A stretch of DNA of 64,000 bases from Mytilus galloprovincialis (lineage: Eukaryota > Mollusca > Bivalvia > Mytilida > Mytilidae): NCBI RefSeq assembly GCF_965363235.1, contig NC_134847.1:54840439-54904438 (forward strand), read 5' to 3'. Every line of letters starts with the position of its first letter. Within the stretch, counting starts at the first letter, position 1. Shown here in pieces: positions 1-64,000 of the stretch. The translations under genes were made by a program, and so were the position numbers. The notes beneath the pieces are model-generated. The model searched no databases and was not told the origin of the DNA. It was given only the letters and a program-made list of their open reading frames with translations.

Positions 1-3000
1 ACTGATTTGTTCTGTGGTGTTGTTTTATTTTCTGATGACTTAGTTACCGGTGCAGGGACGGTGGTAAAATACAGTACGAGTATCTACACAGTTGGTGAAT
101 TGGCGACAAAATTGCAGTTGACTGCATTTGTTACATATAATACCATGTTCAAAAAAGGTTTCGAAAAATTGTTTGTGTTGTATTGTAATTTTAATATAAT
201 GTCCTTATTTTAGTTATTTGATATTACACACGCAACATTTCGGCTTCATTGCTATATAATCAATTTTCAGGCACCTCCTTCAGTTGGACGGCAATTGTTC
301 CTTGCATATATGTGATAAATGTAAACACATGAATAGAAAGTAAGTCAAGAGTATGGATAGTCATAGGAAGGCAATCAATAAGCGATGCATCATTTTTTTT
401 TCTTTAACTAAATAATGTATAGTCAAAATGATAATGACTTTATGAATTAAGCAAACATCCGAAAAAATATGATAGAAACATTAAAATTTAATATATCAAC
501 ACAAAAAATGCAAAATGTCTGAGCGAAATTTGAACCCTATCTTCAAAACAACCTTTCATTTGCAGTTCTATTCTCTACTGATGGAGCAACGGCGATGCTT
601 AACCATTAACCATACTTGTCTTACATGTATTAAGGAGCAATATAGGTACAATTTAGCGATGTTACACTTTTTTCTTTAAAAGCTTTTGTTTTATGGTTTA
701 AGGACACACGAAACCAATTTCAATTTTGAGGGATAAAGTAGTATAAATTACAACAAGCACAAAAAACATAACCTTTTTTTGGTTTGAAATGTTCTTCTGG
801 GGGATGATATATAAAAATCGAGATACTGATCAAAAAGCATTTTTATTTTTTGTTTTTAGAGTAAATTTTGTTCTGATAGCACTTTTTGAAATTGGCCCTT
901 CTGTGAAAAAAAAATCAGGGGAAGTTGGCCCTACTTCTTTTTAAGTTTTCACCAAGTTATAAAAACTTAAATGAGTGAAAAAATAGAGGTACTGGTAAGG
1001 TGTTAAATGGAAGAAAAGTGGAACGAATCGAATGAAACAAAACAAAAAGAAATGAATAGTTACTGTTACTTTAAAGATAATGTATAAAATAAACCAAGAG
1101 GCAAATAGTTGTAAGCGATTAACTTCGATAACAAAATGAATGTTTCTCAATCAAGAAACGGAGCTCTGGTTATAATCATTCTTAGTTAGGAATACAAAAG
1201 CACGAAATGTATCAACTCATATTTAGCTACAAAATAAATGATTTTGAAAAAAGTGTTTTTTTTTTAACAAATTCAAATAACAGTCTCCTGAATATTCTTA
1301 AGTTTTTTCATCTATTGAAAACACCTTTATTACACTATTTAAGGATAAACTTGAGGGTTAAATTTTAAAAAAAATCTACAATTCAAAATTGGTACTATAA
1401 GTCGGAAGAGCTAGGAATCAAAATAAGCAAACATATTGTTATGGAGGTCATCACCGAGACAAGACCTACCCGCGACTTACAGGAAACAAACATAACTTAC
1501 ATAAAGGATACAAAAAAAGGTAACAGTAGGATACCGCTATTCGAAATTCATAAATCGATTAAGAAAAAAGACAAATCCGGGTTACAAACTTAAACTGAGG
1601 GAAACATATCAAATATAAGAAAACTACGACACAACAGAAACACAGCACTAAAAAGTAAGACACACAGAAAAAAATATAATATAACAATGGCCATTTTCCT
1701 GACTTGGTACTGGACATTTGAAGAAAAAAAATGGTGGGTTGAACCTGGTTTTGTGGCTAGCCAAACCACCCGTTTATGAAAAACACACAAATAATAGCTA
1801 TCAAAAGGTACCAGGCTTGTATTTTAATACGCCAGACGCGCGTTTTATCCAAATAAGACTAATCATTGACGCTCAAATTAAAAAAGTTCGAAAGCCAAAA
1901 CAAGTACATAGTTTAAGAGCATTTACAACCCTTAACAAACAGATACAGTGATATAAAAGATCAAAATCATCATTGTCTTGTAACTTTACACGTTTACATG
2001 CTGTATGGGTATATTATGGCTGACCGAATTGTGAAACAGACAAATCAAAAGACATCTCAGTGGAAAGAGATGCACAGCTGGTTCCCATTGGGGTATGTCA
2101 AGCCGTTTCTATTAAAAACCACGTCCAAAAAGCGCAATAAAAAAAAATATCATCATGTCATTTGCACATTTCTGACCGCTTGTTTGAATCAGATTGTTTT
2201 ACAAAGTATTGTTTTACTTTTCCTGTAACAAGTAGTTTATGTCTACCTTGGTTCTTATTATGAAACACAGTTGCCACTGCGTATGCAAATGGTAGAAAAA
2301 TCGAATGTTTGGAACCATCTTCACTCAAGAACGTTATATAACGTATCTCTCTTTGTCTTCTCTAAAAAAAAAATATTTTTGTTTGTCAATAGTTTGTTGA
2401 TTCAGTTGCCTTATTGCCCCCCAAAAGAAGCAAAGTCTCAGCACATTTTGGTTTATTGATTTGACAGTTTAATGGCAAATGTTTTGTATAAGACAAACAC
2501 CAAAATGTCTAGTAGCCTCAGCAAAAATTTGTTCACATCTTAAAATGATTTAAATAAAAAGAAATAAATATTCAAGTACTCGTTTGTTATACCGATCGGT
2601 ACTACAGTACCCGCTCGAAATTACACGAGTACAATATTTAACGATAGTTCGATTGTTTTCTTATGGACAGTAGATCCACTATGGGATAATGTGAAATCAA
2701 TTAATAGCTTTTTTATTACATGAAGTAATTAATAAAACAATTACGTAATAAAACAAATCAATAAATAAAGAGTGAACAATTATTACAAAGTCAGAATTGA
2801 GTAAACAACAGTTATATTCTGTTATTGTAAAGAAAACATATTTACAAATATGGTACGATGATTAGTCCCTTGTGCTTTTAACATTCATTTAGGGTAAGTA
2901 CGGGTACGAATTTGTTCTTATTTATATCGTTTGGATATCGTCTGAATTGTTTTTTCATTTTTATTTCGGAGCCTTTTATAGCTGACTATGCAGTGTGGAC

Positions 3001-4749
3001 TTTGTTGAAGGCCGTACGGTGACATATAGTTGTTAATTTCTGTGTCATTTTGGTCTCTTGTTGAGAGTTGTCTCATTGGCAATCATACCACATCTTCTTT
3101 TTTTATGTCAATTCATTTTGTCAATATTTATGGTAGTCTGTTTTGTTATTTTGTTACTAAAGATTCGTGAAATGGGAAATCAATTACACTTGGTCTACGT
3201 TGTCGTTTCGGTTTTTGTTCGTTTTCATTGCCTACCAAAATAAAGTTTTACGATACTGATATTATGTTACACGGAATGTCATCTAGCTTGGACTCCAATG
3301 GTACATCCTGGGATGTTTTTAGTTGTTTTCCCCCATAAAGGTTAAGCGTTTATTTAAGGATTCAAAATAGATATCAGATTGGTGTATGATACCGATATCA
3401 ATGTTGGTGAGTTTTAATCGCCGTTTATTTTTTTTCCTTAACGAACACTTGAATTGTCAGTATCAATGGCATTCAACATTTTCTTCAATATTCCACACTC
3501 TTTATGATAGATTATCGAAGTGGAATCGTGTCGTTCAGTAAACATGTAAGTTTGTAAATTAATAAAATTATTCAAAAAGTCGAAACATCCGATATCATAT
3601 CCATTCATGATCCTTCAATAACATTACTATGCTTTGTACAGGATATGAAATACAAGAGAGAGGTTAACCCATATCAAACCAGCTTCAATCAACCATTTTC
3701 TACATTTGAAAATGCCTGTACCAAGTCAGTTATATGACAGTTGTTGCCCATTCATTTGATTTAGCCATTTGAGTAGGGACATTCCGTTTTGAATTTTCCT
3801 CGGAATTCAGTATTTTTCAAATATTTTGTACAGGAGGGGTCCAGCACGATATGGTTAAGAACTTTTCTGTAATCAACTAAGCGTTCCATCATAAGTTGAG
3901 TTGATTTCTATCTTGATGTCACGTCCTGTATCAATTCGGGTTGTGATGCATGAAACAATTTCTGTCGTTTTTATCATCTCAGCAGTTTACGTTGTGGAAT
4001 GTTTGAAGTAATCGAAGCTAACGTCATCTTGATACGATTCTTGACACAGAACCTAGCTCAGTTGCAAACTTAATGCGTAATTTTAGGGCATGTCAAAAAC
4101 AGCCTAATCACCCTATTCAAGACATCTATATCGTCCATATTACGCGCATTATCGTGTACAACAGCATCTATTTTAGTCATAACGTCAAATGAACTATAAC
4201 TTTTCTGCATTACTTAATCCAGTGTGCCTCTTTGGCATTTCACGGGTACACATCGTCATAGAGTACTCTAATACGCAATTGTCGGTCGGTAGTACGGAGT
4301 TTCGAATACCAATATAATACTTGACTAATCGGTGTCCTTTTGAGATATTGTCCCCATGTTTTTATAAATTGATTTTCTTGAGAACATCCCTCGAAGAATT
4401 AAATTATAAGCCATGTTTAAAGTGTAAATATGCATGTGTATCTTATAATCAGCCAACTTTTGAACAAATAACAGGTACACAAAAAAGTATTTTCTGTTAC
4501 CCCTCCCCCTTTTTTTTCAATGTTGAGCAAGCGGTAATGTAGATATTTCTTTTTATTCGAACAGCTTTTCTGGGTCCTCTTTGCGTTCAATTCAAACTAT
4601 GTCGATATCTTTAAAAAAAATATAGTGACATTGATTTGTATTCGAACAACTAAAGTGTCAAGTGTTGAGTGTAAGTTGTAGGATAAAAACAATATGTGTA
4701 CATTGTCGGACAATTAAAGTAAAAATTTAGTAGGAATAACTTTACTTTA
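1..4749. other. Intergenic, AT-rich, no gene seen
   Basis: No exon with credible borders or recognisable protein on either strand. Holds repeat fragments: an actinless SINE-like family piece at about 1535-1800, an inverted GAGCGTCACTGATGA copy at 1805-1910, a TACTCGAGTAC-like stretch at 2575-2640, the 3001-3104 repeat and 3661-3820. Confidence 0.6.
3001..3104 (+). repeat. About 100-bp dispersed repeat (GGCCGTACGGTGAC family)
   Basis: GTTGAAGGCCGTACGGTGAC...TCTCATTGGCAAT, ending ACCACATCTTCTT. Other copies: 11790-11886, 28698-28802 and 33457-33556 (plus), 48850-48965 (minus). Confidence 0.75.
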
Positions 4750-5545
4750 CTCTACTTGACTTTTATAAGACCGTTACTCGGATATTGCTGTAAAGTATGG
4801 GAGCACATGGATGTGAGGTATTGTAACATACTAAAGCAGCTGCAGCTTGAGGCAGCCATATGCATAATTGTAACAGGTCTTTCTTTTTTTACTTATATTC
4901 GTTTTTTTATGATGAGATTAGATGGGAAATTCTACCTGAACGAAGAGAAAGGATGCAGTTACAATTATTTGTTAATGTTTAACATAATGATGCATGAGCC
5001 TATCTTTGCCACTTAAATCCACCAACAATTCACAATACCCCTTACGCAATGAGAATGATATAATATATCCTTTTTGTACTTTCACTACTCAAGAATCCTT
5101 CATACCATCAACTATACGATTTTGGAATAATAAAATGAGTAAACAAACACAGTTGACTATTTACGTAAATTTAAAACCGATTTCGAAAATATTTACTGAA
5201 TTCAAAAGCCAAACATTATGAATTTGGAAATCGTAAACTCAACATAATTTTGACTTAACTTAGATGCTGAGCTTTTATTTTGAATAATGACCTTAACATA
5301 GTCAATATCATTTCCGAACCGTCTTGTCTCTGTGGTGCTAACCATCAAGATTCATATAACTTTTTTGTTAATGTCTGAATTGTGCGAATATAATAATCAA
5401 ACTATCTAATAATCTAAACTGGTTACCAGAGAACTCTCAACCACATTTGAACATCTTAACTTCCTGTGATTCGTCATTAACTAATGATGAAAAGGAAAGC
5501 ATTTTAACGAATGTATATTTATTTATTTAAGAGTAATCAGGTGTC
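4750..5545 (+). mobile_element. Decayed 3' end of a non-LTR retrotransposon
   Basis: The translation in shifting frames resembles the C-terminal part of a LINE-type ORF2: FIRPLLGYCCKVWEHMDVRY and LQLEAAICIIVTG (4756-4880), LRNENDIIYPFCTFTTQESF then IPSTIRFWNN (5045-5130), and a cysteine motif near SCLCGANHQDSY (5325-5360) followed by ILTSCDSSLTNDEKESIL (5455-5515). The order matches the post-RT region of jockey/CR1-like elements as I recall them. Several frameshifts and stops show it is dead. The 5' part is missing or unrecognisable, as usual for truncated insertions. Confidence 0.65.
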
Positions 5546-6201
5546 TGAATGTATAATATAGTACACTTAAGTGTATATGTATTTATATTGTGTACAACCA
5601 TTCATATCATCACACATCATCTTTTTTACATATCCAATATATATAATGTATTGTTTGCATGCATGCTTTGTAAATAGTCTCTGTATAAATTGTTATTAGG
5701 AGAACACTTTATAAGTTAGTTTGATTAAATTATATCTCATCCCTTTTGCATATTTTAGCTAATAAAATATATTCAAACAAGAAAATAAAACCCGTTTTAC
5801 TAGTTATCAAAAATCTGTTTGCAGTCAAGGAACATAACGTTCATAGCATTCAGCTATATTTCAGTTAAATGTGTCATATGATGAATCCACAATCAATCCA
5901 CAATGAACATCTGTACATTTTCCACTTGATCATAGAGCCTAATATTTTTTGAAGATTTGATTAGGAGCTTAACTACAAAATATAAAGCAATAATGACACG
6001 TTTCGGTTCAGCAACATCAAGCGTTCATATAATATAAAATAATGGCTTTTTCAATTTCACACACCCATCGTATCAACCCTCAACTATTGTAATCTCTAGA
6101 CCAGAGCTCTTGAGATTATATTGTGATCTCGAGCTAATACGGGCATTGTACTGAAAAAAAGACACAAAGAAATAGCATGAAGTAACGATAATGTCAAAAT
6201 G

Positions 6202-6400
6202 TTAATCTAATTCCAAATAATGAGGACTATCTTGAATACTCTGGCATTCAATTTCATCTTTGTCGATTTCTTCATAATCATTTACGACATCAATATAACC
6301 TCCACCACTCTCATTATTTATACTGTTTTGTTGAAGATTGTCAGACATTCTTATATTATATACCTGCACCGGTTCATCTGAAGCTGGTGCTGCATAATAT
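6202..6400 (-). CDS. Ig protein exon 7: cytoplasmic tail
   Basis: 199 nt after a TTTTTTCAG acceptor; phase 2 fits exon 6 exactly (AG plus A gives Arg). It encodes RYYAAPASDEPVQVYNIRMS and ends SPHYLELD-stop. YIDV, YEEI and YLEL are YxxPhi motifs; YEEI matches the preferred ligand of Src-family SH2 domains. Joining to exon 6 over 7.3 kb is inferred from phase and composition. Confidence 0.72.
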
Positions 6401-9400
6401 CTGAAAAAAGGTTTGTGAAGTTTATTTATATGGCATAAGTATTTCAAATGTTATCTCATTTTCATTGCATATCATGCAATTTTGGTTCTACCAAATACCA
6501 AATTTCATTAAGCGCTACTGTCATTTCTAATGACATTATGAATGTTTCTATGGGTGTTATGCATTAATGTTATACATGCACTATTTTCATAATCAACAGA
6601 TAAAGGAATCACACCTATCCTAATAATAAACTGCTACGTAAAAAAAAAACAACTCATCGACAATTGTTGCTAAATTTTAAATAAGAGTATAACAATGTTG
6701 AATTAAATGCAAAATGAACAGTCATGACGATATCATAAATATTAAATACGTCAACGAAACACTCAAAAAATGGTTTAATATCAAAATTCATTTAAACTTA
6801 CAAAAACATTAGATTAATATACGATTTCAAAAACAGACAACTGCCTTTAAATATAACGACCTTGTTTATGTACAAACAATAACCGAAATACAAAGATGAT
6901 AAAGAACAACAAACGCCAACCACTGAAGTACAATCTTCTAACATGAGACTAACGCATACATAATATTCTGGAAATAACCATGTTAACAGGCGCCCAGCCA
7001 ACTCTATAACCAGGGACAATTATGTAACAGCACATTACATCAGTACTGAACTCATTAGATTGATACACTTCAAAACAGCTAGCAAAAACAATAAAAACAC
7101 TACTAAAAAAGTACATATCTGTGAGTGCTCGAAGTTACTTAACTCTAGTTCAAAGTCAATAACTACTAATAGACAAAATAATGTATCTATGACTTTAATG
7201 TCAATAAGTAAAAATCTAGCATCTAATGGATGTAGTGTTAAGACGTCCTTAATCATAACGAAAACATGATTTTATGCAACGCCAAAATTAAGGTATATGT
7301 AGGATGTAGGACAATGAATTTGCATCAGCATATCAATTCTATTTTGTTATTTTTTTAATTTCTTTAAACCAGAATCAATGCAAATATACCGAACACATAT
7401 CTGTACATAGTATCAAAAATAAGGAAATGTGATATTATTGGCATTGAAACAATTATCTACCAAAGTTCAAATGAAGTTGGTGTAAGCAATTATATTAAAC
7501 CGTACGTATTTCAACGCTGAGAAAACCAGTTACCGTATCGTCGGCTATAAAACGCCCCGACATGAAAAATATGAATAATTTTAGATGAGAATAATAACGG
7601 CTAAAATATTAACAAAATAATTCACGAAAGACAAAAATGTCAGATATGAATCAACGACAACCACTGAACTGCAGGCTCCTCACTTGGGATTAGTTTGTTT
7701 AAAGAATCTATAAGGTCACCATCTTATCTTAATTTAATGGGCTCGATAAACAATATCACCGTTAAAATTAAGAAAGTACTATCCAGTTTGTAGTTTGTTA
7801 ATTCGATACAAACAACCTTCTAAACCAAATCTTAGTCATTATGAAAGAATGTAGTAAAGCTTTTATTTGAGGTAATGATATCCTTGACTTAATAATTTAC
7901 CAGTAATACATATAGTACATTTATTGAAATCCAAAACGTCACTACAGACACAGACGTACCGAACAACCTCGTATATAAATACAAAATATTCGCCCAAAGG
8001 AATCGTCGTACAAAAGGAAAACTAACAACAGAGACAAATCGTCCCGTTTTGTCGATAATGTTTGTGTAGAGTTTCCCGTGTGAATCTGAAACATTTATCC
8101 AGAAATGCGCTTTGGACGAATAAAATTATTAAACGTGTTGTTTTCAATTTTTAACATCACTTGGTCGATACCTCTGTTGGTGGACTATCAGTCCCTGAGG
8201 GTATCATCAGCTAAGTAGTCAGTACTTCGGCTTGTCTAAAATTGTCCGGTCATAAATGTGAAATTATTAAGGAACTAAGGTTTCAACTCCCTCATGCAAA
8301 GTTGACTTTAGATGAATTTGGCTATTTATTTTAGGTATTTTAGTCATGTAGCTGTTCAACGGTTTCGGTACTTATACATCTTCGGATTTCAAATGTTTGG
8401 CTTTGAGCGTTCCTGATGAAGGTAAATCAAGAAAAGCGCTTCGGACGCATAAATTTATTACACGTGTTGTTTTCAATTTCTTAATCAAGAAAAGCGTTTG
8501 GACGCATAAATTTATTACACGTGTTGTTTTCAATTTCTTAATCAAGAAAAGAACAGTTGTTACTATTTACATTTAAATCATTAGATCTTCTTGGAAAATT
8601 TTGACAGTATCTTTTTTTTTTAATTTGATTGTTCATCGAAAGTATTACCAAAAAGCGGAAAGTGTTGTTGAATTAATATATGAAATATGTACGCGTATTT
8701 ACTGCGGTTGGCCATAAATTGTTTATCATAACAAGACAGAAACTTGTGTACTATTATAAAAGAAAATCAATTGGCGCCCATGGGAATACAACATTGATAC
8801 ATATAAAACAATATTTAAAGATCTTGTTGCAATGTTAGAACGGTTGCCTTTAAGAATAAGCTAATTTTTAACGACCAATAAGTGTACTCTGTTTCTATCC
8901 AAACTTAAAGGATGGATTAACATTAAAATCAGTGTTCTCCATTAGGATATTGATTTCCGTTGGAAAAAAAATGTGTCACAAATCACACCATATATCTATT
9001 GTTGCAGAAATCATATCCTTTTTATATCGCTAATGATATTCACAGGATTAACGTATAATAAAAATTATGTTCAATAGTATTTCGAAGGATATTTCAAAGG
9101 TAAATAAAGTGTGAGGAAACGTAAGGAGATATATCTCAAGATTTATGAAGATAAACGAGTATTCTGTAACTAAATTTGTACTCGAGTACTCGGCCTTCCG
9201 AGCGAGTACCATAGTACTCGTGTACTAGTTGCCATTTCTAGTGTAAATATAAAAAGATGGTGTGATTGAAAATGAGACAACTATAGTTCACCGTACACTC
9301 TTCAACAAAGCCCAAACTCAACCTGACTTTAGACAAGCATATACATACAGAATGCAGGGGATAAACATGGTATCGGGATCCCATTCCTTCTCCCCAACCT

Positions 9401-12400
9401 GGTACAGTGGTGTAATAGGCCAACATAAGAACGAACCACTAGTATATTAATCATTTGAAAAGGCTTAACTCATAAAATGGATACAAATAGATATACATCT
9501 AACTAACACACCGAGTGGACATGGCTTGGTATTTATTCATTCCAACAACAAAACACACTTAAATCTTAGAGTACTCGCAGTCACTGACAGCTAGTTCAAA
9601 GCCCTTAGCATAATGAAAAAAATCTAAGGATAAATTATCAATCAGTCCGATGGATTAAGTGTAAAGATGTTATTAACAGGTAGAAAGCAACATGACCTTG
9701 TGCAATGCCAAGAGACAGGTATCGCATTTGGTGTGCAACGCATTTGTGACTTCATGGAACATGAAAATGGTAATGTTTTTTTCTCTAATTCTTTTGATTA
9801 AAATTAGATTAGTTGGTGTGTCACACTAAATGTGCTATATATACTTTTATATTATGGTTTACTGAATAGTGATATTAAAATTGTTTGATGATTGGTTTAC
9901 GTCACATTGGCGAAAAAAAGATATAATGCGGGGACAGAAAAGAGACAAACACAAAGTGTCTAACATCCACATATATCAAATTAAGATTAATTTTTATACC
10001 AGCTATTATAAATATACATGAGAAAGACCAAATCAATATAGTAAATCATTGTCAAAAAAGTTTTCACAGAATGGTGAATACATCTTATTACAAAAACTAT
10101 AATTTGAAACTGGAGAATATACTTACATTGATCTAGATGTAGTGCTACACCCATCTGTAGATAAATTGTGAACACACTATTAAAACATGGTAAATGAAAA
10201 GTCAGTGATCATTTGAAATGTTTGTAGGTTGTATCTGTACAAGTGAAAAATCACAAAGCTAAATAGTTGATTATTAAAATATAAATGTATGATGCAGGCT
10301 TACTGATTAGATGTGGATATTGGGTTGTCGATCAAAATGATTCATTATAGATATCTGTCTTTATAATGCCGCAGAAAAATCGACGGATTAATTTTCGATC
10401 CTCCGATACAAAATGAAGGAGCTAAAGATGCTTATCGGGATAGGCTGTTATACTTCTTCCAAACAGACATTTAAAGACTATATTATGTTTTCAATAAATG
10501 GTTCACAGATATTAAACCCACCAAACTTTTAAAACGATTTTTGTATATTCGTGAATTTGAAGTTCGTTATATTATATAAGAGTATTATCCATTCATATTT
10601 CTAAAAAGATTCGATTTTTGTAGTTCAAATATTTTTTGATTTTAAACACGAGAATTTTCACAAATTTGAATATGAAATTAAACGTGACCGTTTTATATTC
10701 AAGTTAATAGCAACCGTCCTAAATATCGGGGAGTGAAATTCAAAAGAAGGTATCATGTACATTAAGTTTGTGTATACTACTGAACCGTTCAAAATGACAG
10801 TTTGTATGCAGTTCGAGCCATTCGATTTAGCAGGTTGGTTGACCTTTATGGAATATTCGTTTCACAGATAAAGGCTGATATGTTCCTTATGTCGTAACTA
10901 TAAAACTGTCCCTTTTTCATGTATGTACGCTTCCGAATTAGATGTGTTACCAGGTTTGTATTAAAATGAGCAGCACAACGGGTGCAACATATGGAGCAGG
11001 ATCAGCTTACCCTTCCAGAGCACCTGAGATCCCCTCTAGCTTTTTGTTGGGTTTGTATTATTCATTCCTAGTTTCTTTTTGGGGTTTTGTGTACTGTTGT
11101 TTGTGTGTTGGTATTTCCCCCCTTTTTTTCACCATGCCGTTGTTAGTATATTTTCGCGTTTGAATGTCGATTTTGTATTACATCTCTTCTTATTGTTGAA
11201 ACTCTAAGGATTGTTTTACCCCAATAATATAACTTCAGATGCATTTGACAAAATCTTTTTATTCGAGCGTCACTGATGAGTCTTTTGTACAGTAAACAAA
11301 ATGATTTTTTTTCTACAAATTGTGTGTCATAGTGTAAAGCGTATGCAATAACCTTTGGTTATCTTCAATACGTTTTTGTAAGTTTCAAACATATCTTTAA
11401 TCAGATTGAACACCGTGTCCAATGCCAATAACAGGGACTGTGATGGGCATCATGCGGTAATACCAACATTTGTTTTTAACAAGATTGGACAGTAAAAGTC
11501 TTCAAATATCTGATTAGTTTATTCACGTCTATAAACAGGTATTTTCAAGAAGAAAATTGCATTATACATTATCTGTACAAGAAATGGTTGAAACGTCACG
11601 TAATTCGTCAAGGTTTCCGTCAAATTTGGTAATTGCTTTCGATTTCAGTCTTGTTGCGCTAAAGGCAACTCATGTTATTAGAAGAAGGTTAGTTTAAACA
11701 ATATTTTGTTTTTCAAAAGTGCCCAAAATACAATTATACATTAAAAATACTGTGATTAGGAAACAAGAAAATGTGGGTTGTCCAACTGTTGTTGAGGGCC
11801 TACGGTGACCTATAGTTGTTTATGTCTGTGTCATGTTGGTCTCTTGTGGACAGTTGTCTCATTGGCAATTATACCACATCTTCTTTTTAATATGTTCGCT
11901 AACAACCAGCATTTTGCAAGGAAAATTGTGTTGTCACCTAAAATTTCTAAATTTTGCAGTCTAAACAAGAATGTGTTCATAGTACAGGGACTCCCCATCT
12001 GCACTATCATTTTCTATGTTCAATGGACCGTGAAAATTGGAGAAATCTCTTATCTGGCATTAAAATCAGAAAGAACATATCATAGGGAACATGTATACTA
12101 AGTTCCAAGTTGATTGGACTTCAACTTCATCAGAAACTACCTCGGCCAAAAACTTAAACCTGAAGCGAGACAAACAGACGGACGGATAAACGAACGCACA
12201 GACCAGAAAACATAATGCCCATAAATGAGGGACGAAAGATACCAGAGGGACAGTCAAACTCATAAATTGAAAATAAACTGACAACGCCATGGCTTAAAAT
12301 GAAAAGGACAAACAGACAAATAATAGTACACATGACACAACTTAGTAAACTAAAGAATAAACAACACGAACCCAACCAAAACTATAGGTGATTCCGGTGC

Positions 12401-12910
12401 TCCTCAAGGGTAAGCAGATCCTGCTCCACATGTGGCACCCGTCGTGTTGCTTATCAGATAACAAATCAGGTAAATAGTCTAATTCGGAAGGTCACATAAA
12501 TAAGACATAAAAACAATTTTAGTAGCTTATTGGGAATGGGAATCCTGTATATCAAGTGGTTGTAATTTTTTTAGATGAATGTCTATTTAATTTATTCAAC
12601 TTTTGTTATGTAAGCATGATTCAAAATGTAATTCCGAGCCACAAAAAGTTACCTATCAGGAATATGACAGTTCTTATCAATGCCATTGGTGTGCTTGAGC
12701 TTTTGATTTTGCCATTTGATAAGGGACTTTCCGTTTTGAATATTTCTTGGAGTTCGGTATTTTTGTTATTTTAACTTTTCAATATCTATCGTTACAGTGA
12801 TAATTGATTATAAAGGTCAGAAATGTTATCGCAACTTCTGTGCTACACATTTGTTACGTTATGGGACATGCATGATAATGGCACGGATTTTCTACTTTAT
12901 TCTTTCGATC

Positions 12911-12942
<32 letters not shown>

Positions 12943-15900
12943 CGTCTGAATAATAGTCAACGATTTTTCCCACGTGGGAGCTGGATCGTTACACAATAAA
13001 ATAAATTATATAAACGCCTAAAAAGTGTACATAACAACACCAATGATATAAAAAGGAACTATAAATGTAATTATTTATAAATATTTCGGATAACAGATAT
13101 CCTTCGTCAGTCAGATTCTGATGTTAAATGAATCATCTTTAAGTCTTCTTAGATTAAAATTTTACTAAATCTTGAAATTTATACAATAAAAAAGGCAAAC
13201 CGAACATCAGTTAAGACGCTTGCACCATTCTAAAAATTGTTGAATATGACATAGGTTATATGACTAATTACATCAGAGAGTTCACATATATGCTTTAAAT
13301 AAAAATAATAATGTGCGATGTGAACTAGCACAATTTTAAAGCTTTAACGGTGTCGATATTATGATGTTACAAGAAAGATTGCGTCAATAAGAATTCCAAA
13401 TAAACAGCACTGAACGGTCTAAATTTCTAAATATTTCAGATAACTGCATATCTTTTAAATCGATTGCAGGGTTTTAATATCGGTAAACTATCGTTACCTT
13501 TATGCACACTTGATACACGATCAAATTTCAGATGACAAAACAATGTTTCTTCTGTTTCAATTTTCTGACAGTTTTACAATATATGTTACATAACATGATC
13601 TGCCATAAGCTAACACAGGTAAAAATAACAAGTTTCAAATTTGAAGACAATCATGATGCATTGAGGAGTTTTTCTATTTCCTGATAAGATAATATAAGTA
13701 CGTGTGTATTGATATAGTTTATACCTACTCCTATATCTATTCAAGTAACACATCAGATTGCTTCCAGCAAATATAACGACACAAACAGCTGTGACAATCA
13801 CGGTCCAAAAGATATGATATAGTTGAAATCCTGCTGATTTGCGGACTATCAATATATATGAAAAACAAAATGAAAAATAATAACAAAACCAATAGCAATA
13901 ATAACAGAGACAGCCTGCTATAAGTTAAATTATTTGCTACAAACCCCTTAATGATTCATAGAGTGTAAGTCAATCTATAATGGATGAGGTCGAAGGCCGA
14001 ATTCCCTTTGGACTTTCCTAACCCTATATGGATCCATATGGGTTCAGTAGCGAACGGTAAAACACATTAATGCACACGAGACATTTTTAACTTAGTTAAG
14101 ATAGATTTGGATATATTTGTTATACCTACTCATATATATAAAGGTTTAATCTAACATGAAATGGATCCATTGGCGTCACCAATTGACGGCGTTGATTCAA
14201 TTACAATGTCATTATTTATGCAAAAGACAATAAAGTAATATGAAAATATAAATGTAGGAATAGGGAGTAGGGAGTAGGAACATTATATTAATCGGACATT
14301 GGTTTTTTCTAGCGTTCACACTAAGGTGGTTAAACTCATTTCCGGATTTGTCAGAGCAAAAATACTGGGATTTAGGAGAAATGGTCCGCTGTCTTTCCCA
14401 ATAGAATGTGTTTACCTTTTGAGATGATGTATGCCTACAATTGCAACCGAGTGATAAAATAAAAAAGAACAGATAAGACCATTTACGACAAATCAGATCA
14501 CCAGTAAGCCGGAATATGTAGTGAAAGTATCGAATTTAAAACGTATTCTCGTGGAATACAGATATAAGTTTGAACATCTGATTGGTGAATTAAAAATACT
14601 GAATATGTGAAGGCTTCCGAATACAATCTTAAAATGTACGCTAATCCCTTATTGTCTTTTTTTAATTTCATAACGTAAAGGTTTAAGAAGACATTTTTAA
14701 AGTTAATAAAAACATTGCTTTTGTTTTCTATTTTTCGAAAAGAGATTTGCACAAGGCAAATAACATCATCCACCTATTCAAACAACATTTTAACCAGCTA
14801 TCAGTTATAAAGTCTTTAAGATGATTTGATGGTTTTTAACAGAAAGGAGAATAATGAACAAACATGAGAGATTGAGACGAATGGGCTAAGCAAACTAAGC
14901 TGTATCAATCAATATATCAACCTACTATTGTTATTAACACATTTAGTTTTTATCGATATAAAATATATATATGCTTCCTATGTGCGTTACTCTGTCTGTT
15001 AAAAAGGGCAAATATTACCTTTTCTCAATAATCCTGTAAATTCCTTTGTTGTATTTCCGAATTCGTTTTCAAGTATAACAGTATAAACATTTCCAGATTT
15101 TGGAAAGAAGTCATCAGGCATGGACAAGTTTGCAACAAATCCTTCGCATGGTACTATCTTGCCATACACATCTAATAGCACTGTTTTCCGTGATACGGTA
15201 TGTGTTAGGTGAGTTGTATTATCATCAGGGCTTGTCTGGAAATACCATCTAGTGGAAAGTATGTTTGTCAAAGAATAATATTTGACCGAAAGGATAATAT
15301 GTGTCTGTCTATAAATCCATGAATCTAAAATGACTGGCGGACCTAAAATAATATTAGATGGAATATTTTTAACAATACCAATCAGTGTCAATAAGTGTAA
15401 CAGCATTACAACGACATAGCTATTCAATTAAATAGTAGTATGCATTTTAAAAAAAAATCAACTGTATTACTGAATTAGTTAGAAAATGGATTTTTATCAT
15501 ATTATTAGCCCTCTCACTATAGTACCCCATATTTCCTTTTTTATATAAAAAAAAAGAACTATGTCAAATGCAAATACACGGCAAAGTAAAACTCAATATT
15601 AATAAGATTTTGGTGGCGTGTTTGGTGAGCTGCAAGAGAAGCACATTTTACAATACATAACCAATAAGGATTTTATTGGTCCTTCACATGGTTTATATTT
15701 CTTTGTTCGTCTCCGTAAACAATTTATATCTTGGCTTTGTGACATCAAATAAGTTTACCTGGCCTTTATCTTTTTAATAAGACTTATCATCGACGGCATA
15801 ATGACGATACGTTTGACTTGAACAAGTTTGCTGGTGAAGGAAAAAAAATAGTATTTCTAATCAATGCCAATTTTCAATTACAATGTATTATTAATATACC

Positions 15901-18900
15901 TTTGAAAACCAGTGTACTCTGTTTTGTATACCATGTTCGCTCTCCATAGAATTCATTCCAAGCTCGACATAGATAGTCTCCGGCATCCTCAATGTTACAT
16001 GACTCTATTTGTATCACTGACTTCTGATCATAAAGTGTACCATGCAATACTCGTATAAATACACCATTAACTTGATGAATCCATGGCGCAAATCCAAATC
16101 TCAAAAACTGTCCAGATACATTACATGTTATATTAACAGTCGAGTTCATTTCACATTCTTTCTTTGATTGAAGAAGTAGTTCCATATCTTCTGAGAATTT
16201 TAAATAAATATGTTATTTTCTTTTAAATGGTTGGATTATCGATTTATCCAGTAGCAAATACTACATATAAGAACAAACATATATTGTGACAAGATTAAAA
16301 AACATCATGCTTTTTACTAATCTGACAGGGTTAGCCAGAATTCGATTGCTAATCAACTATGTTTCATATACATGAAGACATTACACCATCAGCGTACACA
16401 TTACATTGACGCGACCAGTCGAACCCAGGACCTATTGCACAAGGGTCTATCACGCTATGCCGGGAACAGCGAATATCTCGATTATCTTCTGATAATACTG
16501 TAAGGTCAATCGCGAACGAGAAGGAATTTGTTTTCCTTTTCCTTTTCTTGTGATATTAAAAGAAAAACCCAAAACCTCATTTATCTGGTAACATGAACAA
16601 AGACAAAGTGTGGTATACAATATGTAAGATAAACAGAACGGGAGTTTTTTTAAAGGAACAAAGGAACATCTATACCGCTTCCGAAAACCTAAGAAATTCA
16701 AAAGTATAATTTATCAACATTTAGATAAACACAAACACATATTAGATATATAAGATTTCAACCGCTCGAAACAATCCAGAAACAACAAGGGCAACACGTT
16801 ATAAGATATGAACACTTCAAAAAGGAACAACAACATCCACAGAGGGAATATCAACAATAGTGAAGGAAAACATCGTCACTTTTGTCTAGAGTTCTCCATG
16901 TGAAACGGAAAAATCAAATTTAAAAAAGGACAATTATTTTGCTGTCTGTATTATATTTGCTTAACGATAGTACCAGGGGTTATTATCCACAGTAAAAAAA
17001 AAACATACGCAGTAAAATAACATACGAAACAAAAACTCTTACATTAAACATGTTGTACTCTATATAATGTTTCGCGTAACACATACGTTCATTTTCTGAA
17101 ACCTTTTTGAACCAAAAACCGGAAGTCAAAGTCCTGTATCAAGACCAGTAAAAATTCTGTATTTAACCGGCTTTTCTGTATTAAACCTGTATTAATAACC
17201 AGCTCTCACAACAACACATGGTATCATATCAAACGGACATTTCATAATGTATTTTAAGCCATTGGTACATTCTATACATGAAGAAAAAAAGATAAGCCCG
17301 ATTTTACTTCTTTAAGTTGCTTTTACTTGAGGGAGTACCAGGATGTGCAATTCTGTCGAAAAAGTCGATTATATAAAATTATTCTATTACGTATTGACGT
17401 TCATTTACGTTTACACAGAGCAATGTGGTGAGCAAGCTTATTTATCCTATTTATGCTGTCTGTTCATGTCTGTGTTTTTCTCCTTAACAGTTTCAGAAAA
17501 CGATTTTAAGTTTTTCAAGACATGAAAACTAAGCAAGAATGAATCAAAACAAATTTGACATTATCAGGCTTACCACATATTCGTACAAATTTACAATCTG
17601 ATATCAAACCCACATCAGGTAGGTCCATCTGACAAGAAAATGTAAGTGTCCCTTCGTATGGTAAGCCATTATATTCCACACTGTATGTATGACCATCTGA
17701 AGAACATTCACAAGCTGGTTCGGAACACAAAGAATGCTTCGTTGATGACCAACATCCGTTTGATTGACGCTGCAGTTTCGTATACAATAAACCATTCACG
17801 AAAATGTGAGCTGTAAAATTGATAGGTGTAATGCTAGACGAACAGTCGAGCACAAATTTCTCGTTAGTCTTCACATACTTCGGTGCAATCAAATTTATAA
17901 ATGCAGGCGTGTGTTCAGCTGAAAAAGTAAAACATTTCCATTTGATAAGAACTTTCCATATACATATATGCAACACTCCGAAAGGTGTTTTTTTTTTATC
18001 ACCACGGTCTCATTGAAATTGGACATAAAGGATATCACAGACACATTTAGAGCTTATCTTGGTACTTCATCCGGGAAATGACAGTGAGGGATAATTACGG
18101 TCTCGATTTACCGATAAATGAGACTCAACTTCAATTGCCATATTCGTGAGCATTTTCTACGTAGCAATCTTTTTCAGCACCCGAAAATTTCAGAATAAAT
18201 TTCCTAGTTGCAATGATATCCGTTTCATATCCTGATTTTTCTGGAATAAAGGGTTGCTGTCTCAATGAAGTAATTGACCAAAAAATTGAAGCAGTAGTTT
18301 AATGTAGGTCGTAACTGTTTTTTCGATTGTAACGGTATATTTTTATAACATAAGACAATGAATATGTTGAAGTTTATATGGATTAAATCCATGCGTTCTG
18401 ATTACGAAAAACGACGGGTGTCACTTGTTGAACAGGCAGGAACTACTTTCCAATCTAAACTATGAATTCACAAAAAATGTTTTTTTACGTGCTACACGTT
18501 TTGCTGGTACATAAATTTTGTGTAATAGTTTCTTATAATGGTATGTGTACTTGTCTTTCTAGCCTTTGTTCTTTATTCTCGTATTTTCGTATTAAATTTT
18601 CCATTCGATATCTTTTAGGTAAGACTTTACACGTACGTTTGTTTGATAAAATTGTACAGGAATATACCATATTATTGTTCGATAAAAGAAAGTACATGCT
18701 AAAGTTTGATAGCATACACATTGTACCAACGTGATATGCAATCAAACTTTATCATGCGCTTTCTTTTATTGAATAATGATAGAGGCGAAGCAGTTTTGGG
18801 TTTATTGGTGCAGCATATGAACTACAGATTCATTGATAACTATAATCAACAATGATATCATGATAAAAGAAAGCAACAACAAAAAGGTATTTTCTCATAA

Positions 18901-21134
18901 TATAATCTTTCAATGGAATGTAGCACGATTGATACATTTGTTACCCGTTCCTTTATATCTGTACCTTTGAATTCAGTTACATGGACGCTGGACATTTCAT
19001 TATTAGTTCCATGAAAACATGACCAGGTTCCGTTGACTGTGCTCCTACTGATTTCACCAACAACAATAGTAGTTTCATTTGTTGATAAATCTTGTTTTAT
19101 TCTGTCATTTTGGGAATGAGAATAACAGTCTGATTCAGGAAAAGGAAGGAGACAGTATGCACGTTCGTTCCCATCAGGATCCGTAAATGATATTCGTAAG
19201 TCTAAATTGTCAAGTTTACATTTTAGCTCCAATTTTCCATTCAACGGTTTCCATGTCATACAGATTAAACTTTCATACGTATAGAAACCTGTAATACAAG
19301 ATATGTTTTTTTTTTTTTTTTTTTTTTTTTTTGCCAGTCATGTTTTATTACTTTATAACTAAAATGTATCAGACAAATAATTGCACTTAATGGACGTCTT
19401 GGTTAGCTTTAGACCTCTCTGATTTTTTCAGATCAATAACAGTTTTAACGCGTTCTTTTTTTTTTCTTTAAATGTGGACATATGCTTGACTTAGTACGAA
19501 ATGTGTGCCATGGATTAGTACTATGTATCCCTTCTATTCCATTAGAATATCAGAAATGTATGTGACTACGAAATTGCTCGTGAATCTGAAATGCGTTTGA
19601 CAAAAATAAACTGTTAATCACAGTGAGAAACATTTGATTGCTAAGTCACAAAGATTCCAAAATCTATTAGTATGTCATTGCCAGCGTATGACAAGGAGGT
19701 ATATCCAATTTCAACTGAATTTATGTTACACAAGGGAACATTTCTAAATATTCTTCAATGTTTACTAGAATCGCTGCAATATATGTCCACATAAGTTATT
19801 GAAGGTTTCAACAACCAACATTCCGGAGTATTTCCCAAAATGTGAAAAAACAATGAATTTTGTAACGGTAACAGCGTTTTTTTTTATAAACTTCACGTTA
19901 AAATGCCATATTTTGATTGGCTAATACGAGGGGGTTAATTTACTCTATCACATAGCTGAGCGGGTGACAATTTTTTTTAATGTTATCCTCTCGTCCAAAC
20001 CAATCAAAAATCGATAATTAAAAGGACAATGAATTGAATTTCCATTAAGTAATTTAATACAATGCTTAAGTTCTACGTTTTGACTCAGATTTTATTATTT
20101 GACTGTTAAAATGAAACAATAAAACACTTTTTTTCTAATACCCGTAACGTTGTTATGTACGTGACGTCATAGGAAATACTTTTAAAATAAATTAAATCTG
20201 TAAAAGACATTCAATATAGTAAATTAAATAACACATAGCTGAGAGGGTGATGAAGCAGATTGGTACCTCTCGAAAAAGCATCGTCAACTTTGGCTTCACC
20301 CGATTGACAATGTTTTTTCTCGGGGTAACAATCTGCTCTATCACCCTCTAAGCTATGTGTTATTTATATATTGTAAATACTATAGCAAATCAAAGTTCTG
20401 TAGGACGTTTTTCCACCATATTTTATTAAATTATCCTGTACCAAGTCTGGAATATGGCAGTTGTTATCAAATAGTTCGTTTCTATGTATGTTGCATTGGC
20501 GTTTGCTAGCAGTGTTTCTGTACTTCCGTTGTTTTCCTCTTATAGTTGATGTAAAGTTGAGAATGGAAATGGAGAATATGTGTTTCATCAGTTTTTTAGT
20601 TTGTAACCGGGATTTGTTTTCTCTCAATCGATTTATAACTTTTGAACAACTGTATACTACTGCTGCCTTTAATTTTATATGTTTCCTTTCAGAAACACAT
20701 AAATGCATTTTGGTTAACGACGACATCATTACAAAAATTTTACAAAAACATTAAAAAATTGATGTATTGCCTTCAAAAGCAATATGGTGCACTGCGAATA
20801 ATGTTAATAGAATGGAAAGTATATAAACTTGTTGGCTTTTTTAATATATGTTAAATAGACTTCGTTATATCAAAATTTCAATAATTTTAAACAACTTCTG
20901 ACTCTGACTCTTTGAGCAAAACAAATATATGGTAATTGACCCTACTTCTTTATCGGTATATGCACCATTTATTTTAGAATATTTTAAAATTACTTTGCGA
21001 AAAATTGTTTAATCAAAGAAAACGAATGAAGGTCAATTACTTGTAAGGGTATATGAAACATCAATTAGCCATAATTCTTTAAATTACATACCAATAAATA
21101 ACACATACGAAATGACAAACAGTGCAACATCCAT
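6202..21134 (-). CDS. Ig-domain single-pass membrane protein, 7 coding exons
   Basis: Unnamed cell-surface protein. Exons on the minus strand: 21134-21092 (signal peptide), 19288-18965, 17918-17574, 16190-15900 and 15342-15019 (one Ig-like domain each), 13845-13725 (transmembrane), 6400-6202 (tail). Phases close, giving 1647 nt and 548 residues. Introns 1-5 are phase 1, the usual pattern for shuffled Ig exons; the last is phase 2. The third domain shows the classic pattern (VNITC...PWIH...DAGDYLC). Residues about 455-477 are hydrophobic (FWTVIVTAVCVVIFAGSNLM), followed by a basic RYRSR stop-transfer. The tail has Tyr497, YIDV (518), YEEI (525) and YLEL (544). Many NxS/T sites fit an extracellular region. 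It is likely a recognition or adhesion receptor; the ligand is unknown. An extra exon in the 7.3-kb last intron cannot be excluded. Confidence 0.85.
8165..8548 (+). repeat. Dispersed repeat copy with short tandem 3' duplication
   Basis: The body resembles 49140-49465 (GTTGGTGGACTATCAGTCCC). Its 3' end, AATCAAGAAAAGCG..GGACGCATAAATTTATTACA..TTTCTTAATC, is repeated in tandem (period about 58 bp). Confidence 0.65.
10955..11175 (+). repeat. Dispersed repeat, copy (reverse partner at 12190-12455)
   Basis: GAGCAGCACAACGGGTGCAA...GGTTTGTATTATTC...CGTGTGTTGG-like body. The reverse complement of 12190-12455 and the plus copy at 50335-50590 share the same order, so the two nearby copies form a 1-kb-spaced inverted pair in Ig-gene intron 6. 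Confidence 0.65.
11985..12225 (-). repeat. Opposite-strand copy of the CGTCCG dispersed repeat
   Basis: The reverse complement shares GGGCATTATGTTTTCTGGTC, the CGTCCGTCTG stretch, AAGTTTTTGGCCGAGGTAGT and CCACTTAGTA-like body with 56585-57035. Single unit rather than two. Confidence 0.65.
12910..12937. repeat. (AT)n microsatellite
   Basis: About 14 perfect AT units in Ig-gene intron 6. Confidence 0.95.
13725..13845 (-). CDS. Ig protein exon 6: transmembrane segment
   Basis: 121 nt encoding VRKSAGFQLYHIFWTVIVTA and onward to MCYLNRYRS, about 22 hydrophobic residues followed by arginines, which gives an N-out topology. It starts in phase 1 and ends in phase 2 at GTATAA. Confidence 0.82.
15019..15342 (-). 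CDS. Ig protein exon 5: Ig-like domain 4
   Basis: 324 nt between ATTATTTTAG and GTAATA. Begins GPPVILDSWIYRQTHIILSV; has STRWYFQ and NVYTVILENEFGN, which resemble the C and F strands of an Ig domain. It has only one cysteine (VPCEGF), so the usual disulphide is absent; a fibronectin-like fold is an alternative. Confidence 0.75.
15900..16190 (-). CDS. Ig protein exon 4: Ig-like domain 3
   Basis: 291 nt between AAATTCTCAG and GTATAT. It carries the clearest Ig signature in the gene: VNITCNVSGQ, a core Trp in APWIHQ, and IEDAGDYLCRAWN, with Cys, Trp and DxGxYxC in canonical order. Confidence 0.88.
16388..16460 (-). repeat. tRNA-like fragment
   Basis: On the minus strand GGCATAGCGTGATAGACCC is followed by CTGGGTTCGACTGG, a B-box-like motif. 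Probably a degenerate tRNA-derived SINE head; no acceptor stem seen. Confidence 0.3.
17574..17918 (-). CDS. Ig protein exon 3: Ig-like domain 2
   Basis: 345 nt between TACTTTTTCAG and GTAAGC. Begins AEHTPAFINLIAPKYVKTNE; contains FVLDCSSS and GTLTFSCQM plus about six further cysteines (CW, LCSEPACECSS, SDC, RIC), more than a plain Ig fold needs. Confidence 0.82.
18670..18781. repeat. Hairpin element in Ig-gene intron 2
   Basis: TATTATTGTTCGATAAAAGA...GATAGCAT (18670-18715) pairs with ATGCAATCAAACTTTATCAT...GATA (18736-18781), about 7 mismatches in 46. Confidence 0.65.
18965..19288 (-). CDS. Ig protein exon 2: Ig-like domain 1
   Basis: 324 nt between TGTATTACAG and GTACAG. Begins FYTYESLICMTWKPLNGKLE; contains KCKLDN, CLLPFPESDC and VNGTWSCFHG. 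The KC and SC cysteines plausibly form the domain disulphide. A run of about 30 T on the plus strand sits just upstream of the acceptor in the intron. Confidence 0.82.
19302..19332. repeat. Poly(T) run of about 30
   Basis: An uninterrupted T tract on the plus strand, upstream of the acceptor of Ig-gene exon 2. It could be the tail of a retroposed element or slippage. Confidence 0.95.
20224..20367. repeat. Hairpin MITE in Ig-gene intron 1
   Basis: Arms TAAATAACACATAGCTGAGA/GGGTGATGAAGCAGATTG and their complement (20315-20367) differ at a few positions. A related fragment, ATCACATAGCTGAGCGGGTG, is at 19949. Confidence 0.8.
21092..21134 (-). CDS. Ig protein exon 1: signal peptide
   Basis: ATG at 21134-21132, encoding MDVALFVISYVLFI, a hydrophobic leader, ending one base into a Gly codon at a GTATGT donor. 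Short phase-1 leader exons are typical of Ig receptors. Confidence 0.75.
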
Positions 21135-22126
21135 AGTTCTTATTGTATATTTAATTTATCAATTAGAAATGGAATAATTTCCTGTTTGAGTGTATTTTAG
21201 ACAAATCGCAGTGGACATTAATTCAAATATTGAATGAAACATTTAAAACTTCCTTGTTTATTGTTTGTCACTTCCTGAAATCTCTTATGTTTATTTTGAA
21301 TGGGGTTTAAAGAGGTATCTATTTTAGTGTTTTCCTTATTTTTTTCTAGATAGCGATACTTTAGGTACCTTTGATAATAGTAAATACGATTTTGCCCAAG
21401 AGTGACCTCAACAGTTTGCTGAAGAAAAAAATACTAAGACTTCAATGCGTAAAGTACACGTATTTCTTAAATTTCCGTCATAGGTTACGCATTCAGAGCC
21501 ACAAATATAGATCGTTTGAATGATACGACCTACAATAACATAAATAAAAAAGCAACAACGATGAGTTGCAATGTTAGACTCATGATTCTTTGAATTGGAA
21601 ATTGACAAGCAAAATGAATGATTTTAATCATCTGATGGATAAGCAAGTTGAACACCCGAGGGCAAATAAAGCACGAAGTTGAAGAGCATTGAGGACCAAA
21701 ATTCCTAAATGTTTTTTTCTAAATACAGCTCATGTAATCACCTCTGGTATATTCCGAATAGAAAACAAAGAACAAGGATACAACTCAGAAATACGTGAAC
21801 GTACATCAAAATAACATTTGAACAGAACTGTCGGTTAGTTTCACTAAATTATAATCCTGGTACCTTTGATAACTACTATTCATTCACATGAAGATCCTTT
21901 TTTGAACTTTCCTTTACCAACAAAGGTCTCGTTGACATCAACTTGGCCGATATCATTTATCATAAAATAGGTTCACTGTAAAATACCTCATTACTTTAAA
22001 GATCAGTATGTACATTTCTTATACCTATACCCAACAAATTGCAACTAAAATTATTTTCTATAACAAAGACGTGTTATAGGATCTAAATATTGACGACTTC
22101 AAATCTAAAACCTCCTTATTGCACCT

Positions 22127-22990
22127 GTGGTAGTTCCGCCTTCATATATAATCTGGCTGGCCACGGTACTACTAGGTGAACTAAACATTGTCAATAATCT
22201 TTCTCTGCAAAATGTGTTATCAAAAAAAAAGCCCCGAAATATCGTGAGCCTAAATCCGTCTATTGGAAACAACTTCAAAATACTGATGGATTCAGTCGAT
22301 GATTATGCCAGGCAATGGGTTAAACGCGAGAAAGAAGGCGTTGATACTTTGTCCAAATGCATTAAGGTTGTAAGGTCGTTGATACAGATCAGAAAAATTG
22401 AAAAGGAACAAAATGGTTCTATGAATAAAACGTAAAATCACAAAAATACTGATTTCTGAGGAAAATTCAAAACGGAAAGTCCCTAATCAAATGGCAAAAT
22501 CAAAAGCTAATAATCTTAATCACTTAAACATCAAAAAAATATGTAACAAAGAAGTACAAAGTGGCATTAATTTGCCATAGTACAATAACGCATGCTATAT
22601 CAATGCTACATCAATCTTTAAACATCCGAATGTTGCAGAACACCAACCCTTCCTCCATGACAAATATAGTATTGTACCTGCAGATAAAGCCCCACACAAA
22701 ATCGCTTCTGTGTCTAATTCAAATTACATAAACTAGTTGATGAAATAATAAGGTATTAAACATTCACTTGGAAACTCAACTTATACCCCTATAACATTTA
22801 CCAATGAGAGAATCCTGGATAATCATAGATCCATTCTATGTTCCTTTGGAGTTTCAACCAGAGATGAATAACTGGATCTCCCTTCGCTGTATTGTAAACA
22901 TAACCTCCATAAGTGTCCTTACGAACAAAGTTATATTGCAGGGTCTACCAAGTGCTCCACGAAACCTCTGCAAAAGAATATCACAAAGCT
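22127..22990 (+). mobile_element. Decayed reverse-transcriptase retroelement remnant
   Basis: A 5' open stretch (22127-22435) encodes NNFKILMDSVDDYARQWVKR and EGVDTLSKCIKVVRSLIQIR. Downstream, in other frames, come HDKYSIVPADKAPHKIA (22655-22705) and DLPSLYCKHNLHKCPYEQSY then IAGSTKCSTKPL (22876-22970). I recall these blocks together, in this order, as a multi-copy bivalve element with a YWIPKLHK-type reverse transcriptase, possibly Penelope-like. Stops, a Trp-to-Cys change in the YW motif and an inserted dispersed-repeat fragment (22436-22515) show it is not active. Confidence 0.6.
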
Positions 22991-23215
22991 TTTTTTTCAT
23001 GCTACAGGTTTTGTAAAATCCACAATTACAACTAAGTAAGAAAAATCGTTTTTATGTGAATAGAAAGAAATCAATTGATTAAATTTTGAATTAAATATGA
23101 AAAGATACGCTTTCAAAAAATGAAAGGAAAAATTGGGGTGTCGTTCTCGTTTTCTTGCATCAGGATATGATATGGATTTTCTATACAGTCTGTAATAGTT
23201 ATACACCGAGGAAAA

Positions 23216-23279
23216 GGGGTGTGAGGATAAGAAACACCGTCGGCCGGAGGCCGACGGGGTTTCTTATCTAGACACGCCA
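23216..23279. repeat. GC-rich hairpin element
   Basis: GATAAGAAACACCGTCGGCC, a 3-nt loop, then GGCCGACGGGGTTTCTTATC: a 20-bp stem with one mismatch, extended by GGTGTG/CACGCC-type outer bases. Markedly GC-rich in AT-rich surroundings. Confidence 0.8.
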
Positions 23280-24266
23280 TATCGCGAGGTTTATAACTAA
23301 CTTATATTCCTTTCTAAACTTAATATTGTTAACATTGATTATTAAATGAAAAAAAATCAATATCAAACCATGATTTAAAAGATTTTTATTTTTTATTACA
23401 TGAATCCCCACTAGAAACCTTTTTTGGTTATCTTCGTTCAAACATTGACAAGTGAGTATATTTTACCAAGGTCAAGGTTGTTTTGCATATTCCAATTAAA
23501 TCCATGGTTTAATATGGATCAACAGGTCAAGGTTGACCGTATCGTGTTTTCCTTTTACAAACAAAAAAATACGTCATGCTCCTTGTATGCAGTTGTCAAT
23601 ATGGAAGGGTATGAGACGGAGGACATTTTTCGGCAAGCTTTGGATTTGGTAGAAGAAACTGAGATAAATGCAATATTATAACCCAAATTGATTACGTGTA
23701 TCAGTTTTATAAAGGTAATCATAAATATATTATTATCTTGCGTTTTTTGTAGAAAAAAGCCCCCCTCTTCTCGAGAATAGATAAACCTTCATATTCGGAT
23801 CTACAAAGGGATAAATGTGCCTGCCATAGAAACTCGACCACCATACACGCTCAGTATACAAAGATACAAATTTAATATTTCGTCAGACTCTCTTTTTGGG
23901 GCAGGGGCTGATCCAGCCAGGGGTTCCCAACTCAACAGAAAGGGGAAGGGGTTCCAATACATTTATCTTTTAAATCGGATCAAACCCGCGGTACCCCTAC
24001 CCCGGATCGGTCATTGGATAACGAGATTTAGAATTCCCCCTTTTTGAAATAAAAAGATCAATGCTTTAGAATAGAGACAAATGACTTGGATAAAAAATAT
24101 TACTTTCAGCAAAGAAGTAATTAAATATTTGTTTTTGTCTTCAAAAGAGATGCTTAATTTTTTTTTTTCGCTATTGAAATTTCCTAAAATGTTTTTTTTT
24201 AATATCTTGAAACACTATAAGTAATTTCTTATGTTCATGTTATTAAAAGAATAATACATTTTTTAT

Positions 24267-24370
24267 TGTTACGAATAACAATAGACTTTGCTTGCGGGAT
24301 GTAGAAGCAGGGGTTTCCAGAAAGCCCGCTCGTCACACCCTGTGGTCAAAATCTATTGTTATTCGTAACA
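24267..24370. repeat. Small TIR/hairpin element
   Basis: TGTTACGAATAACAATAGAC at 24267 and its complement ending at 24370: 24-bp inverted ends with one mismatch, core 56 bp containing a second small stem (GCGGG/CCCGC). Confidence 0.75.
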
Positions 24371-24664
24371 ACAGATCTATTCAATTTACACTTGTTTCAA
24401 AAATAGAAACTATGAAGTATAACAATAGAACTGGGCGTAATTATATTTAAACAATTCTGGTGACGTAATCCGATTCATTTACCGTGGATTCTTTTTCTAG
24501 AATCAACGCTTCCTAAATCCGTCGCTGAAATTAACTCACCAAATTATATTCAATTGTTTTCTTTGTATGTCTAATTTCATTTAGTCTGAATTGACCAATT
24601 TACTGATTTCTGTTCACTAATGAAATTATTTTAAAAGCTGACCTTTAATTTTTGTAATTTCTAT

Positions 24665-24935
24665 ATGCCTTCACTGGGAATCGAACCCGTCCATGAATTG
24701 TGCTACGTGCAACTAACATCAAATATTGACGAAACTTCTCGGCTACCAATAGGTTACGATTTAATTGTGTAATCTATACATATATATTAATATATGATAG
24801 GTACAACGGACACACAAGGATTGTAACTTATATATACAATTATAGGCAGTCTTTTAGTATGAGTTGGTAGCCGCGATGTTTCATGGTTAAGATAAATGAG
24901 GTAGAACTTGTCAGTTTAGGTTCGAATCCTTGTAT
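24665..24935. repeat. Inverted pair of tRNA-like SINE heads
   Basis: Minus copy (about 24760-24665): TTGGTAGCCGAGAAGTTTCG then GGGTTCGATTCCC. Plus copy (24863-24935): TTGGTAGCCGCGATGTTTCA then GGTTCGAATCC. The second motif in each is a perfect pol III B box. The spacing fits tRNA-derived heads, but neither folds obviously as a functional tRNA. Confidence 0.5.
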
Positions 24936-25384
24936 TTTTGTTGTTGTCCCTATTCTCTATGTTTTCCTGTTTTTGTTTTTCAAGAATCAACGATTATCCA
25001 TTGTATCTATACCACATCTCTATTAATATGAAGTAATATATCTTTTTGTGGAATCAAATACAAAGTATTTTATATAGGTCGTTATCAAAAGATAAATAAC
25101 ATAATATATAACTAAAAATTAAATCTCAAACTTTTCTTTTTTCATTGCATTTGAAAATTCAAACTTATCATTATTTTTTGCTTTTGCTTAATCAAAATGG
25201 CGAAAGATACACGATCTACCTTAATATGGAATTTGTTTGTCGTCCAGTTTTATTTTATTACACTTAGTATCTATTGATGGGTGATGTCAAATAACAGGAG
25301 ACGTTTAACATCGCTCCGTGTGTAGCTAATGTGATACCCTCAGCTTTTGTTTTTCAGTTTGTATATCAAAAAAGATTAACGAGA

Positions 25385-25390
25385 TTTATT
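25385..25390 (-). other. Candidate ACOX1 polyadenylation signal
   Basis: AATAAA on the minus strand, about 210 nt after the oxidase stop codon. It is the right motif at a plausible distance, but such hexamers are frequent in AT-rich DNA. Confidence 0.35.
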
Positions 25391-25600
25391 AACAAACAAA
25401 CAAATAAGATATCTAACATAAAGTCTCAAAGCATTATTATATATGACAAGATTACAGATAAGTTAGGTATGCTATCATTTTAACTTTTCTTAAGAAGTAG
25501 TCATGACTTGGTTCAAAGTTCAACACATCAAAACAGTTAATATAAATGGTATAATATTTAACACTTAGTTTCTGAATAATTTCAACGAAAATACAAATGT

Positions 25601-25660
25601 TTAAAGTTTTGAGTCTGCACTCATCAATGGTTTGAGATGTGTGTAGTAGGTGCTGTGGAC
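25601..25660 (-). CDS. ACOX1: ACOX1 final coding exon with PTS1 signal
   Basis: 60 nt encoding [19 protein letters not shown] and a TAA stop. It matches the vertebrate C-terminus (VHESYK.LK...SKL), and the terminal SKL is the canonical type-1 peroxisomal import signal. The acceptor is TTCTATTACAG. Confidence 0.94.
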   Translation of the reverse strand, partial: VHSTYYTHLKPLMSADSKL

Positions 25661-28600
25661 CTGTAATAGAAAACAATCAAATATACATACAAAGAATGCT
25701 CAACTCAAGTCTACGACTATCATACAAGTGAGAGGTTTACCTAGCTATAAATCCAGGTTTAAATCACTTTGTTCTACACAAGACAATGCCTATGCCAAGT
25801 CAGGTATATGACAGTTGTTATCCACTCGTTTGATTTGTTCAAGCTTTTGATTTTGCGATTTGCTTAGGAATTTTCCGTTTAAAATTTACCTCTCAGTTCG
25901 GTATTTTCGTTATTTTACTTTTTTCATATTAAATAGATTGTTCTGACTTCTTGGTAACATTGCAATCTATGATGTGTGAACATTTTGACTATTAATTTAC
26001 AAGTTAACAAGCAAATGCATTAAAAGTATTTTGAGTGTGAATTCACATTACTATAAGACGTTTCACGGTACTTTTCTATCCCAAATTCATGTATTTGGTT
26101 TTGATGATATATTTGTTATTCTCATCGGATTTTGTCTAATGCTTAGTCTGTTTCTGTGTGTGTTACATTTTAATGTTGTGTCGTTGTTCTCCTCTTATAT
26201 TTAATGCGTTTCCCTCAGTTTTAATTTGTTCATGTTACATTTGTTATTCTCGTGGTGTTTTGTCTGATGATTGGTCTGTTTCTGTGTGTGTTGCGTTTCG
26301 GTGTTGTGTCGTTGTTCTCCTCTTATATTTAATGCGTTTCGCTCGGTTTTGGTTTGTTACCCCGATTTTGTTTTTTGTCCATGGATTTATGAGTTTTGAA
26401 CAGCGGTATACTACTGTTGCCTTTATTTACCCCGATTTTGTTTTTTTGTCCATAGATTTAGGAGTTTTGAACAGCGGTATACTACTGTTGCCTTTATTTG
26501 CAATACCTGGTGTAAGCAATAAAAGAATGTAGATAATCGTTACTGTTCGTATAACTCTTAAAAATCTTTACTATACTGTCGATATCTTATTTACAACCAC
26601 TGGGTTGATGCCATTGCAGTTGGAGATTTTATTCCCCGAGGGTATCACTAGCCAAGTAGTTAGCAATTCTGTGTTTGACATGAATTATCATTGATATGGT
26701 CATAATTATATATTATTTGTTTACAAAACTTTGAATTTGTGAAATGGTCAGGCTTTTCTATATCAAGAATAGATTACCTTAGCTGTATTTGGCAAAACTT
26801 TTAGGAATATTTGGTTTTCAATGCTCTTCAACTTCGTAATTTATTTGGCCTTTTTAACGTTTTTTAGATTCGAGCGTCACTGATGAATCTTTTATAGACG
26901 AAATGCGCGTCTAGTGCAAATACTAAATTTCAACCCTGGTACATGTGTCTATGCTGAGTTTACTTTTCCAACCATAACGTAATAGTTTTTGATATTTGAA
27001 GTCTTTTTTCTTTTCTTTATAGGCATTTTTTTATACTAAAAATGTCAAATATAAGAAAGTAGGCCCAACTTTCGTTCACTACTTTGGTTTAACCTTTTTT
27101 TCCTTCAATTATGCTTTTTATCAAATTCTACTATGAATTGTTATAAAGCATATCCATTACAGAATTTATCGATTGATCACATAATATCGATCACAGTCTT
27201 AGTTTTAAATTGAGATTTAAACTTTGGTAGAACTAAAGGATTACTCCATACCATACTAAGATTTTTCTATATATATATATATAACGCTACGCAGAGAACA
27301 TTGAAAAAAGGATGCTTATATATATATTGTGATTCTATTTAAGGCGTATAAAAATATTATTCCACTACATGTTGATTTTGATAGCGAAATCAACATTTAA
27401 TTGGTTGAAACTTTCACACGTGACGTCGAACTTCATATTCACCTCTGAGTATAATGTGTATCAACACGCGTAAAGGAAACTTTTAATGGTGCGAAGTTTT
27501 AAAATGTTTTCCATTATCAGCATTCAGGAATTGTCAGGACTAAAAGCATAATTCTGAAGAAACACGTAACAAAAAATATGTCGTATTGAGTTTCCAAACG
27601 TTAATGTTATTACCTCTGTTTGGTTCATAGGTGCCATTTTCGCATAGTCATACAAGGCTTGGTAAACTTGACCATCATAACGGCCTAAACAGCTTTGTAA
27701 GGTATGGTCTGGAAAATCAAAAGCATCTACGAGTGCGACAGCATTAGGCCTCATCACATCAAATAAAGTCAGCATCTTCTTCTGTAAATACTCTGCATGT
27801 TGTCCTGTTAAGAAGTTGTCCTATACAAATAGAATAAAATGTCATGTAAAAAATGTATTATCTGTTTTTACTTTTTATAAAAATCATTTTATAGGAATTA
27901 AAAATCTTTATTTTACAATACTTTTTAAATAATCCAATATTGTATGAAGTAATATAGACTGGTACGACCATTTAGAGCTAGTGTTCACTGTGCTTCTCAA
28001 AATACATTTAACTGCCATGAATATTTAAATCATGTATGCTTATCAGTGTTATGATACATTGTCCTCGATGCTGTAAACATTTTAAATGTTGAAATATTTA
28101 TTCGTTCAAAGTGTTTTTATTTATGTTTTTTTTATTGAGTTAATCCTTCCAATTGATATTTTATCGTGTGTTTTCCTATGTTGTGATGTTATACTATTGT
28201 TTCAGAAAAAGGAGAAGGTTTGTTACCATTAAAAAGTTTAATTCTACTGCAAATGTTTGCATCTGTCATAAGTCAGGAATCTGATTACAGTAGTTGTGTT
28301 GTTTGGATTCGAGCGTCACTGATGAGTCTTTTGTAGACGAAACGCGCGTCTGGCGTATATACTAAATTTACTCCTGGTATCTATGATGAGTTTATTTACA
28401 ACCACTGGGTCAATGGCACTGCTGGTGGAGATTTATTTCCCCGAGGGTATCACAAGCCCAGTAGTCATCACTTTTTGTGCTGACATGAATTGTCATTGAT
28501 ATGGTTATATTTATAAATTTACTGTTAAAACTTTTTGAATTTTTTGAAATACTAAGGCTTTTCTACCTCAGGCATAGATTACCTTAGCTGTATTTGGCAA

Positions 28601-31600
28601 ATCTTTTAGGAAGTTTGGTCCTCAATGCTCTTAAACTTCGTACATTATTTGGCCTTTTTAACTTTTTTTGGATTCGAGCGTCACTGATGAGTCTTTTTGT
28701 TCGGTGTGAGCCAAGGCTCCGTGTTGAAGGCCGTACATTGACCTATAATGGTTTACTTTTATAAATTTGAATGTCTCATTGGCACTCACACCACATCTTC
28801 CTATATGTATTACATTGATATATACGTCATTAGAAGTTAATGAATGCAACAGTTTATTATTATATCTGCTCTTAGATTTCATGAAATTCTAATTATTGCA
28901 TTTGAATTCCACAAAACGAAGGATGTAAATGTAGGAGCATAAAGCAATCGCCATAAGACAAAGGTCTGTTAATGTTATATCTTAGCGTAACCTGAAGGAA
29001 ACCTTGAATGTTTAAACTATCATCATGAACCGATAACACACCCGTAGTCTGCTAAAACCGCATAGCGTACCACTTCGTCTATAAAAAATAAAATCACAAA
29101 AATACTGAACTCAGAGAAAAATCTAATCGGAAAGTCCATAATCACATGGCAAAATCGAATGACAAAACACATTAAAAACGAACGGACAAGAACTGTCATA
29201 TTCCTGACTTGGTACAGGCATTTTCAAACGTAGAAAATGGTGGATTAAACCTGGGTTTAAAGCGCGTAACCTCTCACTTTGATGACAGTCTCATCAAATA
29301 TCGTAAACAGATGATATTTGTTATGTAATTATTAAAGAAGGGTAAAATTTACGATGGCAAAATTCCAATTGTCTCCAAAATTATATCATTGATTGTAACA
29401 ATCATGTCTTGTCTAAACTGGGGATAAAGATAAAAAGGGAAATGATACAAACGAAAAAACATAATTTGAAGAAAGTTATAAAGCAACAATGGAATAAAAT
29501 AAAACCAATAGACAATCAACATACCACTACACAGAAATTAAATACGAAGCAAGATGAACACCACACAAAATGGATGTGAACTTCTGAGCTCCTGAAAGTC
29601 GAGCTGTTCCTGTCGTGTTCCTCATTGGCAGGGAAAATGTGATGACAAATCGCATTCTGTTATGTCATAACAAAAACGAATTCAGTCTGTCTTTTTGATA
29701 AAGAACAAAATGATCCCCAAGAAAAAATATATTGTCAAAGAATCATGTCAATTCACTCTTAAACTGTTTGCTTCAGATTGAAGAACAGAGCAGATAATAT
29801 ATTCATCTTGTTTGGGTACAGATTATTATATTATGTATAGGAAAAAGAAATGTATCTGGTCCATTATAAGTTACTATGTAGAATATTTTCTTCGGTTATT
29901 TTAGAGGATAAGGATATATTAATCTGATATTCCTTACAATTATATACCATCAATACCAGATATCTTATTTATAATATAATGATTTAATTGTACCTGCATA
30001 AATTCGCCTAAATTTTCTAGGATACCATGTACACCATATAACTGACAAACTTCATACAAGACTTTTGATGTATTACTATCTACTTTACAGTTTCGAATGC
30101 TATCTATAAAGTTCTGGACACAAAACAAGTGACAGTGAGCCTGAAAACCAATCAAATGCGTCATAAATATACTTGTTGACATGTTGAGCTATAAAATAGG
30201 GCACAAAATACTTAAATGAAAGGGTCAATGAAAATGTATCAATTAGATACTAATATTGGATCTTTCATATATATATATTGTACAACCATTGAGCAATTAA
30301 ATGACCTGTTGAATAAGAATTGTGGAATCGAATTATAAAGAATGAATAATATGTTATATCGTAGAATTGACAATGAAAGAATTTGATGAAAATGGTAATG
30401 AATTAGCTTGATCTTCTTTGTAGGAAAAAAAAGGATAAGTACCACAAATGAGATTTATTTAAATGCTTATGTCTTATTAATTACTTATTCTATTTTTTTT
30501 TTAGTGTAAAGAATAACTTATTCACCAGATTTTCACAAACTGAAATGTTTAAAAATAATTCATGCAGTACTACTAATGATAATAAGTTGACTTGTCGTAT
30601 TAGGGTTTGTATATAGGAAGATAACGAGTGCACGTGTCTTACTAATGTTTGTGTATAGGGAGATATATCTCTTAACCATTTGAGTCAAGGCGACCGTATT
30701 TTAACGATGTTTATAGCAGAGTATATTTATTCAAAACATTTACACCAAAAATATCTTACATTTGCCGCCAAAAAGAGTTGTACCGAACTTTTGTTCCAGG
30801 CTTCGTGTGCAGGACTACCTGACTGTATAAACGATTGCATTTGTTTGGCAGCCTCCTCAATTAATCTGCAAAAGAAACAGTATCAAAATATGTTCCTATT
30901 TTTATTGTTCCTATAATTATCATGAAAAGATTTTTGCATTACCGGTCGAATATTTAAAATATCTGAAACCTTCAACATCTATCTATATTTATGTGATTCT
31001 GTGGCTTGTTGAAATATAAATCCAACTATTATCATCTTAACAAATATGTTGTTGAACAAATTATAGTATTAAATATTTATGATTATGTCAACGTAATGTA
31101 TGATCATGTATTTTATTCGAATCCACCGATTTTAATCTAATATGTTTTTTTTTAAATCTCGGATAAGATGAGCCAGTTAGGGTTCTAAAATGCATATGTA
31201 TATACGGGAAAGAATTGTTTTATTTGATGTCATGTGATACATATAAGCATCCAGTATTTGGTATATCCTTAGTCATACTAAAACGCGTTTCCCCTGGACA
31301 ATTTTTTCTTAGATTAAAAACTCAATTTTGCTTTGCTGAACATGAATGATTATGGCAAGCCGTTCTCGTCAAAAATATGTTTAAACCCTTTTTTCGAAAA
31401 AAAAAATACACACTGAGATTTAAAAACCTAAAATAACACACTGAGAAATCGAAATTACACACTGAGATTTAAAAAAAATAAAAAACACACACTGAGAATT
31501 CAAAATTACACACTGATATTTTAAAAAGACACACTGAGATGAAATGAATTGAAAAACACACACTGAGAATTGTTAATTACACACTGAGATTTCAAAAATA

Positions 31601-34600
31601 CACACTGAGATTAATATGCAAATTACTAATGAATATTCATGAGATGAATAATTCAACAGATTAATATCTTGATCTCAAGAACTCTTGTCATTATAATGAA
31701 ATGCGATTCCTTCAACCAACATTCGTAATAAATTTCAAGACTTAACATCGCTCATATTTATAAGTTTGTTGCCTATAATTCAGATCATTACTACCAGTAT
31801 ATCGGGATTTTTTTTAAACTTAAAACCGTTTAAGCATGGGTCCCTTTTCTAAAGTCTTCCAACTGTTACCTTGATTTCTCAAGGTAATCTTTTATATTTT
31901 TGTTACGTTTATATGCTATAATAGACACGTGAGTAAAATTTTCACTGCATTCTTTGTTTTTCAGTTTTGCAGATTGTTCCAATGTTTTCTTATAATTTTA
32001 ATAAAGTTTTTCACCATTTGGTTATATTTTGTAATAAGAGTAAGTGGGTATTTTTCTTGTTCTTGTATTTCTAAAGTTTTTTTATAAATGATTTGGAACC
32101 AAATCGAAGGACTAACGAGTTCTGTCCCCTAGTTGTTTTAAGCTTGTAATATATTCCGATTAAGTATGCTAATTAGATATGTGCGCATTTTCTCAGTGTG
32201 TAATTCTAAATTCTCAGTTTGTAATTTCAAATTCTCAGTGTGGGTTTTCAGTTTATTTATTCTCAATCTGTCTTTTTGAAATCTCAGTGTGTAATTTTCA
32301 ATTCTCAGTGTGAAATTTTCAATTCTCAGTGTGCAATTTTCAATTCTCAGTGTGTAATTTTCAATTCTCAGTGTGTGTTTTTCCTTTTTGTAATCTCAGT
32401 GCGTCTTTTTTTGAAATCTCAGTGTGTAATTAATTCTCAGTGTGTGTTTTGAATTTTTTAAATCTCAAAAGTCTTTGTTTTAATTCTCAGTGTGTAAATT
32501 TTTCGAAAAATGGTTTAAACATAGTTTTGACGAGAACGGCTTGCCATAAATGATAAACCATTTTAGAAAGTAACCTCTGATGTTTCATGTCTGAATTTAA
32601 ATAACTATATAATTAAAATGTTTGATTTATATTTTTTACCTTGCTGCTCTGTGTTTATAAGCTTTGACTATGCAAGTAAATGAAACTTCGTCGTCCATAC
32701 GTGAGTTCTTTTCCATAGGCTCGCCAATATAACTGACAAATCCAGAGAGGGATTTCCCCTGTTGTTTGGTTCTGTGGCACTTCATCAGATACCTGCAATA
32801 TAATGGCATTTGCTTTCATGAATATAACTGCAAGTGATCCTTTACACAGTTAACCACTACTCCACTATCTGAGAGAAGGAAGTACTTCTTTAGCTCAGTT
32901 GTTACAAAAACTCATCAAATATAACAGGCGTATAATGTGGCACGCAAGACGTTCATCAGTTACACTAGAATCAAAATAGTTGGATGGTGAAAATCAAATA
33001 CAAAGTTCAAGAGAATTAAAAAGTAAAAATTCAAACAAGTTAAACAAGGGGTTAGAAAAACCTAATTGTGGGGTAAGAAAACCCTTATTTAATATTTCAA
33101 TAACTTCACATTTTACAAACAGAAACTTTAAAAAAAAAATGAATTTATCTATGACATTTCATGTCAACACAAGTACAAAAGAGGTGATCATCGGGCCAGA
33201 GTCAGGTCCTTTGCTGTTACAGTGGATATTGTGGATATTGTTAATACCAAAAATACCAAACTCCATGAAAAATTAAAATCGGAAAGTCCCTTATCAAATT
33301 GCAAAATAAAAAGCTCGAACGCATCAAACGAGTGGAAATGAACTCATCATAGATACCAGGATTGCAATTTTGTATATATTCAAGACGCTCATGTTATAAC
33401 ACAAATTAAGACAGAGCAAAAACAACCTCATCAAAACCCCGAATTTGCGGTATGGGCTGTGTTAAAGGCCGTACGGTGACATATAGTTGTTGATTTCACT
33501 GTCTTTTGGTCTCTTGTGGAGAGTTGTTTCATTGACTATCATACCACATCTTCTTTGTTATACTTATCAAAACCGGGTCGATCTCATGAGGACCGGAAGG
33601 TAAGCAAATTTTGCTGTAACTTTCGAAGAGATTTTATTAATACAATTGTATGTAGTAGCTTATCAAAGAAATCAGGCAAGGATACGCAAAACTCTGAATA
33701 TAATATTATCATTTGAGGATGCTGACGAAATGTTTATAAATAGAAATTGAAAGTAAAACTTTATAAATTTCGTACATCAAAAGTCCATTCCTAGATTTAC
33801 ATTCATTTATCATAAACGCACATATATATAAACATTTGAAAGCCTTGGTGTTTAAAATTCTTATAGACTTTATTAATTTTATGTCTCGCCTACTTTTGCT
33901 GTTAATCGCAGACTCAACAAAAATGAGGAAATAAATCAATAAAAATATTCCTCTTGATACTATCTTTTGAGTGTAAGAAGCTTCTGTCCAAGTTTGATAA
34001 AAATCCAGGATAGTTTATGAATCTAATAAACGTTTTAAAAACGTTAACTGCAGACTGTATGTAATGTTAACTGGAAGAAAGGTCCATTTATAAGTAAAAT
34101 AAAGATAAACATATACAAAATGTCCTTCTAGATACTAGCTTCTGATCATAAACAAGCTTTTGTCCAAGTTTGGTACAAATCCAGTATAGTTTAAGAAAGT
34201 TATTAAAATTTTAAAAACTTTAACCAAAGAGTGAATGTTATGTTTCCTGGCAAAAAAATTAAGTCCATTTATAAGTAAAATACGGAACAAATGAAATTTT
34301 ATTTTTACAAAATTTACTTCTTGATACTATCTTATGATCATAAACAAGCTTAGTTTGCTACAAATCCAGTCTAATTCATCTAAGGTAAATTTGCCCGAGG
34401 GAGTACGAAACTTAGTTTCTTAGTAATTCCTTAAATATAACTTGGAACTTTGAAATTTGCCGTACCAAATCATGCCTGTCTTGAAGCAAAATTCCGCAAA
34501 GTCAACTCGTTAATCTCCAAAACATAAATAAAAACTTCTATTGTTTTTAGGTTCAGGAGAACACTGCAATTTTATGATAAACATGTTGTACGATCTTTTG

Positions 34601-37600
34601 CATTTAGATACTGTAAATTGTCAGCTACTCGGTGCCATATTAACAACAGCTGCATTGGTAGTTGTTTATTACACCTCCTCTTTCACATTAAGGAATTGGG
34701 AGATTTTCCCTGACATATTTTTTTAATCCTTGTCATAAAAGAGCAAACTAATTATAGAAATACATTCTTAGAGAGTGTATAATAATACACAATATGTACT
34801 TGATACTATTCAGGGTCGTAACTAGCCCCTTTTAATACTGAGGCAAAATATATTTTTTGCCAGGGGTCTTGGGGCCCTTTAAAAGGGCCCAGAAGCTCTG
34901 AGAAAAATAATGCAAAATCGTGCATTCTGAGCGTTTCCCGGACTCTTTCTTACATAGAAACGCAAATCTTTTTTAGTTATTTTTTCGACAATATTCTGGT
35001 CTCAAAGCAAAAACATAGATTCATTGTTATTTAAGACTTTAAAGTTTTATGGAAATTCAAAACATTAAAAGACCGATATGTAGGAGGGTCTGGATGCGGG
35101 GGGGGGGGGTCTGTTATTTTGTCAACACTTAATTTTCACGCCTTTTTTCTTTAATCTTTAAAAAAATAACCCCTTTTTCTCTAATCTTCAAAAAATTAAC
35201 CCCTTTTTTCTCTGATCTTCTTTTTTCCCCTTTAGTCTCTAATCTTCATTTTTAAGGGCATTATTCTTTTATCATTTAACCCCGTCCAAACCCTCATGTA
35301 GGATAAAGCAAAAATCGTAATTCTCATAATCATTAATACCGGATCTGTAGATGTCTGTTCTTGTCTTGTATTGTGCTGACTTGAGATTTTTTATGACTAG
35401 ATTTAAATATAGTGACAATCATTAGTGCAGTAATATACGTTAAATACTAGTACTGCTCAAGTCGACACTAAAGACAGTATTGACCTTGTTTTACCGTATT
35501 GATGATTCTTTCTATTGAAGACCCTCCAGCAACTATCAAGATGAAGAACAGGAATAAAAACTTTGACCATTGATTATTTGTATTTTTTTTTCTATACATT
35601 GACATTGTGTGCGATTAGCTCCCGTGCACGTGTACTTTATATTCCCTTATTTTCTGTTAAAGGTTCTGAACACGACTTAATGCAAATTTAACCCTTGATT
35701 GTAACAGGTCATATGGCAATACATTGATGTTTTTTTTTCAACAAATGATTTAATACCGGGAAATTGGTGGTCTTTCTTTAATGTAAACCATGTCAGCTAT
35801 ATCTAGTTTTATCCACAGGCGCTTGGGTATATGATAGTTATTTTTTAAAAATTTTGTGTTGATTAAGATATTCAATTTTCTATATTTATAATACATATCT
35901 ATCACTTCTGTGCATATCTCACCTAAGAAAATACCTAATTTTGCAATCCATTCTAAGAAAAATTGGGTATGGTTTTATATACAAGAAAGGCAGTTTCGTA
36001 TTCTTTGATATCAAGTTCAATTCTCCATGCAGAAACGACCACTTTTTTCTGTGTCCAGTAGCATCGTATATTCTTTAAATATTTTCTCGCATAATGCCTG
36101 GACATCGGTGGACATGCAACATTACACAGTGTGACACGTTTACAAATGAAAATCAACACTCAGCCTAGTCATTAAGTAAGACAATAAATGTAAAAAAGAC
36201 AAACCCGGGACACAGAAGTACAAACAATAGACCATCAACTCTGAAAACTAAAAGTAAAATAGAAACATGGATTACGAAAAATAGGTAGGGGCGACATCAG
36301 AGAGTGAAGAGAACTTGCTTCTTGCAAGACACTTTCAGTGAAAACAATTTGATATGAAGACAATCATATGGAGACAATCATATGAAGACAATCTTTTGTT
36401 TTAGTTTTTTTTTTTTTTTTTTGAAATTTAAAACATGAGGCATTTGCCTCATTTGCCTCAATGTAGTTACGGCCCTGCTATTGATTCATATTCAACGTAT
36501 TCATTAGTCTTCTTGTTGCATATTAAATTAAATAAAATAAATTCAATCTGAAAATCTGCATTTGAATAAATAACTACATTCCTTAAAACTTTACCTTGCT
36601 ACCTGCAACATCATAACTGTATTCTCCCCTTCATATGTGCAACCGGGCACTGCGCAAACATAGATTTTTGGAAGTCCGCTAGCATGTGAGTATCCGTGGC
36701 CACCACAACATATTCGGCATACTTCTATTCCTGCAGATCCTGCATACGTTGTAAAAGCTTTAAGTCCTGCTGCTAATGCATGTAACTGTAAATAAAAAAG
36801 TATCGGGGGTTTCTTTTTAAGTTCGTCTATAAAGTTTGAAATGATCCATTCTGAAGTCATAAATGATCCATTCTGAAGATCATAAATGTTCAACGACAGC
36901 AACAACGAAAAGTTTAAGTAAGTAGTAGGCCTTTTAAAACTATTAACACTGAGTTTAACTCATAGGGAAAAGGGAGCGAAAGAAATAACAAAGAAAATCA
37001 TACTGAAGGATAAAATATGTTCCTGAAGATATTTAGATTCTAAATAGATACCTGTGGTAGTTGGTCAAGGCGTCCAGCCTCTATTTGTTTGCTAATTCTT
37101 TCGTATGTTTCTGTCATGTTAGTCGAGGCAAAATGAAAAGCATACGCTGTAGACAATAAGGGAAACAACCTGTACTGCTGTGTCTGGTAATCTAAAATCT
37201 GTGGTTCTATACCCCTTAAATGAAAGTCAATACTTTAAAATCCATAGTTTCACCTTTAAAAAATCTGAATAATTTTGATTTGCAGAATGTTGTCTTCAAT
37301 CATGATTAATTTCGTACAACTTTAGAGAGATGTTCTCAATAGTTTCATTGTAAGCTGCAAGCCGTTATCAATCAAATCATAAACACAAGCTCTAGAATAT
37401 CATATCCACTGGAAGACAAATACTCCATATACATGTGCTGACATTGCGAAACCTACTTTGATGTTTTAGATGACAAAACAATTTGCTTCTTTTTGTAGAT
37501 TTAGAACTTTGAACATAAAAATTCCTATCGAAATTGGTAGATGACAAAACATTCAGAGATTAAATCGTTCTTGTACTTTGTGTAATTCCGGTGATATTAG

Positions 37601-40600
37601 CGACGAGTTCCATTATAATTTATAATGCTCGGCAATAGACGAAAATAGACAATTGCTACTAAAGCATCATTTTGTAAACAGACCAAATATTTTAAAATTT
37701 CAAGGACTAATGAATAGTAGCAACCCGTCTGAACTAAACAATCTGTGAAAATGTATAAGAATTATTTTTAAATGCCTAGAATCTCCTGGGTAACCACACT
37801 CTCCATCCAAGTCCCAATGTTTAAAAAGTTAACAACAAATAGATTAAAACAATCCAAACAGGAAATCAAAAACGGTCTAATCTATATAAAAACAAGAAAT
37901 ACCTATCCAAAATTGTGAAAATAAAAAGTTTCGAATTACAACTTCTCAGTGTTATAAGAATAGCATATTATAAGTTACATGTGTGCTAGTGACCTAATAC
38001 GGTATACATGGGGTCAGTAAATTCCATATGGGGTGAGAGCGAAGTTCAAATCCCCATATGGAATTTACTGATCCCATATATAGCGTATTGGGTCACTAGC
38101 ACACTATGTAACGAATTTATCTTACCGACTATCATAACGTGTGAAATTTAGACCTATCAAAATGAGCAAGTCCTCAATACTGTTAGCATTAAGAAACTAC
38201 TTCCATAGATCCTACAAAAACAGATAACAACAATAACAACTTGTGAGGTTTAAATGTGTTATATGAATTTATTTCAATCTTAATCATCAATTTCTTCGTC
38301 TGTTGAAACCTTTACGATTTTATTTCTCAGTACCGTTTTGTTTTTATAAAGGGACGTAAAACCACTACTAACCGTGTATGGAATAAGCCCCGCCTCCATA
38401 CTACATTATATGGAATGTAAAGGGACTAACTCCACTACTAACCGTGTATGAGATAAGCCCCGCCTCCCTACTAACCTAATATCAGATATACACGGTCTCC
38501 ACGAGGTCGCTTTTAACCAATCACATTCCTAGAAATGTATAGGAGGTAAGATATTATATTCTCTGTGTTCTATTATAAGTCAAATGATGTGTTACATTGC
38601 GGAATGGTTTGATAAATATGTCTGACATCATATCGGACAGTCAACAATCCCATTAAATCATCATCTGTCAATCAACCTACTCTGAGTAGAAATGTATTTA
38701 CTGCTTTAAACAATAATGTCTTTAATAATAAATAATGTTACCCCATATAGTGGAAGATATTAGCAAGCAAAATCGAGGGAATTGTGCAAATGATGATACA
38801 AGCATGAAAATTACCACAAAGCATCATTATTATATACTTTGTAAGAAATAACTGCTGGCCATTTAAAAAAATATTTTTTTCAAGATGGCCAAGGCCATTT
38901 TCTAAAATGGCTGTTTTCTTTAGTTTGAAAATACTGATTTTTCTGGAAAACTTTTCTTTGAACTTCTTTTAGTAAAAACCAATTACCAGGTTTGGTCGCT
39001 ACCTTCCCTACATCACATATTTATTTAAAATGAATATTTGACATATCCAGTATTTGCGCATGCGCGAAAATGTAACAAAATTCTTTCAAAAACATTTGAA
39101 CTATTTAATATATATTTAGTGTTTTTGGATTTCTAATGATATTATGAATTGGTTTATTAACATTTTTCAAGGTTCACACTTTTGCGCATGTGCAAACTAT
39201 TTATAGACATCAAGGGCGATTGGTATGCACTACCAGGCAATTATCAGGTATTCGATGGTTAAGGCGAAAATGTAGTTAATCTGGAGAATCATCAAATGTA
39301 ACTGCAGATCAGCCACTTTTGGAAATGCCTAAGCAAATTCAGTGGAAATGGCCCAATGGAAAATATAAGTGTATCGTCATGTTTGGTGGATTACACATTG
39401 AAATGACTTGTTATAAAACTCTGGGTGATATATTGTGTGATAGGGGATAGATATGTTGTCTTACTGAAGCCAATATTGCAACACCAAGAACGGCAGATTC
39501 TTTTTATGTATGTTCAAATGTACCTAGGACTGGACAGGCGCATCAGACAACTGCATGTATTTTGCTTAAAAATTGTAAATTTCAGATTATGAAAGCTAAA
39601 CTCAGAATATATAATTATGTCATGACGTTCAATGATTTAAAGACTGGTGTAAGGAAATAGAGTCATCTCGACCACAGTTTAATTCCTGGCGTTCAATTAT
39701 AAATTAAGAACTTCTTCTGATTTTGGTATTATGCTCATTTCATGAGTTAGACAGTCCATATAAAGCATGATAGCGTATTGTTTTAGGTCTTGATCGTGTA
39801 AATTATAGGTGGCAATGGGATTTGAAAATGATAATTTCACTGTACGTAAGACCAGTAAATTTCTTTCTTGTAACACAATTGATCAGGCACAAAAACAGAA
39901 TAATGCAATTGTGAAGGGCGATATTGGTGCCATAGGATTAACCGAAGATCTCATTTAGACAAATGGATGGTAGCTGTACCAGGAGTCAGTATACTAGAAG
40001 ATGAATTTGAAAGATCTAGTGGTTTGGGTCATTCTAAAACAGACGAACGACATAATGAAGTCTCTACGAAAACACAAAAAGAATTCTTTAAACAGCTTTA
40101 AAGGCTTTGCAAGTATGAACGAGTTTGGAAATTCATTTCTAGAAGAGTCGTCAGATTTGTAAAAAAATACTTCATTTAGGAAATTGTTGATTCGGAAACA
40201 GGTAAGATATGTAAATAAACTCCAAGATATTGGTCCAAACAATACGAAGATCTTTTGAAGCAAATGAAAAACGAAGGAAAACCTGCTTTGTATAACCAAA
40301 TAAAAAAGAACAACTTCCTATTTTGGCCGCAAAATGAAACTGGAAACGTCTTTGTCAAAAACAAAGCTAGAGAACCTTAAAAGTGATTGCGATATCTTTT
40401 CTAGACTTTTCATTTCTTGTCACAGTAGACAGTTTTACTTGTAATATTTCTTTATCCATAGAAACCAAACTGCTCCGCCGTCTTTTTCTCAGGATGTCAC
40501 TTGAAATAGTGGTATTAAATCGCTGCAAATGGGTTTACTTGAAACATTCTGCGATTTGCTGATCCGAATTCGGACGCATTTATCGTTGGTGGGGCAGCAA

Positions 40601-43600
40601 TGGTTAATTCCAGGTCACAAAGTTGGGCAAAAATATTTGATGATTATGCTAATGACGTCATACAGCCTTATGTAAAATCTTGCATCGATAAGTATTCAAA
40701 AGTAGACATTGTATTTGATGTTTACTAAATGAATAATTTAAAGGCTGTGACAAGATAAAGGCAATGTTCTTGTACCAGATGGAAAGGTGTTGGTTCTGGT
40801 AGAACACCAAGAGTATGGAGTAGTTTTCTCTGTGAAGATGACAAAAAAACGAAATTGTTCAAGTTTCTTGCTGACATAATTTGCTTCTTAAGAGACTATT
40901 ACAAATGTGTATATTACTCAATTTCAATAAAGATACTTGCTATCTATCCCCTTGTAATCATGAAGAAGCAGATACACGAATGTTTGTCCATGTTCGGCAT
41001 GATTATAAAAAGTGTTGTTAAATGTAATTTTAGGTAGTACTGACACAGATGTAATAGTATCAAGAACTGCAGCAATCGCAAAATTGTGTAGAACAAATTG
41101 CAGATAGGTTATGGAAGGAATAACGACTTTGATGGCTTCCTGCACGTGACATATCAAATGCGTTTGGTCCTTGTGTAGCTGCTTTTCCTTTCGTCCATGC
41201 ATTTAGTGGATGTGGCACTTTGTCGAATTGTCATGAGAAAGGCAAAAGGTCAGCTTAAATAACAATGGAAGGTTTTCCAGATGTGAAGGATGTTTTTTTA
41301 GGCTTAAGTATGGAGCGAATTAGGTCTTGATCGTGTAAATTATCCTCGATCGTTAACGACTCATCTCCGAGATATGACTTCCCTTCCCGAACATCACCCA
41401 CAGGTGGCAATGGGATTTGAAAATGTGAATGTGATTTGAATTGTTTGCCAGGAAGCAGCGGCATTGTGATGCAATTCCGCCTACAAGAGGTTCTTTTCCA
41501 GAGCACATCAAAAGAGAAGTATATCAAGGAGGAGTTGCATGGGCTCAGCCTGATTCATGTATTCGACAGGTACGTGTTCCAAGTCATGAACACTGTGGTT
41601 GGATGAAAGAAAGAATCAATGACAGTTGGAAACCGAAATGGACTTCTTTGACTACCGTTGCATCCTCGAGTCAGAAAATTTTGAAATGCGGAGCCGAAAA
41701 CCGAGCTGTGTTGGTAACTGTAGATGCTACCGTTCTGGCCTTCCTTGTACGGGTTGTTGTAACTATCAGATAATTATAAAATAAGCAATCTGTCTTTCTA
41801 ACCAAACTAGGCATTTAAACTTAACAAAGAGTGTTAACACTTGTTAAGTTGATGGTAATTATATGTATTTGCCGCCATTTTGGAACCGGAAGTCACTATT
41901 TTTCTTCATTTATGTGTTGTTTCGTCGTACTTAGGAACTTTCTTTAACGTTTTATCATAACTTACATTGGATTATACATCCCTTGTGAAGTTGCTTGAAA
42001 GTATAAAAATTGAAATTTTTAACTTTTTTGCCGGCATTTTGAAACCGGAAGTCACCTTTAGTTTCATTAATGTATTGTCTAGTCGTAATTTAGGAACTGT
42101 CATTGACTTTTTATCATATCTAACATTGGATTTTACATATAACACACCTTTTAAAGGATAAACGAATTATTGTCAATTTGTAATGACGCCATTTCCGAAA
42201 TGTGTGGTGGCCATCTTGAAAAAATGATTTTTTTTTCTGGCCAGCAGCGGATTTTTTTTTTAGTATCATTTAGTCAACCTTAATACCAAATTTCATGCTT
42301 GTATCACGATTTGCACAATTATGTCCATAATATCTCCCACTAATACACAACAGCAGATAAAGATCGATCAAAGAACTAATAAATTCTTATTGAGATCATC
42401 AATCAAAATTAATTTCAGGAATATCAAAAAACAAAAAACAAAAATACCGAACTCCAAGGAAAATTCCAAACGAAAAGTTCTTTATCAAAAAGCAAAATCC
42501 AAAGCTCCAACGCAACGAACGAATTGGAAACTAGTCAACTGTCATAGTCCTGACTTGATAAAGAATATAGAAAATGGCGGAGTAAACCCTCTATAGGGGT
42601 AAATTCAGTAAAAAATCTCCCATTGACTTTAATGCTAATCTATGTGTGGAAATAAATTTATACCTGATTTACCTTTAGAAATTAAAATCTTTCATATATC
42701 ATTCATGAAAGTACAAATGTAGCCCTATCTTTTGCAACAGTCATGCGGCATTTTTGGGCATTCACATGGCCTTGTTTACAAACAATGTAGATTCGCACTG
42801 AATTCCTATACTGACCCCATTACTTTTCAACCCTGTAGAGGAAAAAATTAGTACATTCGGCATTTATTTTTTATTTTTTTTCAACTCTAGTTTTGATCCA
42901 TCTAACAAAAAATATTTATTACAAACATTATCTACCAATCAGAAGAGCACATGACTTCACTTTTAGACAGAAAGCTGTCCCCCCTAAATGGGCGGTCCCT
43001 GATGACGTATATTTATTTACTGAATTTACCCCTATAGCTAGTTAAATCTTTCATATGTATGACACAATCACATCAATATGTTTAACAAGAATTTCCCCGA
43101 CTTAACGAGCTCTCTCGAATGTTGTTATGTATGGTCCACAACTTGAAGTAACGGACTTTAAAACAACAATTTATTTCATTTATATACTTTGGAGTTTGGT
43201 GTGACGTCCATTGAACTAAAGGGTCCAGCTGAAGCCCGCCTCCGCGAGCGGACTTTTCGCCCAGTGTAAAACGTCACCAGTGTCAGAGCAGAAAGATTAT
43301 GAACCAGGGGTATGTCAAAGAAAATCTCGTCCTTTTTCTTACAAAGTTCATTGGAATCAACTAAGACCTTGTTGATAAATATTCCGGATAAATTTCACAA
43401 ATAATACACGATGGTCTTGAGAGTAGATTTTTGGTACTGACATTGTTTATCATATTTAAAACGTGTTATAGTATTCTTTTATGTATATTACTTTTACTGT
43501 TTAGTCTGATTTTGGTGATATGCATTTGACGTGACTTTGTATTTGTGTTTTGTATTTTACCATAATTTTCGTATTCTTGTCTTTAATTTTTGCTTAAGTC

Positions 43601-46600
43601 TTTGTCTATATGCCTTTTTGTGCTACTTTGTTACATATTCGGTAATTGTTTTTATAGTATAACACAATGTTGACTGCTATACCCCTATTTTTGACATTTT
43701 TACCTATTATACCCGTTTGTTTTGTTCACACCTCGATGTCAATATAATAGAATTTGATGTGACTTCCATACACCTGAGAGGTTTAACTACTCAAACCAGG
43801 TTTAACCCACCATTTTCTACATAAGAAAATGCCTGTACCAAGTCAGGAATATGACAGTTGTTATTCGTTTGATGTGTTTGAGCTTTTGATTTTGCTATGC
43901 GATTAAGGACTCTCCGTTTTGGATTTCCCCCGGAGTTCAGTATCTTTATTGAATTTACTTTTTGATTGCCCATTGGTAGCCTTTGACTGTTTTCTGTTGT
44001 TTAGTCGAGTTGTCAGTATTTTTTTAATCAGAAATATTTTTTCTGTGAATCTAAATAAAATATACTTACCCCGGTGTTAATTCAGATTGTCTTCTGACAG
44101 CACTGTAGCGAATAGCTATAGTACAAGCCTCGGCCAGATGTAAAGCGGCACCTCTAACAATGAATGATCTGACAAGTACCATAACCCCATATGTCACTTT
44201 AGTATTTTCAGGTTTAATATAAGTACCATCCTCTAAGACCTGATGAAAGACAACAGTATGTGTATTTCTAAATAAGTCTTAGTACTTAACTTATTTAGTA
44301 TGGTTTTTATATTCATATATCATAATTCGTTATATAACATAGTTATGAAAGGTACCAGGATTATAATTTAATACGCCAGACGCGCGTTTCGTCTACATAA
44401 GACTCATCAGTGGCGCTCAGATCAAAAAGGTTATAGAGCCAAACAAGTACAAATTTGAAGAGCATTGAGGACCCAACATTCCGAAAAGGTTGTGCCCAAT
44501 ACGGCTAAGGTAATCTATTCCTGGGATAAGAAATCCTTATTTTTCGAAAAATTTAAATTTTTGTAACAGGAAACTATAACTATTTAAAAGTATGTATTTA
44601 TAAATGGTGGATCACCTGCGTCAGACAGCAACAATTTAAATGTGATAACAGATTTCCACAAATTTTATCAATTTGTGGAAATCAGTTATCACATTCAAAT
44701 GGTTGCTCTCTAAGGCAAACTAAGAGATATTAAATAAATAAAGGCAGCAGTATTATACCGCTGTTCAAAAGTCTAAAATCGATTGAGAAAAAACTAAAAT
44801 CGAGGGAAACACATTAACTATAAGAGAAAAACAACAAAATAAAAGAACACAGAAGTGCAACAAAAAACAAACAACAATGCAACGTTCATAGAAACGAACT
44901 ATTAGATAACAACTGCTTACTTGGTACCGGACTTTACTTGGTACCGAACTCTTTTTTTTAATATGGTGGGTTGGAACTGGTTTTGTGTCTAGCCAAACCT
45001 CCGCGCTTTATCAAACCATCACTAAATTAATTGCAACTGTTGATTAAGTTGCACGATATTGAAAATCTTTAAAAAAAAAAATGCCAGATCTCGAATGTGA
45101 AGTATTTGGGTTGAAACTGTAGGAACCGAAGATTACACATTATAATTATTCTCTACAGCGCGAGGTTATTTTGGTGGTGTATTATTTAGTATTTTAGTTT
45201 GGTATCATACAATATATTACTCACTTTAGAGTATCGCATCATCATATTTTCCCGTGGAATCTTGACACTGTTAAGTTTTAGATATCCATTGTCGTTAGTT
45301 CCAAATCCAAACTTGTTACCTATCACACCGTTTTCAATTCCTACAATAGTATTTGAATTATATGTTTGTCAGATGTGTTAAATTATATAGTAAAAAGGCC
45401 TTTTACGTGTTGAAAATCTACCTCCAGTTTATGGTGAGGTTCGCGATGATGACTTTAAAGTTTTCTAAGCCATTGTGGTAATTAATTTGATGATTTGCCA
45501 CACTCGTCCTTTGTACGAACAAAATAATTTGAGATTTGTTTTACTCTTAAGGGATTAAATTTTTACAATTCTAGCAGCATGGCTGATATTTCATAACGGT
45601 TCATATTGATAACTGAGTTATAAAGAACAATCCAAACTAGAGCAAGCCCATATATATACCATTATAATATTGAAAATGGAAACCGGGAATATTTTTGTTT
45701 TATATGCTGTAAATACAAAAAAAGTATACTCATGTATGCTTTAATGTAACGATGTCCGGCGAAAAAGGTACGTTATGTATCATATCGGTTAGGTCCATAC
45801 TTTGATTCGTGTTTTTAAAACATGTTTATGCATATCAAAGCCATTTTTCTTATAAACTGTAGATGAGCATTTCTTTACCAGGCAGCAGGCTGTGGTCTTC
45901 TAAACTCCTCAACTGTAGCATGAATATATGGATGCCATGACATTTCCCTTGTGTGTATAACTGGGCAACCACCACACAATGATTTGATGTTCTTCCTACT
46001 GAAGAAAAAAACTAGTCATGGTTATCAAGTTATTAACGCATTTTGTTGTATGTACTTTTAGGTTTTGAAATATGCGATAGGACTTAATCGATCAGTGTTC
46101 AACATAAAAGTATTTTCAAGAAAACATGTATATATACAAAATGTGGCATTTCCATGGGTAAAAAGAATTTGTGGGGATACACATCAATGGGAGCCTTCCT
46201 GCCTTTGTTAGTCTTACATGATTTTTAATTTTAGTTCATTTATATATTTCGGAGTTTAGTATGACGTCCATTATCACTGTGAAGTAGCACATATTTATGT
46301 TTAGGGGCCAGCTGTAGCACGCCTCCGGGTGCGGGACTTTCCCGCTGTATTGAAGACCCGCTGGTGGTCTTCGGTTGTTTTCTTCTCTTTGGTCGGGTTG
46401 TTGTCTCTTTGACACATTCCCCATTTCGATTCTTAATTTTATAATTTTATAAACTACATATTAATTTAATCAACATGCATTCTTTTACAATAGACAATAG
46501 TATGTCTCTAATTGCGCTCCGAGTTTTAAAAACTTATTAATCGATTTTAGATATAAACTCATCGCAGACTACCAAATTCCCCAAAAAAACACATTTAGGT

Positions 46601-49600
46601 ATAAATAAATTCAACCACTAACGAGCTTCCCGACATAAGATGGATGGATACGTCATAGAACCTAAGTGACTTTGCTAAATTACATTTGGAGGTTTAGCCC
46701 TTTGTCTTGTTTTTACCTTCATGTATCAGTAGAATAACAAAACTAAAGGCTCTCAAGAGCCTGTGTCGCTCACCTTGGTCTATGTGCATATTAAACAATG
46801 GACACAGATAATTCATGACAAAATTGTGTTTTGGTGATCATGATGTGTTTGTAGATCTTACTTTACTGGACATTCTTCTTGCTACAATTATCTCTATCTA
46901 TAACGAACTTGGCCCAGTAATTACAGTGGAAAATATATTCTAAAAATTTACAAAAATTTCTGAAAATTGTTAAAAAATGACTATAAAGGGCAATAACTCC
47001 TTAAGGGGTAGACTGACAATTATGGTCATGTTGACTTATTTGAAGATCTTACTTTGCTGAACATTATTGCTGTTTACAGTTTATTTCTATCTATTATAAT
47101 ATTCAAGATAATAACCAAAAACTGCAAAATTTCCTTAAAATTACGAATTTGGGGGCAGCAACCCAACAACAGGTTGTCTGTTTTGTCTGAAAATTTCAGG
47201 GCAGATAGATCTTGACCTGATTAACAAATTATTCCCTGTCAGATTTGCTCTAAATGCTTTGGTTTCAGAGATATAAGCCAAAATCTACATTCCGCCTCTA
47301 TGTACTATTTTTAGCCATGGCGGCCATCTTGGTTGGTTGGCAGAGTCACGCCACACATTTTTTTTTAAACTAGATACCCCAATGATGATTGTGGCCAAGT
47401 TTGGTTTAATTTAGCCAAGTAGTTTCAGAGGAGAAGATTTTTGTAAAAGTTAACGACGACGGACGACGGACGCAAAGTGTTGGGAAAAGCTCACTTGGCC
47501 CTACGGGCCAGGTGAGCTAAAAATACACAGAAGAACGTTTAAAAGCACTAAGTGTTTATTATTGTTTTTCAAATTTGATTGTACACAACATCTTTGTATG
47601 TTGTTTTTTTATCATCTATTTTACTATATCCTTTTAGATCACACTTTCTTCTTTGCAGTTAAGGTCATTACTTACATCCGCCTGGCCAGAATTTAGTTGC
47701 AGACAAAGATGGAGTATTGAGTATGAACTCTTTCGTCTTTGGATCATATGTCGCTGTTGTCTCCAGTCCTCTCAAAAACGTACCTTTCAATAAAAATATT
47801 TAAACTAGCATCAATAGCAAAGGTACGCTACAGTTGTATTTTACATACAATTACTGTATATATATTTAAGAATTGAAAGCTTCTTTTTGTAACTTCATTT
47901 GGTTGTAAAAGCGTTGACCGAAGTACATGTTGTATGAAGCGCTTCATTCTAAAAATGTGCGCACGTTCAAATTTTAAATTTCGGAATTTGGATAGGAATT
48001 GTATGAACTTCTGGACAAATTTATTTTCGTGGAATTTTTGTCTTTTACATACAAGACTCACTACAATTTGCATTGCACTCATTTAAGAGAAGAATGCTTT
48101 TTTGTAATTTCATTGGGGTGTAAAAGTGTCGACTGAAGTACATTTGTATGAAGCGCAAAAGCGTTTCATTCTAGAAAGTGCGCACGGTTAACCCTTTTAC
48201 AACCCTATGAAATTATCATTTTTCAGCTAGGATCATGAAAACAAGATTCCTGTCAAGAGTTTCTTTTAAATACCTGTGCACTTTATTTGCAGGAGCTCGT
48301 GTCATCATGAATGTTACATTTCACTTTGAAATGAAGGTTTATTTCCAGAATGTCGAGAGATTGCTGTTAGCCAGTCAAAATAACGTTTCAAAATAAAACA
48401 TACATGCAATGTAATTATTATGGATTCGAACACATTTTCTTGTCATGATAACTCGTTTGCTCAGATCAAGATATCAATGAGGGCTACTTGCTACATAAAA
48501 AAAAATGGAAAACAATACGCATGTGCAAATAAAGACGTTGATATTAAATGTGTCTGAAACATTAATTTGGTTCATATGTGCAACAAGTTAAAATCAGTCC
48601 TTGATCATAGCACAACTGTATAGTTTCCCTCAAATGTATTCAACTGACCATGTCCTAATTCAGTTTGAGCATATGTTCCAATTATTTTCTCCTGATAGGC
48701 TAAGGATAACCATTTAGCTTTTTGTTCTTCTGTTCCTTGTTGTTCTAAAGTGGGGATAAACATTCCAGTATTGATGCCTATTGGATCTGTCTCGTTTGGA
48801 AAAGCGCTCCTGTAAATATATAATAAGTTAACCCTATTAGATATAGGAAAATGTGGTGTGAGTGCCAATGAGACAACTCTCCATCCACTTAACAATTTAA
48901 AAAAAAGTAAACCATTATAGGTCAATGTACGGCCTTTAACACGGAGCTTTGGCTCACACCGAACAATAAGCTATAAAGGGCCCCAAAATTACTAGTGTAA
49001 AACCATTCAAACGGGGAAACCAACGGTCTAATCTATATAAAATTTAAAAAAAACAAGAAACGGAAAACACGTACATGTATAATAGTTATCAAATTACATA
49101 AACAAACGACAACTACTGTACATCAGATTCCTGACTTAGGTCGATGTCTCTGCTGGTGGACTGTTAGTCCCCGAGGGTATCACCAGCCCAGTAGCCAGTA
49201 CTTCGGTACTGGCATGAAAATACGGATTTTTTGTGTTATAAAAATTTTCTGTTACAAAATGTTAGAAATAATTATAAATTAAGGAATGTATCTCCCTCAT
49301 GCATAGCTCTGATTCCTTTCACGGATTTGGCTATACTTTTTGGACCTTTTGGATTATAGCTCTTCATCTTTTATATAAGCTTTGGATTTCAAATATTTTG
49401 GCTACGAGCATCACTGAAGAGACATGTATTGTCGAAATGCGCATCTGGTGCAGTAAAATTGGTACCGTTAATGTTATTAGGACAGGTGCAAACATTTGCA
49501 GCGGGATTTAACGTTTTAATGGATCCAAACCTTCTCCCTTTTTTCTGAAACAATAGCATGACATCACAACATGGAAAAACACACAATAAAATATCAATTG

Positions 49601-52600
49601 GCAGGCTTAACTCGATCAAAAAACTATATTAATACACTATAAACGAATAAATTTGATCTATGATATCTGAATGCAAATGCACAGTTAATAAGATATTAGG
49701 GACAAACATTCAAGGCCAAAAACCAAACAAACAAGTCCAAACAAAGCCATGTCAAGACACCACTGCGAAATATTTAATCCTTCGAAAATATTCACTTTTA
49801 AAAAAAAAAAAAAACAAAAAAAAAAAAACAGTTTTTAAAAAATACAGGTAAATCTAAGTTTATACAAATGTAGTAAGAAGAAGTGATATTCCAAATAATC
49901 AAAGCTGGTATATAGACAAGATCCATATAAATATAAAATAACAAAACAGCATTATAAACATTATCAACAGGTCGAATTGAGAGTACTCGCAGTTACTGAC
50001 AGCTAGTTAAAAGCCAAAAACAATTAATAATATAAAAAAAAATCATGCATCAGAGACTAAAATCAACTAAAACACATCCCAGGGACATAGTATTTTAACG
50101 TCATGAACAGTCAGAGAAGACATGACTTGTGCAATGCCAAAAATAAATGTATCGACAGGTAGTAGGATAGTGAGTATGGTTTTTCGTTTGTAATATGATT
50201 GAGAGGTTTTTTTAGACTTATATAGCCAGATATATTTCAATCGTCGTAATTTCTATTCCATCTTCTTTTCCCTGAATGTGAGCATCTGAATTATACTGTT
50301 CATCAAGTTTGTACTTCCAACACAACGCATTTTGTTTGAGTTTTTTAAGTTGGAGCAACACAACGGGTTGCCACTTGTGGAGCAAGTTCGGCTTACCCTT
50401 CCGTAGGAGCTTAGATCATCCACAGTTTTTGGTTGGGTTTTTATTGGTGAATCTTTGATTTTATATGTAGTGTTTTGTGTATTGTTGTTTGTTTGTTCGT
50501 TTTCTTTTTAGCCATTACTTTTTCAATTTATTTTCGATTTATGATAATGAAGGTCTCTTTGGTATCTTTTGCCTCTTTTTTATAAGATCTTGACAACACA
50601 AATATTGACTAAAAGAGAACATTCTACACAAAAACACAAAAGAAAAGGCATACTGGAAAGAGAAGAAATATACGATAAATAAGCTTGGGATACGCTACTA
50701 TTTCAAGAATAATTATATGTCTACCTATCGCATCCAAGACGAAAAAAAAGTGTAAAAATTCAACGTCACAATTATTCCTGAAAATGGAACAGTACACATT
50801 ACGACTTATAAAGGAAAAGAAAATGGGAAACTATAATAGTAGAAAATATATCCAACAAATAAGTTTCGGCTAATCTGCTTTTTAGAGAATAGGCTAATGG
50901 GTTGATTACTGATATATAAAAGTATACATCTTACTGTTTATATATCATCAAATCATTTCTGTCTGTTAGTCCATGCTTTTCAATCTGTTTTTTAACATGC
51001 ATGTGTTTTGTTAAGGCAGTTTCATACTGTTCCTCTACACTACAATACGACCAAGGTTTAAGCTGTCTATAAAACGGATCTTCACGTACAATGTTTTCTA
51101 CAAAAAAAAGTTAAGAAAAAGTAAGCAATGTAGGTTTCATTTCACATATTGAAAGATGGGTTACGTGGGGATTCTCATAGTATTTTAATATGGAAGCTTC
51201 AAAGTTATCTGACATGAGTTAATGGGTCGTTCCGAAATGTGCCTTGTAGTTGTGGTACCGTAAACAATAGAACTCAATCAAAAATAGCTTAATATTGTAT
51301 TGTCAAAAACACATGATGACAAAATCAAGTTTACCAAGTATGAAAGCTTTCTGGTATAATGGCGTAAATTCCTGAGCATATAATGATTTCCAATTTCACG
51401 CACAGGCGCTTGGGTATATGATACAGATATTCTTTAGCCTGATAAAAATAGAAGTTAAACAAATGACATAAAATGATTGAACGTTCTACATTGTCAACTG
51501 TCAAATTCACACAATCCAATAAAGATTTTTATTTTTTTTTGTCCTGATTAAAATAGTTTATTTTCTATATTTATACTACATATATCTACCACCACTATCC
51601 ATACTGAGAAACATTTGTTTAAATCACTCGAAACTAGGTGAGACATGCACATTGGTGAAACATATGTGTTATAAATATAGAAAATTGAATATTTTAATCA
51701 ACAACAAAACAATTTAAAAAAAGAATCTAAAGCATATACCCAAACGCCTGTGATCCCGGCCTGTCTCTACATCGGTTATAACGCCTGTGATCCAGGCCTG
51801 TCTCTACATCGGTTATAACGCCTGTGATCCAGGCCTGTCACTACATCGGTTATAACGCCTGTGATCCAGGCCTGTCACTACATCGGTTATAACGCCTGTG
51901 ATCCAGGCGTCTCTACATCGGTTATAACGCCTGTGATCCAGGCCTGTCTCTATATCGGTTATAACGCCTGTGATCCAGGCCTGTCACTACATCGGTTATA
52001 ACGCCTGTGATCCAGGCCTGTCTCTACATCGGTTATAACGTCTGTAATCCAGGCCTGTCACTACATCGGTTATAACGCCTGTGATCCAGGCCTGTCTCTA
52101 CATCGGTTATAACGCCTGTGATCCAAGCCTGTCTCTACATCGGTTATAACGCCTGTGATCCAGGCCTGTCTCTACATCGGTTATAACGCCTGTCTTGTCT
52201 CTTTCTCACCAGCAATGCCATTGTCACTGGGTAATTTTCCCCACTGGCATGTAAAGATCCAGAATCAAATCTCGCATAGTCATTTTTTTCTGCTAAGAGT
52301 ATGGATCCAGAAGAATAGCTCACTTGTCCTGATTAAAATAGTTTATTTTCTATATTTATACTACATATATCTACCACCACTATCCATACTGAGAAACATT
52401 TGTTTAAATCACTCGAAACTAGGTGAGACATGGACATTGGTGAAACATATGTGTTATAAATATAGAAAATTGAATATTTTAATCAACAACAAAACAATTT
52501 AAAAAAAGAATCTAAAGCATATACCCAAACGCCTGTGATCCCGGCCTGTCTCTACATCGGTTATAACGCCTGTGATCCAGGCCTGTCTCTACATCGGTTA

Positions 52601-53122
52601 TAACGCCTGTGATCCAGGCCTGTCTCTACATCGGTTATAACGCCTGTGATCCAGGCCTGTCTCTACATCGGTTATAACGCCTGTGATCCAGTGCAAATCT
52701 ATGTGAATTAAGTTTTTTTATCCTACATTGAACTTTTGATGTCGTCCCTTAGCACAACAACCTTCTTAGCCAACATCAAACAGATATCAACGTTCTTTCT
52801 TTTTGTCACAATATAAAGCTGCTCATGTATAAACATTAATGACAAATGCTTGGATGAGTCTATTTTATCAGTTGTTGTCGTTCTGTCCTAGTCAATACCA
52901 TATACTAGTAATTATATGCAGATTAATTTAGCCAGATACATGTAAACGTTCTACATTTTGAACTTAGTTTCTCATTTTTTTTTAGTAAATTTACATACCG
53001 ATATAACGCTTCCTTTTTAGCTTAGCTGGCCCTCCATGAAGTAGAACTGATAAATTTTCTACATTAAATGTTGCCTTCTGTCTCTCCTTGGCTAAATCCG
53101 GGTTGATGCTTCCTTGTGACAT
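25601..53122 (-). CDS. ACOX1: Peroxisomal acyl-CoA oxidase (ACOX1-like), 14 coding exons
   Basis: FAD-dependent oxidase that introduces the trans-2 double bond into acyl-CoA and passes electrons to oxygen, making H2O2: the first step of peroxisomal beta-oxidation. Coding exons, 5' to 3' on the minus strand: 53122-52999, 51097-50935, 48809-48649, 47783-47676, 45998-45879, 45340-45225, 44239-44070, 37214-37052, 36785-36595, 32792-32640, 30865-30760, 30140-29994, 27820-27614, 25660-25601. All introns are GT-AG, all phases close, and the total is 1989 nt (662 residues plus stop), close to the roughly 660 of vertebrate ACOX1. Visible motifs: N-terminal [12 protein letters not shown]-region [10 protein letters not shown] (141-150), [24 protein letters not shown] with the expected catalytic Glu at about 427, and C-terminal SKL (PTS1). 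No stop or frameshift interrupts the exons, so it should be functional. Gene identity rests on recalled ACOX1 homology; orthology versus a paralogue was not tested. Confidence 0.95.
26108..26500. repeat. Two adjacent tandem duplications
   Basis: ATTTGTTATTCTC...TTAATGCGTTTC recurs at 26111 and 26239 (about 128 bp). TACCCCGATTTTG...GCCTTTATT recurs at 26358 and 26428 (70 bp). The open frame across 26158-26532 arises from this repeat. Related unduplicated copies: 20470-20680, 44735-44890 (reverse). Confidence 0.75.
26590..26945 (+). repeat. Dispersed GAGCGTCACTGATGA family, copy
   Basis: Shares CCCCGAGGGTATCAC, ATTCGAGCGTCACTGATGA and GACGAAATGCGCGTCTAGTG, in order, with the copies at 28300-28700, 8165-8455, 49140-49465 and 44345-44560 (reverse). 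Non-coding, about 350 bp when full length. Confidence 0.75.
27614..27820 (-). CDS. ACOX1: ACOX1 coding exon 13
   Basis: 207 nt, phase 0. It encodes [20 protein letters not shown], then [20 protein letters not shown] and [16 protein letters not shown]. The VALVDAFDF and LGRYDG blocks are strongly conserved in ACOX1. Confidence 0.95.
28300..28700 (+). repeat. Dispersed GAGCGTCACTGATGA family, two adjacent copies
   Basis: The 3' end of one copy (28308-28380, ACGAAACGCGCGTCTGGCG) is followed at once by another copy (28385-28700, CCCCGAGGGTATCACAAGCC to GCGTCACTGATGAGTC). Confidence 0.75.
29088..29290 (+). repeat. Dispersed repeat (CGGAAAGTCC / GACTTGGTACAGG family)
   Basis: AATACTGAACTC...GGAAAGTCCATAATCA...ATTCCTGACTTGGTACAGGC...AACCTCTCACTT. 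Other plus copies: 22436-22515, 33260-33340, 42436-42595, 56065-56275. Minus copies: 3661-3820, 12630-12775, 25735-25925, 43765-43965. The most abundant family in the window. Confidence 0.8.
29994..30140 (-). CDS. ACOX1: ACOX1 coding exon 12
   Basis: 147 nt, phase 0 on both sides. It encodes [20 protein letters not shown] and onward to [16 protein letters not shown], matching vertebrate AHCHY...LYGI..NAG(D/E)F. Confidence 0.94.
30760..30865 (-). CDS. ACOX1: ACOX1 coding exon 11
   Basis: 106 nt encoding [20 protein letters not shown] then [15 protein letters not shown], which aligns with the helical C-terminal domain of ACOX1. Acceptor TCTTTTGCAG, donor GTAAGA. Confidence 0.92.
31351..32548. 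mobile_element. 1.2-kb foldback element with opposed ACACACTGAGA arrays
   Basis: Terminal inverted repeats begin TATGGCAAGCCGTTCTCGTC at 31351 and end with its complement at 32548; homology extends about 60 bp (GTTTAAACC, TTTTTCGAAAAA). Just inside each end is an array of ACACACTGAGA separated by short AT spacers: nine copies at about 31407-31615 on the plus strand, and about thirteen, some degenerate, in opposite orientation at about 32190-32505. AATGAT flanks both sides (31345-31350 and 32549-32554) as a target duplication. The 570-bp core has no ORF. It lies in ACOX1 intron 10. Confidence 0.85.
32640..32792 (-). CDS. ACOX1: ACOX1 coding exon 10
   Basis: 153 nt encoding [20 protein letters not shown] and onward to [11 protein letters not shown]. 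Its donor lies only 91 bp from the end of the foldback element at 31351-32548. Confidence 0.92.
33960..34400. repeat. Dispersed repeat with internal units (ACOX1 intron 9)
   Basis: AAGCTT(C/T)TGTCCAAGTTTG...AATCCAG(G/T)ATAGTTTA recurs at 33978, 34154 and, shortened, 34346. The same family is present at 62925-63420. Confidence 0.7.
34811..36477. mobile_element. Non-autonomous hAT-like element, 1.67 kb
   Basis: The left end reads CAGGGTCGTAACTA; the right end is the complement of CAGGGCCGTAACTA, and both continue into GAGGCAAA motifs. CTATT flanks both ends (34806-34810 and 36478-36482). CAGGG termini fit hAT; the 5-bp duplication would suit a hAT5-like group. Near the left end is the palindrome GGGCCCTTTAAAAGGGCCC. 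No transposase ORF is visible. It lies in ACOX1 intron 9. Confidence 0.7.
36595..36785 (-). CDS. ACOX1: ACOX1 coding exon 9 (active site)
   Basis: 191 nt encoding [20 protein letters not shown], then [20 protein letters not shown] and [15 protein letters not shown]. The Glu of YEG is the expected catalytic base that abstracts the alpha proton. Confidence 0.96.
37052..37214 (-). CDS. ACOX1: ACOX1 coding exon 8
   Basis: 163 nt encoding [20 protein letters not shown] then [12 protein letters not shown], matching the conserved ILD(F/Y)QTQQY(K/R)LFPLL helix. Donor GTATCT. Confidence 0.95.
37974..38112. repeat. Hairpin MITE, 53-bp arms
   Basis: Arms 37981-38033 and 38052-38104 are inverted copies with about 4 mismatches (GTGTGCTAGTGACC, TCAGTAAATTCCATATGGGG), loop 18 nt. 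Outer bases GTTACAT/ATGTAAC extend the stem. ACOX1 intron 7. Confidence 0.85.
38750..42340 (+). mobile_element. 3.6-kb TIR DNA transposon with TA target duplication
   Basis: The left end at 38750 reads GTGGAAGATATTA and the reverse complement of the right end at 42340 reads GTGGGAGATATTA. Both continue into ATTGTGCAAAT, GTGATACAAGCATGAAA-like, CTGCTGGCCA and CAAGATGGCC, giving imperfect terminal inverted repeats of roughly 150 bp. TA flanks both sides (38748-38749 and 42341-42342). Inside lies a decayed protein gene (39325-41790), and near the right end two about 159-bp direct repeats (41882 and 42041, GGAACCGGAAGTCAC-like). The element sits in ACOX1 intron 7, on the opposite strand to the host gene. 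Confidence 0.75.
39325..41790 (+). pseudogene. Broken transposon protein with acidic motifs and CXC-like tail
   Basis: Fragments in all three plus frames, in order: [20 protein letters not shown] and GGLHIEM (39325); [20 protein letters not shown] (39458); [20 protein letters not shown] then IGLTED (39875-39945); [13 protein letters not shown]-like (40945); [10 protein letters not shown] (41038); [14 protein letters not shown] (41190); [20 protein letters not shown] (41467); and a Cys-rich end, [20 protein letters not shown] (41710). I recall these motifs from a multi-copy invertebrate hypothetical protein family. EADTR, DTDV and (in intact relatives) GCDT resemble acidic positions of PIN/XPG-type nucleases; here the last has Asp changed to Gly. 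The tail resembles a tesmin-type CXC zinc module. At least ten stops or frameshifts, plus an internal rearrangement near 41320-41440. Confidence 0.65.
42596..43032. mobile_element. 437-bp TIR element nested in another repeat
   Basis: Ends are GGGGTAAATTCAGTAAA and its exact complement TTTACTGAATTTACCCC, flanked by TATA on each side (42592-42595 and 43033-43036). The flanks rejoin as the GAAAATGG...TATAGCTAG consensus of a dispersed mussel repeat seen at 56065-56275, so this element inserted into that repeat. It is non-coding. Confidence 0.8.
44070..44239 (-). CDS. ACOX1: ACOX1 coding exon 7
   Basis: 170 nt encoding [20 protein letters not shown] and onward to [18 protein letters not shown]. 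The [10 protein letters not shown] segment is a family hallmark. The following 6.9-kb intron holds the 3.6-kb TIR transposon. Confidence 0.95.
44345..44560 (-). repeat. Dispersed GAGCGTCACTGATGA family, reverse copy
   Basis: Reads ACGCCAGACGCGCGTTTCGT then ATCAGTGGCGCTCAGATC on the plus strand, i.e. inverted. In ACOX1 intron 6 next to exon 7. A shorter inverted copy is at 1805-1910. Confidence 0.75.
44627..44708. repeat. Hairpin element in ACOX1 intron 6
   Basis: Arms of about 38 bp (AGCAACAATTTAAATGTGAT / complement) around a 5-nt loop, with few mismatches. Near-perfect stem GATTTCCACAAATT. Confidence 0.8.
45225..45340 (-). CDS. ACOX1: ACOX1 coding exon 6
   Basis: 116 nt encoding [20 protein letters not shown] then [18 protein letters not shown], the middle beta-domain with the conserved IPRENM(L/M)M segment. 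Donor GTGAGT. Confidence 0.94.
45879..45998 (-). CDS. ACOX1: ACOX1 coding exon 5
   Basis: 120 nt encoding [20 protein letters not shown] and onward to HSLLP. It aligns with the vertebrate LGKTSNHAIVLAQL block. Acceptor TTTTTCTTCAG, donor GTAAAG. Confidence 0.94.
46743..47522 (+). repeat. Terminal-hairpin repeat family, copy 1
   Basis: Starts with hairpin AGGCTCTCAAGAGCCT then GTGTCGCTCACCT. Ends with hairpin TGGCCCTACGGGCCA then GGTGAGCTAAAAA. GCTCACCT and AGGTGAGC are inverted copies of each other. The 3' hairpin followed by CTAA is reminiscent of Helitron ends. Lies in ACOX1 intron 4. Confidence 0.7.
47676..47783 (-). CDS. ACOX1: ACOX1 coding exon 4
   Basis: 108 nt encoding [20 protein letters not shown] through ATKFWPGG. 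The WPGG loop is the conserved flavin-contacting turn. Acceptor ATTGAAAG, donor GTAAGT. Confidence 0.94.
47870..48200. repeat. Local direct duplication in ACOX1 intron 3
   Basis: GCTTCTTTTTGTAACTTCAT...GAAGTACATG...TATGAAGCGCTTCATTCT (47878-47965) recurs diverged at 48095-48190 (GCTTTTTTGTAATTTCATTG...TATGAAGCGC...TTTCATTCT). Confidence 0.65.
48649..48809 (-). CDS. ACOX1: ACOX1 coding exon 3
   Basis: 161 nt encoding [20 protein letters not shown] through TYAQTELGH. The TYAQTE(L/M)GHG block contacts FAD in the family. In vertebrates this position has two mutually exclusive exons; only one version was seen here. The donor is GTCAGT. Confidence 0.94.
48850..48965 (-). repeat. GGCCGTACGGTGAC family, reverse copy
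   Basis: Begins AATGTGGTGTGAGTGCCAAT and ends GAGCTTTGGCTCACACCG. It abuts ACOX1 exon 3 at its upstream side and is the complement of the subfamily at 28698-28802. Confidence 0.75.
49140..49465 (+). repeat. Dispersed GAGCGTCACTGATGA family, diverged copy
   Basis: GGTGGACTGTTAGTCCCCGA, CTACGAGCATCACTGAAGAG and GTCGAAATGCGCATCTGGTG mark a subfamily also represented at 8165-8455. In ACOX1 intron 2. Confidence 0.7.
50935..51097 (-). CDS. ACOX1: ACOX1 coding exon 2
   Basis: Acceptor TTTTTTTGTAG, donor GTAAGA, 163 nt. It encodes [20 protein letters not shown] and onward to NDLMIYK, the N-terminal helical acyl-CoA oxidase domain. It is separated from exon 1 by an intron that carries the 37-bp minisatellite. 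Confidence 0.92.
51435..51526. repeat. 92-bp duplicated block, copy in ACOX1 intron 1
   Basis: Starts TAGCCTGATAAAAATAGAAG, ends CCAATAAAGAT. Identical by eye to 53206-53297, which lies 84 bp upstream of the ACOX1 start codon. Confidence 0.9.
51743..52193 (+). repeat. 37-bp minisatellite, 12 full units
   Basis: The unit starts AACGCCTGTGATCCAGGCCT and ends CTACATCGGTTAT, 37 bp. There are twelve units plus a 9-bp start; unit 5 is 35 bp and unit 1 has CCCGG for CCAGG. There are no spacers. Intron 1 of ACOX1. Confidence 0.95.
52528..52692 (+). repeat. 37-bp minisatellite, second array (4.4 units)
   Basis: Same unit as the array at 51743, again with the CCCGG variant in unit 1. Its 5' flank (52326-52527) repeats 51541-51742 with about one visible difference, so array and flank were duplicated together at an offset of 785 bp. 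Confidence 0.95.
52999..53122 (-). CDS. ACOX1: ACOX1 coding exon 1 (start codon)
   Basis: The ATG is at 53122-53120, and the exon encodes [20 protein letters not shown] and onward to residue 42 (split Gly or Glu codon). The NPDL...ER start is typical of ACOX1. It ends at a GTATGT donor. A possible acceptor (TGCTGCAG) lies at 53140, so an upstream untranslated exon is likely. Confidence 0.92.
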
Positions 53123-53205
53123 ATTCAGGTCTATAACGTCTGCAGCACAAACTCATGTAAAAATGTAGAACTCGCAGGACGAAGTTTATATTTATATGTT
53201 TAAGA

Positions 53206-53297
53206 TAGCCTGATAAAAATAGAAGTTAAACAAATGACATAAAATGATTGAACGTTCTACATTGTCAACTGTCAAATTCACACAATCCAATAAAGAT
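53206..53297. repeat. 92-bp duplicated block, copy upstream of ACOX1 start
   Basis: Exact partner of 51435-51526. The position just 5' of the first coding exon means it could lie in the promoter, 5' UTR or first intron. Confidence 0.9.
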
Positions 53298-53426
53298 AAA
53301 GGTCCAAAATAAAATAATGTCGATAGTCACATATTCTTTCTCCTTACTAATACATCCATAGTTTGATATTTAAAGTGTATATTCGCTCGTTCTAATTTTT
53401 TAAAAGGACTAGACACAGTTATGCCA

Positions 53427-55310
53427 TTTTTAGCTCACCTGGCCTAAAAGGCCATGTGAGCTTTTCTCATCACTTGGCGTCCGTCGTCGTCGTCGTCGTC
53501 GTCGTCGTTAACAATTTTTCAAACATCTTCTCCTCTGAAACTACTGAATGGATTTGAATGAAACTTAACATGATTGTTCCTTAGTATATCCTGCACAAAA
53601 TGTGCGCTTCGATTTTTGATCCGTCAAAAAACATGGCCACCGTTACTTAAAATAGAACATAGGGGTCAAATGCAGTTTTTGGCTTATATCTCAAAAACGA
53701 AAGCATTTAGAGCAAATCTGACATGGGGTAAAAATGTTCATTAGGTCAAGATCTATCAGCCCTGAAATTTTCAGATGAATCAAACAAACCATTGTTGGGT
53801 TGCTGCCACTTAATTGGTAATTTTAAGGAAATTTTGCAGTTTTTGGTCATTATCTTGAATATTATTATAGATAAAGATAAACTGTAAACAGCAAAAAAGA
53901 TCAGCAAAGTAAGATCTACAAATAAGTTAATATGACCAAAATTGTCAATTGACCCCTTAAGGGGTTATTGTCCTTTAATGACAATTTTTCACAATTTGTT
54001 CATCATATTTGCTAACTTTAAAAAATCTTCTCCTCTGAAACTACTGAATGGATTTGGTTAAAACTTAGCATGGTTGTTCCTTAGATTATCCTGCACAAAG
54101 TGTGTGCTTTGATTTTTGATCCGTCAAAAAACATGGCCGCCGTTACTTAAAATAGAACATAGGGGTCAAATGCAGTTTTTGGCTTATATCTCAAAAACGA
54201 AAGCAGTAAGAGCAAATCTGACATGGAGTAAAAATGTTCATTAGGTCAATATCTATCAGCCCTGAAATTTTCAGATGAATCAAACATCCAATTGTTGGGT
54301 TGCTGCCACTTAATTGGTAATTTTAAGGAAATTTTGCAGTTTTTGGTCATTATCTTGAATATTATTATAGATAAAGATAAACTGTAAACAGCAAAAAAGA
54401 TCAGCAAAGTAAGATCTACAAATAAGTTAATATGACCAAAATTGTCAATTGACCCCTTAAGGGGTTATTGTCCTTTAATGACAATTTTTCACAATTTGTT
54501 CATCATATTTGCTAACTTTAAAAAATCTTCTCCTCTGAAACTACTGAATGGATTTGGTTAAAACTTAGCATGGTTGTTCCTTAGATTATCCTGCACAAAG
54601 TGTGTGCTTTGATTTTTGATCCGTCAAAAAACATGGCCGCCGTTACTTAAAATAGAACATAGGGGTCAAATGCAGTTTTTGGCTTATATCTCAAAAACAA
54701 AAGCATTAAGAGCAAATCTGACATGGAGTAAAAATGTTCATTAGGTCAATATCTATCAGCCCTGAAATTTTCAGATGAATCAAACATCCAATTGTTGGGT
54801 TGCTGCCACTTAATTGGTAATTTTAAGGAAATTTTGCAGTTTTTGGTCATTATCTTGAATATTATTATAGATAAAGATAAACTGTAAACAGCAAATATGA
54901 TCAGCAAAGTAAGATCTACAAATAAGTCAATTTGACCAAAATTGTCAATTGACCTCTTTAGGAGTTATTGCCCTTTAAAGACTTTTTTCACAATTTGTTC
55001 ATCATGTTGACTGACTTTAAAAAATCTTCTCTTATGAAACTGCTGTATCAATTTCAGCCAAACTTAGGCTAAATGAGTTTCAGAGTTTCAGAGTATCTAG
55101 TATAAATTTTATATTTCATTTCCTTGTATGTCAAGAAACATAGCTCCTATGGCTAAAATAGAACATAGGAGAAAATGATTTTTTTTTTGCTTTTGAAGAA
55201 AATAGGACGATTCAAAGAACATTTAAATAAATTGAAAAGCCAAAATAATCATTGATGAGAGATTAAACCAAAAAAATTCAGGTGAGCGATTCAGGCTCTT
55301 GAGAGCCTCT
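53427..55310 (-). repeat. Terminal-hairpin repeat family, copy 2, with 500-bp tandem units
   Basis: Inverted relative to copy 1: starts TTTTTAGCTCACCTGGCC with stem TGGCC/GGCCA, ends AGGTGAGCGATTC and AGGCTCTTGAGAGCCT. The interior has tandem units starting at 53521, 54021, 54521 and 55020 (each TCTTCTC..TGAAACT), period 500 bp. The second and third are almost identical; the fourth is truncated and diverged. A (CGT)n run lies at about 53480-53508. Confidence 0.8.
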
Positions 55311-56414
55311 TGTTATTGAAACTATGTATTATAAGTAGTGTTTGTTGAAGTGAATAAAATCGAGAATAAAATTGAGAATGTATCAAAGAGACAACAACCC
55401 GACCAAAGAGCAGAAAAAGGCCCAAGCAAAAAAAAAAAAAAAAAAAATTGAATATACATATTCCACAATCTATCAACAACAGTATTCCTGACAAACAAAC
55501 TTTCTTTAACGACGAAACACAGCAACGACCACAATACACCGATACTAGAGAAAAATCAAACAAAAAACATCTCTGACGTGATGCTTCGTCCGGACTGTAT
55601 TTATAAGCGAAGAAAAGGGATGATGTCCGACACTGTTGATTGTACTTTCAAACTCAGTTCCTATCAAACTGATTTAAGCAGAAAACTTAAAATCGAAAAT
55701 AGCATGACCTAGACCTGGAAACACTGAGGCCCAGAATTAGGCATAAACTACTGAAAACTGATTTGTATTGATAGTAATGAAAATTTGGGCACAGGACGTT
55801 CGCGCTTTTTTACCTGTAAAACGATCGGACATTTGTGCTTCAAATACTATGGACATTTGCGCTTTAAACAAAATATCATAATGACATTGCACCTAAATAT
55901 CACAAGTAGTTCCTGTCAAACTGACTTGGGCAAAAAACTTAGCAATTGCCATCGTAAAAGCAATAATTATGGCTCGCTTTCGTTGCAGGCAATACAAAAA
56001 CCATAACGACTACAACACATACCTAGAGTAAAAAAAAAACCAAAAAAACTTGAAGTTTTGTATGTAAAAAGTAAAATCACAAAAAATACATAACTCCGAC
56101 GAAAATTCAAAACGAAAAGTCCCTAATCAAATGGAAAAATCAAAAGCTCATACATCAAACGAATGATAAACAACTATCATATTACTGCCTTGGCACATCA
56201 ATTTTGTTTTGTAGAAAATGGGGTAATCAACCTGGGTTTATAGCTAGCTAAACCTCTCACTTGTAGGACAGTTACAGTTTAAAAAGACTAAGTAAAGGAA
56301 TAACGAAATCTTAACAGTGACCAAGGAATCATGAAAATGTGTTCAAGGTCAAGTGAATCCTGTAATAGGAATTCGCACACAATACACACAATAATCATAT
56401 ACACCACATATAGT

Positions 56415-57959
56415 CAATTTTCCAAGTCCGTATTTGTGCTCAAAATGCAATTTATAACTTTTAAAATAAGACTTCTAAAAGTATGGAACGCCATTGGAGC
56501 CAAATAACGGTGGTCTGGGTACGCCCGTCATATGACAGTCACCGCATGGTAAGGGGTAACAAACAAAATAAAATAGAATAATTATGCCCTACCTACGATA
56601 GAAGAGGGGCATTATGTGTTCTGGTCTGTGCCTCCGTTCGTCCGTCCGTGCGTCCGTTCGCTTCAGGTTAAAGTTTTTGGTCAAGGTAGTTTTTGATGAA
56701 GTTGAAGTCCAATCAACTTGAAACTTTGTACACATGTTCCCCATGATATGATTTTTCTAATTTTAATTCCAAATTATAGTTTTGACCCCCAGTTTCATGG
56801 TCCACTGAACATAGAAAATGATAGTGCGAAGTTCAGGTTAAAGTTTTTGGTCAAGGTAGTTTTTGATGAAGTTAAAGTTACATCAACTTGAAACTTAGTA
56901 CACATGTTCCCTATGATATGATTTTTCTCATTTTAATTCCAAATTAAAGTTTTGACCCCAATTTCACGGTCCACTGAATATAGAAAATGATAGTGCGAGT
57001 GGGGCATCCGTGTACTATGGACACATTCTTGTTTTTAAGTGTTTTTGGGCTAATCCGTGTATCTGGAGGCCTTACTTACCCGTTGTGACCCAAAATAAGA
57101 TGAAGAAAACATCCAAATTTTAGCTAAAACTAGAAAAAAGTTGGTGTCAACTTCCAAGGGCCTTAACTCTTACCATACTGAATTGTTTTCAGACGAAATG
57201 TCTAATTTTCGTTTATTTGCAAAAATATGCAAATTATATGCAAATGAGCTTAGTCCTGTTGCTGTAGCACATTGATTCCTTTAAATCTAAAGTAAGTGAT
57301 AACGTGGTGGGGTGAGTGGGCGATAATTTGGCCAAAAGTTGGTCATCAGGTGCAAAAAGCGTCATTTTTGACGATTTTTAGACCTTTTTCTTGACCCAGA
57401 AGACCCAGGGATACTGGTCGAGGTATCCAACTGTAGCTTGCATGTTGAGTGGACCCTATTTAACAAATTGACCCCAATAGTTATTAGGTGGGAGTGATTC
57501 TGATCTTGGTTCAGCAGTTTACAGAAGGTCATTTGCACCAAAAAAACGGAATTTTACGATTTTTTTTTCGATTTTTGACTTCAAATGGACCCGAAACCGG
57601 AAGTTGTCGTTTCCTATGCGTATTTCAATAATAATAACGATCAGTAGTTATATGGCCTTGGGTTTGCACTATTTTGCAAGTTTTATGCCTCTGAACTTTC
57701 CGTGTAAGAAACAGATGTGAATCCCACCCCTCCAGAAAACCGATTTCAGCCGATTTCAATTTTCCAAGTCCGTATTTGTGCTCAAAATGCAACTTATACA
57801 TGAGAAACATGAATATGGATAGCCTCAGGTTGACGGAACATGCATAACTTTTAAAATAAGTATCATAAAGTGGACTTCTAAAAGTATGGAACGCCATTGG
57901 AGCCAAATAACGGTGGTCTGGGTACGACCGTCATATGACTACAACGCATGGTAAGGGTT
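56415..57959. repeat. Direct duplication flanking 1.2 kb
   Basis: 56415-56558 and 57757-57959 share CAATTTTCCAAGTCCGTATT, AAGTATGGAACGCCATTGGA and AACGGTGGTCTGGGTACG. The first copy lacks an internal segment of about 53 bp and has minor changes. The CGTCCG repeat and a GC-moderate block lie between them. Confidence 0.75.
56585..57035 (+). repeat. Dispersed repeat with CGTCCGTCCG and 170-bp internal repeats
   Basis: Starts ATGCCCTACCTACGATAGAA-GAGGGGCAT; contains TTCGTCCGTCCGTGCGTCCG. The unit TTCAGGTTAAAGTTTTTGGT recurs at 56662 and 56832. Ends near GGACACATTCTTGTTTTT. An opposite-strand relative is at 11985-12225. Confidence 0.75.
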
Positions 57960-58023
57960 AAATTAAACTGATTTAATCACAAACTAATCTAATACATGGA
58001 AACTAAGCAAAAGTTTCAAAGTT

Positions 58024-58345
58024 GATAGACCATGACTGAGTGGGCAGGGCCAAATATTCTCCATGGAAATGAGATGTGCTTATGCTTATATACAACTTAA
58101 TACGATTAACATTGGCCTACCGCTAATGGTTGCCCTTGAACTGACATAATCACAAACTAATACATGTTAACTTAGCAAAATTTTCGATGTCAATAGACCA
58201 GGACTAAGGGGACGCAGCCAGATAATCACCATGGAAATGAGATATGCCAATGCTTATACAACTGCTTACCAAATATGATTGACCTAACACTTGTTGTTCA
58301 CCATAAACTAGACCAAATCACAAACTAATACATTGTTGATGCTGC
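58024..58345. repeat. Tandem duplication, period about 168 bp
   Basis: ATAGACCATGACTGAG...CCATGGAAATGAGATGTGC (58024 on) recurs diverged as ATAGACCAGGACTAAG...CCATGGAAATGAGATATGCC (58192 on). AATCACAAACTAA(TA) follows each copy. Confidence 0.7.
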
Positions 58346-58617
58346 TGCCACTGCTGCCGCCTACAACCCAGGAAACAGCATAAATATGTCTCTCTTTTTT
58401 TAATCTGTGACAGTCAGTCAAAGCGAGACAAAAATTGACTATAAAAGGCAATAACTCCTTAAGGGGTCAATTGACCATTTTGGTATTATATTCATTCATC
58501 AACATTCTCAGGCAGTGTTCTATTATAATTTGTTTAGGTGAATTTCTAATTCTCAACTGTCATCTTTTTATTAGTATAATATTATATCTAAGTAACTTAA
58601 TTTAACAGAGTTCTTAA

Positions 58618-59195
58618 CTAGAGGCTCTCAAGAGCCTGTATCGCTCACCTGATTCTACTTGGGTTTTTGAAATCATATAAAAAGATAAAAGTAACAACAC
58701 TTGGCCAGCACCTCATTGAGAAAGGAACATTTATGCTATGTTTGACTTCATTCCATTCAGTGGTTCTCCAAAAGAAGTCATTTGTATGTATTTCCCATAG
58801 GGTCCTATGTTAAACTAAGTCCCCAGCTTGTGGCCATCTTGGATGATGGATCGGCTACAAAGTAACAACACTTGGTCAGCACCTCACAAGGAACATTCAT
58901 GCCATTTTTGGTTTAATTCCATTCAGTGGTTCTCTAAAAGAAGTCATTTGTATGCATTTCCCATAGGGTCCTATGTTAAATAAAGTCCCCTGCTGGCGGC
59001 CAACTTGGATGATGGATCGGCTACAAAGTAACAACACATGGTCAACACCTCATAAAGAACTTTCATGCCATTTTTTGTTTTATTCCATTCAGTGGTTCTC
59101 TAGAAGAAGTTCAAAATGTAAAAAGTTAACGACGACGGACGCCAAGGGATGAGAAATGCTCACTTGGCCCTTCGAGCAAGGTGAGCTAAAAAGTG
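58618..59195 (+). repeat. Terminal-hairpin repeat family, copy 3
   Basis: Starts AACTAGAGGCTCTCAAGAGC, ends CAAGGTGAGCTAAAAA. The internal unit GTAACAACAC... recurs at 58691, 58862 and 59028 (period about 168 bp), unrelated to the 500-bp unit of copy 2. Confidence 0.7.
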
Positions 59196-60447
59196 GTGGT
59201 CTGAATGGTTTGACTTCAAAATTTTGTGAAGGACAGACACATTTTTGCAACAAGAATAACATTGAAGACCAGCAGATTATTCTTCAAGGACCGCCATGGG
59301 AAAAAAGATTTTGTGAACTGAACTTTTTTTAAATTGTTTAAATTTTGAATATAGTTCCTGCATTCAGCAACCATTTAAATCAATTATTTAAATGCAGCAC
59401 AGATGCTTCTGTTACACTGTAATCTTGAAATTCATGTCTATGTGGATAGGTTATATTTTCAGAAATTCATGCAGGCATTCTCCTTCGCAGCACCTGAATT
59501 GATTAAGACAGGAGCCATTCAATTTTTCATTTGTTGTATCTAGTGTAGATGTTTAAAATGCTTGGTGGGATGTTAGCATCTAGCTGTAAAAGTGTCAAAA
59601 GAAAAGTTGGAACATCAAAGTAATGCTTTATTTTTTATTGACACATAAAATAACTAACACATTTGCATTTCATTTACACAATACCAAAAACAGTAAAAGG
59701 AATTTCAGACATAAACAATTTATATATACACATACAAAAATATATACACAATACACAAACAATTAACTACTGCATCTTTTTTTAAGCACTTTTGACAAAT
59801 TATATTGCATTTTCCTCCTTTTCTGTAAGCTGCGTCTTATTTTATATGAAATTGATATGTTTCATGTAACTCAATGAATAACAAATGTGTCAAATACACA
59901 TGCAGAAATGTTATGATGTAAACACATAATACAATGTATAAACAAGTTAAGAGGGATAAATGCGAGGTGTGTGAAAAAGATAATATGTATGAAAATTTTT
60001 ACAATGAATATCCCTATCTACAAGTCAGGAGATTTATTTTGCCCCACAGGTCTGTACATTTCATTAAGGTAACAGAACAATTGAACTTACAGGATAAAAA
60101 AAAATACTGACCAGCATCATAAAATCTGAAACCCAAGAAGGGGATGTTGTACCAACATTTTGTCGATATTCTGGGATACAGAAATGAACATGAGTAAGAT
60201 CTAATGCTGCTTTGAGTATTTGCACCATTTAGGTCAACATATTTCTTATTTACAACTAAAAGACTATGGTTGAAAGGCAAGTATGATTAATGCATCAAGA
60301 ACACAACTGTCAAATACAGTCATTGATAAATTAAAGCTCAAGTTCAAACTTGCCATCTACATAATTCAAATTTAAAAACACTGAAAAATTATACTTCTCA
60401 AATTGTCAAAGCTGTCCAAGAGAACATTTTCAACTAAAACTCCCAAT

Positions 60448-62023
60448 CAGGCATGGGGTAATCGTAATCAGTAATCGTAATCAGCTGTAATCGATTACAT
60501 TTTGCAGTGTAATACTATGTAATCAGTAATCATGCCATTTCTGATTACAAGTAATCATAATGTAATCGGTTACATTGCAAAAAACAGGTGTAATCATGAT
60601 TACTTTTAGATTACTTTAAGATTACATTCATATGATTATTTGCTGATTACAAATCTTGTATATATATATGAAAATAGTTTTTGATAGACAATATGAAAAT
60701 AAGACAATGTAAAGCTTGAATGAAAAATCATGAAACTGGTATTCACAATGATGGGACCTTGTTTAATGTGATAAATTGTATCATCTATATAACAATTTTG
60801 TATAACCAAGTGTTTTATTTTGTTAACAGTTTACTAAAGGAAATTGCCTCTCCAATATTTTGTTTTGAGATTGAGCTCTTATAATACAAGAATATGCCTT
60901 GAAAGCATTTTTTTTCCTTGATTGAAAACTTCTGATATTAACTCCAATTTCATATAAGTTTAACCAATATTTTTACATAACTACATTAAATTCAAATGCA
61001 GAAAACATTTAGTTCCAATTTTACTTTGATGGTCGACATAAATATATGAGCTCACTTAATTCAAAATGGAAGTTAAAACCAGATTTCATTTATTGACAAA
61101 TTGAATAAATTTTGTTTTCCATAACTTCGTGTATAATATGTGCTTTCTAATTTTTATTCTTTATTAACTTTGAGCCTTATGGCTCATTAGTACAAACAAG
61201 TACATGTACAGTGTATACATATGGCATAATATTACAAACAATATGCATAGTAAACAACAGGTGACGTCAAAGTTTCATTAGTACAAAATATATTTTATTA
61301 AAATAGACTGTTTCTTAATTTAAAGAGAAATGTATATACTTTCCTAAGTTACAAAGCTGTTTTGTGTTTTCACCTGACAATAATTATTAATTAGATCAAG
61401 TATTAAAAAATTTCAAACAAAATAATGACAATCAACCACTTTTAACTTTATTGATATTGTTATTAAGACAATAAAATTTTAATACCCAAGCTCACCTATT
61501 GTTTGTTAAAAAAAATGGAAGTGGTGATTAACACCTGTAAAAACATTAATGAATATGTCAATTACGTCCCAACAGACAATAAAACTATACTTAATTAATT
61601 TTTCCTTATTTGTTCAGTTTTTTTGTTAATTAGGCAGTTGGTTAAAATTTGTAGAAAAAAAATAAAGTTATATCTTTTACATAGAGAAAGGACATGCACT
61701 TGTTTGTAAAAGCTATTTTATCAAATTACACATGTTACACTGTACTATTCTATAAATTCTTTTAATTAAGATGAATAATTTAAGGCTTTTAAAAAAATCA
61801 CCAAAATTAGCTTTTTTGTGAGGATAAAAAATTATCAAAAAAACTTTGATATTGCAATATACAATGTAATCATAAGTAATCATGATTACTTTAAAGAAAA
61901 GTAATCTAATGTAATCGATTACATATGAAAAAGGGTGTAATTGTAATGTAATCGATTACATTTTATTAGCAAAGTAATTGTAATTCAATCGATTACATTT
62001 TAAAGTAATCGACCCCATCCCTG
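60448..62023. mobile_element. Non-autonomous hAT-like element with GTAATCGATTAC arrays
   Basis: Ends are CAGGCATGGGGT (left) and the complement of CAGGGATGGGGT (right), flanked by a perfect 8-bp duplication CTCCCAAT (60440-60447 and 62024-62031), the hAT signature. Many GTAAT(C)GATTAC and AGTAATCATGATTAC motifs, several palindromic, cluster in 60455-60655 and 61865-62010. The interior has no recognisable ORF, so mobilisation must have been in trans. Confidence 0.85.
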
Positions 62024-62498
62024 CTCCCAATTGCAGGCTTTTTGCAGCATAACATTTCCATTCTTATTTATGTAGACTTCAAACAAAATTAAAGCTTTAT
62101 AACATTAATTTTTTGACACTCTTTATCTTGAAAATTGATCCTTTTGATATTCTTTATTTAGTATTAAAGTTATTAAAACAAGATAGAAATTTAACAAAAT
62201 GTATTTCAAATGTGTTAAAACAGTGGTAACAAAAAACAAACATGATTGCTTCCCTTTTAGCTGTATTGTATGTATTGTTACCACAAAGCAACTAATAAAC
62301 ATGACAAGTACTAAACAAATATCATAAAGCACTTCATTCAAACGAACTAGGTATGAAAAATGCATTTTACATGATTTGTTTCAAGAATGTACCATTTTGA
62401 TTGGTAAAAACTCATTTATGAGTGTCTTAAGATCAATAACATATATCTCTGTTTTGAACAGAAATGTTTCATATATTCAAATGCGAGAACACATATTT

Positions 62499-62777
62499 TC
62501 ATCCGTCCACGCCTTTATCTTTGTCCGAGTCGTCCTCCACCATTTCACCATTAATCATTTCCACATGAATTTGATTTTGATCGTTTTGTTGTTGTGCCCA
62601 GTTATCATTATATGTAACTTTATCTACAGCGACTACAGTCACAGAATCTATTTTATCCTGAAGGTCTGCCCTAGATGATGCCAGGGCATGCTGCACAGCC
62701 ATTTCTTTCTGTGCCCTCTCTTCCATCAGTGCTCTTGACATCTGTATTTGGAATTCTAATCTTGTTTGTTGTAAAGC
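62499..62777 (-). CDS. Terminal exon of an unrecognised Gln-rich protein
   Basis: Open from a good acceptor (TATTTTTGTAG, ending at 62778) in phase 0 to a TGA at 62501-62499, 93 codons including stop. It encodes ALQQTRLEFQIQMSRALMEE, then a helical AQKEMAVQHALASSRADLQD, a Gln/Asn stretch (WAQQQNDQNQ) and an acidic end (EMVEDDSDKDKGVDG). The first half looks like an amphipathic or coiled-coil helix; no catalytic motif is visible. I do not recognise the family. Upstream exons are expected at higher coordinates, probably beyond the window. A candidate AATAAA lies at 62158-62153. Low-repeat, charged codon content and a clean acceptor argue for a real exon. Confidence 0.6.
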   Translation of the reverse strand, partial: ALQQTRLEFQIQMSRALMEERAQKEMAVQHALASSRADLQDKIDSVTVVAVDKVTYNDNWAQQQNDQNQIHVEMINGEMVEDDSDKDKGVDG

Positions 62778-62924
62778 CTACAAAAATATAATCACGTTAC
62801 TATTGTAATCAGTTACTCAAATATTCAATACATGGAACCCAGTGTCTCACCTACTTTTTCTGTTAGTCCCAGGCTCAACTAAAATGGGGAAAAATATGTT
62901 AAAACATTTTCTCCTAGAAACTAT

Positions 62925-63420
62925 CTGTTGATTGTAAAAGGCTTCTGTCCAAGTTTGGTAAAAATCCAGGATAGTTTATGAATGTAATAAATATTTTAAA
63001 AACTTTAACTGCAGATCTAGACTGAATGTAATAATTGGAAGAAAAAATAAGTTCATTTTAAAGTAATATATATGGAAAAACAGGAAATAATTTTTTACAA
63101 AATATCTTTCTAGATAATAGCTTTTGATCATAAACAAGCTTTTGTCCAAGTTTGGTATAATTCAATGATATTTTATAAACTTTTACCACAGAGGGAATAT
63201 AATGTGAACTCACAGAAAAACTAAGCCAAGTTATAAGTAAAGTACAGGATTTTTTTTAAAACATCTGTTATATTTGCTCATAAACAAGCTACTGTCTATT
63301 TTTGTACAAATCCAGGATATTTTTCAGAAAGTAATTAAGATTTTAAAATCTTTAACCATGTAGAGTGAATATAATGTTAACTGGCAGAAGAAGTAAGTCC
63401 ATTTATATGTAAGGTTTACA
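62925..63420. repeat. Dispersed repeat with internal units, second locus
   Basis: GGCTTCTGTCCAAGTTTGGT then two further diverged units near 63136 and 63288. Same body as 33960-34400, indicating a genome-wide family. Confidence 0.7.
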
Positions 63421-63525
63421 AATACTCTGATTGAATTAACAAATGCATTTTTATATTTTAAAAAAAACAAGCAAAAGAACACCTATTAATTCTTATATAA
63501 CAGCATCATTTTTAAAAATAGTAAA

Positions 63526-64000
63526 CTAGAGGCTCTAAAGAGCCTGTGTCGCTCACCTTGGTCTTTGTGAATATTAAACAAAGGAAGCTTATGGATTCAT
63601 GACAAAATTGTGTTTTGGTGATGGTGATGTGTTTGTACATCTTACTTTACTAAACAGTCTTGCTGCTTACAATTATCCCTATCTATAATGAACTTGACCC
63701 AGTAGTTTCAGTAGAAAATGTTAATAAAAATTTACAAATTTTATGAAAATTGTTAAAAATTGACTATAAAGGACAATAACTCCTTAGGGGGTCAATTGAC
63801 CATTTCGGTCATGTTGACTTATTTGTAAATCTTACTTTGCTGAACATTATTGCTGTTTACAGTTTATCTTTATCTATGATAGTATTCAAGATAATAACCA
63901 AGAACAGCAAAATTTCCTTAAAATTACCGATTCAGGGGCAGCAACCCAACAATGAGTTGTCTGATTCATCTGAAAAATTTAGGGCAGATAGATGTTGACC
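63526..64000 (+). repeat. Terminal-hairpin repeat family, copy 4 (cut by window end)
   Basis: Starts ACTAGAGGCTCTAAAGAGCC then GTGTCGCTCACCTTGGTC, and closely follows copy 1 through the body. It runs off the window, so its 3' hairpin is not seen. Confidence 0.7.

Follow-up and report, generated by a model that had tools for sequence, protein, structure and literature searches.

A worn-out DNA transposon in Mytilus galloprovincialis, very probably of the Academ superfamily, ties an unannotated protein family to mobility

The locus described here raises the question of whether the fragments of an unannotated protein and the imperfect inverted ends that surround them belong to one mobile element and, if so, to which group of transposons that element should be assigned. 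It lies in a window of 64,000 nucleotides (the whole stretch of DNA that was analysed), for which an initial annotation, made from the letters alone, had proposed a transposon at 38750..42340 with imperfect inverted ends of roughly 150 bp. Both the limits and the ends were recovered almost as proposed, the former shifted by at most 2 bp (38748-42342) and the latter about 160 bp long, imperfect, and pairing as two arms, 38780-38849 with 42251-42320 (70% complementary) and 38852-38911 with 42188-42247 (78% complementary). The element is largely an ordinary, worn-out cut-and-paste transposon that is not self-sufficient, and we are highly confident that it represents a DNA transposon of the Academ superfamily that has become defective, its likeliest home being the nuclease-encoding AcademX lineage as described in print. 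Its extent and non-coding features are as follows.

38748..42342, plus strand: whole element of 3595 bp, a decayed, non-autonomous and very probably Academ-type DNA transposon, with tips TAGTGG...CCACTA
38748..38911, plus strand: left terminal inverted repeat, imperfect
42188..42342, minus strand: right terminal inverted repeat, imperfect
41868..42138, plus strand: tandem duplication in the non-coding 3' end, period 159 bp, with a duplication at this place in 37 of 40 copies

The protein fragments between the ends are numbered by the C-terminal frame of L051, the nearest relative in the genome with long open frames, and together span residues 416-1271 of that frame. Their conserved order, as claimed at the outset, holds across this span, with the exception of residues 590-626, which are displaced.

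39283..39570, plus strand: protein fragment, residues 416-512 (ADQP...FGGLHIEM region), 63% identical to L051
39642..39812, plus strand: protein fragment, residues 538-600, frame 3
39809..40558, plus strand: protein fragment, residues 618-868, in frames 2 and 1 and interrupted by many stops
40549..40938, plus strand: N-terminal half of the putative XPG-like nuclease region, residues 868-997, with GG at the first acidic residue (DG in relatives)
40911..41312, plus strand: C-terminal half of the putative nuclease region, residues 996-1130
41320..41430, plus strand: displaced block, residues 590-626, a duplication shared with L009 and L010
41435..41692, plus strand: protein fragment, residues 1165-1248, frame 2
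41695..41760, plus strand: CXC-like cysteine tail, residues 1250-1271, frame 1

Within 40911..41312 the motif EEADTR is intact, the DTD part is out of frame, and GCD has become GCG. The displaced block is present as an insertion in three copies at distinct places (the window copy, L009, and L010), and it seems that about 110 bp were duplicated into this position in their common ancestor. At the source site of the block (window 39783-39806), the window copy is without 58 bp that L009 and L010 retain; the gap there is 0 in the window copy alone and 58 bp in most others, while L013 has a different loss and four copies were not measurable.

A DNA search of the 1.38-Gb assembly returned at least 219 matching pieces (best 40 of 890 candidates scored), and 40 loci were retrieved, the window copy among them. 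Both ends were present in 33 of these 40, and the seven loci without both (L014, L020, L025, L027, L044, L045, and L047) were excluded from the flank tally. Only two frames of at least 150 aa occur in the 40 loci, and neither is a transposase: the 333-aa frame of L020 begins past the last stretch matched to L051, and the 153-aa frame of L031 lies at the 3' non-coding end. When mapped on L051, 35 of the 40 copies jump from the 5' end to the coding part at about 2700-2930, L051 positions 450-2700 (about 600 N-terminal residues) are retained in none of the 40 fetched stretches, and a second deletion near 4954-5064 is directly visible in 34. The window copy is a member of a non-autonomous subfamily without the N-terminal approximately 600 residues, a loss that would already have been present in the common source of the subfamily. 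Since these breaks are common to copies at separate sites, we infer that the subfamily moved in trans. The L020 frame carries CCHC-like zinc knuckles and starts at about 3401, just past the last element match, and the impression from its sequence is that another element, perhaps a LINE, was inserted there.

Relatives with long open frames are numerous when the genome is queried with protein, the largest such search giving at least 144 matches (130 of 4009 candidates scored). L051 itself is 5821 bp long and has two open frames, one of 211 aa and one of 1280 aa, in different reading frames, which contain, in order, N-terminal zinc-finger-like segments (CxxC...HxxC), a large conserved middle, the nuclease region, and a C-terminal cysteine tail. 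The XPG/FEN-like motifs of the nuclease region are DG, VFD/VWD, EEADTR, DTDVVV, and GCDxVS..GKKxA. Seven relatives, drawn from several families, were traced to both ends: in each, the gene is framed by inverted ends that start with TAGTGG or TAGTCC, and exact 3-bp duplications flank six of them (TAA in L051, L053, and L054; AAA in L052; TCA in L056; CAT in L059). The seventh, L055, has mismatched flanks (TAA vs AAT), which counts against our preferred explanation. Selection was assessed in the nuclease region of eight pairs, for three of which dS was uncomputable. The dN/dS ratio was 0.10-0.11 for L051/L052, 0.27-0.28 for L053/L054, and 0.20-0.24 for L053/L057; it was 0.19 for L055/L059, where dS is saturated, while for L055/L058, a pair with very few changes, two methods gave 0.67 and 0.87. 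Ratios below 1 between close copies count for the preferred explanation; the L055/L058 values and the three pairs that gave no dS count against it.

The proposal of a terminal-inverted-repeat transposon carrying this protein as its own is thus upheld by the inverted ends and duplications of the relatives; nor are such ends lacking from the long-frame relatives or confined to this locus, as all seven relatives and 33 of the 40 copies are two-ended. That the fragment has nothing to do with the ends, being what is left of a host gene captured once, might be suggested by the protein of the window copy, which is broken in all frames, yet the seven long-frame relatives of several families, in which inverted ends enclose the gene and six of which show 3-bp duplications, led us to dismiss this reading within the genome and to give it practically no credence. 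The unannotated protein family is firmly tied to mobility. A family unrecognised by Pfam and NCBIfam is thereby assigned to a mobile element whose ends are defined, which would aid annotation of its many fragments.

The assignment of the element depends on its target site. TA at both edges had been noted and read as the target duplication, and the dinucleotide is indeed near-constant in the two-ended copies (left in 29 of 33, right in 32 of 33). Just outside it, however, the window copy has matching flanks.

38745..38747, no strand: left 3-bp target site duplication, ATA, outside the terminal TA
42343..42345, no strand: right 3-bp target site duplication, ATA, outside the terminal TA

An exact 3-bp match outside TA was found in 26 of the 33 two-ended copies, whereas 5000 shuffles of left against right flanks gave 2.53 matching copies on average and never more than 9. 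One copy (L030) has a duplication of exactly 4 bp, the remaining six fit neither 3 nor 4 bp, and a scan for duplications of 5-8 bp found none in the 33 copies. Flank joins, each retaining a single copy of the 3 bp and lacking TA, were built for 27 of the 33 two-ended copies, and three of them (L019, L013, and L041) were searched. The L019 join matched across the junction at no fewer than 37 places (95-99%, mostly of the query's length) and the L013 join at at least three (99%, 150 of 150 bases); for L041 there was no empty site among the matches listed (best 40 of 5220 candidates). The L019 insertion sits in a repeat, its matches also adjoining at a spacing of about 147 bp, and the L013 insertion sits in what looks like a LINE, judging from the reading frame. 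Because 3 bp match outside TA and the empty sites have no TA, TA is the terminal dinucleotide of the element itself and stays with it, the true duplication being the 3 bp outside.

TA as a target duplication was accordingly dismissed, and with it falls the argument for a separate lineage, as the real duplication is of 3 bp (once 4 bp) and AcademX makes duplications of 3-4 bp and encodes a nuclease. The alternative initially proposed, an undescribed superfamily of its own that duplicates a 2-bp TA target, would account for TA at both edges, but for the copies tested it is refuted by the matching 3 bp outside TA and by the TA-less empty sites of two insertions, and we consider it extremely improbable; nor was the 2-bp TA duplication of Tc1/mariner and other TA-duplicating superfamilies found. 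The correction matters in that the TA reading would have pointed to a new superfamily.

The AcademX lineage, reportedly due to Kojima in 2020, encodes a nuclease of the XPG type. One source gives duplications of 3 or 4 bp for AcademX and of 9 or 10 bp for AcademH, and relates this difference to the encoded nuclease (AcademX) versus helicase (AcademH) (PMC10045372). By this description, the suggested nearness to Academ is supported: the duplication length of AcademX is that found here (26 of 33 at 3 bp, one at 4 bp), terminal inverted repeats are present in the window family and in its relatives, a nuclease is probably encoded, and the frames of L051-L053 have no helicase match in Pfam, in agreement with AcademX. 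No tested feature differs, the comparison being with a description and not with a reference sequence. Exact 3-bp matches in 26 of 33 copies fix the duplication length, which departs from the 9-10 bp of AcademH; AcademH, which would be of the same superfamily if our filing is right, differs in both its duplication and its helicase (PMC10045372). Academ elements are described as amplified in bivalves, with 100 curated elements averaging 5565 bp, close to the 5821 bp of L051 (PMC10294476), and the repeat table of the hard clam genome paper contains an Academ-1 row (PMC8905726). On the grounds of duplication and ends, and with size in agreement, the element is probably an AcademX member as that lineage is described, in which the window family may stand as a new family. 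It is unlikely that the element belongs to a lineage outside Academ whose 3-bp duplication and nuclease of XPG-like type are shared by chance; in its favour, Academ was compared by description only and the Pfam and NCBIfam matches carry no weight, whereas the duplication length, the probable nuclease, and the lack of a helicase match fit AcademX, and the size fits Academ (PMC10045372 and PMC10294476).

The initial annotation had likened three motifs to metal-binding acidic positions of a PIN/XPG-type nuclease, and here the motifs fared better than the database comparisons: the acidic motifs are invariant in all six aligned relatives, which have 14 invariant acidic columns in this region, and they fall into the FEN1 register, with no backing from Pfam, NCBIfam, PDB sequences, or hmmsearch. 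Once the relatives are aligned with 105 archaeal FEN1 proteins, five of seven FEN1 catalytic acids, at positions that we take from FEN1 motifs, lie on invariant acids, a number reached in none of 400 shuffles (maximum 4) and, when any acidic residue is counted, in 5 of 400, in a test chosen after the register of the alignment had been seen and with a permissive alignment. The relatives share with the XPG/FEN1 nucleases (FEN1, EXO1, and XPG) the order of motifs EA(D/E), DxD, and GCD followed by a GxGxKxA-like turn, and overall profile similarity to them is not significant. The first hhalign of the nuclease profile (5 sequences) against FEN1 gave a single weak local match, and in the register test the total score was at chance, being reached in 161 of 400 shuffles (100/200 and 61/200). 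An hmmsearch with a profile of six sequences, also used in the register test, showed no enrichment of the 105 archaeal FEN1 sequences used in all these comparisons (from 118 loci, those with a suitable ORF) over 540 decoy ORFs (AUC 0.40); the single best row was a FEN1 at 6.3 bits, and the middle region gave an AUC of 0.44.

No Pfam family, helicase included, was found at E ≤10 in five frames of L051-L053, and searches elsewhere gave weak rows only: Pfam overall (best E 0.13), NCBIfam (a lone row at E 0.037, its 13 bits far below the cut-off of 120), PHROGs (best 0.15), and PDB sequences (best 1.2). The XPG_I model matched only three places in the genome, none among the places of the listed relatives. 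The acidic motifs stand side by side in host exons L060-L062, which we take, from their motifs, to be of XPG/FEN1 type. No relatives were found in viral contigs, prokaryote genomes, or phages at the search sensitivities used. Kinship of the protein with XPG is probable, not proven, as judged by its acidic register and not by overall scores or Pfam.

A full-length protein supplied by a relative would bind the inverted ends, excise the element, and insert it at a 3-bp staggered cut, with the middle region performing strand transfer and the nuclease trimming or cleaving intermediates; subfamily copies, without the N-terminal region, would be moved by it in trans. The middle region may resemble the fungal DUF6589, a likeness that Pfam does not support. 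Academ is counted among the DDD/E superfamilies (PMC9587614), and no DDD/E catalytic triad was identified here, which counts against our preferred explanation. We think it very doubtful that the XPG-like nuclease is the main catalytic domain that cuts the ends, with movement proceeding without a DDD/E transposase and the nuclease being more than an accessory. Should the nuclease prove to take part in transposition, how Academ elements divide the work between it and the transposase would become testable.

Several other features were observed elsewhere in the window. A match to the type I hammerhead ribozyme (Rfam RF00163) lies on the minus strand at 44373-44416, its 34.8 bits slightly above the gathering score of 34. 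Longer open frames on the minus strand (14999-15427, 17515-18009, and 18858-19337) appear, from their sequence, to resemble immunoglobulin-type domains of a host gene. Repeats include a 37-bp satellite at 51743-52193 and 52528-52691 (95% and 99% matches between copies), a tandem array at 53517-55045 with a unit reported as 500 bp, the finder's maximum period (3.1 copies, 96% matches), and, at 31402-31612 and 32190-32502, a 21-bp unit of ACACACTGAGA type arrayed in two opposite orientations.
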